A stretch of DNA of 64,000 nucleotides. It comes from Protonemura montana (taxonomy: Eukaryota > Arthropoda > Insecta > Plecoptera > Nemouridae). Shown here in pieces: positions 1 to 64,000 of the stretch. Each line of letters opens with the position of its first letter. Position 1 is the first letter of the stretch. A program made the position numbers and the translations under genes. Location of the stretch: assembly GCA_947568835.1 (NCBI GenBank), contig OX387612.1, positions 11,782,001 to 11,846,000 on the forward strand, written 5' to 3'. A model generated the notes under the pieces. The model was not told the DNA's origin. It ran no database searches and saw nothing but the letters and a program-made list of their open reading frames with translations.

Positions 1-1474
1 CAAAAAGTAACATCTTGTAAAATCACGTTTAGACTTGTAATTCTGATTGATAGAAATACACAGAAACTTATTCAATTTGCCAATTTCCCAACAAGTCTAG
101 TTTTCAACTAAAGTCTGATTTTAAACTGAGCAAGTGTGACGCTGCAAGAATCCATTCCCCTGGTGAGTTACTTTATAATAATATATACTTGTAAAATCTC
201 ATGCATAAACTCAGTGAATGTTCGTAACCACTTTTATACCTCTTTTCAATTCTTTACCACTGTATCATTTACTAAACTTATCATCTGTTCCAATTTTTCA
301 TCACCTATGTTTCTAAATAAAATCCATTTATAAATTCCACGTAACGTTTGTAATTCACTGTAAAAATCGGGATACCGCCCGTCGAACCCTCGTATTGCTT
401 TCCTCCGAACTTTCGGTTTTCATTGAAATATCAAAAGGGAAAACCCATGATACCTGTTACATAAAAGGTTAGATTTGAAGTTGGACTATTTTTAATAACT
501 GGGAATTTCTTTTTACATCTTCAAAAACTAGGAATAGGAATAATATATTTGCTAAGTTTTCTAAATTAAACACATTATTAACTTAAGGAACTTGTGATTA
601 TAATAAATTGTCAAATGAAATTAGGAATATCAAAACTGCAAGTAAATTTAAGACTAAATTGTACGAGAAATTTAAAGAGGACGAAGAGAAAAATGTAATG
701 TAAAATTGTTCTTTTTTTAATAGCTAAAAAAGCTAAATAAAAACCATGCAAACAAACCCAAACCAGTGACGTAGTGGTGAAAAAAATAAGAATTAACATT
801 CGTGGTGATCGGGGATATTAGTAATAAACTGATGTTTCAATGATTTTTGCAGTTTGATGTTACCTCTTCAATGCAGAATTGTTGACTCAATTGTATCTTT
901 TTGCTCAAAGCATTTTAAATCCTTGTGTACTGATATCATGAACAGATCTAGCTCAGTTGGTTCGATAGGTGAAAATGTATCCAACGTCCGAATTCTGTAA
1001 CATTCTCCCGAGTTGTGCAAGTCAGTGTTTGGATCACATACACTTACGTGCCTTCACCCTAGGCTCGGCTGACTGGGCGTTAATCAGGCTCGGTTACGAG
1101 CCTAAAATCCGGTGATTATTAGGAATTTAGTGTCGGCTGAAAACGCTGTATTCGACATTATTCAGTACTCGCTGAAAATCTTTGTGTGTACCATGGACCC
1201 TCTGATAGCAACGCTGAAAGCTTGTTTCCTAGCAGAGTGGACGAGTTCCTACACACAAATAGTTAGCTCCATGGAAAAAAAAAATACGAGCTATCCTAAG
1301 GTTTAGCTAACCTACAAAGATGGAATTTTATTTCTTATTAGAAGAAATATTGGAATGAAAATTCCTCAATACTGATTTCTTTTGATTTGATTCCTTAAAA
1401 ACACGTGGTGCTTGCGTGTGATATTCAAATTCTGGACAAAGAAACAACGTGTTCATTAGAAATCTGATTTAAGT
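1..1474. other. AT-rich sequence without recognised gene
   Basis: There are only short open frames with no family resemblance. A GC-richer palindromic patch at about 1055-1105 (GGCTCG...CGAGCC) is the only notable local structure. Confidence 0.6.
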
Positions 1475-1640
1475 TGGAAACGCTTGCAATGGGCTGGGCA
1501 ATGTGGTGTATTGCAATACACTATAACCGTCTCAAAAATTGATGCCCAAACGGGGACAGATCGTGGTTCGAGTCCCCGTTTGGACATCAATTTTTGAGAA
1601 GATGATAGTGTTCATAATAATAAAACAACTAATTATTTCA
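1475..1640. repeat. Dispersed repeat with a 27-bp hairpin and tRNA-like loop
   Basis: Two arms at 1531..1557 and 1572..1598 are inverted copies with one mismatch, enclosing a 14-base loop with a tRNA B-box-like GGTTCGAGTCC overlapping the right arm. A diverged relative without the arms lies at 37640..37730 (shared AACGCTTGCAATG and CACTATAACCGT). It is probably a tRNA-related or foldback element. Confidence 0.5.
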
Positions 1641-1808
1641 ATGGTCTCAACTTCAAATACCAGTAATAACGATACAAGAGAATTAACCTGTTAAGATCGA
1701 CAACGCTGGTTGTGTCAAAGGAACGCTACACACCTTGCAGATCAAGTCAAGCTCAAAGTGCTATGAAAAGAAAATATCAACTAAAACTCTGAGATCACAT
1801 AAATAAGC

Positions 1809-1814
1809 TTTATT
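1809..1814 (-). terminator. Possible poly(A) signal for the HIGD1 gene
   Basis: The minus strand reads AATAAAG here, about 610 nt past the HIGD1 stop codon. I saw no closer canonical hexamer. It would imply a 3'UTR of about 0.6 kb. This is weak evidence because the region is AT-rich. Confidence 0.3.
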
Positions 1815-2421
1815 AATTAACTGGCTTTTCATTTACAACAATAACATACTCAAATTGGCCTAAACAAATCACAAAAGTAAGTTTTCGACCGTGGATGAAA
1901 AAAACCCACCGAAAAAAGTAACATTTTTAGCAAACTGGTCAAAGTATTTGTTATTAAAATATCAGAAGCAAGTGCTATTCGGCTATTTATCTGATTTTAG
2001 ATTGAGAAAAGTAAGAACATTTCATCAGGTATATCTACAGTAACCTATCTAAATAATTAAAAGAGAACGTTTGCTAGGTGCAGTGTTTATAATGCTAAGA
2101 ACTTTGCAATACAAAGTGATTTCTCTCTAATATCATACGATAGAAAGAAGCCAGGAAGGTACGAGTCATTCATACTAAAATATCGGACCAAGTTTGATGA
2201 CAATTTCAACACAATAACCAACCTGTAAAAGGATCGCAACAAAATAAATAAATTACGAAATAAAAACTATTTAAATTACGGATGTAACGGATACATCAAG
2301 CGCACAATTTACGAACCAATACGTCTATTTACAGAGATATTTTATCTTAAAGAGACATTTTTCACGAAGCCAGCTCACGAGAAATTCTGTATAAATTTGT
2401 TAATCCTAACGAAAGCGAACG

Positions 2422-4083
2422 TTACTGTTTTTTAGTTTCGATGTCGGATTTTGTTTTTGGATTGAAAATGTATTCTTGTGCCATGTTGTACGCAAGACCA
2501 GCCATCATTGCAGAGACGATGGTGCCTTGCGCTATCACTCGCAGTTGCATGAGAAACACAGATGTGGACATTCCGCCGCGGTGCTTGTATTTGTAAGCTC
2601 CGATCGCCAGAGCTGCTGCGAGCCCAGCCAAACCTGTAAACAAAACAATAACAGATAAAGATGCTGTCAAAACTTTCAGCTTTGAGTGTAGGTTCTAGTT
2701 AGAGTTTCAACGTCAATGTTACAGTCTCTGCGTGAAATATGGCCGCCAAATGACTACCTTACCGACAAAAATGCAGAGTACCGGAACATCACGTTAAGTG
2801 GAGCCACTGTCTTATGAAATTTAATTTCGATATTTATCGTAGGTTACTCGCTTTTTAATATCGTTACATGTTTATCAATCGTTGAGGTTAACATTGATGG
2901 AGATCTTTTGGGCATAAAAAGTCTCAAAAGCGAGTTAACCTACGAGAAATATCGAAATTAAATTTCATACGACAGTGGCTCCACTTAACGTAATGTTCCG
3001 GTACTCTGCATTTTTGTCGGTTAGGTAGTCATTTGGCGGCCATCTTTCACGCAGAGACTGTAACATTGACGTTGTTTCTCCACCTAGAACCTACAGTCAA
3101 CGGCAGCAGTCATTGCAGGATGTTGTAGAACTGAACCAGAGATCGGTACGTTGTCTATTTGCTTCAAGTTGGGTTGTAATCCTGACAATTGATTTAAAAA
3201 AACTACTTTAAAATGGGTTATTGCAGGGCAATTGTTTTATTATTACGGTTCTTTTTAATGAAGAAAAAGTTAATCACCCGACAGGTTTTCCTACGTACAA
3301 AACAACCGTAAAATCTTGTTGAATTTTTATAAGCATTCAAAAACCTAGTTTAAAATAGTTTATTTTGTAAACTATTGCCAAGGTTAGATAAAGCAGGCAT
3401 GAATTCATGCATTCATGCAAGTACAAATTTCCCTTTGAATTTCACTTTTAAGAGATGAATAAAGCTGCACAAAAGATTTATAGTAGAAGCCATCTTTGTA
3501 AGTACATCTTGGAATGGGTCTGAAGTCTAGACCAGCAATCAGTGCATAATTCAATGTCAAGTTGGTAAGTGTCTCAAGTACTTCTCAAGGTACTTAGATT
3601 CCTTGTCACTATCTTTTACCCATATTGTTATATTCTCTATTTGAGATCGACAAATGTCTGTATCCCTGCCGCTACGACACATTCCTGGAGATGATGGCGC
3701 CAACGCCGACCTAACGTCGACTTTTTAGATCCTTTTTAAGCACGCAAATCAATTTAAACAGAGCAGAACCAATACACACAACACCATTCTCTATTTTGTA
3801 GACCGATCTGTAAACTAGATCCAAAGAAAGCTATTAAAAATTGCTAAAGCAAACATGTTACAAGATTTGTAACGATGGCTACACAGTTAAAATAAATGCT
3901 AATTAGAAAGGTCTTTTAAGACACCAATGAGACACCAGTGCCTACCAAGTAGGTATTCATTACTTGTTTGTAAACTGAATGGACAATGAGAAATGACAAG
4001 CCAAAGTACTTACCAATAGGAACGAAAGGAGCTTCCTTCGCTTTCCTAGCTAACCTATCCGACTGTGATTCATCGTACGACAT
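2422..4083 (-). CDS. HIGD1A-like: HIG1 domain family member 1 (HIGD1A-like), mitochondrial inner membrane protein
   Basis: Two coding exons: 4014..4083 and 2422..2633, joined in phase through a GTAAGT donor (4013..4008) and a TTTACAG acceptor, giving 93 residues, the usual length of this family. The N-terminus reads MSYDESQSDRLARKAKEAPF, matching the family's short polar leader and its 'KAKEAPFVP.G' run. Exon 2 has two hydrophobic helices (about residues 25-40 and 53-72) separated by a basic loop containing YKYKHRGG, the HIG1 hairpin fold. Known role of the family: small inner-mitochondrial-membrane proteins that bind respiratory complexes III and IV, help supercomplex assembly and respond to hypoxia. 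The 1.4-kb intron holds a palindromic MITE (2682..3102) starting about 50 bp from exon 2. A CTTTCAG just upstream of the ATG (minus strand, near 4095) could be an acceptor for a 5'UTR intron. The identification is firm; HIGD1 versus a HIGD2-type paralog is inferred from length and leader. Confidence 0.93.
2682..3102. mobile_element. Palindromic foldback MITE, copy 1
   Basis: About 420 bp whose halves are near-perfect inverted copies (left TTGAGTGTAGGTTCTAG, right CTAGAACCTACAGTCAACG), with a short asymmetric centre around AACATTGATGGAGAT. It has no coding capacity. Copies at 5188..5611 and 8867..9264 share the whole structure, which shows mobility. It sits in the HIGD1 intron. I could not define a target-site duplication. 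Confidence 0.8.
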
Positions 4084-4459
4084 TCTTGACGACTGAAAGT
4101 AGAAAAACCGAGTATGTTACAGGAACCAAAACTCACAATCGACTAGTAAATGACAATACTTTGATGATCTACCTCCTCTTTGACCATCACGGCAAGACCT
4201 AAACACGGTTATTCTATAATTAATTGCTAGGACGTTGAAAAATAGGCAAGTAAATTAGTTCAATGTCAAGGCAGTAATATTAGGTGTCAAAACGTTGACG
4301 TTTACAAAATCAGTACGTTTCACTTCTGTAGCAGTTGCTAGGTTAGTTAATTTAATGTATCTGAGCATATTTGCAATAAGTCGTATTATTTTAAATACCT
4401 TGTAATCGATTTACGTGACCGACGTCTCTATTTCTTAATATCCTTGAGGAATGATGATG

Positions 4460-4475
4460 TAATCCATTGGCCAAC
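4460..4475 (-). promoter_or_regulatory. CCAAT box, possible HIGD1 promoter element
   Basis: The sequence CCATTGGCCAAC carries an inverted CCAAT motif (NF-Y type), about 380 bp upstream of the HIGD1 start codon and beyond a possible 5'UTR acceptor near 4095. The surroundings are single-copy and less AT-rich than neighbouring sequence. The role in transcription is inferred from position only. Confidence 0.25.
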
Positions 4476-5187
4476 AGGCGCGAGGTAATATTGTAGCCGC
4501 AACCCACAGATGTTCCAGCTGATCTTATTTGCACACTGAGCGTCCGGGCTAACGAATATCTACGGAATTTACCGATGATAGCTCGAAGTTACAGAGGAAC
4601 CATTTGAACGCAAGAGTATTTTGGCGGTTATTTGTGTTTTTTTCTCAAGTTTCTACCTCCGGAAAATTGCAATCAATAAGATTACATCAAAGCTAAACTC
4701 TATTTGAGCACTTTTACTTTATAGAAGTTTTAGGAAAAGCAACATTTCGCAATTGGAAACATTTAATGATTTCAGCAAAAAAAAAAGATTTAATGGAAAA
4801 CAATAAATGTTAATCAACCAAAGTTCAAATTAATATATTTTGGGTTACTTTTAACTTTTATCAGGTTGGCAAGCACCCAAGCTTGCAAACCGCTCTTTGG
4901 CAGCCATTGCTAGAATCCGCTAGTGTATACGGTTGGTATTTAGCAGAAGTCACCAGCACTTTTAGTTTTGTATTTAAGTTCTTACCGTTCAAAAGATTTA
5001 CTTTCTCGTAAATAAACTGATTAATTCACAAAGAATTAAAATGCATTGTTCCTTCATCATTTCCTGGTTAATTTTCAAACTCCCCGGTGAAGACTAGCTT
5101 TATTTTGCATTCTAAAGTTGGCAACATGTAGTTAGTGACGTCAGAGTCAACCAGGCCGTGGCAAGGTAAGGCTAACACAACAAGTAT

Positions 5188-5611
5188 CGTTGAGTGTAGG
5201 TTCTAGGTAGAGTTTCAACGTCAATGTTACAGTCTCTGCGTGAAAGATGGCCGCCTAATGACTACCTTACCGACAAAAATGCAGAGTACCGGAACATCAC
5301 GTTAAGTGGAGCCACTGTCGTATGAATTTTAATTTCGATATTTCTCGTAGGTTAACTCGCTTTTGAGACTTTTCATGCTCAAAAAATCTCCATCAATGTT
5401 TACCTCAACGATTGATAAACACGTAACGATAATAAAAAGCGAGTTAACCTACGAGAAATATCGAAATTAAATTTCATACGACAGTGGCTCCACTTAACGT
5501 AATGTTCCGGTACTCTGCATTTTTGTCGGTAAGGTAGTCATTTGGCGGCCATCTTTCACGCAGAGACTGTAACATTGACGTTGAAACTCTAACTAGAACC
5601 TACACTCAACG
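5188..5611. mobile_element. Palindromic foldback MITE, copy 2
   Basis: Best-preserved copy: ends CGTTGAGTGTAGGTTCTAG and CTAGAACCTACACTCAACG with a central loop. It lies about 150 bp past the PDE10-like stop codon, between that gene and HIGD1. Confidence 0.82.
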
Positions 5612-5760
5612 CTAGCATCAATGTACAAGATTTGTTCATTTACGCGAACCGCCTTAGCGTGACAAATAGTAAAATGCTTGTGCACACTTTTTAACATGTT
5701 ACACCGGTATTTTATGGTATTTTTGTATTTCATGGCATTTAATGGTGTCTGAGCTAGATG

Positions 5761-8700
5761 CTACAGTAATCCAGTCTTCGCCGCTTTCTCTGTCTTCACT
5801 CGCAACTCGATGATCTCGTCCCAGTGATTTCTTAGATCTCTGCAAATATGTACGACTTGTCAGTTACCTATCATGTGTCCACATAACAAAGAAAATATAA
5901 TAGAACCGTGAAGACTGGTAAGTAGATATTTCTTTGTAAAATTAGTGGTTGAGCGGTCATTTGGCGGTGCTACCATGGTGCTACATAATACGACCGGTGG
6001 TATTATATAACCCCGACCTAGAGCGGTCATTTGGCGGTGCTACCATGGTGCTACATAATACGACCGGTGGTATTATATAACCCCGACCTAGAGCGGTCAT
6101 TTGGCGGTGCCACCATGGTGCTACATAATACGACCGGTGGTATTATATAACCCCGACCTAGAGCGGTCATTTGGCGGTGCTACCATGGTGCTACATAATA
6201 CGACCGGTGGTATTATATAACCCCGACCTAGAGCGGTCATTTGGCGGTGCTACCATGGTGCTACATAATACGACCGGTGGTATTATATAACCCCGACCTA
6301 GAGCGGTCATTTGGCGGTGCTACCATGGTTGAATCTACCATTGAACCTCCTATGCTAAGCCATGATATACCCGTGGTAACATAAGATAGCAGAATTGAGA
6401 AGCTCTGTCAGGTAATCTCAGCATCTCCATGGCTACCAAACGTTGAATCTACCATTGAACCTCCTATGCTAGGCCATGATATACCCGTGGTAACATAAGA
6501 TAGCAGAATTGAGAAGCTCTGTCAGGCGATCTCAGCATCTCCATGGCTACCAAACGTTGAATCTACCATTTAACCAACTCAACTGACAGTATTCATCTGC
6601 TTTCAAAGTTGAGAAAGGAAATTAATTACCTTTTAAGAATAATGTGATTTTAAAATAGTTCGCACCTGCTAAGGTTGTACAGTTCTACCGTGTTAGGCAG
6701 CACCTTCGACAACAGCTCAACGCAGGGCAAGACCACGATGTCGATGAATCTCTTCTGATCGGTCGGGATGGTATGCTGCTTCTCCCTGTCCATCATCGAT
6801 AACGGTACCAAGCCCATTTCCTTCTCCAGGTCACCCTGTTCACAAAAAAAATACACAAGAGATCTTTGGTTTAGATTTGTTAATTTGGGCAAGGTCTAAG
6901 TATGTACTATCTGGTGGCTTGCAAATGAACAATCTCAGCCTGGATCCTCCAGGAGTCTTAAGTCCTCCAAATTTAAGTTTGGTAGGAATGGAGAAATTAA
7001 CGGTCAAGATATTGCAATATTGAAATATTGATCTATTTAACTGTCTGCAATCGATTGTCTAGAATTGATTAACTGCAAGAAGCATAGTAAACTCATAAAT
7101 TCGGCAATGTCAGTATCAGAAAATGTATTTTTATACAAATATATGTATGGCAATACGTCAATACATCGAAATATCGATGCCATAAACTCAAGTTTCTCCG
7201 TCCCAAGTGTGACGCCATTAATTTTCCCTTCACCCCAACACTCCCTGGAATTTGTCAATCAACCACTGACATTGGTCCAACCGAACCAAGAACCAACCTG
7301 GTGGTAGAACTCGCGGTACAGCGACTCGGTGATACGCTTTGCCACAGGGAAAGGTTTCGCCTGACCCGACAAGTCACACGTGGTCATGATGATGCTTTTC
7401 ACCAAAACACTTGGAACAAAGCAGGTTGAGAATAAGAACACCGTGGCTGTGCTTGCAGCGTGCCAAGAACCCACCCTGTCCGATCACGCCCTGCCTAACG
7501 TGGACCCTGCCTCCATGTCCCATGTCTCGTGTCCCAGCCTTGCCTGGACCCTGCCCCCATGTCCCATGTCTCGTGTCCCAGCCTTGCCTGGACCCTGCCC
7601 CCATGTCCCATGTCTCGTGTCCCAGCCTTGCCTGGACCCTGCCCCTATGTCCCATGTCTCGTGTCCCAGCCTTTCCTGGACCCTGCCCCCAAGTCCCATG
7701 TCTCGTGTCCCAGCCTTGCCTGGACCCTGCCCCCATGTCCCATGTCTCGTGTTCTAGCCTTGCCTGGACCCTGCCCCTATGTCCCATGTCTCGTGTCCCA
7801 GCCTTGCCTGGACCCTGCCCCCATGTCCCATGTCTCGTGTCCCAGCCTTGCCTGGACCCTGCCCCCATGTCCCATGTCTCGTGTCCCAGCCTTGCCTGGA
7901 CCCTGCCCCCATGTCCCATGTCCCATGTCCCAGCCTTGCCTGGACCCTGCCCCCATGTCCCATGTCTCGTGTCCCAGCCTTGCCTGGATCCTGCCTCCAT
8001 GTCCCATGTCTCGTGTCCCAGCCTTGCCTGGAGGTCGTGAGGTAGCTTACCGATGATTGTTCACCGTCCAGTCGAACTCGTTATTGACCATCAAACTGAT
8101 GAGGCGTGGTCGACACCGGAAGTAGAGTGCTAAGTCGGTGGCAATGATGGCGTCGTGAATTTCGTCGACAATGTCCTTGTATTCGCCGGGAGTCACGTGG
8201 TTGAACAACTTCGTCGACTGCAAGTAAAATGTGCTGTCAAAGTTGAGACCGAAGGCACGGAGTTGGCTGAGCGTGCAGAGAAACACAAGTGTCAACTGTC
8301 AAATTAATCCGGGACAAAGTTTAGAACTAGAATGAGGTTTCTCTCTCTCCATATCTAGTTGGGCACCTTACTTTTTTGTTAATTTTGCGGATGAAAGATA
8401 AATTAATAAAAATGCTGGCCTGTTTTGCTTTGGCTGTAATGAATAGGTTCAAGGCTCCAGCATGGTATTCCTCAAAGGTTAGTGTTGGTTGACTGGAAGC
8501 TGGAAGCTCAGCTATGGGCGATTTTACTGTCTTCCAGCCAAACTCGGTTGAAACTCAATATTTTCTGATAATTTAAAAGGCTGATACAAAGGTTATTAGA
8601 TACACAAAATTATAAATAAAAAAAATTAGAGAAATATCTGATTAAAACTGTTCTGTCAAATGAAACTAATTCAATGTTGAAACTGTCACTCATTTCTCCT

Positions 8701-11700
8701 TGTCCTAATTTTTTCGAATAAAAAAAACTGCCAGAAACAACCATAACTTTTTCTAAATCATAAAGGCTATTTTACGCCAAAAATTGTTTGAACAAAGACT
8801 TGTTTAACGTTTAAGAATGATATTTACTCAGAACAAATTAAATCTTGAATTTCAACTAGCTTTAAGCGTTAAGTGTAAGTTATAGGTAGGGACAGAAAGA
8901 TGGCCGCCAAATGACTGCCTTACCGACAAAAATGCTGAGTACCGGAACGTCACGTTAAGTGGAGCCACTGTCGTATGAATTTTAATTTCGATATTTCTCG
9001 TAGGTTACTCGCTTTTTAATATCGTTACGTGTTTATCAATCGTTGAGGTAAACATTGATGGAGATTTTTTGAGCATGAAAAGTCTCAAAAGCGAGTAACC
9101 TACGAGAAATATCGAAATTAAAATTTATACGACAGTGGCTCCACTTAACGTGATGTTCCGGTACTCTGCATTTTTGTCGGTAAGGAAGTCATTTGGCGGC
9201 CATCTTTCACGCAGAGACTGTAACATTGACGTTGAAACTCTACCTAGAACCTACACACTCAACGGTTTAACATTAACGTTCTGTCTCTACCTAGAACCTG
9301 CACACTCAACGGTTTAACATTAACGTTCTGTCTCTACCTAGAACCTGCACACTCAACGGTTTAACATTAACGTTCTGTCTCTACCTAGAACCTGCACACT
9401 CAACGGTTTAACATTAACGTTCTGTCTCTACCTAGAACCTGCACACTCAACGGTTTAACATTAACGTTCTGTCTCTACCTAGAACCTGCACACTCAACGG
9501 TTTAACATTAACTTTCTGCCTCAACCTAGAATTTGCACACTCAACGGTTTAACATTAACGTTCTGTCTCTACCTAGAACCTGCACACTCAACGGTTTAAC
9601 ATCAACGTTCTGTCTCTACCTAGAACCTGCACACTCAACGGTTTAACATTAACGTTCTGTCTCTACCTAGAACCTGCACACTCGACGGTTTAGCATTAAC
9701 GTTCTGTCTCTACCTAGAACCTGCACACTCAACGGTTTAACATCAACGTTCTGTCTCCACCTAGAACCTGCACACTCAACGGTTTAACATCAACGTTCTG
9801 TCTCTACCTAGAACCTGCACACTCAACGGTTTAACATTAACGTTCTGTCTCTACCTAGAACCTGCACACTCAACGGTTTAACATTAACGTTCTGTCTCTA
9901 CCTAGAACCTGCACACTCAACGGTTTAACATCAACGTTCTGTTTCTACCTAGAACCTGCACACTGAACGGTTTAACATTAACGTTCTGTCTCTACCTAGA
10001 ACCTGCACACTCAACGGTTTAACATTAACGTTCTGTCTCTACCTAGAACCTGCACACTCAACGGTTTAACATCAACGTTCTGTCTCTACCTAGAACCTGC
10101 ACACTCAACGGTTTAACATTAACGTTCTGTCTCTACCTAGAACCTGCACACTCAACGGTTTAACATTAACGTTCTGTGTCTACCTAGAACCTGCACACTC
10201 AACGGTTTAACATTAACGTTCTGTATCTACCTAGAACCTGCACACTCAATGGTTTAAGCCAAATTCAGCCTGAAGTTGTAGGAACGGTCGCCAGGGGAGG
10301 AAATGAGGAAGGAGAAAGGAGGAAGGAGGAAGGAGGAAGGAGGAAGACATTGCACCTGTAGAATACGCATGGTAGTCTGGAAGTGATGGTTTTCCATGCA
10401 AGACTCTGGATAAAGTTGTATCAACTCGGCGTTGATTTGCTGCATGAAGTTGTTTGTGAATCCTCGGTGGTCGATGTCGTGGCAAAGAGCGGCAATCACA
10501 AGAGCCTTGTTCTGTAATATCACGCGGCCATTTGCAATTCAATTGTATTACCACTGATCTCAAATAATCTGGATAATGATTGCCATGGAGAATTTGAATT
10601 AACAAGGCCACTATCAATAAGTTACTTCTGACTTAAATGTAGTTATGATTCAATTGTTGTGTTTAACGACGAATCTTTTTGACAACGAGTCATGTGGCAC
10701 TTGTCTTATGGCGTTAGTGATTGAGCGGATGATGAACCCAACCTAACCTAGAAGGGTGGAGGGGAAACCCGGTGTCAACACGTAGCCTACTCCTGTCAAA
10801 GAGCACCAAGGTGACCACTGGCTTAACGTCCCTTCCGAAGGACGGTACAACGCGAACAACAGGATTACTCCACAAATCCATGCTGTCGAGAGGTTGATAA
10901 GCAAGGCGAGTGAAGTTGCTGTACTAACTTTCATCCCTCCAACCTCTCACCCGAACAGAACTGGTCATGTGCATGATGGTCACCCATCCAATACCTGACC
11001 CAGCACAGCGTTGCTTAACTTTCATCTCTCCAACCTCTCTCCCGACCAGAACTGGTCATGTGTATGATAATCACCCATCCAATACCTGACCCAGCGCAGT
11101 GTTGCTTAACTTTCATCCCTCCAACCTCTCTCCCGAACAGAACTGGTCATGTGTATGATGGTCACCCATCCAATACCTGACTCAGTGCAATGTTGCTTAA
11201 CTTTCATCCCTCCAACCTCTCTCCCGAACAGAACTGGTCATGTGTATGATGATAACCCATCCAATACCTGACTCAGTGCAATGTTGCTTAACTTTCATCC
11301 CTCCAACCTCTCTCCCGAACAGAACTGGTCATATGTATGATGATCACCCATCCAATACCTGACCCAGCACAGTGTTGCTTAACTTTCATCCCTCCAACCT
11401 CTCTCCCAAACAGAACTGGTCTTGTGTATGATGATCACCCATCCAATACCTGACCCATCGCAGTGTTGCTTAACATTCATCCCTCCAACCTCTCTCCCGA
11501 ACAGAACTGGTCATGTGTATGATGATCACCCATCCAATACCTGACTCAGTGCAATGTTGCTTAACTACGGGTCTTTAACGAGCACCAGTGTTTCCAACAC
11601 GACAAACCGATCCATCCATTGTAAATAAGTACCTCAAGAGGAGTGAAGATGTCCTGGTTGCGCTTAAGGATATTATACATGCAGTGGGCGACGTTAAAGG

Positions 11701-13215
11701 CGTGGTCATAGTTGTGGTATGGATTCTTGCGGTAGCCTTTCTTAACTGTTAAGATGAACATGCAGAGAATCTTCTCGTCGAAGATGTCGGGCGCCATGTC
11801 AGTTATCATGAAGTAGACCAGCTGAGCCATGTGCTCTTCAAAACCAGTCAGGTACCAGGCGAACCTGTTACACAGTTACACAGTTACACAGTTACACAGT
11901 TACACAGTTACACAGTTACACAGTTACACAGTTACACAGTTACACAGTTACACGGGGTTCAATTTATCGATAAAATACACATGAAAAGCACATTTATTAG
12001 ATTTCAATTACAATTTCAGGCATTCTTTTGTAACTCGAGAGGCATTTAGATAATCTATTGGCTGTCATTAAATTTCTGACAGTAGTTACTAAAATAAGTC
12101 TAAAATAGAAGATATCTGAGTGGCAATTTAATGCCGGCAAGCAGCCTGCTCCTGTTCAACAGCACCAAGGACTAGCCACCGCTTAGCCTTGTCACTTTGA
12201 CACACTGTGTTGGCTGCTCCTGTTCAACAGCACCAAGGGCCGGCCACCGCTTAGCCTTGTCACTTTGACACACTGTGTTGGCTGCTCCTGTTCAACAGCA
12301 CCAAGGACTGGCCACCGCTTAGCCTTGTCCCTTTGACACACTGTGTTGGCTGATCCTGTCCAACAGCACCAAGGACCGGCCACCGCTTAGCCTTGTCACT
12401 TTGACACACTGTGTTGGCTGCTCCTGTCCAACAGCACCAAGGACTGGCCACCGATTAGCCTTGTCACTTTGACACACTGTGTTGGCTGCTCCTGTCCAAC
12501 AGCACCAAGGACCGGCCACCGCTTAGCCTTGTCACTTTGACACACTGTGTTGGCTGCTCCTGTCCAACAGCACCAAGGACCGGCCACCGCTTAGCCTTGT
12601 CACTTTGAAACACTGTGTTGGCTGCTCCTGTCCAACAGCACCAAGGACTGGCCACCGCTTAGCCATGTCACTTTGACACACTGTGTTGGCTGCTTCTGTC
12701 CAACAGCACCAAGGACCGGCCACCGCTTAGCCTTGTCACTTTGACACACTGTGTTGGCTGCTCCTGTCCAACAGCACCAAGGACCGGCCACCGCTTAGCC
12801 TTGTCACTTTGACACACTGTGTTGGCTGCTCCTGTCCAACAGCACCAAGGACCGGCCACCGCTTAGCCTTGTCACTTTGACACACTGTGTTGGCTGCTCC
12901 TGTCCAACAGCACCAAGGACCGGCCACCGCTTAGCCTTGTCACTTTGACACACTGTGTTGGCTGCTCCTGTCCAACAGCACCAAGGACCAGCCACCGCTT
13001 AGCCTTGTCACTTTAACACACCGTGTTGGCAGTGTCCCTGTGGCTAAGTCTGTGGTCTATTGGTCGTTGAGTGAATGGTTTAGAAGGTGTATTTACTTGT
13101 TGAATCCGAACGGAATCTCATCCATTAAAGGTGCCTGAAACATACGGTTCCGGTCGTGTATGCACGGCTTGAAGTGCATCGCCAGCATCTCTGATTCGAC
13201 GGCATCCACCATCCT
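5761..13215 (-). CDS. PDE10-like exons 10-16: PDEase catalytic domain and C-terminus
   Basis: Exons 13097..13215, 11633..11864, 10356..10511, 8051..8217, 7298..7409, 6666..6835 and 5761..5839 (residues 578-921). Metal-binding and catalytic residues are all there: PYHNYDHAFNVAH (His667, His671), CHDIDHRGF (His705, Asp706, His709), NHHF (His736-His737), TTCDLS (Asp814) and the nucleotide-selecting Gln866 in TDQKRF. The usual EGHNIF-type segment after exon 12 is replaced by STKLFNHVTPGEY and is about two residues shorter. The short tail ends LRVKTEKAAKTGLL and a TAG stop at 5761..5763. Exon 10's acceptor (GCTGCGCAG|AGG) is the least certain junction. Confidence 0.92.
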
Positions 13216-16200
13216 CTGCGCAGCCACCGACCGCAACAAAGTACATGTCAATGACGGATTTAGATGCCCATTTATCTACTTATAGTCTGACGAGCAAATG
13301 TCACACACAAAAGATTTAAAATCTCGTCTTCCCTGGCTTATTAACATAATCTCTGCATAGGATCCAGCCAGCTGATCTCAAATAACCTGGAAAGAGCATA
13401 GGATCCAGCCAGCTGATCTCAAATAACCTAGATAGAGCATAGGATCCAGCCAGCTGATCTCAAATAACCTGGATAGAGCATAGGATCTAGCCAGCTGATC
13501 TCAAATAACCTGGATAGAGCATAGGATCCAGTCAGCTGATCTCAAATAACCTAGATAGAGCATAGGATCCAGTCAGTCTTCAAAGTATCGCTATGTCAGC
13601 ATCTATCCAGGTTGTTTGGGGTAGTGCAGTGTCTCTACTCACGGCGTGCCTAGAGTTTTTCTGCATCTGATAGTAGTTTAGGGATAAAGTGCAGTATACG
13701 ATGTAGGATGACAAGGTCTTCTCGTCGGTGAGTGTGAAGTGAGGTCCGTCGATCTTGTTCACGAGCTGGATCATACCTGCAGGCAAAACAAGGCGTTAAC
13801 ACATCAATTGATTGATTTTTGGTGTTTAACGACGCACTGTTTTGACAACGGGTCACGTGGGATCTTGTCTTACGGCGTCGGTGAATGAGTGGATGAACAG
13901 AGAGCCTTTCTTGAACTTTTACCACATTCGAAAGCATATTTTCTTTTTTTTTTTCTTTTTTTCTGTAACTTTCAAACCTTTGGGAATATTAAAACATTCT
14001 GTTAGCGTTTAATTGATAGTGGAATTAACATGTGCGTTTAAAAGCTGTTGTGAAGGATTTCCACATATAACTTCTCTTTCTGTTGTGCAATTTTATTCTT
14101 TTCCATTCCAGTAAACATCGCTAACGACGATTTCTGGTGACTTACAGCTTAATTTTGATCTTAACAGCCTGATTAACCTTTTTTGCTAACCTTTCTGCTA
14201 AGTTGCTGTGAATGGGTCTAAAGTCATGTTCAGGAGGCATAGGGCATAGGGCATAGGGCATAAGGCATAGGGAATAGGGCACAAGGCATTGGGCATAGGG
14301 CATAGGGCATAAGGCATAGGGGATATGGCACAAGGCATTGGCATAGGGCATAAGGCATAGGGGAAAGGGGATAGGGGATAGAGGATAGGGGATAGGGGAA
14401 AGGGGATAGGGGATAGAGGATAGGGGATAGGGGATAGGGGATAGGGGATAGGGGATAGGGGATAGGGGATAGGGGATAGGGGATAGGGGATAGGGGATAG
14501 GGGATAGGGCACAAGGCATTGGGCATAGGGCATAAGGCATAAGGCAAAGGGGATAGGGGATAGGGGATAGAGAATAGGGGATAGGGGATAGGGGATTGGG
14601 GATAGGGGATAGGGGATAGGGGATAGGGGATAGGGGATAGGGCACAAGGCATTGGGCAAAGGGCATAAGGCATAAGGCATAGGGGATAGGGGATAGGGGA
14701 TAGGGGATTGGGGATAGGGGATAGGGGATAGGGGATAGGGCACAAAGCATAGGGCATAGGGCATTAGAAAAAAAATATATAATATGTATCCCAAATTTTT
14801 TTTTTTAATATTCTGTCAGGTCCTGGATATCCCAGGTTTCTCTGAGACAATACTGACTACCTATGCACGCACCAATGACACCCTCGCTCCCCTTAAAAGG
14901 TGAACAAAGAACAGAGCGCGTCGTCACTCCTGTCAGAATGTCTACTTCAGGGTTAAACCGAGGATCGTCGTACGCGTTGTGTACGTTGACGGGTTCCCCA
15001 GTTGCGGCTGCCGTACCTGTAACAAGTATCGGGAATCAGGGATCAGGGCGACCCCAACCAAATGATCTCAAATAACCTAAATAGTGATCTACACAGAGAG
15101 ACTTTGAAGCCAAGGCCGCCATCTTGAGAATCTCTGAAAGTGAGTTACCTCAAAGAGCCCCAAATATTGCAAGTGTTCTCATCAGTTGATTTTATGGTTT
15201 TCGTCGTTTTTACCACTTTATAGTCAAAACTGGTTCAAAACTTGTTTCAAAAACTCTAAAGAAAGCATAGAAGTCATAAGCACACTCGTGATTTAGGAAA
15301 CCCTACCTGTTAAAGATTGTCTAAATAAAAACTGTATCAGCTGGCTGGATCCTATGCTCTATCCAGGTTATTTGAGATCAACTGGCTGGATCCTATGCTC
15401 TATCTAGGTTATTTGAGATCAGCTGGCTGGATCCTATGCTCTATCCAGGTTATTTGAGATCAACTGGCTGGATCCTATGCTCTATTTAGGTTATTTGAGA
15501 TCAGCTGGCTGGATCCTATGCTCTATCCAGGTTATTTGAGATCAGCTGACTGGATCCTATGTTCTATCCAGGATATTTGAGATCAGCTGGCTGGATCCTA
15601 TGCTCTATCCAAGTTATTTAAGATCAGCTGGATGGATCCTATGATCTATCCGGGTTATTTGAGATCAGCTGGCTGGATCCTATACTCTATCCAGGTTATT
15701 TGAGATCAGCTGGCTGGATCCTATGCTCTATCCAGGTTATTTGAGATCAGCTGGCTGGATCCTATGCTCTATCCAGGTTATTTGAGATCAGCTGGCTAAA
15801 ATGGTTACTTTGTCCTCACTGCACTTTGATGATCAACTGAAACCCAGTATGACTTCTTGATAATTCTACAGTCGTAGCACTTCCGTAATACCGGTTGATA
15901 GTGGTGATGAAATCAACAAACTCTAGCATTGTTGAAAAGTGCCGCTCTAGGTTGGGGTTACAAAATACCACAGGTCGTATTATGTAGCACCATGGTAGCA
16001 CCGCCAAATGACCGCTCTAGGTCGGGGTTATGTAATACCACCGGTCGTATTATGTAGCACCATGGTAGCACCGCCAAATGACTGCTCTAGGTCGGGGTTA
16101 TATAATACCACCGGTCGTATTATGTAGCACCATGGTAGCACAGCCAAAAGACCGCTCTAGGTCGGGGTTATATAATACCACCGGTCGTATTATGTAGCAC

Positions 16201-19200
16201 CATGGTAGCACCGCCAAATGACCGCTCTAGGTCGGGGTTATATAATACCACCGGTCGTATTATGTAGCACCATGGTAGCACCGCCAAAAGACCGCTCTAG
16301 GTCGGGGTTATATAATACCACCGGTCGTATTATGTAGCACCATGGTAGCACCGCCAAATGACCGCTCTAGGTCGGGGTTATATAATACCACCGGTCGTAT
16401 TATGTAGCACCATGGTAGCACCGCCAAATGACCGCTCTAGGTCGGGGTTATATTATACCACCGAACGTATTATGTAGCACCATGGTAGCACCACCAAATG
16501 ACCGCTCTAGGTCGGGGTTATATAATACCACCGGTCGTATTATGTAGCACCATGGTAGCACCGCCAAATGACTGCTCTATGTCGGGGTTATATAATATCA
16601 CCGGTCGTATTATGTAGCACCATGGTAGCACCGCCAAATGACCGCTCTAGGTCGGGGTTATATAATACCACCGGTCGTATTATGTAGCACCATGGTAGCA
16701 CCGCCAAATGACCGCTCTAGGTCAGGGTTATATAATACCATCGGTCATATTATGTAGCGCCATGGTAGCACCGCCAAATGCTTGGGTACCTGAAATGCCA
16801 CGATGCTTGTCGAATCGTATCTTGATCTTCTTCTTGAGCAGCAAATGGTCGCCCTTGACGTTGTCGATGGCCTCTTCATAGAGGTCCGCCACCAGTTGGT
16901 CGACATCTCGCTCGACAATGAAGAACGCCCCACGTTCGGCGCCAATCATCGCCTTGGCGTGAAGCTACAATCAATTAGCAAGCACTGGAAGGTTCAGGTG
17001 GGTTAGGTGGGCTGTGACTCTTCTCCAGGTTTCATGATCTGTGCCTTATGCGCACCTTCAAATTTTTAATGTGTTTTTTATTTTTAAATTCTAGTTTTCA
17101 CTGACTGAAGTGATTGCCACATTCTTGACGAGTGTTGTGCACTAGGATGCCATTAGATAGCGCTCATGGATTCGTCTTAAAAAAATATTTACTGTCATCC
17201 CTGATGAAGGTGATATCTGCAAACTACACCTGGTGTACACTGAAGTGGATTTATATCGATATCTATAGTAATATGTCAACTAAAATATTGATTTTTCTTG
17301 AGAGTATTCCTGAAACACTGAAGATTCGATTTTTATTTTTTCATAAGCTATTAAAAGCTTACAGACCGTTTGCATAGAGAAATAAAATCGTAGGTTAAAT
17401 GGGTACCGTTTAGATGAATGTGTGGATGTAATGATGTGAAGGTTTATTATTATTATTATTATTATTATTATATTATTAAATATTATTATTTTGTTAGTAT
17501 GTTTATATTTATAAATTTATTTATTTATCTATTTATTTCTTTATTAATTTAATTAATTTATATTTATTTAATCCGCGGCTGAAGATCTTGCGACGCCCTG
17601 TGGCGAGTGCAACAAAACATTTGACATGGACTGTAATGGAGAGAATTGGTTTTCATGTGTGAAATGTTAAGTGTGGTACCACCTGACATGCCAAGGGCTC
17701 CCAAATTTTTCAAAGAGGAAGCAGGTATTCTGTTTGCAGTGTAAATAAGCCTTATTTGATTTTTTGATCCAAAACTGGCACTAAACTACCATGTACTTAA
17801 ACATCAATAACTTCTGCGTTTATTTCTATATCTTTATGCGCCTTTCATATATATGTTTCAAATACATGGGGCAATGCTATATTATAATTCTGATTGAAAA
17901 TTAATTTTGATGCAAAACTGGCACCAGTGCCCGGTTATGGATAATAACAGGGTTTTTTAAATATTTTTTTTTAAGTACTAAAAAGTTCTAATAAATCACA
18001 AATCTATTTATTCTGTTGCTTTGTCTATATTGTCAAATGATGACATTTTTTTTTGGATTTTAAAAATGATATTCACTGAGTTAAATTAATTAAATTCCCA
18101 CCCCTATCCAAAACTTGGCACTTTACCCCACCTTTTCGGAGTATCAGTAACGGAAATAATTTAGCGCCAAAAACTCTATGATTTTTTCTAAAAATGTAGG
18201 ACTAAACCACTGCTTCTTGCCATTCTCCTCCAACTGGTCCATTAAACTTACCACTATGGCCGTTATCATTTTGTCAATGCTGACCAGATCTGAGAAATAC
18301 TTCCTGGTCATCTCCAGTAGCGTATCGTTGAGTTCTTGGCTGAGTTGCAGGGCGAGTCGCTGCTGGTTTTGATGGATCGCTGCACCCATCCAACCTGTCA
18401 CGGTCACAACGATCTGCAGATCCACCTGAGAACCATCAACAGTCTCACTTTGTTTGCGTTGGTGATTTTTTGATTAAAAAAAAAAAAAAACTCTATCAAA
18501 GAAAAACAGTGAAATTTATCGAACAGCGGAATTTTCATTTAAGGCAAGACTTAAAAATATGATAAACTTTCCTAGAAGATTTTTTGTTAAATAAAAAAAA
18601 TATATACAAAGTTAACCCAGAAAAAAACCACTTGTATGTGTATTTGTTCGCGCTCTGGCGTCTAAACGCCTGCATCGATTTGGACCAAATTTTCTGGACA
18701 CATTTTTGTGGTTTCAACTTGGACCGTGTTTGATTTTCAGCTAAATCGACTCAGTAGTTTTTAAACTATTGAACATTTACGAAAATGTTCAGATATTATA
18801 AATGGGTGTTTCGGAGATATTTTGCAGATATATTTTCCATGACAACGAGAAATGTTCGAATTTTATTAGTGAAGTTTTTGTTATATTTAGTAGTTTCTAG
18901 ACAATTTCAATGACAACGGCGACAACGAACCTGAAATCACCTAAAGAAACATGCAAAGCACGCCAAGATCCATCACAACATGGTAATATTTTTACATTTC
19001 GAATATGACCAAAAATGTAAATTCCTTTCCAAAGAAAAACAAATAAATAAATAACCCTTTCCCTCAAAATAATTATGACTTATCTAATAAAACCTGGATG
19101 ACAAAATATCTTCAAGTTTAGTTCCACGTTTAGCTGCCAGGTGGCGTCACGGGTACCAGTCGCGGAAACATTCAAATCCTTTGCACCACTGCAACAGGTG

Positions 19201-22200
19201 TAATAATTTACCTATTTATCTCTCAAACGCTTGGACTGCTCGACATTTCTTCACATTTCAAACCAAAATTGATCGGAGACTTCATTTTTTACAACAGGAA
19301 ATTACATTTACATCAAAATTAGCCAGAATCTAATCAATTTCTTTGCCAATTTTAGTTAAACATTCGCTCACTAGATGGTGCTGTTGCAGCACATAGTGAG
19401 CAAAACAAAAATTCCATTTATTTTGCTCACAGATTTTTTTTAGCAGATTTTTTGACAAATAATTTTATTTCTGGTAAATTGTCTACTGTTTTTGCTTGGA
19501 ATAAAGAAAAAACATGCAAATATTACAAAAGCAATTCGGCAGGAAATGGGTTGAAAGTTTCTAGCACTAGTCTACGTTCGTTCAGGTCTGACAGGTAGGT
19601 CTGAGCAGATGACAGTTGTTGGTTAACTTTGCGCAGTGGCAATATCGTAACCAATGAGGTTTATCCGAGGTGCGATTATTGCTAGTTGAAAACTTATACC
19701 AATACCCCGCCATGGCGACTTGCAATATAGTCGCCTACGGCAATTTTTGGAAGCCCCTAAGGGGGAACAAAATCAAACCAAAGGTACAAACTACAAACTT
19801 GCTTGGACTTGCAATATTGGAGTTAAGTCACCATTCTTCAGTTCTGTATGTGATGAGTGAAGATAGAATTCTAGGTCCACTTATTGGCATTACCTTCAGA
19901 GGTTGCTTGCCATCGGGAGCAGGAGGCAGGAGACTCACATATCTCAAAATATGACTAAAAACCGTATGGTCGTTTGGTCGTGCGGTTGAAGGCATCGAAT
20001 TCATCGATGACGTGATCATTGGATTCGCTAAATGCTGGGTTTTGTCACTAATGCTCTGACTTGTACTTAATTTACAAGATTCGTTTACCTACAGACTTCT
20101 TGAACTATGAACTGTGTTTTTGATTAGTTTTTCAGCAGAATCGCTTGTCAGGTTTTGGTAACCAACGAAGATTTATAAAAATGTCGATTAGTTTAACATC
20201 GAAATAGTTAATCGAACACAATGTGAATTGCATTGCAAGATGAATGTAGTTATATTTAGATATTTGGAAATATGGAGATTTCCTTCGCTCGTCGATGGCA
20301 GCCATCTTGATTGACAAGGTCCGGTGCCCAGACTTCTTTTGCCAGGTGTAAGTTTCGAGGGACACCTCCTAGAGAAGTCACTTATTGGCCACTTAGAGCC
20401 CAATATGGCAGTAAGTCCGGTTGGCGATGTTGATTTTAAATGCATTTCGATATTTCTTGTCAAAACCACGCAAGACAATCAACAGGTCTAGCATGGCTCC
20501 TCCACACTTGGCCCCTGAATGCAGCCCGCATGACAAACTTGGCTCCTCCACACTTGGCCCCTGAATGCAGCCCGCATGACAAACTTGGCTCCTCCACTCT
20601 GAACCAGTAAATGCAACCCGTGGCGCAAACTCAACTTGGGGAATCTGATTCAATCCGCTGATCTTTCGATTCACAAAAAAGCTGAGTCCCAATCAAGCGT
20701 TTGTCCCGAAACTTTTTCCATTTCATTTGTGCCGTATGTTTTAGTCAGGGCTTACCACCGAGCTACACTCCACGTGTCACTAGAGCGGGAAATAAACTAA
20801 CTTAACTTCTAACGATATTATTCTCACTCAAAGTAACCAATATCTCTCTTCATGACTTGAAATGCTTCTCTTCTTCCTAATTATGCAATTTAAATTTACA
20901 TTAAAACTTCATCGATGTACATTCGTCCTCGTGGACCAGCAGTTGAGGTAGATGAATGACGGGCGGAAAAGCCCGTGTTCGAATCCCGTTTTTTTTTTGC
21001 AAACACATTGCATACAAGATGGTTTTTAGACTCGTGTCTACTTGATTTATCCTGAGCACAAGTTTTAAGAAAAACTATTTGAACTGGGTTTTGAATGCTT
21101 AGTAAAGGGCTACTAAATTTCCCTAATGAAAAGAGGTATTAAATGTACAATACCAAAAAAAATTAGAAAGTAATGTTCTAAGGTCACCAACTTAGATTCA
21201 TTTTCGAAAGACGTAATTTCAAGGAGTATCTAGAAGAGGCCATGAAGATGGTAATTTTAAATAGTTTGGTGTTTGCTCCTATGGTGGTAGAATAAATGAA
21301 TCCAGCTGTGATTAGCTTATGTAAATATATTTTTTTGGGCTTTAGTTTCATTAAAATGTATTAATATCTTTCACCCAGTGGAAATTTAGTTGCCCTTTAC
21401 TTAGCATTCGAAGCCCAGTTCAAATAGTTTTTCTAAAAACATTGCACACATGCATGCATAATCTTGCAAATATGCACGGCCAAGTCCTTGTTTCCAGGCG
21501 CTCTTACTCAAATTTTCTATTCGCTTTGTTACGTTCAGATATTTGACTCATAATACTTATTACAAAGAAAAAAATCTTAAAAAAAAGCCGAGAATCGAAC
21601 GCGGGTCTTGCCGCGAGGCAATCAGACACCTAAACCGCTCGACCACGAGATAATGATCTGTCATATTTGGTCAACTGTTATCTTGTTCAAAGGTAAGAAA
21701 CAAAAGAGAGATTCCGCCGGGAATCGAACGCATGACCTCCGCGTCGCGAAGCACAGCGCCTTTCACCGAGCTACCTCCACGTGGCATTAGTGAGGGAAAT
21801 AAACCAACTAAACTAATAACGATATTATTCTCGTCCCAAGTAACCAACATACTTCTCTTCTTCGTAGTTTAGCAATTTGCGCTGCAACCCCACGTTCTAC
21901 ATTTGCTTTTTTCCAATTTTTCTTTGCTTTTTAATTAGTATTATAGTCAAATATCTGAACACCATTCAACGATTAACAATATCCAGTAACAGCGCAGAGA
22001 AAAAAATTACTTGCCTCTGCATAGTTGCAAATTTTCCCACCAGTAGCGCTCAGCCACTACATGTTTGTGGGCTTTCACCATCCAGCGAGTTCTAGCGTGA
22101 TAATCCAAGCATTACAGCTGGACTGGAGGAAAGCCAGTTGAAAGTGCACCACAGGGGAGTGCATTCAACTCCCCTTGAAATTCTACCCCTGTTGACGCCC

Positions 22201-25200
22201 CTTGCGGGTCAATAATCTATCACTTGAATTTTCACTCAAAAAATACTGAAAAATCAATGGAGGTTTTTTGTTTTTTGGAAGATTCACCCATACTGTGGTC
22301 TAAGGGGTAGTTTGCACCCCCGAACACGATGGGCTATTTGGATCGGGTGTAAACATCATACTTTAGCCGCTAAAAGATGAAAATAAATCAATTCTAGTAG
22401 TAATAGTTATTTGTGAATCCTGACGGGTAGACAACCCATCGTACACATGTGCGCTCACGTTATGTCTATAGCCCAGGCGTTGGGAGTTGAGGGACTCGGG
22501 GAATTCTCAGAAGAAAATCAAGAAAAACGTGGTAAGTTTCCATCGCAGGTTAAAACGAGAGAGTGCATTCAACTCCCCTTGAAATTCTACCCCTGTTGAC
22601 ACCCCTGATGGGTCAAAATCCGTCACTTGATTTTTCACTTAAAAAATATTTGAAAAAATCAAAAAAAAAAACCCTTACGTTTTTTCTTAATTTTTGAAGA
22701 TTCGCCCATAGTGTGGTCTAAGGGGTAGTTTGCACCCCCGAACACGATGGGCTAATTGGATTTTGCGTAAACATCATACTTTAGCCGCTATATTGGTTTT
22801 AAACATTAAAACACGGATCATATAAGTCTAATTTTTATTTAATGCGAAAAATTAAACCTGCTAATAATCACACCGTATAAACATTTTCAAGCTACAAAAT
22901 TAAACTGCCAAACTCACATTTTTCCCTGGACATTAAAACAACGCGTGACTTAATTAAACTTGGCTGCAAACTAGAAGCAACAAAGAGAATGTTCTCCATG
23001 AAAGTTTTTAGACTCAAGTCAACTTCATCTAATCTTAGCATTATGTTTTAACAGCTAGTTTAGTACCTGTTAGTGGATAGAGACTTTGAGAGAAGAAAAC
23101 CACTGGAGGTTGTAAGGTACATTTACTAATTAGATGTGATATTGTCGTGGATAAATGATCAAGCATCACTTTATGAATAAAACGAGTTAATTTTTGATAG
23201 GCCCAGTAAAGCGTTGTTATTGACCCTGATTATTTTAATTCGATGCATTTAGGAAGCTTGAACTTGGAAATTGTTATAATTTTATGTGGTTCTTTTGTTA
23301 TTGGAAAATTGTCAGGACTGCTCTTACCCTTGATAAAGTAACAGGTACAAGTTACGAAACGTTGGGAAATTTAGTTGTTCTTCACTTAGCATTCAAAACA
23401 CAGTTGAAAAAGTTTTTGTTGAGAGTGGTTTTCGTTTCAGAATAAGCCACGTAACCTCATTCCCTTTCTTCACTAACCCTTTCAAACGGCACGTCGTTCT
23501 CATATCGAATCTGCTCCTTGTACAGCTCGATCAACGCGATCAACTCGTCGTCAGGCGTAACAACTGGCACGCAAAGCACGGCGCGAATTGAAGAGTCTGC
23601 AAAAACAAGTTGGTCCAAAAACAAGGCACTTCCACGCTAAACCTAGAGCGATCTTTTTGCGGTGCTACCATGGTGCTACATAATACGACCGGTGGTATTA
23701 TATAACCCCGACCTAGAGCGGTCATTTGGCGGTGCTACCATGGTGCTACATAATATGACCGGTGGTATTATATAACCCCAACCTAGAGCGGTCATTTGGT
23801 GGTGCTACCATGGTGCTACATAATACGACCGGTGGTATTATATAACCCCGACCTAGAGCGGTCATTTGGCGGTGCTACCATGGTGCTACATAATACGACC
23901 GGTGGTATGATATAACCCCGACCTAGAGCGGTCATTTGGTGGTTCTACCATGGTGCTACATAATACGACCGGTGGTATCAAGTGACCCCGACTTAGAGCG
24001 GCACTTTTTAACAATGCTAGAGTTTGTTGATTTCATCACCACTAGCAATCGGTATTAGGGAAGTGCTACGACTGTAGAATTATCAATAAGTCATACTGGG
24101 ATTCAGTTGACCATCACAGTGCAGTAAAGACCTACCGATCCAGCCGAGACCTTCAGGGAACCGCGTTTCGTTGGGTAGATCCTCGACCACGAGGTATTCC
24201 TTGTGAAGGGCGACGAAAGCAGCGACCGTCGTCTTTTCGGCTAAAAGCACATCGGAGAGTTTGTTGACCAGAATCAAAGCTGGCACCATTGAGTGTGCAG
24301 GTTCTAGGTAGAGACAGAACGTTAATGTTAAACCGTTGAGTGTGTAGGTTCTAGGTAGAGACAGAACGTTAATGTTGAACCGTTGAGTGTGCAGGTTCTA
24401 GGTAGAGACAGAACGTTAATGTTAAACCGTTGAGTGTGCAGGTTCTAGGTAGAGACAGAACGTTAATGTTAAACCGTTGAGTGTGCAGGTTCTAGGTAGA
24501 GACAGAACGTTAATGTTAAACCGTTGAGTGTGCAGGTTCTAGGTAGAGGCAGACGTTAATGTTAAACCGTTGAGTGTGCAGGTTCTAGGTAGAGACAGAA
24601 CGTTAATGTTAAACCGTTGAGTGTGTAGGTTCTAGGTAGAGACAGAACGTTAATGTTAAACCGTTGAGTGTGCAGGTTCTAGGTAGAGACAGAACGTTAA
24701 TGTTAAACCGTTGAGTGTGTAGGTTCTAGGTAGAGACAGAACGTTAATGTTAAACCGTTGAGTGTGCAGGTTCTAGGTAGAGACAGAACGTTAATGTTAA
24801 ACCGTTGAGTGTGCAGGTTCTAGGTAGAGACAGAACGTTAATGTTAAACCGTTGAGTGTGCAGGTTCTAGGTAGAGGCAGACGTTAATGTTAAACCGTTG
24901 AGTGTGCAGGTTCTAGGTAGAGACAGAACGTTAATGTTAAACCGTTGAGTGTGTAGGTTCTAGGTAGAGACAGAACGTTAATGTTAAAACGTTGAGTGTG
25001 CAGGTTCTAGGTAGAGACAGAACGTTAATGTTAAACCGTTGAGTGTGCAGGTTCTGGGTAGAGACAGAACGTTAATGTTCTGTCTGTTCATAGACCTGAG
25101 TAAGCTCCCACTCCAATAGACCTGAGTAAGCTCCCACTCCAATAGACCTGAGTAAGCTCCCACTCCAATAGACCTGAGTAAGCTCCCACTCCAATCGACC

Positions 25201-28200
25201 TGAGTAAGAGCCAACTCCAATAGACCCGAGTAAGCTGCCACTTCAATAGACCTGAGTAAGCTCCCACTCCAATAGACCTGAGTAAGCTCCCACTCCAATA
25301 GACCTGAGTAAGCTCCCGATACAATAGTTTTCAGTGTATTCTTTTTTCTATCTTTTGAAGCATATTGGATCCATATTTTCCCAAAAATTAATAAGAGCAG
25401 TAATTGACCTCAATATCGTGTCACTGCCGGTGTTGAGTTGTGTTGGATTTGTACTCACTCATCTTCCACTTTCCCTTAGGACGAGCCGACAGGACGTTCT
25501 TGGGTTGGTTGTAGATCTCCCCAGCTTCGGTGTTGATCATGTAAAGGGTTACGCCTATCAGAACAGAGAGGGAGACTGTTGGCGATCTCAACAAGTTGAT
25601 CTTGTTGATAAGCTGCGTGAAATCTTTATCATCACTTTGTTAAAGATTTCGCCTACCTACGTGTGTTTGTTTGCACTCTGGCGTCCAAACGCCTCCATTG
25701 GCTTAAACCCAATTTGCAGGGCACATATCTGCGGTCTTAACTTAAATTGAGTTTGATTTTCAGCAAAATCGGTTAAACAGTTTTCAAACTATTCAAAATT
25801 TACGAAAATTGTCAGATTTTTGCTTAACGTTGATAATTGTTCTGCCAAAAGCATTTTATATTTTTATACCAATCGTTTCTAATATGAAAAACGCATCAAA
25901 ATAAAGCTATTACAAAGTTGTTAAGACTGTACTTGGTTTCCACCGGTCGTATTATGTAGCACCATGGTAGCACCGCCAAATGACCGCTCTAGGTCGGGGT
26001 TATATAATACCACCGGTCGTATTATGTAGCACCATGGCAGCACCGCCAAATGACCGCTCTAGGTCAGGGTTATATAATATCACCGGTCGTATTATGTAGC
26101 ACCATGGTAGCACCGCCAAATGACCGCTCTAGGTCGGGGTTATATAATACCACCGGTCGTATTATGTAGCACCATGGTAGCACCGCCAAATGACCGCTTT
26201 AGGTCGGGGTTATAAAATACCACCGGTCGTATTATGTAGCACCATGGTAGCACCACCAAATGACCGCTCTAGGTCGGGGTTATATAATACCACCGGTCGT
26301 ATTATGTAGCGCCATGATAGCACCGCCAAATGACCGCTTTAGGTCGGGGTTATAAAATACCACCGGTCGTATTATGTAGCACCATGGTAGCACCGCCAAA
26401 TGACCGCTCTAGGTCGGGGTTATATAATACCACCGGTCGTATTATGTAGCACCATGGTAGCACCGCCAAATGACCGCTCTAGGTCGGGGTTATATAATAC
26501 CACCGGTCGTATTATGTAGCACCATGGTAGCACCGCCAAATGACCGCTCTAGGTTGGGGTATGACCGGTTCACCCACTCACCGTCAGACTTGGTCACCAA
26601 CTGCAAGACGTCGGCCGTCTCGTGGAGCAGCGTCGTGATGTCGACGATGCCGTTCAGGTAGGCGGCGAGGTTTCGCGTCAAAGTGTCGGGCTTGCGACGC
26701 GACGCCTTTACTTTTGACGTCGGTGTTAGCTTTAGCGCCGCCGACGTCATGTCTTGAGGTGCCTGTGGTGACGGCTGGTAATGCTTGGCGGAGCGGATGT
26801 AAGGAGCAAGCACGCGTTTCGTCGTCCTGTGCAGAATTACGACCATTTTATAGTTGGGTTTGTAGGAATTTACAACCATTTTCTGCTGTGCAATATTTAC
26901 ATTTTTTTTTTTTTGGTTTTGCTGATGTTTCCATATAGAAGCTGAACCAAAAAGCGAAATATGAAAGAGAAGCTGGACTAGAAAATGTGCGACCGAACCA
27001 GGATACGAACCCTGGACCTCTTACTTGCCAGTCGTGTGGTCTACTCGTTAAAAGTCGTGTCATGTGAGTATGAACAGGTTAAAACAAAGTAACTGTACTC
27101 ACGAAAAATATCCAACGAAAACTACTTAATGAACTGAAATAGTTACCCAGAGTTGAAGTAACCAATATATATTTTTATAGTGCTATGCTTGTGCTTATTG
27201 CTATGTCAATTGTGTGCAGTCCCATATGATAACCAAGTTTTAAGATCCTTGTGTGCTATGCTTGTGCTTATTGCTTTGTCAATTGTGTGCAGTCCCATAT
27301 GATAACCAAGTTTTAAGATCCTTGTGTGCTATGCTTGTGCTTATTGCTATGTCAATTGTGTCCAGTCCCATATGATAACCAAGTTTTAAGATCCTTGTGT
27401 GCTATGCTTGTGCTTATTGCTATGTCAATTGTGTGCAGTCCCATATGATAACCAAGTTTTAAGATCCTTGTGTGCTATGCTTGTGCTTATTGCTATGTCA
27501 ATTGTATGCAGTCCCATATGATAACCAAGTTTTAAGATCCTTGTGTGCTATGCTTGTGCTTATTGCTATGTCAATTGTGTGCAGTCCCATATGATAACCA
27601 AGTTTTAAGATCCTTGTGTGCTATGCTTGTGCTTATTGCTATGTCAATTGTGTGCAGTCCCATATGATAACCAAGTTTTAAGATCCTTGTGTGCTATGCT
27701 TGTGCTTATTGCTATGTCAATTGTGGGCCGTCCCATATGATAACCAAGTTTTAAGATCCTTGTGTGCTATGCTTGTGCTTATTGCTATGTCAATTGTGTG
27801 CAGTCCCATATGATAACCAAGTTTTAAGATCCTTGTGTGCTATGCTTGTGCTTATTGCTATGTCAATTGTGTGCAGTCCCATATGATTACCAAGTTTTAA
27901 GATCCTTGTGTGCTATGCTTGTGCTTATTGCTATGTCAATTGTGTGCAGTCCCATATGATTACCAAGTTTTAAGATCCTTGTGTGCTATGCTTGTGCTTA
28001 TTGCTATGTCAATTGTGTGCAGTCCCATATGATAACCAAGTTTTAAGATCCTTGTGTGCTATGCTTGTGCTTATTGCTATGTCAATTGTGTGCAGTCCCA
28101 TATGATAACCAAGTTTTAAGATCCTTGTGTGCTATGCTTGTGCTTATTGCTATGTCAATTGTGGGCCGTCCCATATGATAACCAAGTTTTAAGATCCTTG

Positions 28201-29222
28201 TGTGCTATGCTTGTGCTTATTGCTATGTCAATTGTGTGCAGTCCCATATGATAACCAAGTTTTAAGATCCTTGTGTGCTATGCTTGTGCTTATTGCTATG
28301 TCAATTGTGTGCAGTCCCATATGATTACCAAGTTTTAAGATCCTTGTGTGCTATGCTTGTGCTTATTGCTATGTCAATTGTGTGCAGTCCCATATGATAA
28401 CCAAGTTTTAAGATCCTTGTGTGCTATGCTTGTGCTTATTGCTATGTCAATTGTATGCAGTCCCATATGATAACCAAGTTTTAAGATTCTTGTGTGCTAT
28501 GCTTGTGCTTATTGCTATGTCAATTGTGTGCAGTCCCATATGATAACCAAGTTTTAAGATCCTTGTGTGCTATGCTTGTGCTTATTGCTATGTCAATTGT
28601 GTGCAGTCCCATATGATAACCAAGTTTTAAGATCCTTGTGTGCTATGTTTGTGTTTATTATTAAGTACAGTTTGACGGGTTACCTTTCCACCAGCTTAGA
28701 GTCGTAGAGTGCCGTGGCAAGGTGAGGCAAGATCACCTGGGACAAATGCTTGCGTGCTCGTTTGTTATGAGGTGCGTCGGTACTTGGCTCAAGGTCAGGG
28801 TTCATCCCCAGGTCGAGATCGACGCTGCTTTGCTTCAAGCTCGGCGTGGAATCAATCTTTGTTTTACTGTCGTTTAATTCAGATTTAGAATCAACTCGAG
28901 GCGAACTTCTGTTTATTTCTGGCTGATGATCAATCTTGGTTGAGCTTTCAATCATTTCAGGTGAAGCATCAATCTGGGTTGCACTTGCTATTTTTTCAGA
29001 AGTAGCAACAATCTTGGTCAAGCTGTTGCTTGTTTTCGACGTAGAATCATGTATTGGAGCGCTAGCTTTGACTTTGAGCGAAGATTGGACCACGGAGTCA
29101 CTCTTCTTTAGTTGCGTCGTAGAACCTTGGTGAGACTCAACCGTCTTCATGTTTACCTGAAAGTCGACATTCAGGGAGCTTTTTTTCGGATTTTGCGTAG
29201 TAAGTCCTTCCATCGCGCTCAT
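5761..29222 (-). CDS. PDE10A-like: PDE10A-like dual-GAF 3',5'-cyclic nucleotide phosphodiesterase, 16 coding exons
   Basis: Coding exons in transcript order: 28684..29222, 26582..26826, 25459..25554, 24136..24240, 23478..23596, 18252..18425, 16790..16964, 14873..15016, 13643..13776, 13097..13215, 11633..11864, 10356..10511, 8051..8217, 7298..7409, 6666..6835, 5761..5839. They total 2766 nt and 921 residues with no frame break; every intron is GT-AG. Layout: Ser/Thr-rich N-terminus (1-180), GAF-A (about 225-385), GAF-B (about 405-575), class I catalytic domain (about 617-895). The enzyme hydrolyses cAMP and/or cGMP to the 5' monophosphate in the cytosol or at membranes. Similarity is greatest to PDE10A rather than PDE5, 6 or 11, for example in GAF-A around EYLVVEDLPNETRFPEG and in the start of GAF-B around LNDTLLEMTRKYFSDLVSID. 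Exon 1 is assumed to contain the start because it opens with ATG at 29222 followed by an open frame to a good donor. Alternative promoters, common in PDE10 genes, cannot be excluded. Confidence 0.93.
5951..6330. repeat. 70-bp minisatellite, about 5 copies (intron 15 of PDE10-like)
   Basis: The unit starts GAGCGGTCATTTGGCGGTGC and contains CATGGTGCTACATAATACG and TATTATATAACCCCGACC. Units differ by one or two bases. The same family recurs at 15945, 23645, 25938 and 40600, some inverted. Confidence 0.92.
6329..6572. repeat. 113-bp tandem duplication
   Basis: Two copies plus a third partial, each starting GTTGAATCTACCATTGAACC and ending CCATGGCTACCAAAC, directly abutting the 70-bp array. It ends about 95 bp from exon 15. 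Confidence 0.85.
7507..8035. repeat. 44-bp GC-rich minisatellite, about 12 copies (intron 13)
   Basis: The unit contains CCCATGTCTCGTGTCCCAGC and CTTGCCTGGACCCTGCC. It makes up most of the 640-bp intron between exons 13 and 14 and ends about 15 bp from exon 13's donor. It is open in several frames on both strands only because it lacks stop codons. Confidence 0.92.
8867..9264. mobile_element. Palindromic foldback MITE, copy 3
   Basis: The same palindrome as at 2682 and 5188, with a shortened left end (TTAAGTGTAAGTTATAGG). Its right end (CCTAGAACCTACACACTCAACGG) passes without break into the 47-bp array. Confidence 0.8.
9265..10256. repeat. 47-bp minisatellite made of MITE ends, about 21 copies (intron 12)
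   Basis: The unit is TTTAACATTAACGTTCTGTC followed by TCTACCTAGAACCTGCACAC and TCAACGG. It equals the terminal part of the adjoining MITE (CATTGACGTT...CTACCTAGAACC...ACTCAACG). It ends 100 bp before exon 12's donor and is followed by a GGAAGGA purine run (10305-10347). Confidence 0.92.
10640..11578 (-). repeat. 5S-headed SINE (minus) with head expanded into a 91-bp array, about 7 units
   Basis: The SINE body and tail (10640..10940: GTTTAACGACG, CCTTCCGAAGGACGGTACAA, GATAAGCAAGGCGAGTGAAG) are followed by tandem heads. On the minus strand each head reads AGTTAAGCAAC...TATTGGATGGGTGACC, the A box and C box of 5S rRNA genes. It lies in the intron between exons 11 and 12 and ends about 55 bp from exon 11. 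Confidence 0.88.
11866..11953. repeat. 8-bp microsatellite (CAGTTACA)n
   Basis: About eleven perfect copies directly adjoin exon 11. On the minus strand the repeat TGTGTAAC runs into the acceptor ...GTGTAACAG|GTTCGCC. Confidence 0.9.
12128..13035 (-). repeat. 68-bp minisatellite, about 13 copies (intron 10)
   Basis: The plus-strand unit contains CAGCACCAAGGACCGGCCAC, CGCTTAGCCTTGTCACTTTG and ACACACTGTGTTGGCTGC. It enters through AATGCCGGCAAGCAGCCTGC, which matches the SINE body, so the unit is SINE-derived. It ends about 60 bp from exon 10. Confidence 0.92.
13355..13577 (+). repeat. 41-bp minisatellite, about 5 copies (intron 9)
   Basis: The unit is AACCTGGATAGAGCATAGGA followed by TCCAGCCAGCTGATCTCAAAT. 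It lies between exons 10 and 9. An inverted array of the same unit lies at 15335..15795. Confidence 0.9.
13643..18425 (-). CDS. PDE10-like exons 6-9: GAF-B domain with NKFD motif
   Basis: Exons 18252..18425, 16790..16964, 14873..15016 and 13643..13776 (residues 369-577). The linker helix (HQNQQRLALQLSQELNDTLL) is followed by a complete second GAF domain with MIGAERGAFFIV, GEPVNVHNAYDDPRFNPEVD and TTRSVLCSP. The cyclic-nucleotide-binding NKFD signature is present: Asn539-Lys540, Phe546 and Asp550-Glu551 (NKIDGPHFTLTDE). Known biology: GAF-B of PDE10A binds cAMP. Ligand choice here is inferred. Exon 9 ends at GCC|GTGAGT in phase 0. Confidence 0.92.
13800..13905 (-). mobile_element. SINE tail fragment
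   Basis: GTGTTTAACGACGCACTGTT and GGCGTCGGTGAATGAGTGGA match the 3' part of the 5S-headed SINE at 10640 and 60035. It starts about 25 bp from exon 9's acceptor. Confidence 0.75.
14235..14765 (+). repeat. G-rich degenerate array (ATAGGGG)n / (GCATAGG)n, intron 8
   Basis: Imperfect 7-8-bp units ATAGGGGATAGGGGATAGGG alternate with GGGCATAAGGCAT blocks, in a higher-order pattern of about 200 bp. Runs of GGGG spaced by three bases can form G-quadruplexes on the plus strand, the template strand for PDE10-like transcription. Confidence 0.9.
15335..15797 (-). repeat. 41-bp minisatellite, inverted relative to 13355, about 11 copies (intron 7)
   Basis: The unit is GCTGGCTGGATCCTATGCTC followed by TATCCAGGTTATTTGAGATCA, the reverse complement of the array at 13355. 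A stray half unit lies at 15055..15080. Confidence 0.9.
15823..16780 (-). repeat. 70-bp minisatellite with its unique flank, about 12 copies (intron 7)
   Basis: The unique flank (15823..15950, TGATGATCAACTGAAACCCA) also borders the array at 23645 in inverse order (24000..24115), so array and flank belong to one mobile unit. The array runs to about 10 bp from exon 7's donor. Confidence 0.9.
17440..17578. repeat. AT microsatellite (TTA)n / (TTTA)n
   Basis: TTATTATTATTATTATTATT grades into TTTATTTATCTATTTATT. It precedes the PHD-like relic. Confidence 0.9.
17581..17748 (+). pseudogene. Decayed PHD-type zinc finger (probable transposon relic)
   Basis: Frame 17581..17748 reads CGECNKTF...NWFSCVKC, then an in-frame stop (17668..17670), then VWYHLTCQGL...VFCLQC. 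The Cys/His spacing and the Trp before the last pair match a PHD finger of the kind found in many transposon proteins and chromatin proteins. The stop codon and the lack of flanking coding sequence mark it as dead. Confidence 0.6.
18635..18795. repeat. Dispersed repeat, copy A
   Basis: GCTCTGGCGTCTAAACGCCT and TTGATTTTCAGCTAAATCG are shared with 25655..25830 (GCACTCTGGCGTCCAAACGC, TTGATTTTCAGCAAAATCGG) in the same orientation. Two old copies of an unidentified element. Confidence 0.6.
18800..19620. other. AT-rich intron sequence before U4
   Basis: I see no coding exon or repeat. This stretch would contain the U4 promoter in its last 100 bp, but I cannot point to a PSE. Confidence 0.5.
19625..19765 (+). 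ncRNA. RNU4: U4 spliceosomal snRNA
   Basis: This is recognised directly. The 5' end AACTTTGCGCAGTGGC is the U6-pairing stem II strand. It is followed by the 5' stem-loop with its kink-turn (CCAATGAGGTTTATCCGAGG), the ATTGCTAGTTGAAAAC stem I region, the central hairpin (GGCGACT pairing with AGTCGCC), the Sm site AATTTTTGG and a 3' hairpin (CCCC-TAA-GGGG). The length of about 141 nt matches the family. Relative to the common animal sequence, a G-C pair in the 5' stem-loop has become A-U (AACC with GGTG), a compensatory change that argues for a functional RNA. It lies on the plus strand, antisense within the PDE10-like intron between exons 5 and 6, and would use its own snRNA promoter. I could not identify the PSE or 3' box. 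Confidence 0.92.
20500..20590. repeat. 52-bp tandem duplication
   Basis: GGCTCCTCCACACTTGGCCC and CTGAATGCAGCCCGCATGAC occur twice in tandem with a third start at 20587. It is short and unexpanded. Confidence 0.7.
20740..20880 (-). mobile_element. tRNA-derived SINE fragment
   Basis: Shares ACCGAGCTAC, CCACGTG and the downstream CGATATTATTCTC / AAGTAACCAA blocks with the copy at 21715..21870. Confidence 0.55.
21060..21440. mobile_element. Long-TIR non-autonomous element, copy 1
   Basis: The left end (AAGAAAAACTATTTGAACTG ... GGGCTACTAAATTTCCC) and the right end (GGAAATTTAGTTGCCCTTTA ... CAAATAGTTTTTCT) are inverted copies. Homologous to 48490..49165 and partly to 22990..23430. Confidence 0.65.
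21590..21655 (-). other. tRNA-like sequence (Leu/Ser-like D arm)
   Basis: The minus strand reads CGTGGTCGAGCGGTTTAGG (A box) and GCGTTCGATTCTCGGC (B box). The anticodon arm is not convincing, so this is more likely a SINE head or tRNA pseudogene than a working tRNA. Confidence 0.4.
21715..21870 (-). mobile_element. tRNA-derived SINE
   Basis: The minus strand has a tRNA-like head (GGAGGTAGCTCGGTGAAAGG, GCGTTCGATTCCCGGCG) next to a tail shared with 20740..20880. The T stem is mismatched, so it is not a functional tRNA. Confidence 0.55.
22145..22800 (+). repeat. Direct repeat of about 235 bp (22150..22375 and 22560..22795)
   Basis: Both copies carry GAGTGCATTCAACTCCCCTT, CCCATA.TGTGGTCTAAGGGG and ACATCATACTTTAGCCGCTA. 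They are diverged dispersed elements of unknown type. Confidence 0.75.
22990..23430. mobile_element. Long-TIR element, decayed copy
   Basis: The right end (TTACGAAACGTTGGGAAATT, ACTTAGCATTCAAAACACAG) matches 49090..49165. The left end is recognisable only at TTTTTAGACTCAAGTC. Confidence 0.5.
23478..26826 (-). CDS. PDE10-like exons 2-5: GAF-A domain
   Basis: Exons 26582..26826, 25459..25554, 24136..24240 and 23478..23596 (residues 180-368). GAF-A begins near residue 225 (DTLTRNLAAYLNGIVDITTL) and runs through the SDGVTLYMIN strand, the VVEDLPNETRF segment and SIRAVLCVPVV. No NKFD cyclic-nucleotide signature is visible here, as in GAF-A of known PDE10A proteins. Exon 3 ends at A|GTGAGT after Met and exon 4 starts CC, rebuilding a Thr codon. 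The surrounding introns hold 70-, 47- and 26-bp arrays, some within 20-60 bp of splice sites. Confidence 0.9.
23643..24115 (+). repeat. 70-bp minisatellite with unique flank, about 5 copies (intron 4)
   Basis: Inverse orientation to 15823..16780, including the same flank (24000..24115). It starts about 47 bp from exon 5 and ends about 20 bp from exon 4. Confidence 0.9.
24291..25083 (-). repeat. 47-bp MITE-end array, inverted, about 17 copies (intron 3)
   Basis: The unit is TTGAGTGTGCAGGTTCTAGG followed by TAGAGACAGAACGTTAATGT, the reverse complement of 9265..10256. It starts about 50 bp from exon 4. No intact MITE is attached here. Confidence 0.92.
25085..25325. repeat. 26-bp minisatellite, about 9 copies (intron 3)
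   Basis: The unit is GACCTGAGTAAGCTCCCACT followed by CCAATA, joined directly to the end of the 47-bp array. It ends about 135 bp before exon 3. Confidence 0.92.
25655..25830. repeat. Dispersed repeat, copy B
   Basis: Second copy of the element at 18635..18795. Confidence 0.6.
25938..26560 (-). repeat. 70-bp minisatellite, about 9 copies (intron 2)
   Basis: The unit contains CCACCGGTCGTATTATGTAG and CACCATGGTAGCACCGCCAA. It ends about 20 bp from exon 2's donor. Confidence 0.92.
26990..27060 (-). other. tRNA-like sequence
   Basis: The minus strand carries AACGAGTAGACCACACGAC and GGGTTCGTATCCTGG, an anticodon-to-T-arm-like stretch. It is probably a tRNA-derived repeat fragment. Confidence 0.35.
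27179..28655. repeat. 73-bp minisatellite, about 20 copies (intron 1 of PDE10-like)
   Basis: The unit contains GTGCTATGCTTGTGCTTATT, GCTATGTCAATTGTGTGCAG and TCCCATATGATAACCAAG. It is highly uniform, with a few shared variants (GGGCCG, GATTACC) recurring at a distance, a sign of multi-unit duplication. It ends about 30 bp from exon 1. Confidence 0.93.
28684..29222 (-). CDS. PDE10-like exon 1: Ser/Thr-rich N-terminal extension
   Basis: This is the longest exon (539 nt, residues 1-179 plus two bases). It has no recognisable domain: it is rich in Ser, Thr, Lys and Asp with loosely repeated motifs (SSTKID, SKTKIDS, SSPRVDSKSEL), so it is probably disordered and phosphorylatable. Its last residues (HLSQVILPHLATALYDSKLV) are more ordered and lead toward GAF-A. 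A second in-frame ATG lies at codon 4. The 73-bp minisatellite of intron 1 ends about 30 bp from this exon's donor. Confidence 0.82.
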
Positions 29223-29407
29223 TTTTATAACTTGGATAAGATGTTCTCAGATTTGTGATACTCGGTAATTTAGTTATTTGTTTAATAGAAACCAAGGAAT
29301 TGTTAATAAAATCGTAGAATCCACAAAGATTAGAGAGATATATAAATAAGGATGTAAGCTTTAAAAAAAATTAAATAAAAAAATTGTTTTTGAATGAACA
29401 AGTGGAC

Positions 29408-29420
29408 GTTGCCAAGCAAC
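29408..29420. promoter_or_regulatory. RFX X-box upstream of the PDE10-like gene
   Basis: GTTGCCAAGCAAC fits the RFX X-box consensus GTNRCC-N(0-3)-RGYAAC exactly (one-base spacer). It lies 186 bp upstream of the PDE10-like ATG in single-copy sequence. X-boxes at this distance are typical of RFX-regulated ciliary genes in animals. Function is inferred. Caution: a related string (GTACGTTGCCAAG) occurs at about 63870..63882 without the second half-site, so this could be a repeat relic. Confidence 0.45.
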
Positions 29421-29489
29421 GGATTTACAGTAATGATTAACTCATCAATTGTTGATTGTTAATCATCATCTTCATCATCATTCACTCAT

Positions 29490-30795
29490 TCTCCGACGCA
29501 ATTAGACCAGTGAGTAGGATAGTCACCCATCCAATACCTGACCCAGCGCAGTGTTGCTTAACTTTCATCCCTCCAACCTCTCTCCCGAACAGAACTGGTC
29601 ATGTGTATGATGGTCACCCATCCAATACCTGACCCAGCGCAGTGTTGCTTAACTTTCATCCCTCCAACCTCTCTCCCGAACAGAACTGGTCATGTGTATG
29701 ATGGTCACCCATCCAATACCTGACCCAGAGCAGTGTTGCTTAACTTTCATCCCTCCAACCTATCTCCCGAACAGAACTGGTCATGTGTATAATGGTCACC
29801 CATCCAATACCTGACCCAGCGCAGTGTTGCTTAACTTTCATCCCTCCAATCTCTCTCCCGAACAGAACTGGTCATGTTTATGATAGTCACCCATCCAATA
29901 CCTGACCCAGCGCAGTGTTGCTTAACTTTTATCCCTCAAACCTCTCTCCCGAACAGAACTGGTCATGTTTGTGATAGTCACCCATCCAATACCTGACCCA
30001 GCGCAGTGTTGCTTAACTTTTATCCCTCAAACCTCTCTCCCGAACAGAACTGGTCATGTGTATGATAGTCACCCATCCAATACCTGACCCAGCGCAGTGT
30101 TGCTTAACTTTCATCCCTCCAACCTCTCTCCAGAACAGAACTGGTCATGTGTATGATAGTCACCCATCCAATACCTGACCCAGCGCAGTGTTGCTTAACT
30201 TTCATCCGTCCAACCTCTCTCCCGAACAGAACTGGTCATGTGTATGATGGTCACCCATCCAATACCTGACTCAGCGCAGTGTTGCTTAACTTTCATCCCT
30301 CCAACCTCTCTCCCGAACAGAACTGGGCATGTGTATGATGGTCACCCATCCAATACCTGACCCAGCGCAGTGGTGCTTAACTTTCATCCCTCCAACCTCT
30401 CTCCCAAACAGAACTGGTCATGTGTATGATGGTCAACCATCCAATACCTGACCCAGCGCAGTGTTGCTTAACTTTCATAGCTCCAACCTCTCTCTCGAAC
30501 AGAACTGGTCATGTGTATGATGGTCACACATCCAATACCCGACTTAGCGCAGTGTTGCTTAACTTTCATCCCTCCAACTTCTCTCCCGAACAGAACTGGT
30601 CATGTGTATGATGGTCACCCATCCAATACCTGACCCAGCGCAGTGTTGCTTAACTTTCATCCCTCCAACCTCTCTCCCGAACAGAACTGGTCATGTGTAT
30701 GATGGTCACCCATCCAATACCTGACCCAGCGCAGTGTTGCTTAACTTTCATCCCTCCAACCTCTCTCTCGAACAGAACTGGTCACGTGTATGACC
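29490..30795 (-). repeat. 91-bp 5S-SINE head array, about 14 units
   Basis: Between the PDE10-like promoter region and the SLC22-like 3' end. Units carry TTCATCCCTCCAACCTCTCT, CATGTGTATGATGGTCACCC and ATCCAATACCTGACCCAGCG. Preceded by a SINE tail scrap (29490..29514). Confidence 0.92.
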
Positions 30796-30974
30796 AGTGT
30801 CACATGTCACAACTGTTATTTACTCTCGATGAAGTGACAGTCGTAAGAGACGAAGCATTGGGAAAATTAGTTGTGTCAACTTCCCGTAAATTATTTGCAG
30901 TTATGACTTCAGATCAATCATAATAACTTTGTTAACACAAATAAATGCACACCAGTTTGTTTATAGAAAAAGAC

Positions 30975-30980
30975 TTTATT
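30975..30980 (-). terminator. Poly(A) signal of the SLC22-like gene
   Basis: AATAAA on the minus strand (context AAGAAATAAAGTC), 47 nt after the TGA stop at 31027..31029. It implies a very short 3'UTR, with cleavage expected near 30955-30965. Position and context make this convincing. Confidence 0.75.
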
Positions 30981-31026
30981 TCTTGAAAACAGTATTGATA
31001 AAAAAATAAATAATGAGAGCACATGT

Positions 31027-34000
31027 TCACGGTTTCTTTAAACTCTCGATCTCAGAGGCAGCAAGGACGTCGGTCAGGTTCACGGCGGACACTTCTTTCC
31101 GTGGCGATTTCCTGCGCAGAGAAAGTCAAATTGTCAGGACTTTCATCCCTCCAACCTCTCTCCCGAACAGAACTGGTCATGTGTATGATGGTCATCCATC
31201 CAATACCTGACTCAGCGCAGTGTTGCTTAACTTTCATCCCTCCAACCTCTCTCCCGAACAGAACTGGTCATGTGTATGATGGTCACTCATCCAATACCTG
31301 ACCCAGCGCAGTGTTACTTAACTTTCATCCCTCCAACCTCTCTCCCGAACAGAACTGGTCATGTGTATGATGATCTCCCATCCAATACCTGACCCAGCGC
31401 AGTGTTGCTTAACTTTCATCCCTCCAACCTCTCTCCCGAACAGAACTGGTCATGTGTATGATGATCTCCCATCCAATAACTGACCCAGCGCAGTGTTACT
31501 TAACTTTCATCCCTCCAACCTCTCTCCCGAACAGAACTGGTCATGTGTATGATGATCTCCCATCCAACACCTGACTCAGCGCAGTGTTGCTTAACTTTCA
31601 TCCCTCCAACCTCTCTCCCGAACAGAACTGGTCATGTGTATGATGGTCATGTGTTTGATGGTCATGTGTATGATGGTCATGTGTATGATGGTCACGTGTA
31701 TGATGGTCATGTGTATGAAGGTCATGTATATGATGGTCATGTGTATGATGGTCATGTGTATGATGGTCATGTGTATGATGGTCATGTGTATGATGGTCAT
31801 GTGTATGATGGTCATGTGTATGATGGTCATGTGTATGATGGTCATGTGGATGATGGTCATGTGTATGATGGTCATGTGTATGATGGTCATGTGTATGATG
31901 GTCATGTGTATGATGGTCATGTGTATGATGGTCATGTGTATGATGGTCATGTGGATGATGGTCATGTGTATGATGGTCATGTGTATGATGGTCATGTGTA
32001 TGATGGTCATGTGTATGATGGTCATGTGTATGATGGTCATGTGTATGATGGTCATGTGTATGATGGTCATGTGTATGATAGTCCTGTGTATGATGGTCAT
32101 GTGTATGATGGTCATGTGTATGATGGTCATGTGTATGATGGTCATGTGTATGATGGTCATGTGTATGATGGTCATGTGTATGATGGTCATGTGTATGATG
32201 GTCATGTATATGATGGTCACGTGTATGATGGTCATGTGTATGATTTTTTTTTTAAGTTTAATTGATACTTAATTCTGGATCATCTTCGAGTTTTGCAAGT
32301 AGCTCAATTTCACTTAGTGCTAGTGGTCGAAAAAGTATTTGATTTTCTTATGGACCATGTTTTCTAATCGCTATGTTTTACAATTTTCTGATATCCCAGA
32401 TGAAGTGGGAGTTCAATTAACTGCCATGGTAACAAGCAATCACATGCAGTGAAAGTCAGCTGTTTCTGAAAGTTAGGAGCTTAAATCTGAGTTCAAAATC
32501 CCAAGCGGAAAAAAATCGACACATGTAATTTTAGTTTTGTAACGTGGCGACATAGAAATGCAATCTTTGAGTAAGTGATTACCCTCGTTAAGTATTAAAC
32601 TTACTTCCCAAAGTTCTCCCCCTCTGCGATGGTGTCAGGTAGCTGCTTGTTCAGCGTCTCTGGCAAGGTCAGTGCCATCAGCCCGCCAATAAAGATCATG
32701 CCGCCAAACGCAATCTGGGGCAGCGGCACCCAATAATTGGACTGTAAAAAAAAAAAAAAGCACCACCAATAAGTCCCCAAGGCACGTTGACAAAAAAACA
32801 TGCGGATAGAATTCCTTAAGTGGGCTTTTTCACCAAAACGTAGCAGAACAACAAAAGAACTGGTTAAATATGCCTGCCTTTACGACCTCTTCTGACAGTT
32901 TCAAATAAAAACAACAAACCTGGATAGAGCTTAGGATCATGTCAGCTGATCTCAAATAACCTGGATAGAGCATAGGATCCAGCCAGCTGATCTCAAATAA
33001 CCTGGATAGAGCATAGGATCCAGCCAGCTGATCTCAAATAACCTGGATAGAACATAGGATCCAGCCAGCTGATCTCAAATAACCTGGATAGAACATAGGA
33101 TCCAGTCAGCTGATCTCAAATAACCTGGATAGAGCATAGGATCCAGCCAGCTGATCTCAAATAACCTGGATAGAACATAGGATCCAGCCAGCTGATCTCA
33201 AATAACCTGGATAGAGCATAGGATCCAGCCAGCTGATCTCAAATAACCTGGATAGAGCATAGGATCCAGCCAGCTGATCTCAAATAACCTGGATAGAGCA
33301 TAGGATCCAGCCAGCTGATTTCAAATAACCTGGATAGAACATAGGATCCAGCCAGCTGATCTCAAATAACCTGGATAGAACATAGGATCCAGCCAGCTGA
33401 TCTCAAATAACCTGGATAGAGCATAGGATCCAGCCAGCTGATCTCAAATAACCTGGATAGAGCATAGGATCCAGCCAGCTGATTTCAAATAACCTGGATA
33501 GAGCATAGGATCCAGCCAGCTGATCTCAAATAACCTGGATAGAGCATAGGATCCAGCCAGCTGATCTCAAATAACCTGGATAGAGCATAGGATCCAGCCA
33601 GCTGATCTCAAATAACCTGGATAGAGCATAGGATCCAGCCAGCTGATTTCAAATAACCTGGATAGAGCATAGGATCCAGCCAGCTGATCTCAAATAACCT
33701 GGATAGAGCATAGGATCCAGCCAGCTGATCTCAAATAACCTGGATAGAGCATAGGATCCAGCCAGCTGATCTCAAATAACCTGGATAGAGCATAGGATCC
33801 AGCCAGCTGATCTCAAATAACCTGGATAGAGCAAAGGATCCAGCCAGCTGATCTCAAATAACCTGGATAGAGCATAGGATCCAGCCAGCTGATCTCAAAC
33901 AACCTGGATAGAGCATAGGATCCAGCCAGCTGATCTCAATGAATCTGGATAGGATCAATAAAACAGCTAACGCCGTCTGGTGGCGTCGCTTTCCTTCTCA

Positions 34001-34183
34001 CCAGGAGCATGATGTAGGGTGCCGTGATGCCTCCAATGCGAGCGACGGTAGAACAAGCGCCCATTGCCACGTTCCTCACGGCAGTCGGGAACTGCTCGAC
34101 GGAGAACAGGTAGATTGTCGTGTACGATCCTGTCACGGCCAGCTTGCCCAGCATGTACAGAGTGACAGCCATCCAGTCAGAGT
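31027..34183 (-). CDS. SLC22-like exons 9-11: TM9-TM12 and C-terminus
   Basis: Exon 9 carries LYMLGKLAVTGSYTTIYLFS and the TM11 entry (VARIGGITAPY, Arg493). Exon 10 holds TM12 and LPETLNKQLPDTIAEGENFG. Its donor is GGGAA|GTAAGT, so reading into the intron would give Lys and an immediate TAA stop (551 residues). The spliced form instead joins exon 11, adding KSPRKEVSAVNLTDVLAASE and a short tail ending SLKKP-stop. The 41-bp array fills almost the whole intron between exons 9 and 10. Confidence 0.9.
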
Positions 34184-37100
34184 CTAAAAACAATAAAGAA
34201 GACGCTCAATGAAACATACAAAGTCATATCAAATTCTGCGGTTCCAGGTTCGATCCTGGTGGCTGGCCTTTTGGCTACACTGGTAGTGAGAGCGCCATGT
34301 CTGTCTTGCATTCGGGAGGACCCAGGATCGATCCTGGTGGTCGGCTATCTTGGTAGTGAGAGCACCATGTCTGCCTTGCATTCGGGAGGACCCAGGTTCG
34401 ATCCTGGTGGTCGGCTATCCTGGTAGTGAGAGCACCATGTCTGCCTTGCATTCGGGAGATCCCAGGTTCGATCCTGGTGGCCGGCTATCCTGGTAGTGAG
34501 AGCAATATGTCTGTCTTGCATTCGGGAGGTCCCAGGTTCGATCCTGGTTATTTGAGAAGAGTGAATATTACTGACCTGTAGGCACAGCCATCGTCAGCAA
34601 GAGTATGATACCGCCAGCAACCATGCATCCGCAGAGTAGATTCTTCCTGCCCCAGCGATTTAGAGTCAGCAACAGAATGGTGAACGCAGGGATTTCGACG
34701 AGGCCGCTGAGGACGAAGTTCAAGTACTCGTTGCCTCCGAGGTTGCCGGTGTTCCAAGAGAGCCCGTAGTAGGCACAGTTGTTCACGTACCTGCCGAAAG
34801 AAGGATTGATTGATTGATTGATTGGTGAGATTAAACCGTGTGTAAACTGTGTTGGCTGCTCCTATCCAACAGCACCAAGGACCAGCCACCGCTTAGCCTT
34901 GTCACTTTGACACACTGTGTTGGCTGCTTCTGTCCAACAGCACCAAGGACCGGCCACCGCTTAGCCTTGTCACTTTGACACACTGTGTTGGCTGCTCCTG
35001 TCCAACAGCACCAAGGACCGACTACCGCTTAGCCTTGTCACTTTGACACACTGTGTTGGCTGCTCCTGTCCAACAGCACCAAGGACCGGCCACCGCTTAG
35101 CCTCGTCACTTTGACACACTGTGTTGGCTGCTTCTGTCCAACCGCACCAAGGACCGGCCACCGCTTAGCCTTGTCACTTTGACACACTGTGTTGGCTGCT
35201 CCTGTCCAACAGCACCAAGGACCGACTACCGCTTAGCCTTGTCACTTTGACACACTGTGTTGGCTGCTCCTGTCCAACAGCACCAAGGACCGGCCACCGC
35301 TTAGCCTTGTCACTTTGACACACTGTGTTGGCTGCTCCTGTCCAATAACACCAAGGACCACACTTGAAACGTCACACTTACCAACTGAATAATATTGTAA
35401 GTGTTTTCTTGCGCAAGTTGGGGAACCTGAACAGGTCCAGCAGTGACCCCTTGTTTTGATTGGTCATGTCGACGGGGTTGGCCAGCCTGTTGAGGATGTC
35501 GTCGGGTATTGTCACGTGATTCTTTTTGGCAGTTTTCAGGAAGAGTTTTTTGGCCTCATCGGTTCGACCCTGCATCATCAGCCACCTGGCAGACTCAGGT
35601 ATGAACCTGCGGGAAAATAATTACACTTGTTTGAGAAAATTGTAAAAAAAATTTTTAGTTTTACCCTACTTTCCGTTTACTTGTCCTTGTTGCGTAGGTA
35701 CCGGTATTTTAGTCGCACTTTCATCGACTATGTTATCTATTTATGCTCGTGCTATTGCTATTGCTAGTGCTAGTGCTAGTGCTAGTGCTAGCAGGGACCC
35801 GAACCGAAATGATTAAAGGTTCTGGTTCCGGTTCCGGTTCCTAATTTTTTCAAATTAGGGTTCTGGTTCTGGTTCCGGTTTTACGTTTTTAAAGGTTCCG
35901 GTTTCGGTTCCGGTTCCATATTGTGAAGACGGGTTCCGGTTCCGGTTCCGGTTCCTAATTTTCTCAAATAAGGGTTCTGATTCCGGCTTTAAGTTTAAAA
36001 AGGTTCCGGTTCCACTTGATAAATAAAGCTTTATTTTTTAAAATTTTGCTGTTGTACAGGTTCAAGTTTTAGTGGTTTTTAGTGACACTTAGTTTTGTTT
36101 TTCCATCTGCCAGGGACAGGTCTTTTTCCTCACATTGGGTTTCAAAGCATACGAAGCCAGTTGCATAAAAGATAGGGGTGTAACGAAGTCGTAATAATTT
36201 TTTTGATTCAATTTCTCTGCACCAGTAGAGTTACAGAGTACTACTATGTACGGAGTAAAAAAGGCAGGCTAGTCCATCTCTATAAGACAAAGCATGCACG
36301 ACAAGGGGTTAGTTTGTTTAAGGCTTTCAAGTAAAAAATGTAAAGAAATGGATTTACGGTTACACTCTGATGGGGACAGGCAAAGGGTTATTTAACACTA
36401 GACATAAAATTAACTATAAACTGGATAAACCAGCTTTTCAAAATTATAAAAGGGGGCCCACCTATGCGGGTTGTGAGCTTTATAGGGCATTGCCGGCGGA
36501 TCTTCAAATCAAAAAGGACAAGAAATTCAAAATTGTGCTCAAGAATTTTCTACTTGAAAAATGTTTTTATACTGTAAAAGATTTTGTATTGTATAAGGTA
36601 GAGACAATGAAAAATTATAGTGAAAATGTAAATATTATAGTACCTAAAAATGTTGCTATGGATACATAAGACGTATATGTTGTTTAAAATGCCTTGTGTT
36701 TTCCCCAAACAAAATCGTGGATACAAGATGAGTCAATGGATGTTTTCGGAACAAACCAGTGAAACATTTTTTTTCGTGTGGAAAAATTAAAAACAAAAAA
36801 ATTGTTAACATAATAAGCAAATAATTTTAATCTGAATTTCTGAAATCTCAATATCACTTCGGAACCTTTATGGAACCTTTAAGGAACCGAAAAGAACCCA
36901 TGATTTAATAAGGGTTCCGGTTCCGGTTCTTGGAAATTAATAATAACGGTTCTGGTTCCGGTTTCGGTTCCAAGAAAATACGGGTTTTTTCGGGTTCCGG
37001 TTCCGGTTTCGGTTCCGGTTCGGGTCCCTGAGTGCTAGTGCTAGTGCTAGTGCTTGTGCTAGTGCTAGTGCTAGTGCTAGTGCTAGTGCTAGTGCTAGTG

Positions 37101-40100
37101 CTTGTGCTAGTGCTAGTGCTAGTGCTAGTGCTCATAGTGCTCACTACGGTCATAGTGTTCATAATAATAAAATTGCTACTCTAATCTAAAATACAGCTTA
37201 ATATTGCGTTTGCAAATCCCATTGTACTTGTATCAATCATCTGCCACCTGTTGTGACCTGATGCATTGCATGCATTGGCATGCAAGCTTGACATACAAGC
37301 TTACTGTCTATTCGGGACACATCCGTTCCCCGGCAGATGTGATCTTAGCAGAGCTTTCATCATCTCGGGAACAAGTTAGCCACGCCCTTCCTCCTGTCCA
37401 AGAACTTACCACCAATACGAGAGGAAGACAAGGCCGGGGAGTGTGAGAGCCAGCTGCAAGGTGCGCCATTCCTTGATGAAGTAGGAGAAGACGAAGGTCA
37501 AGACGTAGCCGGTGGCGAAGAAGTAGTTGCAGACGACTCCTGCAAACACCCGCTTCTCTGGACCGACCATCTCCATACCTAGAGACCAGCACAACGAGTC
37601 AGACCTTACATAACTTCTAGATGAAATCTTTATGAAATTGCAAACGCTTGCAATGCGCAGGGTATTTTATTATTAACAACACTATAACCGTATCAAATAG
37701 ATATGCCCAAATATATCGTTTATAATAAAAAAATTACTGAACTCGTATTTTTTTTTCTATACTACAATTGGTGGCAGTGGTTGGGATGGTAACTTTACAA
37801 TTGGTGGCAGTGGTTGGGTTAAATACCAGAGTATATCGATGGTTTACTTGAGCAAGTTTGCAAGATTTTGAAGGACAAGTGCGGCAGCTTGAGTTAGGAC
37901 AGACTTTGCCTTGCTGTTGCCACGTCCGATGGCCTCGACCCTCCCACCCTTTGTTTGTGATGCTCACCGATGACGTACGAGACTAGCGCCGTGCCGGGGA
38001 TGGTCGTGCCAATGACAAGACGCGCCATCATGAAGCTGATGTACTCAGGAGCCACGGCCGCTAGGAATCCTCCGACCACCTGCAGCACTAGCGCCAGGAA
38101 GAACACCGGGCGCCGTCCAAACCTGGCAACAACCAACGACAGATTTTGAAAAGGTAATAAATACTGGGCCTTGCACCCGGTTTTAGCAAAATATTAATTC
38201 CAAATTAAAGTCTTAGATGGAACAAATGCCTTGGCTACTGCCAATCACATGCAGTGAAATTCAGATGTTTCTGTGCGTCCAACTCATAGTTTAAAAATAT
38301 CAGCTTAATAGCAATTAGATAAGAAAGCAATGAATTTTTGGCCATTCTTAAGACTGACTGTGCTAGGAAAAAAGGAAAAAAAACAGCCAACACAGTGTGT
38401 CAAAGTGACAAGGCTAAGCGGTGTCCGGTCCTTGGTGCTGTTGTACAGGAGCAGCCAACACAGTGTGTCAAAGTGACAAGGCTAAGCGGTGGCCGGTCCT
38501 TGGTGCTGTTGGACAGGAGCAGTCAACACAGTGTGTCAAAGTGACAAGGCTAAGCGGTGGCCGGTCCTTGGTGCTGTTGGACAGGAGCAGCCAACACAGT
38601 GTGTCAAAGTGACAAGGCTAAGCGGTGGCCGGTCCTTGGTGCTGTTGGACAGGAGCAGCCAACACAGTGTGTCAAAGTGACAAGGCTAAGCGGTGGCCGG
38701 TCCTTGGTGCTGTTGGACAGGAGCAGCCAACACAGTGTGTCAAAGTGACAAGGCTAAGCGGTGGCCGGTCCTTGGTGCTGTTGGACAGGAGCAGCCAACA
38801 CAGTGTGTCAAAGTGACAAGGCTAAGCAGTGGCCGGTCCTTGGTGCTGTTGGACTGGAGCAGCCAACACAGTGTGTCAAAGGGACAAGGCTAAGCGGTGG
38901 CCGGTCCTTGGTGCTGTTGGACAAGAGCAGCCAACACAGAGAGTCAAAGTGACATGGCTAAGCGGTGGCTGGTCCTTGGTGCTGTTGGACTGGAGCAGCC
39001 AACACAGTGTGTCAAAGGGACAAGGCTAAGCGGTGGCCGGTCCTTGGTGCTGTTGGACAAGAGCAGCCAACACAGAGAGTCAAAGTGACATGGCTAAGCG
39101 GTGGCTGGTCCTTGGTGCTGTTCGACAGGAGCAGGCTGCGTGCCGGCACTAGTGTATTGAGAGCATCCTAGAGTGAAGCTTGGTCCCTAGGTTCTCACCT
39201 GTCTGCTAGATAGCCAAAGGTGAAGCTGCCGATAAGCTCGCCTAGCATGAACATGGAGTCACCCATCGCTCGGAGCCATTGGTCGTCGCACACGAGGTCA
39301 AACTAGAGCAGGACGGGGAGAAAAATTTATCAGCATCGCACAAAAATGTCTTCTTTGTCTTCCCTTGATAGGTACTAACAGTTATAACATTATATAATAA
39401 CCCATCTGGGTAACTTATTTGGTGTTTTGCAAAGAAAAAAGATCTGAGTTTACTTAGCAGCTGTGGATTCCAAATTTGCTGAACACATTACCACTGATCA
39501 ATTTTAGATAAAAAAAATACACGAACTGACCATGTACCTTTCATTTGAATTAGTATCATAGATAAATGCATACAGATATTCCACCCTTGGTTGAAATCGC
39601 CACGAGAAACCTCAACTCTTGAACCCCATAAGGATCCCATACAGATCCCGAAAGGATCCCATAAGGATCCCATAAGGATCCCATTAAGATGGCACATCTA
39701 ATTAAATGTATCTGTGGTAGTATCCATTATTATAAATCTTTTCATTTATGGGAAATGATTTCCCGGGATCCCCCAGGTAAATAATGGGAAGCCATAAGAA
39801 CGCCCTGATTCCAGGTAAGTTACCTCAGTGACGGTCGTGCTGTTGTACCGTGATCTCTCGTAGACCCAAGCTTCACAAGCAAGACTCTGGTTCGTCTCAT
39901 CCAACCTATAGCAGCTGGACAACGCCCCAGTGGCGGAGTCCCATGGATAGCTGGCGTTGGCCAGCGCTGGGGGTAGCACGTAGCTGACGTTGGTTGACTC
40001 GAAAGGCAGCTGACACCTGGGATACGAAACAGAACGTTGTTCGTGCCAAAAACTCACGTACCTACCCGCACCCCTTCCCATCAGGAGGGTCTTTGTTCGA

Positions 40101-43100
40101 TTCATGTCCATCTTGTCAGGTGTCAACATTTCAACCCGTCTCGACTCGACCATCTAAGCTGTGTTGCCAACTCACGTACCTACCCCCACCCCTTCCCATC
40201 AGGAGGGTCTTTGTTCGATTCATGTCCATCTTGTCAGGTGTCAACATTTCAACCCGTCTCGACTCGACCATCTAAGCTGAATTGCCAACTCACGTACCTA
40301 CCCTCACCCCTTCCCATCAGGAGGGTCTTTGTTCGATTCATGTCCATCTTGTCAGGTGTCAACATTTCAACCCGTCTCGACTCGACCATCTAAGCTGTGT
40401 TGCCAACTCACGTACCTACCCCCACCCCTTCCCATCAGGAGGGTCTTTGTTTGATTCATGTCCATCTTGTCAGGTGTCAACATTTCAAACCGTCTCGACT
40501 CACTGGTACTGGTAATACTGGTTACTAGTGGTGATAAAATCAACAAACTCTAAAATTGTTGAAAATGTGTCACTCTAGGTCGGGGCTATATAAAATCACC
40601 GGTAGTATTCTGTAGCCCCATGATAGCACCGCCAAATGACCGCTCTAGGTCGGGGTTATATAATACCACCGGTCGTATTATGTAGCACCATGGTAGCACC
40701 GCCAAATGACCGCTCTAGGTCGGGGTTATATAATACCACCGGTCGTATTATCTAGCACCATGGTAGCACCGCCAAATGACCGCTCTAGGTCGGGGTTATA
40801 TAATATCACCGGTCGTTTTATGTGGCACCATGGTAGCACCGCCAAATGACCGCTCTAGGTCGGGGATATATAATACCACCGGTCGTATTATGTGGCACCA
40901 TGGTTCTCTTGAACGGTAATGAGTTTCGTTGCTCTTCAACAAACCCACCTGTGGTTTACCCTCGCCTGGGTGAAAACTCCTGATAGCTTATGGAAGGCGC
41001 AGAGCAACACGGGCAGACAAAGCAGAAAGTAGATCTGCTTCTGGTACCGCCCAAAACCGCCCAGGTGCGGCAGCACATCGTCAAAGGTGAGCGCCTGCTG
41101 GTCTTTGATCTGCAAACCCAAAAATGTGGTCATTAGATGGGGTTTTTGGGACAGAAGTCCTCGGTCATAGTAAGCCATGTCTTGAGCTGGACTACAGCAT
41201 GGACTGCAAGCTTTGTTTGGCAAGCCATGTCTTGAGCTGGACAACAGCATGGACTGCAAGCTTTGTTTGGCAAGCCATGTCTTGAGATGGACAACAGCAT
41301 GGACTGCAAGCTTTGTTTGGCAAGCCATGTCTTGAGCTGGACAACAGCATGGACTGCAAGCTTTGTTTGGCAAGCCATGTCTTGAGCTGGACAACAGCAT
41401 GGACTGCAAGCTTTGTTTGGCAAGCCATGTCTTGAGCTGGACATCAGCATGGACTGCAAGCTTTGTCTGGCAAGCCATGTCTTGAGCTGGACAACAGCAT
41501 GGACTGCAAGCTTTGTTTGGCAAGCCATGTCTTAAGCTGGACAACAGTATGGACTGCAAGCTTTGTTTGGCAAGCCATGTCTTGAGCTGGACAACAGTAT
41601 GGACTGCAAGCTTTGTTTGGCAAGCCATGTCTTGAGCTGGACAACAGCATGGACTGCAGCCATGTCTTGAGCTGGACAACAGCATGGACTGCAAGCTTTG
41701 TTTGGCAAGCCATGTCTTGAGCTGGACAACAGCATGGACTGCAAGCCATGTCTTGAGCTGGACAACAGCATGGACTGCAAGCCATGTCTTGAGCTGGACA
41801 ACAGCATGGACTGCAAGCTTTGTTTGGCAAGCCATGTCTTGAGCTGGACAACAGCATGGAGTGCAAGCTTTGTTTGGCAAGCCATGTCTTAAGCTGGACA
41901 ACAGCATGGACTGCAAGCTTTGTTTGGCAAGCCATGTCTTGAGCTGGACAACAGCATGGAGTGCAAGCTTTGTTTGGCAAGCCATGTCTTAAGCTAGACA
42001 ACAGCATGGGCTGCAAGCTTTGTTTGGCAAGCCATGTCTTGAGCTGGACAACAGCATGGACTGCAAGCTTTGTTTGGCAAGCCATGTCTTGAGCTGGACA
42101 ACAGCATGGACTGCAAGCTTTGTTTGGCAAGCCATGTCTTGAGCTGGACAACAGCATGGACTGCAAGCTTGTTTGGCAAGCCATGTCTTGAGCTGGACAA
42201 CAGCATGGACTGCAAGCCATGTCTTGAGCTGGACAACAGCATGGACTGCAAGCTTTGTTTGGCAAGCCATGTCTTGAGCTGGACAACAGCATGGACTGCA
42301 AGCTTGTTTGGCAAGCCATGTCTTGAGCTGGACAACAGCATGGACTTCAAGCCATGTCTTGAGCTGGACAACAGCATGGACTGCAAGCTTTGTTTGGCAA
42401 GCCATGTCTTGAGCTGGACAACAACATGGACTGCAAGCTTTGTTTGGCAAGCCATGTCTTGAGCTGGACAACAGCATGGACTGCAAGCTTTGTTTGGCAA
42501 GCCATGTCTTGAGCTGGACAACAGCATGGACTGCAAGCTTTGTTTGGCAAGCCATGTCTTGAGCTGGACAACAACATGGACTGCAAGCTTTGTTTGGCAA
42601 GCCATGTCTTGAGCTGGACAACAGCATGGACTGCAAGCTTTGTTTGGCAAGCCATGTCTTGAGCTGGACAACAGCATGGACTGCAAGCCATGTCTTAAGC
42701 TGGACAACAGCATGGACTGCAAGCTTTGTTTGGCAAGCCATGTCTTGAGCTGGACAACAGCATGGACTGCAAGCTTTGTTTGGCAAGCCATGTCTTGAGC
42801 TGGACAACAACATGGACTGCAAGCTTTTTTTGGCAAGCCATGTCTTGAGCTGGACAACAGCATGGACTGCAAGCTTTGTTTGGCAAGCCATGTCTTGAGC
42901 TGGACAACAGCATGGACTGCAAGCTTTGTTTGGCAAGCCATGTCTTGAGCTGGACAACAGCATTGACTGCAAGCTTTGTTTGGCAAGCCATTGAGCTGGA
43001 CAACAGCATGGGCTGCAAGCTTTGTTTTGCAAGCCATGTCTTGAGCTGGACAACAGCATGGACTGCAAGCTTTGTTTGGCAAGCCATGTCTTGAGCTGGA

Positions 43101-46100
43101 CAACAGCATGGACTGCAAGCTTTATTTGGCAAGCCATGTCTTGAGCTGGACAACAGCATTGACTGCAAGCTTTGTTTGGCAAGCCATGTCTTGAGCTGGA
43201 CAACAGCATGGAGTGCAAGCTTTGTTTGGCAAGCCATGTCTTGAGCTGGACAACAGCATGGACTGCAAGCTTTGTTTGGCAGGCCATGTCTTGAGCTGGA
43301 CAACAGCATGGACTGCAAGCTTTGTTTGGCAAGCCATGTCTTGAGCTGGACAACAGCATGGAGTGCAAGCTTTGTTTGGCAAGCCATGTCTTGAGCTGGA
43401 CAACAGCATGGACTGCAAGCTTTGTTTGGCAGGCCATGTCTTGAGCTGGACAACAGCATGGACTGCAAGCTTTGTTTGGCAAGCCATGTCTTGAGCTGGA
43501 CAACAGCATGGACTGCAAGCTTTGTTTGGCAGGCCATGTCTTGAGCTGGACAACAGCATGGACTGCAAGCTTTGTTTGGCAAGCCATGTCTTGAGGTGGA
43601 CAACAGCATGGACTGCAAGCTTTGTTTGGCAAGCCATGTCTTGAGCTGGACAACAGCATGGACTGCAAGCTTTGTTTGGCAAGCCATGTCTTGAGCTGGA
43701 CAACAGCATGGACTGCAAGCTTTGTTTGGCAAGCCATGTCTTGAGCTGGACAACAGCATGGACTGCAAGCCATGTCTTGAGCTGGACAACAGCATGGACT
43801 GCAAGCCATGCCTTGAGCTGGACAACAGCATGGACTGCATGCTTCGAAACGTAAGTCCAGTTGATAGCGACTTCGCACTCAAATGCTCTCTTACCTTATT
43901 TTGAAAAGAGCATGCGTCCAGGGTTAGCTCACATACACTTGTTGAATCAGTGACGTCACCAGTGTGTAATTAGCACTAAACGGATATCAACAAGTTTGTG
44001 TAATTGTATATCATGGTCGTAATCACATTGTGGAGTGGGTCAACAATTTCTGAAGGATCGGTTTCCGATCTTAGACTCAGCGTTGTGTGCTTAAACTATG
44101 ACGACATGATCTACATTAATTATGCTTTTCCTTCTTTTGTTTCCCTTGGTAATAAGTTGTCAACAGAATGATTGATATCAGCATCTGCCTGCTCTGTCCA
44201 TGAATCATTCACGTTGATGACTTCAATATCACGGAATGAATCGCTGATTATTTATGCTTTGTTTTACGTGTAAGACTTTAACTTTATTTTATACAGCTCT
44301 TGCCTTGTTTGTCTTGTTGTAAACACCGGTCCTCGTGAGGTTACCGAAGTAAGTTCAGTTTCAACAGGATTCTAATACCTAATGATCTAATGATCTAATA
44401 CCTGACCCAGCGCAGTGTTGCTTAACTTTCATCCCTCCAACCTCTCTCCCGAACAGTACTGGTCATGTGTATGATGGTCACCCATCCAATACCTGACCCA
44501 GCGCAGTGTTGCTTAACTTTCATCCCTCCAACCTCTCTCCCGAACAGAACTGGTCATGTGTATAATGGTCACCCATCCAATACCTGACCCAGCGCAGTGT
44601 TGCTTAACTTTCATCCCTCCAACCTCTCTCCCGAACAGTACTGGTCATGTGTATGATGGTCACCCATCCAATACCTGACTCAGTGCAGTGTTGCTTAACT
44701 TTCATCCCTCCAACCTCTCTCCCAAACAGAACTGGTCATGTGTATGATGGTCACCCATCCAATACCTGACCCAGCGCAGTGTTGCTTAACTTTCATCCCT
44801 CCAACCTCTCTCCCAAACAGAACTGGTCATGTGTATGATGGTCACCCATCCAATACCTGACCCAGCGCAGTGTTGCTTAACTTTCATCCCTCCAACCTCT
44901 CTCCCAAACAGAACTGGTCATGTTTATGATGGTCACCCATCCAATACCTGATCCAGCGCAGTGTTGCTTAACTATCATCCCTCCAACCTCTCTCCCGAAG
45001 AGAACTGGTCATGTGTATGATGGTCACCCATCCAATACCTGACTCAGCTCAGTGTTGCTTAACTTTCATCCCTCCAACCTCTCTCCCGAACAGAACTGGT
45101 CATGTGTATGATGATCTCCCATCCAATACCTGACCCAGCGCAGTGTTGCTTAACTTTCATCCCTCCAACCTCTCTCCCAAACAGAACTGGTCATGTGTAT
45201 GATGGTCACCCATCCAATACCTGACCCAGCGCAGTGTTGCTTAACTTTCATCCCTCCAACCTCTCTCCCAAACAGAACTGGTCATGTGTATGATAGTCAC
45301 CCATCCAATACCTGACCCAGCGCAGTGTTGCTTAACTTTCATCCCTCCAACCTCTCTCCCAAACAGAACTGGTCATGTGTATGATGGTCACCCATCCAAT
45401 ACCTGACCCAGCGCAGTGTTGCTTAACTTTCATCCCTCCAACCTCTCTCCCAAACAGAACTGGTCATGTGTATGATGGTCACCCATCCAATACCTGACTC
45501 AGCGCAGTGTTGCTTAACTTTCATCCTTCCAACCTCTCTCCCAAACAGAACTGGTCATGTGTATGATGGTCACCCATCCAATACCTGACCCAGCGCAGTG
45601 TTGCTTAACTTTCATCCCTCCAACCTCTCTCCCGAACAGAACTGGTCATGTGTATGATGGTCACCCATCCAATACCTGACTTAGCGCAGTGTTGCTTAAC
45701 TTTCATCCCTCCAACCTCTCTCCCAAACAGAACTGGTCATGTGTATGATGGTCACCCATCCAATACCTGACTCAGCGCAGTGTTGCTTAACTTTCATCCT
45801 TCCAACCTCTCTCCCAAACAGAACTGGTCATGTGTATGATGGTCACCCATCCAATACCTGACCCAGCGCAGTGTTGCTTAACTTTCATCCCTCCAACCTC
45901 TCTCCCGAACAGAACTGGTCATGTGTATGATGGTCACCCATCCAATACCTGACTCAGTGCAGTGTTGCTTAACTTTCATCCCTCCAACCTCTCTCCCAAA
46001 CAGAACTGGTCATGTGTATGATGGTCACCCATCCAATACCTGACCCAGCGCAGTGTTGCTTTATCTCCCCTCTCTCTCGGTTTAACGGCTTATCATTCGG

Positions 46101-49100
46101 TCCTGATAGAAAATATAATATAATCTTCTCGTCTCAGATTTTTTCCCACGCAATTGATAAGACGCTGTTTCCACCTTGGCCTTTGTTCATCAGGAAGACA
46201 GAAATAAGATAAGGAAGGAACATGGCATTGTACCTGCACTTGGTTTTCATATCTTGACCACGCGTGTAATTATCACAGAGTAATTACACTTATTACAATT
46301 GCATTATCAATAATAAACAGATCAAAAAACGTTGAAAAGCTTGATAACGTGTTCGATTTGAATCCTGATTTATCTGAATCCATCCATGGTTACGCCCATA
46401 AGAGTAAAAATCAGAATTTTAGTAGCTCAAGTTCTGGTTTTTCAGTGGCTCGTTAAGTACTTAGCAAACCGTTAACAATCACAAATCATCTTCTCATTGG
46501 CTGTTGCTAAGCAATTAACAAACGCTCTTATAAATATATAAATATAAAACCCATTTAGAAAGAGTGAATTTTGATCTTTGATCTTGCCAGAAGTGATGAA
46601 CCTCTTTTTGATGAACATTATCGCCCTTTTCGCGATCGAAGTATTTATTTGTTTATTTATTTATTATTTTAAACGCATGTGAAACATCATAGATGCTAGC
46701 GCTCATCAAGGTCGCAAAACGCAACTGTCAAATAGGCAGAGTCAATAAAGCCCAGGAAGCGGACGTAAACATTCATATTTTTCAAATAAAACATCTAAAA
46801 CACATTTGACAGTTACATTGATTTCAAACCATCCTGTAGTCTTTGTTTCAAACCGTCATTGTGCAAGTAGTCACGAGTGATACGTCATTTTAGAAACGTC
46901 ACTTTCGCGCGAGCAGGAATTGAATTTGTAATCAATGTCCACGCACCGTTTACCTGTCATCAACTTTCAAAGGTACAATTTACGTTTAATAAAGCAATTA
47001 AGATAAGACTTTATTGTCGGCTCTTGTCAACTTCTGACTCCCAACTTGATGTCCAAGTACTCAAGTGAATTGTGCAGCTAATGCCCGATAACGCACACAT
47101 TTGAGCTGAACTTAATTTTAAGGTCAATTTAATCGATTGATTATTGTGTTTGACGACGCGCTGTTTTAACAGTGAGATTTGCGGCATAATTTAATGGCGT
47201 CGGTGAATGAGTGGATGATGATAAACTCAACCTAGCCTAGAAGGGGGGAGGGAAAAAACGGTGCCGGCATAAGGCCTACTCTTGTCGAAGACCAAGGGGA
47301 CCACCGGCTTAACGTCCCTTCCGAAGGACGGTACAACGTGAACAACAGGATTCCTTCACAAATCCATGCTGTCGAGAGGTTGATAAGCAAGGCGAGTAAA
47401 GTTGCTGTACTAACTTTCATCCCTCCAACCTCTCTCCCGAACAGAACTGGTCATGTGTATGATGGTCACCCATCCAATACTTGACTCAGCGCAGTGTTGC
47501 TTAACTTTCATTCCTCCAACCTCTCTCCCGAACAGAACTGGTCATGTGTATGATGGTCACCCATCCAATACCTGACCCAGCGCAGTATTGCTTAGCTTTC
47601 ATCCCTCCAACCTCTCTCCCGAACAGAACTGGTCATGTGTATGATGGTCACCCATCCAATACCTGACCCAGCGCAGTGTTGCTTAACTTTCATCCCTCCA
47701 ACCTCTCTCCCGAACAGAACTGGTCATGTGTATGATGGTCACCTATCCAATACCTGACCGAGCACAGTGTTGCTTAACTTTCATCCCTCCAACCTCTCTC
47801 CCGAACAGAACTGGTCATGTATTTGATGGTCACCCATCCAATACCTGACCCAGCGCAGTTTTGCTTAACTTTCATCCCTCCAACCTCTCTCCCGAACAGA
47901 ACTGGTCATGTATTTGATGGTCACCCATCCAATACCTGACTCAGCGCAGTGTTGCTTAACTTTCATCCCTCCAACCTCTCTCCCGAACAGAACTGGTCAT
48001 GTGTATGATGGTCACCCATCTAATACCTGACTCAGCGCAGTGTTACTTAACTTTCATCCCTCCAACCTCTCTCCCGAACAGAACTGGTCATGTATATGAT
48101 GGTCACCCATCCAATACCTGACCCAGCTCACGGATATGAGTTGTTACCTGGCCAAGATGAAACTGGCCGAAGAGCTTTTTTATCCCGACATGAAAATGCT
48201 GACTGTAAGTGTCGAAACCTCATGTGAATCACATGAAACTTCAAGCGCTAGATTGGTTGTCTAAATAATATCAAACAAAGTTTCTTATCAGTTGAGTATT
48301 TTTATAACAAAACCAACAAATGCATTGTTAATGTGATTCATTCAACTCAGTTATCGCTATTTGTCACAAATACTGAAAGCTACATCCTGTGGACCGGTGT
48401 TTCCCTGTGTAGGGTACGGGAAGAGTTCAGTCCGGGCACAAGATGCACTTTACTGGAGAGCTTCAAATAACTACCGGACATATTTCAGATTTATGATGGT
48501 TTTTAGACTCATGTCTACTTGATTTATCCTTAGCACTAGTTTTAAGAAAAACTATTTCAACTGGGTTTTGAATGCTAAGTAAAGGGCTACTAAATTTCCC
48601 GACGTTTCGCAACATTTACTAGTTACTTCTTCAAGGGTAAGAGCAGTTCTCATTAATGTTATGAAATAGTCCTATGACTTATAGTCTAGTTATAAAACTA
48701 GTGCTTACAAAAAAAAAACATTGAAGTTCACGTTACAAACGGGCAAGATTGCTGTCCAAGGGCACAACCTGGCCTTGAACAGCCAAAGCCTCTCATACGC
48801 TGGACCAGCCTTTTTTAATCACCTTCCTACTCATATAAGATGTGAGGAAGACGACGCAGCCTTTCAGCAAAGTCTTAAATAGTTTTTAATATCAAACCCT
48901 CTCTACTCAACAGCTGAGTATTTTCATATAAAAACTTAATTTATAATATTTTCATTTTATTGCATTGACTGTTTATATTATTGACTATGTTTATATCATC
49001 GATGTATGATCACCCAAACAATAAACAACATTAATTATGACACAGTCCTCATTAGAGGACTGCTCAAACCTCTGAAAAAGTAACTAGTATATGTTGCGAA

Positions 49101-50953
49101 ACGTCGGGAAATTTAGTAGCCCTTTACTTAGCATTCAAAACCCAGTTGAAATAGTTTTTCTTATATTTCAGATTTGTTTTTTTCAATTTTAAACATTGGC
49201 AACTTCATGTATTTTTTACACTTAAAACTGACAAAAATGTTGTCAGCTTTCCAACGATTCAAGTTGAGACGGCTGCTGTATATGAACAGTAAGAGATTAC
49301 ATTTAAAAATCAATGTTTTTTTTCTGTCTCAAACCTACTGTGTTTGTATGCTTACATTTTTAAGGTTCAAATTTGGTAAGGTTTACATTTTTTTCTGTTG
49401 TTTTACCATAAACCGATTCAGACGCGATTTTTTTCACTTAGGAAACTTGGTGATACAGATTTTATAGATGAGGCTTGGAAAACACCGGAAGAGAGGTTTT
49501 CACATAATACACATTTTTAGTTTTCAAGCAAAAATTAAGAGGGTAGTTGTTTGAATCACGTCCATCTTGTCAGGTGTCAACATTTCAACCCGTCTCGACT
49601 CGACCATCTAAGCTGTGTTGCCAACTCACATACCTACCCCCATCCCTTCCTATCAGGAGGGTCTTTGTTCGATTCATGTCCATCTTGTCAGGTGTCAACA
49701 TTTCAACCCGTCTCGACTCGACCATCTAAGCTGTGTTGCCAACTCACGTACCTACCCCCACCCCTTCCCATCAGGAGGGTCTTTGTTCGATTCATGTCCA
49801 TCTTGTCAGGTGTCAACATTTCAACCCGTCTCGACTCGACCATCTAAGCTGTGTTGCCAACTCACGTACCTACCCCCACCCCTTCCCATCAGGAGGGTCT
49901 TTGTTCGATTCATGTCCATCTTGTCAGGTGTCAACAATGATGCATCGATTTAATTTTCTTTTACTATTTCATCAGTTGGACTTATAAGTGTTTTAGATAT
50001 GAGTTAGAGCTCGACATGACGAATCTAAATCGATCAATTCTGACAGTCGACACGGTTCGGAAGAAAATATTGAAATCTTGAAATGCGTGGACAAAGTCCC
50101 ATTGTAAGAATAGCTTGATCCTCTGGTTGCTTTGTGGGATATTGTATAAAATGTATCGCAATTATTTGGGTGTCATGAGGTCACCGAAGTTAAGCAAGAC
50201 TGCGCAAGGTCAGGTATTGGATGGGTGACCATCATACACATGACCAGTTCTGTTCGGGAGAGAGGTTGGAGGGATGAAAGTTAGTACAGCAACTTCACTC
50301 GCCTTGCTTATCAACCTCTCGACAGCATGGATTTGTGGAGGAATCCTGCTGTTCGAGTTGTACCGTCCTTCGGAAGGGACGTTAAGCCGGTGTTCCCATT
50401 GGTGCTTTTCGACAGGAGTAGGCTACGTGCCGACACCCGGTTTCCCCTCCTCTTTTCTAGTCTAGGTTAGGTTGACCATCATCATCCACTCATTCACCGA
50501 CGCCATAAGACCAGTGCCGTGTATCAAAACTGAGCGTCGTTTAACAAAGCATATCATTAAAAAAAATGTCAACAATGGGTCCCTAAAGTGGGTCGAGCCT
50601 CAACGATAATCCACTCAACATTATAAACTTGTGAGTATAGTTTGGAAGAAGAAGAAACAGATTCATTGCATCCAATTCTAGTGATGTATGTTGATTTCGA
50701 CAACTAAACCATAATGCCAAGAACTATGACAGTCCCATTCGCCCATTTCGTTGTGATTATTTATAGCTTATTATTACCATTTGGTCGCGATAACCTCATG
50801 AAAAGATGATTAATTTCATAGCTGATAGAGTTTCAAACTAACCGGCTTTAACGGAGATGTGGCGGCAGCAGCTGACACCTTCCTGCCCACTTGAAAGTCG
50901 CCCTGACTCCCGAATACGCTGACCACGCTTCCAAACACGCTGCCTCGCGGCAT
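31027..50953 (-). CDS. SLC22-like: SLC22-family organic ion transporter, 11 coding exons
   Basis: Coding exons in transcript order: 50843..50953, 40949..41109, 39824..40016, 39199..39302, 37968..38122, 37410..37578, 35382..35606, 34576..34790, 34002..34183, 32605..32741, 31027..31111. They give 1737 nt and 578 residues with every phase preserved. Family hallmarks: TM1 followed by a large glycosylated extracellular loop, the loop-TM2 boundary FDLVCDDQWL, the MFS signature GYLADRFGRR (about 184-194), MEMVGPEKR, WFIPESARWL (298-307), the TM11 region around FPTAVRNVAMGACSTVARIG, and LPET (531-534) after TM12. The protein is a 12-TM plasma-membrane facilitator or exchanger of small organic cations, zwitterions or anions. 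The substrate cannot be read from sequence; Arg493 replaces the Asp typical of cation transporters. Intron 1 is 9.7 kb and mostly repeats. A TATATATGTTTCAG upstream of the ATG (near 51000) may be a 5'UTR acceptor. Confidence 0.94.
31139..31633 (-). repeat. 91-bp 5S-SINE head array, about 5 units (last intron of SLC22-like)
   Basis: Same unit as at 29515. It begins about 28 bp upstream of exon 11's acceptor and passes into the 15-bp array. Confidence 0.9.
31633..32244. repeat. 15-bp minisatellite, about 41 copies, nested in the 91-bp array
   Basis: The unit GTGTATGATGGTCAT is exactly the central part of the adjoining 91-bp unit. It gives long spurious open frames on both strands because 15 is a multiple of three. 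Confidence 0.93.
32400..32470. repeat. Single diverged relative of the 92-bp unit
   Basis: GCAATCACATGCAGTGAAAG and CAGCTGTTTCTG match the reverse complement of the array unit at 57850. Another single copy lies at 38225..38275. Confidence 0.5.
32915..33950 (+). repeat. 41-bp minisatellite, about 25 copies (intron 9 of SLC22-like)
   Basis: Same unit and orientation as 13355..13577. It fills most of the 1.26-kb intron and ends about 50 bp from exon 9. Confidence 0.92.
34225..34550 (+). repeat. 70-bp tRNA-like tandem repeats, about 4.5 copies (intron 8)
   Basis: Each unit carries TGGTAGTGAGAGCACCATG (D-arm/A-box-like), CTGCCTTGCATTCGGGAG (anticodon-arm-like with TGC) and CCAGGTTCGATCCTGG (B box in a perfect 5-bp stem). 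It resembles tandem partial tRNA-Ala genes, but no acceptor stem closes, so they are tRNA-derived repeats. Confidence 0.7.
34576..38122 (-). CDS. SLC22-like exons 5-8: TM3-TM8 and the central cytosolic loop
   Basis: Exon 5 completes DRFGRR and carries TM3 and part of TM4. Exon 6 starts GMEMVGPEKR and holds TM5-6. Exon 7 carries PESARWL and the cytosolic loop with many Lys and Asp (residues about 299-360, including TDEAKKLFLKTAKKNHVTIP). Exon 8 (YVNNCAYYGLSWNTGNLGGN...) holds TM7-8. A hAT element and microsatellite lie between exons 7 and 6, and inverted 68-bp arrays lie outside exons 5 and 7. Confidence 0.92.
34845..35350 (-). repeat. 68-bp minisatellite, about 7 copies (intron 7)
   Basis: SINE-body-derived unit in minus sense. 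It lies about 30 bp from exon 7 and about 55 bp from exon 8. Confidence 0.92.
35744..35791. repeat. (GCTAGT)n microsatellite, left part
   Basis: Interrupted by the hAT-like element and continued at 37031..37138. Confidence 0.9.
35792..37030. mobile_element. hAT-like DNA transposon (non-autonomous)
   Basis: The ends CAGGGACCCGAACCG and CGGTTCGGGTCCCTG are perfect 15-bp inverted repeats starting CAG and ending CTG. They are flanked by the same 8 bp AGTGCTAG on both sides (35784..35791 and 37031..37038), the duplication size of hAT elements. Subterminal GGTTCCGGTTCC repeats also fit. No transposase is visible, so it would need one in trans. Confidence 0.85.
36370..36672 (+). pseudogene. Possible LINE reverse-transcriptase C-terminal fragment inside the hAT element
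   Basis: A 99-residue open frame with NTRHKINYKLDKPAF, YRALPADLQIKKDK and FKIVLKNFLLEKCFY, the pattern of the short tail after the RT domain in many non-LTR elements ('LP..I......FK..LK.FLL'). No RT core lies upstream. This is pattern recognition only. Confidence 0.35.
37031..37138. repeat. (GCTAGT)n microsatellite, right part
   Basis: Continuation of 35744..35791 beyond the transposon, with GCTTGT variants. Confidence 0.9.
38381..39135 (+). repeat. 68-bp minisatellite, about 11 copies (intron 4)
   Basis: Plus-sense units with AGCCAACACAGTGTGTCAAA and GGCTAAGCGGTGGCCGGTCC. It exits through TTCGACAGGAGCAGGCTGCG, which matches the SINE body. It is inverted relative to 34845..35350, and the last units show a 136-bp higher-order repeat. 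Confidence 0.92.
39199..50953 (-). CDS. SLC22-like exons 1-4: N-terminus, TM1, glycosylated loop, TM2
   Basis: Exon 1 (MPRGSVFGSVVSVFGSQGDF...) is cytosolic. Exon 2 carries LTFDDVLPHLGGFGRYQKQI and then TM1 (about 64-85). Exon 3 encodes most of the extracellular loop, with four N-glycosylation sequons at Asn100 (NVS), Asn111 (NAS), Asn133 (NQS) and Asn149 (NST) plus three Cys, as in this family. It ends STTVTE, and exon 4 continues FDLVCDDQWL into TM2. Flanking introns hold the 118-, 70-, 50- and 91-bp arrays. Confidence 0.92.
39640..39690. repeat. 10-bp repeat GGATCCCATA
   Basis: Four to five imperfect copies of AGGATCCCAT. Confidence 0.7.
40045..40500 (+). repeat. 118-bp minisatellite, about 4 copies (intron 2)
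   Basis: The unit has CTCACGTACCTACCCCCACC, AGGAGGGTCTTTGTTCGATT and CAACCCGTCTCGACTCGACC. It starts about 30 bp from exon 3's acceptor. Same family at 49545 and, inverted, at 55846. Confidence 0.92.
40510..40905 (-). repeat. 70-bp minisatellite with unique flank, about 5 copies (intron 2)
   Basis: The flank GTGATAAAATCAACAAACTC precedes it, as at 15823. It ends about 45 bp from exon 2's donor. Confidence 0.9.
41167..43838 (-). repeat. 50-bp minisatellite, about 54 units (intron 1)
   Basis: The unit AAGCCATGTCTTGAGCTGGA, CAACAGCATGGACTGCAAGC, TTTGTTTGGC alternates with 36-bp units lacking the last 14 bases. It lies about 60 bp upstream of exon 2. Apparent frames of up to 629 codons are repeat artefacts. 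Confidence 0.93.
43839..44394. other. Single-copy intron sequence
   Basis: No gene seen. A 5S-SINE head scrap (CACCGGTCCTCGTGAGGTTACCGAAG) lies at 44324..44350, just before the next array. Confidence 0.5.
44395..46058 (-). repeat. 91-bp 5S-SINE head array, about 18 units (intron 1)
   Basis: Largest array of this family. Single-base variants (CCCAAACAG versus CCCGAACAG) are clustered in runs, showing local duplication of blocks. Confidence 0.93.
46059..47130. other. Single-copy intron sequence
   Basis: No exon recognised. CATTGGCTGTTGCTAAGCAA (46496..46515) followed by TATAAATATATAAATATAAA resembles a CCAAT plus TATA arrangement, but no coding frame follows. Confidence 0.4.
47135..48126 (-). 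repeat. 5S-headed SINE (minus) plus 91-bp array, about 8 units (intron 1)
   Basis: SINE tail and body at 47135..47412 (GACGACGCGCTGTTTTAACA, CCTTCCGAAGGACGGTACAA), followed by tandem heads as at 10640. The array stops at ...CTGACCCAG, immediately before the possible exon at 48127. Confidence 0.9.
48127..48496 (+). CDS. Possible orphan two-exon coding remnant on the opposite strand
   Basis: Segment 48127..48204 (after CCCAG, before GTAAGT) reads 26 codons including DMSCYLAKMKLAEELFYPDM. Segment 48413..48496 (after TTTCCCTGTGTAG) reads in matching phase HKMHFTGELQITTGHISDL-stop. Codon-like composition and splice signals suggest the end of an unidentified gene or captured gene fragment inside SLC22-like intron 1. 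I do not recognise the family. Confidence 0.25.
48490..49165. mobile_element. Long-TIR non-autonomous element, best copy
   Basis: About 120-bp inverted ends: left AAGAAAAACTATTTCAACTG ... CTAAATTTCCCGACGTTTCG ... ACTAGTTACTTCTTCAAGGG; right is its inverse. The 400-bp interior has no coding sequence. Relatives at 21060 and 22990. Confidence 0.7.
49170..49540. other. AT-rich intron sequence
   Basis: A 97-codon open frame (49174..49467) is hydrophobic and low-complexity with no family match. I see no real feature. Confidence 0.5.
49545..49936 (+). repeat. 118-bp minisatellite, about 3.3 copies (intron 1)
   Basis: Same unit and orientation as 40045..40500. Confidence 0.92.
50165..50545 (+). mobile_element. 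Full-length 5S-headed SINE
   Basis: The head is 5S rRNA-like: GAGGTCACCGAAGTTAAGCA, then GTCAGGTATTGGATGGGTGA (A box and C box). The body is ATGAAAGTTAGTACAGCAAC, CTTGCTTATCAACCTCTCGA, CCTTCGGAAGGGACGTTAAG, TTTTCGACAGGAGTAGGCTA. The tail is CACTCATTCACCGACGCCAT up to GCGTCGTTTAAC. The head places it among SINE3-type (5S-derived) SINEs. It is the only copy here with a single, unexpanded head and complete body, so it serves as the reference for the arrays. Confidence 0.82.
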
Positions 50954-51094
50954 CTTCTAGCAATCTCACCCGCTCAGCTGACCGGAGCGCCAACAACTGA
51001 AACATATATAGAAATCATATCAACTAGCTGTCAGTGGATGACAGGCTGATGACAAAGCTAGCTTGGAATGGCAGGGAGCTGAGAGTATACCCGG

Positions 51095-51480
51095 TGCCGG
51101 CACGCAGTTTTCTCCTGTCCAACAGCACCAAGGACCGGCCACCGCTTAGCCTTGTCACTTTGACACACTGTGTTGGCTGCTCCTGTCCAACAACACCAAG
51201 GTCAGGCCACCGCTTAGCCTTGTCACTTTGACACACTGTGTTGGCTGCTCCTGTCCAACAGCACCGAGGACCGGCCACCGCTTAGCCTTGTCCCTTTGAC
51301 ACACTGTGTTGGCTGCTCCTGTCCAACAGCACCAAGGACCGGCCACCGCTTAGCCTTGTCACTTTGACACACTGTGTTGGCTGCTCCTGTCCAACAGCAC
51401 CAAGAACCAGCCACCGCTTCGCCTTGTCACTTTGACACACTGTGTTAGCTGCTCCTGTCCAACAGCACCAAGGTCTGGTG
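51095..51480 (-). repeat. 68-bp minisatellite, about 5.5 copies
   Basis: Minus-sense SINE-body unit upstream of SLC22-like exon 1, entered through GTGCCGGCACGCAGTTTTCT. An inverted piece (GGTGGCCGGTCCTTGGTGCT) closes it at 51480..51505. Confidence 0.92.
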
Positions 51481-51584
51481 GTGGCCGGTCCTTGGTGCTG
51501 TTGGTGCTATTGATAATTGAGGTGATATATGAACAGTAAATCAGTCTCAAATATGAGTAATCAGCTAAATTATATATAAAAAAC

Positions 51585-51660
51585 GATGGTGGCTCCACCG
51601 AGTGGCAGTAAAGAAGTCATTTGGCTGTTATTTCTGGCGAAGACAGTTAACATCAGCGAC
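51585..51660. mobile_element. Decayed MITE half
   Basis: GGTGGCTCCAC, AAGAAGTCATTTGGC and GACAGTTAACATC follow the order of the right half of the palindromic MITE. Confidence 0.5.
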
Positions 51661-51752
51661 ATGGTAAAACGCTAGAACACTTGATAAAAACAATTGAAGT
51701 TTTATTTTCGTGCGTGTTTCTTTTGATTCACGCCGCACCGCACAGTGAAATT

Positions 51753-51785
51753 TATAAATAGCACTCGACGCGTGGGTTTCCAGTT
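51753..51785 (+). promoter_or_regulatory. TATA box and initiator
   Basis: TATAAATA at 51753..51760 and an initiator-like TTCCAGTTAG, whose A (51782) lies 29 nt downstream, the canonical spacing. An ATG at 51846 follows in good context (AAAGAATGCC) but its frame closes after 27 codons (51846..51929), just before the 60-bp array. Possibly the remnant 5' end of a gene truncated by the array, or a promoter of a non-coding transcript. Confidence 0.4.
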
Positions 51786-51964
51786 AGTAGGCAGTTATTT
51801 TGCGATAAGCTACGAAAACAGCTAGTAAACAAGGTAAACAAAAGAATGCCGGTGAATGTAGTACGCCAAGTAGATCCTTCGTGCGGCCGTTGTTGTTGGT
51901 CACTCTGTGTACCTCAAACTCAAGTTTGACAGCATTGGGAAGCATTTAAATGAGGTATGGAAAG

Positions 51965-53900
51965 AGCTGCTGACAGTAATACCATGGTCACTGCTTGGTG
52001 CTATGGTGGTGCTAGTTAGCGCGGTGCTACTGACAGTAATACCAGGGTCACTGCTTGGTGCTATGGTGGTGCTAGTTAGCACGGTGCTACTGACAGTAAT
52101 ACCAGGGTCACTGCTTGGTGCTATGGTGGTGCTAGTTAGCACGGTGTTACTGACAGTAATACCAGGGTCACTGCTTGGTGCTATGGTGGTGCTAGTTAGC
52201 ACGGTGCTACTGACAGTAATACCAGGGTCACTGCTTGGTGCTATGGTGGTGCTAGTTAGCACGGTGCTACTGACAGTAATACCAGGGTCACTGCTTGGTG
52301 CTATGCTGGTGCTAGTTAGCATGGTGCTACTGACAGTAATACCAGGGTCACTGCTTGGTGCTATGGTGGTGCTAGTTAGCACGGTGCTACTGACAGTAAT
52401 ACCAGGGTCACTGCTTGGTGCTATGGTGGTGCTAGTTAGCACGGTGCTACTGACAGTAATACCAGGGTCACTGCTTGGTGCTATGGTGGTGCTAGTTAGC
52501 ACGGTGCTACTGACAGTAATACCAGGGTCACTGCTTAGTGCTATGGTGGTGCTAGTTAGCACGGTGCTACTGACAGTAATACCAGGGTCACTGCTTGGTG
52601 CTATGGTGGTGCTAGTTAGCACGGTGCTACTGACAGTAATACCAGGGTCACTGCTTGGTGCTATGGTGGTGCTAGTTAGCACGGTGCTACTGACAGTAAT
52701 ACCAGGGTCACTGCTTGGTGCTATGGTGGTGCTAGTTAGCACAGTGCTACTGACAGTAATACCAGGGTCACTGCTTGGTGCTATGGTGGTGCTGGTTAGC
52801 ACGGTGCTACTGACAGTAATACCAGGGTCACTGCTTGGTGCTATAGTGGTGCTAGTGAGCACGGTGCTACTGACAGTAATACCAGGGTCACTGCTTGGTG
52901 CTATGGTGGTGCTAGTTAGCACGGTGCTACTGACAGTAATACCAGGGTCACTGCTTGGTGCTATGGTGGTGCTAGTTAGCACGGTGCTGCTGACAGTAAT
53001 ACCAGGGTCACTGCTTGGTGCTATAGTGGTGCTAGTGAGCACGGTGCTACTGACAGTAATACCAGGGTCACTGCTTGGTGCTATGGTGGTGCTAGTTAGC
53101 ACGGTGCTACTGACAGTAATACCAGGGTCACTGCTTGGTGCTATGGTGGTGCTAGTTAGCGCGGTGCTACTGACAGTAATACCAGGGTTACTGCTTGATG
53201 CTATGGTGGTGCTAGTTAGCACGGTGCTACTGACAGTAATACCAGGGTCACTGCTTGGTGCTATGATGGTGCTAGTTAGCACAGTGCTACTGACAGTAAT
53301 ACCAGGGTCACTGCTTGGTGCTATGGTGGTGCTAGTTAGCACGGTGCTACTGACAGTAATACCAGGGTCACTGCTTGGTGCTATGGTGGTGCTAGTTAGC
53401 ACGGTGCTACTGACAGTAATACCAGGGTCACTGCTTGGTGCTATGGTGGTGCTAGTTAGCACGGTGCTACTGACAGTAATACCAGGGTCACTGCTTGGTG
53501 CTATGGTGGTGCTAGTTAGCACGGTGCTACTGACAGTAATACCAGGGTCACTGCTTGGTGCTATGGTGGTGCTAGTTAGCACGGTGCTACTGACAGTAAT
53601 ACCAGGGTCACTGCTTGGTGCTATGGTGGTGCTAGTTAGCACGGTGCTACTGACAGTAATACCAGGGTCACTGCTTGGTGCTATAGTGGTGCTAGTTAGC
53701 ACGGTGCTACTGACAGTAATACCAGGGTCACTGCTTGATGCTATGGTGGTGCTAGTTAGCACGGTGCTACTGACAGTAATACCAGGGTTACTGCTTGGTG
53801 CTATGGTGGTGCTAGTTAGCACGGTGCTACTGACAGTAATACCAGGGTCAATGCTTGGTGCTATGGTGGTGCTAGTTAGCGCGGTGCTACTGACAGTTAT
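51965..53900. repeat. 60-bp minisatellite, about 32 copies
   Basis: The unit CTGACAGTAATACCAGGGTC, ACTGCTTGGTGCTATGGTGG, TGCTAGTTAGCACGGTGCTA is very uniform. It is stop-free in one frame on each strand, giving frames of 677 and 674 codons. Neither begins with ATG (GTG at 51907, TTG at 53924). The minus-strand frame would be a Ser/Thr-rich 20-residue repeat, the plus-strand frame a hydrophobic one. I treat it as non-coding. Confidence 0.9.
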
Positions 53901-53940
53901 ACCAATTGTTCCAATAAGAATCAATCAGACATATTTATGA

Positions 53941-54564
53941 ACAATTAGCGATATGTAAAAGTTGGGTTGACCTTGTGTGATTACTATATATTATTTTAAT
54001 GTGAAACCTCAAATAAAAGTAAAAATGAAATATTTAGATGAGTGTACAGGACTATACAAACAAGCATAAATAGAAAAGACACTATTTGCTTCTCCAGGCT
54101 GATTTTTATTAAAATTATAAGAATCCTTTGAAATTTGAATCCTTTTTCTTAATTTACATCTGCTGATTTTCTCAGTTACGCTAACTAACCAAAAGTTCAA
54201 CGAAGATGATAGTTTATAAAAAATTTTAAAGCAAAATCCAGTTTGCGTCGTTTGATTAAAGTTTGCAGAAATTATTTTCACTGTTAAAAAACGCACGAGC
54301 TTTTGGTGACTTCTGTTGGATTGTGAAAAAAACCACGTATTTTTTCAAAACAAGATAAAGAAATGAATTAGTTTCATCTGCAGAGTAAAGGTTGGGATCC
54401 ACGCGGCTTGTTGCGATCGCTGCGTCGTGTGTGGCTTCAAGATTCTATTCCGGGCTTCGCGATTTGATCGTCAGCCAGAAGCCCACGTGATGGCGAGGGA
54501 TCGGCCGACCTTGAGGACCACGATTCAAGAGCACGCACTCACGCATTCACAAGTGCAAGCCGAC
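53941..54564. other. Single-copy sequence
   Basis: No gene recognised. A GC-richer patch (54395..54560) contains several CpGs and no exon I can support. Confidence 0.5.
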
Positions 54565-55195
54565 AGAAGCCAACAAAGTGTGTCAAAGTGACAAGGCTAA
54601 GCGGTGGCCGGTCCTTGGTGCTGTTGGACAGGAGCAGTCAACACAGTGTGTCAAAGGGACAAGGCTAAGCGGTGGCCGGTCCTTGGTGCTGTTGGACAGG
54701 AGCAGCCAATACAGTGTGTCAAAGTGACAAGGCTAAGCGGTGGCCGGTCCTTGGTGCTGTTGGACAGGAGCAGCCAACACAGTGTGTCAAAGTGACAAGG
54801 CTAAGCGGTGGCTGGTCCTTGGTGCTGATGGACAGGAGCAGCCAACACAGTGTGTCAAAGTGACAAGGCTAAGCGGTGGCCGGTCCTTGGTGCTGTTGGA
54901 CAGGAGCAGCCAACACAGTGTGTCAAAGTGACAAGGCTAAGCGGTGGCCGGTCCTTGGTGCTGTTGGACAGGAGCAGCCAACACAGTGTGTCAAAGTGAC
55001 AAGGCTAAGCGGTGGCCGGTCCTTGGTGCTGTTGGACAGGAGCAGCCAACACAGTGTGTCAAAGTGACAAGGCTAAGCGGTGGCCGGTCCTTGGTGTTGT
55101 TGGACAGGAGCAGCCAACACAGTGTGTCAAAGTGACAAGGCTAAGCGGTGGCCGGTCCTTGGTGCTGTTGGACAGGAGCAGCCAACACAATGTGT
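54565..55195 (+). repeat. 68-bp minisatellite, about 9 copies
   Basis: Plus-sense, so inverted relative to 51095..51480. The two flank the 60-bp array. Confidence 0.92.
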
Positions 55196-55845
55196 TAAAC
55201 GTTAAAGGACCAGTAGATACGTAAATAACCCCTTTGTTGCAATCACAGATAATTATTTGAGCCAAACACTCACTAATCAATCACGAAGTGTTTTTTGATT
55301 GTTCGGTCCATACCTCGATTATTTCTGGCAGAAGTTCACATATAATTCACATACATAAGATTTTGATATCGCACTTTAGTATGACATGCAATTGTAATGC
55401 ATGTGAGAACATTGTGGAGCTGATTGGATAAAACACGCGCTAATCAGCAAACAGCTGTCAATGCCGAAGAGATAAGATTATTTGACATGTTTAACTCGCA
55501 ACAGATGGCTGAATGTCACTACCAGTACAATAATTTCACGTTTCAATTACTTTCAACGACTTCACTGGGTCGGAATGAATTTTGCTTGACAACGAGTTTG
55601 TTTGTTTAATGCCTATGTAAAAAAAAAACACACATATATTTTGAAGACAAAACGTCTCGTTTTCGGTGCTCCGTTACGAACCTTACAGTCCGTTAACTTT
55701 TATTTGTTTGGCAACAGCCAAAAAGATGATTTTCAGAAGTGTCACCAAAAATCTGGCATTTAACAATTTTAATATATTGTTATACATATTTGTTTTTATG
55801 GTACGATGACCTTTAATTCGATATTGTAGAACGAGATTACGAAAG

Positions 55846-57252
55846 ACCCTCCTGATGGGAAGGTGTGGGGGTAGGTACGTGAGTTGGCAACACAGCTTAG
55901 ATGGTCGAGTCGAGACGGGTTGAAATGTTGACACCTGACAAGATGGACATGAATCGAACAAAGACCCTCCTGATGGGAAGGGGTGGGGGTAGGTACGTGA
56001 GTTGGCAACACAGCTTAGATGGTCGAGTCGAGACGGGTTGAAATGTTGACACCTGACAAGATGGACATGAATCGAACAAAGACCCTCCTGATGGGAAGGG
56101 GTGGGGGTAGGTACGTGAGTTGGCAACACAGCTTAGATGGTCGAGTCGAGACGGGTTGAAATGTTGACACCTGACAAGATGGACATGAATCGAACAAAGA
56201 CCCTCCTGATGGGAAGGGGTGGGGGTAGGTACGTGAGTTGGCAACACAGCTTAGATGGTCGAGTCGAGACGGGTTGAAATGTTGACACCTGACAAGATGG
56301 ACATGAATCGAACAAAGACCCTCCTGATGGGAAGGGGTGGGGGTAGGTACGTGAGTTGGCAACACAGCTTAGATGGTCGAGTCGAGACGGGTTGAAATGT
56401 TGACACCTGACAAGATGGACATGAATCGAACAAAGACCCTCCTGATGGGAAGGGGTGGGGGTAGGTACGTGAGTTGGCAACACAGCTTAGATGGTCGAGT
56501 CGAGACGGGTTGAAATGTTGACACCTGACAAGATGGACATGAATCGAACAAAGACCCTCCTGATGGGAAGGGGTGGGGGTAGGTACGTGAGTTGGCAACA
56601 CAGCTTAGATGGTCGAGTCGAGACGGGTTGAAATGTTGACACCTGACAAGATGGACATGAATCGAACAAAGACCCTCCTGATGGGAAGGGGTGGGGGTAG
56701 GTACGTGAGTTGGCAACACAACTTAGATGGTCGAGTCGAGACGGGTTGAAATGTTGACACCTGACAAGATGGACATGAATCGAACAAAGACCCTCCTGAT
56801 GGGAAGGGGTGGGGGTAGGTACGTGAGTTGGCAACACAGCTTAGATGGTCGAGTCGAGACGGGTTGAAATGTTGACACCTGACAAGATGGACATGAATCG
56901 AACAAAGACCCTCCTGATGGGAAGGGGTGGGGGTAGGTACGTGAGTTGGCAACACAGCTTAGATGGTCGAGTCGAGACGGGTTGAAATGTTGACACCTGA
57001 CAAGATGGACATGAATCGAACAAAGACCCTCCTGATGGGAAGGGGTGGGGGTAGGTACGTGAGTTGGCAACACAGCTTAGATGGTCGAGTCGAGACGGGT
57101 TGAAATGTTGACACCTGACAAGATGGACATGAATCGAACAAAGACCCTCCTGATGGGAAGGGGTGGGGGTAGGTACGTGAGTTGGCAACACAGCTTAGAT
57201 GGTCGAGTCGAGACGGGTTGAAATGTTGACACCTGACAAGATGGACATGAAT
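55846..57252 (-). repeat. 118-bp minisatellite, about 12 near-identical copies
   Basis: Inverse of the family at 40045 and 49545. Only a handful of point differences are visible across the array (for example ACAACTTAG near 56717), so it is recent or homogenised. Confidence 0.93.
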
Positions 57253-57845
57253 TGAAATTTTAAATCTTAATTATTTAACTGTAGAGTTGTGTTGAAAAAA
57301 GCAACCACGTGTTGCCGGTCTCGTACGGACACTAACACTTGCAATTTGGTTTTACTGATTAATTCATTGTTACTTTACACAGGTTATTTTTTTTAAACGC
57401 CCACGGCTTATATTATCACGCTTTAAGTACGAGCGTGTCTCATCCCAGAAAATTACACGTGATTTCGATCAGATTTTGAAAAAAGTGTTGAAATGAATTT
57501 CCTGAACGAGACAGGCTTATCTCACAAAAAGATATCCTGATAAAAAAAAAAAGAGATCAAGGCTACCAATATCTCTGATGGAGCTCGCGACTTCCTATCT
57601 AGTTGATCTTTTCAAGAATCTTTCTACAAATTTCACAAAAAAAAAAAACGGCGATCTCTCATTTTGAAATGTTGAGCAGGTTTTTACAACGGTACGTGAC
57701 CCAATAGAAGTCTGCACAGCACGTGCGCATGAGCGAATTTTACCGGAGGCCAGTAACTATTTTCTTTCACATTTTGCAAAACATGACGTCTAACCCAGAT
57801 TAAAAATGTGGTCTAAATTCTAGTTGGTTCTACCAGCCGTCATAA
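57253..57845. other. Single-copy AT-rich sequence
   Basis: No gene or repeat recognised. Confidence 0.5.
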
Positions 57846-57849
57846 GCTC

Positions 57850-58825
57850 TGGATCTCAGCTCACAGAAACATCTGAATTTCACTGCATGTGATTGGAAGT
57901 TGTCATGGCAACAGTTTCAACAAAATGTTCAACTTTAAGTTGGACCTCTAGCTCACAGAAACATCTGAATTTCACTGCATGTGATTGGAAGTCGTCATGG
58001 CAACAGTTTCAACAAAATGTTCAACTATAAGTTGGATCTCTAGCTCACAGAAACATCTGAATTTCACTGCATGTGATTGGAAGTCGTCATGGGAACAGTT
58101 TCAACAAAATGTTCAACTATAAGTTGGATCTCTAGCTCACAGAAACATCTGAATTTCACTGCATGTGATTGGAAGTCGTCATGGCAACAGTTTCAACAAA
58201 ATGTTCAACTATAAGTTGGATCTCTAGCTCACAGAAACATCTGAATTTCACTGCATGTGATTGGAAGTCGTCATGGCAACAGTTTCAACAAAATGTTCAA
58301 CTATAAGTTGGATCTCTAGCTCACAGAAACATCTGAATTTCACTGCATGTGATTGGAAGTCGTCATGGCAACAGTTTCAACAAAATGTTCAACTATAAGT
58401 TGGATCTCTAGCTCACAGAAACATCTGAATTTCACTGCATGTGATTGGAAGTCGTCATGGCAACAGTTTCAACAAAATGTTCAACTATAAGTTGGATCTC
58501 TAGCTCACAGAAACATCTGAATTTCACTGCATGTGATTGGAAGTCGTCATGGCAACAGTTTCAACAAAATGTTCAACTATAAGTTGGATCTCTAGCTCAC
58601 AGACACATCTGAATTTCACTGCATGTGATTGGAAGTCGTCATGGCAACAGTTTCAACAAAATGTTCAACTATAAGTTGGATCTCTAGCTCACAGAAACAT
58701 CTGAATTTCACTGCATGTGATTGGAAGTCGTCATGGCAACAGTTTCAACAAAATGTTCAACTATAAGTTGGATCTCTAGCTCACAGAAACATCTGAATTT
58801 CACTGCATGTGATTGGAAGTAACTT
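57850..58825. repeat. 92-bp minisatellite, about 10.5 copies
   Basis: The unit contains CTCACAGAAACATCTGAATT, TCACTGCATGTGATTGGAAG and CGTCATGGCAACAGTTTCAA. Single diverged relatives lie at 32400 and 38225, so the unit comes from a dispersed element. Confidence 0.93.
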
Positions 58826-58829
58826 TATG

Positions 58830-60030
58830 AAAGCTGGATCCCTGTTCTCTGCTCGATTACCATCGGATATTTTATTTTGATATTTAAAATATCTAATTTT
58901 CCAAACAAACAATTTATTTGTTTGACAATAATTAGTGAAAATATTGCAATCTCTTAGAACCTCGAAATGATTCATTGAAAATCTTTGTTTGAGAAGAATC
59001 ACCCATTTGAAAGCCGCCTAGACCAATTTAGCCATTAAAGCTACTGCAACCAAATTGAAATGGATTTTAGATGAGGTTGTGCTAATAAAAGGTGGTTCTA
59101 CACTTATTTTTGAAAATCATATTTTTAAAGAGATTAGAAAAGCAGACCAAACACAGATAACCAAAATTTTCTAAGTGCTAATGTAGAGAATAGAACAATT
59201 GTACTGTTATTTATGATTCCACTAAAAATGTCTGTACGAAGATTACCAAAATGAAGTAAGGTCCACACATTGAACATTATATCAAATAGTTGAAGTTCAT
59301 TCTCGCAAATGTGGTCGATTCCAAGTAACAGATTTGAAATGGAAGAAGGCACCCTACCAATATTCGATGTATTTCATTTAAAAATCTCGGTGTTGTGGTC
59401 AAAACTTGAGTCAATAATAGCAAACTTTCCTATTTTTTGCAAGAAAAGAATTCGCAAAATGGGATAAAATGTTGAAAAAGATATTTTATTTATTAGTCAA
59501 GCCAGTGAGAGAAGATACCATGCTAACGACATAGTGCGAATTTATTTTCGCATTGTTATGGCAAAAAAAACGGCTAAATAGTAGGTACTTTGAAATTGTA
59601 TCTTCTCTCATGAGATTGAAAATAGACACTTGACAAATCAAACAACTTGACTAACACAAAGAAAGTGTAGGCACTATTCTCACAGAAAGTGATTTTCAAT
59701 TGGAAATCCATTCACCGATTTTGAGGTTATCATCTTCTAGAAACTCTGACAGCTGTGATCCTACCTGTCAGAATCCAACTCATTGCGCAACACCGGTCCA
59801 CTCCAGAACAAAGCACGAAGCCGACTGACACGCCACTCGCCGAGCATCGGCCATCAAAAGCCAAGCCGTGACGTCACTCGGTCGTGACGTCACTTTATCC
59901 TTGGCAACTGCGATCGTGTTTTGGAAGTACAATCGATATCGCTTCGGGCGAACGAACGAGTTCGGACGAAAGGTCCTAGGTTCGAACCAATACGAACTCT
60001 TGCCGCACAATTTAAAAGGTGATCTTCTTC
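58830..60030. other. Single-copy sequence without recognised gene
   Basis: Mostly AT-rich, with a GC-richer end (59760..60000) containing repeated GTGACGTCACT (CRE-like TGACGTCA at 59869..59876 and 59885..59892). I see no supporting gene start. Confidence 0.4.
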
Positions 60031-60034
60031 GTTT

Positions 60035-60520
60035 ATTTGCGGTGTTTAACGACGCACTGTTTTGACATCTTGCCATGCGGCACTGGTCTAATGGCGTCGG
60101 TTAATGAGTGGATGATGATGAGGATGATGATGAGCCTAACCTAGCCTAGAAGGGAGAAGGTGAAACCCTGTGCCGGCACGTAGCCTACTCCTGTCGAAGA
60201 GCACTAAAGTGACCACTGGCTTAACGTCCCTTCCGAAGGACGGTACAACGCGAACAACAGGATTCCTCCACAAATCCATGCTGTCGAGAGGTTGATAAGC
60301 AAGGCGAGTGAAGTTGCTGTGCATACTTTCATCCCTTCAACCTCTTTCCCGAACAGAACTGGTCATGTGTATGATGGTCATCCATCCAATACCTGATCCA
60401 GCGTAGTGTTGCTTAACTTTCATCCCTCCAACCTCTCTCCCGAACAGAACTGGTCATGTGTATGATGGTCACCCCTCCAATACCTGACCCAGCGCGGTGT
60501 TGCTTAACTTCGGTGATCTC
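60035..60520 (-). mobile_element. 5S-headed SINE (minus) with two tandem heads
   Basis: The tail starts TGTTTAACGACGCACTGTTT; the body has CCTTCCGAAGGACGGTACAA; two 91-bp heads follow, the outer one continuing into TTGCTTAACTTCGGTGATCTC, the true 5S-like start. This shows the two-unit stage of array formation. Confidence 0.85.
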
Positions 60521-60699
60521 AATGCTTAAAGCATGCGAGGTATGAAGAGGTGTGCAGAGTGATTTAAGAGTAAATAGTAGTAAACAGTAGGAAATAGTAT
60601 GAAATAGGCAAAAGCAGTTAGTAGTAAAATTAGTACCGATATCTGTTCTTATTAAAAAGTCGAGACATAGACCAATCATGGAAGAAAAGTATAATTCTA

Positions 60700-60955
60700 C
60701 CTTAACGTTAATTTTTCGAATGTCTCAGTGAAAAATGATTTCCAAATGACTCCATTACCAACAAATGTGTTAAATGCCACCCAGGTGGAATCACCGTTGA
60801 TTCGAGTTATATGAAATTTAATTTCGTTATTTCTCGCAGATTACTCGCATTTCAAACTGGTTAAAGCACTATTCGATTTTATTCCTGCTAACCTCAACGA
60901 TTGATAAACATGTGTCGATAATTGAAAACTAACCATTTTTGTTGAAAAGGTTTGT
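60700..60955. mobile_element. Decayed palindromic MITE, old copy
   Basis: CCAAATGACTCCATTACC, GAAATTTAATTTCGTTATTT and CCTCAACGATTGATAAACAT align in order with the MITE at 5188. Confidence 0.6.
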
Positions 60956-61404
60956 TGAAAAGCTAGCGTGCGTCATTCTGCGTTACCACGTGTCGCCGCG
61001 GTTTGTTTGTTCAGCAAAGAGTTAACACATACAAACTCAGCGATAGTATTGATGAAATTAAATCTTCATATAAACTAGGTGTTTGTGAGTTCCACCACTA
61101 AACAGTAACGGCTAATTTCAGCAACCTTGTCGCAGCCCAATAACAAAATGATTCATTCAATTACAGATTGGCGAGGCCAATTCATTTGCTATGCATCTGT
61201 GATGAAACTGCGGACTAAAATTCAGTGGAAATAAATTGCTTTTAATTATTGACATGAAGCTGACTCGCTATAGGTCACGGATTTAATTAACTGGACGCGT
61301 CACCGCTGCTTTGTAGCCGAGAAAGATGGAGTCACAACAATGTTTCTGTTAACATGAATTCAAATTGAAAATGGATAGGTGAGCGCTGAACGGTTTGGCT
61401 TATT

Positions 61405-61600
61405 AGAAACACCGGTCCTCGTGAGATCACTGAAGTTAAGCAACACTGCGCTGGGTCAGCTATTGGATGGGTGACCACCGAATGGTTTGGCGTGTTGGAA
61501 ACACCGGTCCTCGTGAGATCACTGAAGTTAAGCAACACTGCGCTGGGTCAGGTATTGGATGGGTGAGCACCGGTGTGTGCCCTGGATTCAGTATTTTCTA
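61405..61600 (+). mobile_element. Two tandem 5S-like SINE heads (plus)
   Basis: ACACCGGTCCTCGTGAGATC, ACTGAAGTTAAGCAACACTG and TATTGGATGGGTGA occur twice, 91 bp apart, without the usual SINE body. The head is longer at its 5' side than in the arrays, covering more of the 5S sequence. Confidence 0.75.
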
Positions 61601-61624
61601 GGTTAGATCCTGGCGGCCAGCCAA

Positions 61625-64000
61625 CCTGGTCTTATAAGTTTAAAGTTTAAACTGAACTAGAGAACAACTATGTAAAGAAAAAGGGTACAGCTGATGGAAA
61701 ATTAAAAGATACAGGAAATCATGAAACTAGATCGTGTTAATTATTGTAATTCACTATTTTTTAATGCAGGTCCTTAAATTTTAATTCCTTTACACTCATT
61801 TTGTTGGAACGTCATTGGACATATTTTTTAATATTTGTGAGAGTCAATTGACTTGATATTTCGTTATTTCCGGCCGCTTCCACCATGTTTGATTTGCATT
61901 TTGAAATTGACGCAGTAAATCTAGCTTCGACAGCTGGTTTTGTTGCACAGCTCACGAACGAATTAAACAATAGTTAGCAATAGTTAAGCAAAGCATTGAA
62001 TTAAACAAGGCAATAGTTAGCAACTCTAGTCGATTCTTTCAGTAGAAAGGAGATGATTTTAAAATTTGAATAACAGGAAAGGAGGAAAGAATGAAACTGA
62101 CATAAGGTGAAATTCGTGAATTCTAAATGCTCCACACTTTCGGTGAAAATCGGCCAATGTGAGTGGAAACAGTTTAGTGCTGCTGGCTATGAACAGAGAC
62201 TATCTAAAGTAAAATAAATACCCGGCTATACAGAACAGGAATGCACTAAGTTAGTAATTGAAAATGCAGAAACACTATAAGCAGAGTAATGTACCTACAG
62301 CTTAAAATTAAAATGCTCCTCCATTGGGTTAACAGGTTTGTGCCGGTTTTTCTGTGGTTCATTATGCACTTAACAGTTCGTTGATTTGTTTGGCAACAGC
62401 CAATCAAGTGTCTTTTGTTTTATTTTATTACACCGAAAAACCAGCACGACGTAGGAGAGCCAGGTAACGGTAGGTGTCACCCGATTGCGCTTGAAGCCGC
62501 CCTGTTTACAATCCTTTACAATTAAACAATGAAAATATCAATGATATTTTATAAATGATAGTTTTTAAATGATGTTTTATGATTTAATATGATCGATATT
62601 TTAAGGTTGAGGTTAGCGGTCAGAAAAAAGATATTTGAGCTTAATCTTGCTGCAAATGAGAGTAACCCACAAGAAATAAAATAAAATTTCTTAACTTTCA
62701 TAACGACGGCGACTCCATCAAGAAGCAACTACCATTACTCACGAAGGCAGTTTACCGTGAGCGCTGGGACTCTGAATTAACCTATGAGATGACGTAAACA
62801 ACCAATGACCCTATCGTCCTGACAAGACGTCAAACAATTGAAAAGCTACTTCTTACGTACAGGACAGAGAGTCGTTTACAAGGGACTCAAAGAGACTTGG
62901 TTTTCATTTGACGAATAACCGTGCAGTTTCTAACTGGTAAGAAGTTTACAATCTATCAATCAAGCTCAGTGATGAAAGAGGGAAGAGACAAGACAGTATT
63001 TTATGATGCAATGCAAATTGAGATGCATTTCAATGATATTAACAGTGCAAATTTGGATCAATCAGATATTTGCAAATACCATAAACTGAATAGGTACTAT
63101 AAATAAAGGATTTTTTTTTTTTGCAAGATTAATTCTCTTTAACATTTTAAGCACTAGAAAAGTCTGATCTTCGGTGCAGAGTTCCTACGATTTCTGACTT
63201 TTCAGCTTCGGAAAGAGAGATTTGAGCAAGAACTTTTAGTTTTCTGGTGATACCATAAGGTGACTAACAGCCAGCAAACAAAGGACGGGAACAAAGCTCG
63301 ACTGGACATTTTTTGCACATTTTTCCATTCTAGCTCCATTTTCACAAATTTGATTGTTTTCATCTCAAACCTATCTTTCTGGAGCTGACAATTCAAAACA
63401 CCAATGATGCACGAGAACGCTCCTAGTTTGAAAATAACCAACGTCTTTCGTCAACTGTCAATATCTTTACCTCCTCATCTACAAATTTGAACACACCGCA
63501 ATATAAGCCAAATTGGCACGCTAACCTCGCACTAATATCATAATAGATCCACCCGACTTGTCTCGTTAGCTAAAACTTAACAACGATCTTTCATTTTCCT
63601 AACCTAACCTACAAATTACAGACTAAAATGGCGATTTTAAAACAAAAAATTTAACATTTATAAAAATCCAGCATATTCATTCCTATAACGGTTGACAGTA
63701 ATTATTTTAAAAAATCCAGTTTTTTTATATTCCATATAATTTAGACCATGACGACGGTGTGCACGTGACCGGCAGGATCGCTGAAAATTAGCTACCGTCA
63801 GCTTAAAAGTCGACGTTTCTTCGTAATTCAAATGTGAACAGCGAAATAATAAATAATCGGACTAGAAGTGTACGTTGCCAAGGAATAAATAGATGAACGT
63901 AGAAACCTTACAACAGTCAATGTCACGAAGGTTTGTTCAAAAATTCAATTTTTTTTTTTTAGAGAAAACAAAAGAAAGAATTTTGAAGACATGGGGGCAA
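61625..64000. other. AT-rich flank without recognised gene
   Basis: Contains an old MITE relic at 62585..62770 (GAGTAACCCACAAGAAAT, GGCGACTCCATC). Remaining open frames (62921..63106, 63202..63441) show no family resemblance. Confidence 0.5.

What the first reader, a model, noticed from the sequence alone, without database searches (positions are those of the whole stretch)
29490..46058. Tandem arrays of 5S rRNA-like SINE heads: dozens of type 1 Pol III promoter units
Six arrays (10940-11578, 29515-30795, 31139-31633, 44395-46058, 47412-48126, 60327-60520; roughly fifty units) repeat a 91-bp unit. Its minus strand carries the 5S A box (AGTTAAGCAAC) and C box (TATTGGATGGGTGACC). Each unit could bind TFIIIA and start Pol III transcription. 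All six arrays run in the same sense as the host genes, while the solitary SINE (50165) and the head dimer (61405) run opposite. Arrays of SINE promoter heads inside introns are unusual.
Basis: partly seen in the sequence, partly recalled or inferred. Interest (0 to 1): 0.75.

Follow-up and report, generated by a model that had tools for sequence, protein, structure and literature searches.

The report
SINE-head minisatellites near two genes
Short pieces of a mobile element whose front end descends from the 5S ribosomal RNA gene have been copied head to tail about fifty times at six places in an animal genome, most likely by ordinary DNA slippage rather than as a working bank of promoters.

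Summary
Six arrays of a 91-bp unit (57 unit matches, 5 of them partial, all minus strand) lie where stated. The unit is the second half of a 5S-like SINE head (A box to C box at 5S spacing) plus the 48 bp that follow in the SINE. Three arrays (10.9, 47.4, 60.3 kb) lie inside SINE copies whose bodies continue in phase. All six share one junction, at a 6-bp direct repeat (AAGTTA) found 91 bp apart in the single-head copy: the usual signature of minisatellite birth. The functional reading is weak: the promoter half varies at least as much as the rest, 26 of 52 full units keep both boxes, and units diverge about as much as the SINE DNA beside them. Two arrays were placed in introns (a PDE and an SLC22 gene); one lies past the SLC22 3' end, three upstream of its start. 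Two other minisatellites here resemble SINE parts, and 40% of the window is tandem repeat of period 20 or more. SINE-derived satellites are described in squamates, including a unit over a promoter box; 5S-like satellites are known in frogs. New member of a known kind.

The parts
10925..11566 (-). Array A, 7 units, inside a SINE copy in an intron of a cyclic-nucleotide phosphodiesterase gene
   Evidence: 5S head continues upstream to about 11620 and the body to about 10653; exon pieces on either side hit PDEase_I
10653..10924 (-). SINE body and tail of array A
   Evidence: blastn to 50284-50518, 47140-47410 and 60042-60320 at 81-88%
29514..30793 (-). Array B, 14 units, between the 3' end of SLC22 and the next ORF; the 8-mer GACCAGTG stands at 29505 and 30792
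   Evidence: gene ends read from sequence
29473..29512 (+). SINE tail fragment in opposite orientation, next to array B
   Evidence: 90% to 50477-50516
31139..31649 (-). Array C, 5.6 units, in the last SLC22 intron
   Evidence: splice sites read from sequence
31629..32244 (.). 15-bp array (41 copies) made of a piece of the 91-bp unit, continuing array C
   Evidence: sequence
44393..46061 (-). Array D, 18.3 units, no SINE body attached; a 5S-head fragment of opposite sense at about 44320-44355
47411..48127 (-). Array E, 7.9 units, inside a SINE that is cut at its 5' end
47140..47410 (-). SINE body and tail of array E
50165..50545 (+). Single-head SINE copy: the un-amplified arrangement, with AAGTTA at both ends of the 91-bp stretch
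60325..60510 (-). Array F, 2 units, inside a SINE copy with part of its 5' head
60035..60320 (-). SINE body and tail of array F
61372..61597 (+). Dimer of a different 92-bp unit with a longer 5S head, followed by a tRNA-like stretch
   Evidence: Rfam 5S 39 bits at 61483-61597; resembles the 70-bp unit at 34273

Best explanation
The arrays are minisatellites made from a 5S-derived SINE. In a SINE copy the 91 bp between two short direct repeats (AAGTTA in the 5S A-box region and AAGTTA just after the head) was duplicated by replication slippage or unequal exchange, and the duplicated head then grew by further such steps. Because all six arrays share this junction, one duplicated-head SINE probably seeded them, by retrotransposition or by exchange between copies; later local duplications and truncations gave the present arrays. 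The promoter boxes came along with the head and show no sign of being kept by selection. Shown: SINE embedding of three arrays, the shared junction at the direct repeat, no detectable constraint on the boxes. Inferred: slippage, a single founder, lack of function.
For: Arrays A, E and F run directly and in phase into a SINE body on the 3' side, and A and F into 5S head on the 5' side. The single-head copy has AAGTTA at both ends of exactly 91 bp; it is 1 of 17 direct-repeat pairs of 6 bp or more in that SINE, 6 of them 7 bp or more, so six independent choices of the same pair are unlikely. The 19-bp unit junction occurs exactly 35 times on the minus strand, in all six arrays (4, 9, 3, 15, 3, 1), and 51 times with up to 2 mismatches; never exactly on the plus strand. 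A similar event made the 15-bp array from a piece of the unit. Array means of unit distance from consensus are 2.2-4.4%, against 0.9-3.5% for the adjacent 115 bp of four SINE bodies, so arrays look about as old as the copies that hold them. No constraint on the promoter half. Two other minisatellites resemble SINE parts: the 68-bp one (5 loci) SINE body, the 70-bp one at 34273 a tRNA-like head.
Against: Arrays B, C and D have no SINE body on their 3' side, so their origin inside a SINE is inferred. Variants shared between arrays are at the chance level (13 shared, null means 12.1-17.4; 4 linked pairs, null mean 5.0), so exchange between arrays is not shown. Units are more alike within than between arrays (0.042 against 0.053; 0 of 2000 permutations), which also fits separate growth. 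Neighbouring units in an array are not more alike than distant ones (0.043 against 0.041), which step-by-step local duplication would predict. In the duplication scan A, F and S gave only 6-7-bp matches that do not sit at the element's edges, C, D and E none.
Confidence: 0.8

Rival explanations
1. The arrays are working concatemers of type 1 Pol III promoters that bind TFIIIA and make short RNAs or act on the host genes.
For: The boxes stand at 5S spacing in the consensus unit; no run of four T in the sense strand of any of the six arrays, so transcripts could pass several units; all arrays have one sense. The A box is no more variable than the non-5S part (1.00 against 1.06 changes per site).
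Against: Promoter half 1.90 changes per site against 1.09 in the rest (p 0.084 for 'more variable'; 0.027 without CpG); C box 2.15 per site; both boxes intact in 26 of 52 units, C box in 30 of 52. The unit leaves the 5S sequence before the end of the C box (box limits recalled). No RNA or binding data available.
Confidence: 0.07
2. A multi-headed SINE lineage: SINEs that already held several heads were copied as such by retrotransposition. (This overlaps the best explanation, being one of its two ways of spreading; the confidences do not add to 1.)
For: One shared junction in six arrays; three arrays in SINEs with body and tail at different sites.
Against: No clear target-site duplications around these copies. 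B, C and D lack the body and tail needed for retrotransposition. The three multi-head bodies do not group apart from the single-head one.
Confidence: 0.3
3. Arrays spread as DNA, for example as circles of 91-bp multiples reinserted elsewhere.
For: Arrays B, C and D without SINE body; B flanked by an 8-bp direct repeat GACCAGTG; five other minisatellite families occur at 2-5 loci in the window, in both orientations; circles of tandem repeats, 5S rDNA included, are reported in human cells (PMC3225859, abstract seen).
Against: No excess of variants shared between arrays. The right flank of B does not convincingly continue the SINE tail (best p 0.046 of five tests), so the 8-mer may be chance or microhomology.
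Confidence: 0.15

Closest known systems
SINE-derived satellites of squamate reptiles (Vassetzky et al. 2023, PMC10702118; abstract, Background, Squam3 results and Discussion read)
   Same: Tandem units cut from a SINE, with more of the SINE at one or both ends; the snake unit covers the 3' part of the head with promoter box B plus some body (67 nt), much as the 91-bp unit here covers the 5S boxes plus following sequence
   Different: Theirs are tRNA-related SINEs, up to about 1200 units, with a preference for subtelomeric regions; here a 5S-derived SINE, 2-18 units, near genes, animal not identified
Alu- and B1-derived minisatellites (review PMC6947457, passages seen; human survey PMC3389668, abstract seen)
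   Same: Short direct repeats inside a SINE flank the stretch that becomes the unit; slippage or unequal exchange
   Different: Different SINE type; the two units printed in the passages are 6 and 8 bp
PcP190 5S-like satellite of frogs (PMC11675491, abstract and passages seen)
   Same: Tandem repeats holding a 5S-like region, with RNA-seq evidence of transcription
   Different: About 190-bp units with a 120-bp 5S-like region; linked there to 5S rDNA, and no SINE is mentioned in the passages seen
Amphioxus 'mirage' minisatellites (PMC3087553, passages seen)
   Same: Minisatellite growth in and beside introns of an invertebrate
   Different: Units there span exon-intron borders; the word SINE does not occur in the main text; whether this window is amphioxus is not known

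Membership tests
SINE-derived satellite (sSat) | Tandem unit matches part of a SINE | tested here: met
   unit matches the solitary SINE at 88 of 91
SINE-derived satellite (sSat) | Longer terminal unit running into the rest of the SINE | tested here: met
   met at 3 of 6 arrays (A, E, F); not at B, C, D
SINE-derived satellite (sSat) | Many loci genome-wide, subtelomeric preference | not testable with these tools
5S-derived SINE (SINE3 type; the name is recalled) | 5S rRNA-like head | tested here: met
   Rfam 5S 39 bits at 61483-61597; solitary head beats 500 shuffles; the 91-bp unit alone and the head of array A do not
5S-derived SINE (SINE3 type; the name is recalled) | LINE-related 3' tail and target-site duplications | tested here: inconclusive
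   shared tail present; no clear duplications; LINE partner not sought
Functional type 1 Pol III promoter | Boxes conserved above background | tested here: not met
   promoter half 1.90, rest 1.09 changes per site; A box alone 1.00
Functional type 1 Pol III promoter | TFIIIA/TFIIIC/Pol III binding and RNA | not testable with these tools
   no expression or ChIP data

The most novel reading that the evidence does not exclude
A SINE lineage whose head is a concatemer of type 1 promoters: each internal head can start a transcript that still carries downstream heads and body, so promoter copy number itself is inherited and spread by retrotransposition. A hint: array B begins at unit phase 45 and the 15-bp array that continues C begins at phase 44-45, near phase 43 where a 5S-type start would fall (worked out by hand). 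Against it: both lack a SINE body, one search puts the 91-bp part of C at phase 39, D and E begin at 5 and 17, and the match was seen after the fact (about p 0.02 by hand).
Probability: 0.12. Interest if true: 0.6.

Novelty: new member of a known kind. Interest (0 to 1): 0.3.

Why it matters
It gives a clean worked case, with the un-amplified SINE, the direct repeat and the arrays in one 64-kb window, of how a dispersed element turns into tandem repeats. It extends the squamate pattern to a 5S-type SINE and suggests that one genome makes minisatellites from several SINE parts. In the listings (capped) of nine paper searches I saw no report of tandem arrays from a 5S-derived SINE head; the library lacks most subscription journals.

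Tried and rejected
Inter-array exchange from shared variants: looked convincing by eye (for example 39A+42T in arrays C and D) but is not above chance. 'Young arrays in old SINEs': first suggested by 10-12% divergence between bodies, dropped when the body was split, since the 115 bp next to the unit is about as conserved as the unit and the tail half is the divergent part. Empty-site test for array B: the left side matches a SINE tail, the right side is not significant. Exon-like plus-strand stretch at 48128 beside array E: no Pfam match at E up to 1 and no PDB match at E up to 10. Exact core of the unit in public viral and prokaryote contigs: none, as expected for an animal repeat. SINE strings in papers: three papers, each by the generic 5S string TTGGATGGGTGACC alone. 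ARAGORN found no tRNA. Of 13 other repeat units aligned to the SINE pieces, 2 beat their 60 shuffles and 11 did not.

Full report
What is there. The window (43% GC) holds intron-bearing animal genes and has 40% of its length in tandem repeats of period 20 or more. The 91-bp unit forms six arrays: A 10925-11566, B 29514-30793, C 31139-31649, D 44393-46061, E 47411-48127, F 60325-60510. A profile search with the unit gives 57 minus-strand matches (7, 15, 6, 19, 8, 2 per array) and three plus-strand ones, at the solitary SINE and the dimer. Of the 57, 5 are partial; the 52 full or nearly full units match the consensus at 84 to 91 of 91 positions.

What the unit is. The unit alone (score 32, shuffle maximum 42) and the head of array A (27, 37) do not stand above 500 shuffles in that crude test; the solitary head (45, 39) and the dimer (51, 36) do. 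Rfam's 5S model reaches its threshold at the dimer only (39 bits against 38). The last 48 bp of the unit are the stretch that follows the 5S-like part in the SINE at 50165.

How the arrays sit. Arrays A, E and F lie inside SINE copies: on the 3' side each passes in phase into a body and tail of about 220-290 bp shared by four copies. A keeps 5S head upstream and F part of it; E is cut at unit phase 17. Arrays B, C and D have no body. C passes into a 15-bp array made of a piece of the unit. B is flanked by the 8-mer GACCAGTG and, on one side, by a SINE tail of opposite sense; the other side is not clearly SINE (best p 0.046 of five tests).

The junction. In the single-head copy AAGTTA occurs at positions 23 and 114, 91 bp apart; it is one of 17 direct-repeat pairs of 6 bp or more spaced at least 20 bp (6 of them 7 bp or more, one 8 bp). 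The joined form GGGATGAAAGTTAAGCAAC occurs exactly 35 times on the minus strand, in every one of the six arrays (4, 9, 3, 15, 3, 1), 51 times with up to two mismatches, and never exactly on the plus strand. A duplication between these repeats explains the unit, and the same junction in all six arrays points to one founder or to a strongly preferred site.

Age and exchange. Array means of the units' distance from consensus are 2.2-4.4%; the 115 bp next to the unit in four SINE bodies lie 0.9-3.5% from theirs, the tail half 8-13%. So the arrays are not clearly younger than the copies that hold them. Units are more alike within arrays than between (0.042 against 0.053; 0 of 2000 permutations as extreme), though not in array A (0.067 within), and neighbours are not more alike than distant units (0.043 against 0.041). 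Variants shared between arrays are at the chance level (13 against null means of 12.1-17.4; linked pairs 4 against 5.0). I therefore do not claim exchange between arrays.

Promoter function. The promoter half (positions 1-43) shows 1.90 changes per site against 1.09 in the rest (positions 3-89 tested; p 0.084 for the promoter half being more variable, 0.027 without CpG sites). By part: A box 1.00, IE 3.14, C box 2.15, positions 44-91 1.06. Both boxes are intact in 26 of 52 units, the A box in 44 and the C box in 30. No array has a run of four T in the sense strand, so a Pol III transcript could run through. Selection on promoters would leave the opposite pattern in the IE and C box, but transcription is not excluded.

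Genes and orientation. Two exon pieces of a cyclic-nucleotide phosphodiesterase lie on either side of array A on the minus strand (PDEase_I, 3.6e-05, just under the curated cut-off, and 5.9e-18, covering adjoining parts of the profile). An SLC22-type transporter gene runs on the minus strand from about 41.1 kb to 31 kb (best PDB match OCT2, 4e-49); array C lies in its last intron, judged from splice sites that I read in the sequence (the last exon has no homology support). Array B lies past its 3' end; D, E and F lie upstream of its start. I found no gene there, but only two ORFs of that stretch were tested. The common sense of six arrays is a post hoc p of about 0.03 at best (hand arithmetic).

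Wider setting. The window holds other dispersed minisatellites: units of 70 bp at 5 loci, 68 bp at 5, 41 bp at 3, 118 bp at 3 and 47 bp at 2, each family in both orientations. The 68-bp unit aligns to the SINE body above 60 shuffles, and 3 of its 5 loci have a SINE-like GCCGGCA flank; the 70-bp unit at 34273 is tRNA-like and aligns to the stretch after the 5S dimer; 11 of 13 other units tested did not beat their shuffles. So turning SINE parts into minisatellites is not special to this promoter head, but most minisatellites here are not shown to be SINE-derived.

Known parallels. SINE-derived satellites in squamates match closely in structure, including a unit over a promoter box and terminal SINE remnants (PMC10702118). 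[quoted passage not shown] A transcribed 5S-like satellite is known in frogs (PMC11675491, passages). This case adds a 5S-type SINE. The species is not identified and its own genome could not be searched.

Noticed in passing
12146-13030, 34846-35359, 38384-39134, 51112-51473, 54568-55199: A 68-bp minisatellite at five loci, both orientations, resembling the body of a related SINE.
   Followed up: partly
34273-34548: A 70-bp array whose unit looks like a tRNA-derived SINE head, filling most of an SLC22 intron.
   Followed up: partly
15812-16780, 23641-24131, 40512-40904: A 70-bp minisatellite family; three of its five loci share non-array flanks of 53-130 bp, so it may sit in a mobile element.
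   Followed up: partly
2678-3102, 5188-5617, 8895-9237, 60810-60928: A partly palindromic dispersed element of about 340-430 bp (the last place is a fragment); the 47-bp array at 9238 starts at its edge.
   Followed up: no
48495-49163; also 21018-21440, 23314-23420: A short element with inverted ends of about 115 bp at 92% identity, with related ends at other sites.
   Followed up: no
19625-19765: U4 snRNA match, 129.3 bits.
   Followed up: no
2425-2694: Minus-strand ORF with a HIG_1_N domain, 2.4e-11.
   Followed up: no
48128-48206: Plus-strand exon-like ORF with a donor-like site that begins where array E ends; no database match.
   Followed up: partly
31000-41170: At least five introns of this SLC22 gene seem to hold a minisatellite array (one search set beside; exon limits read by eye).
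   Followed up: no
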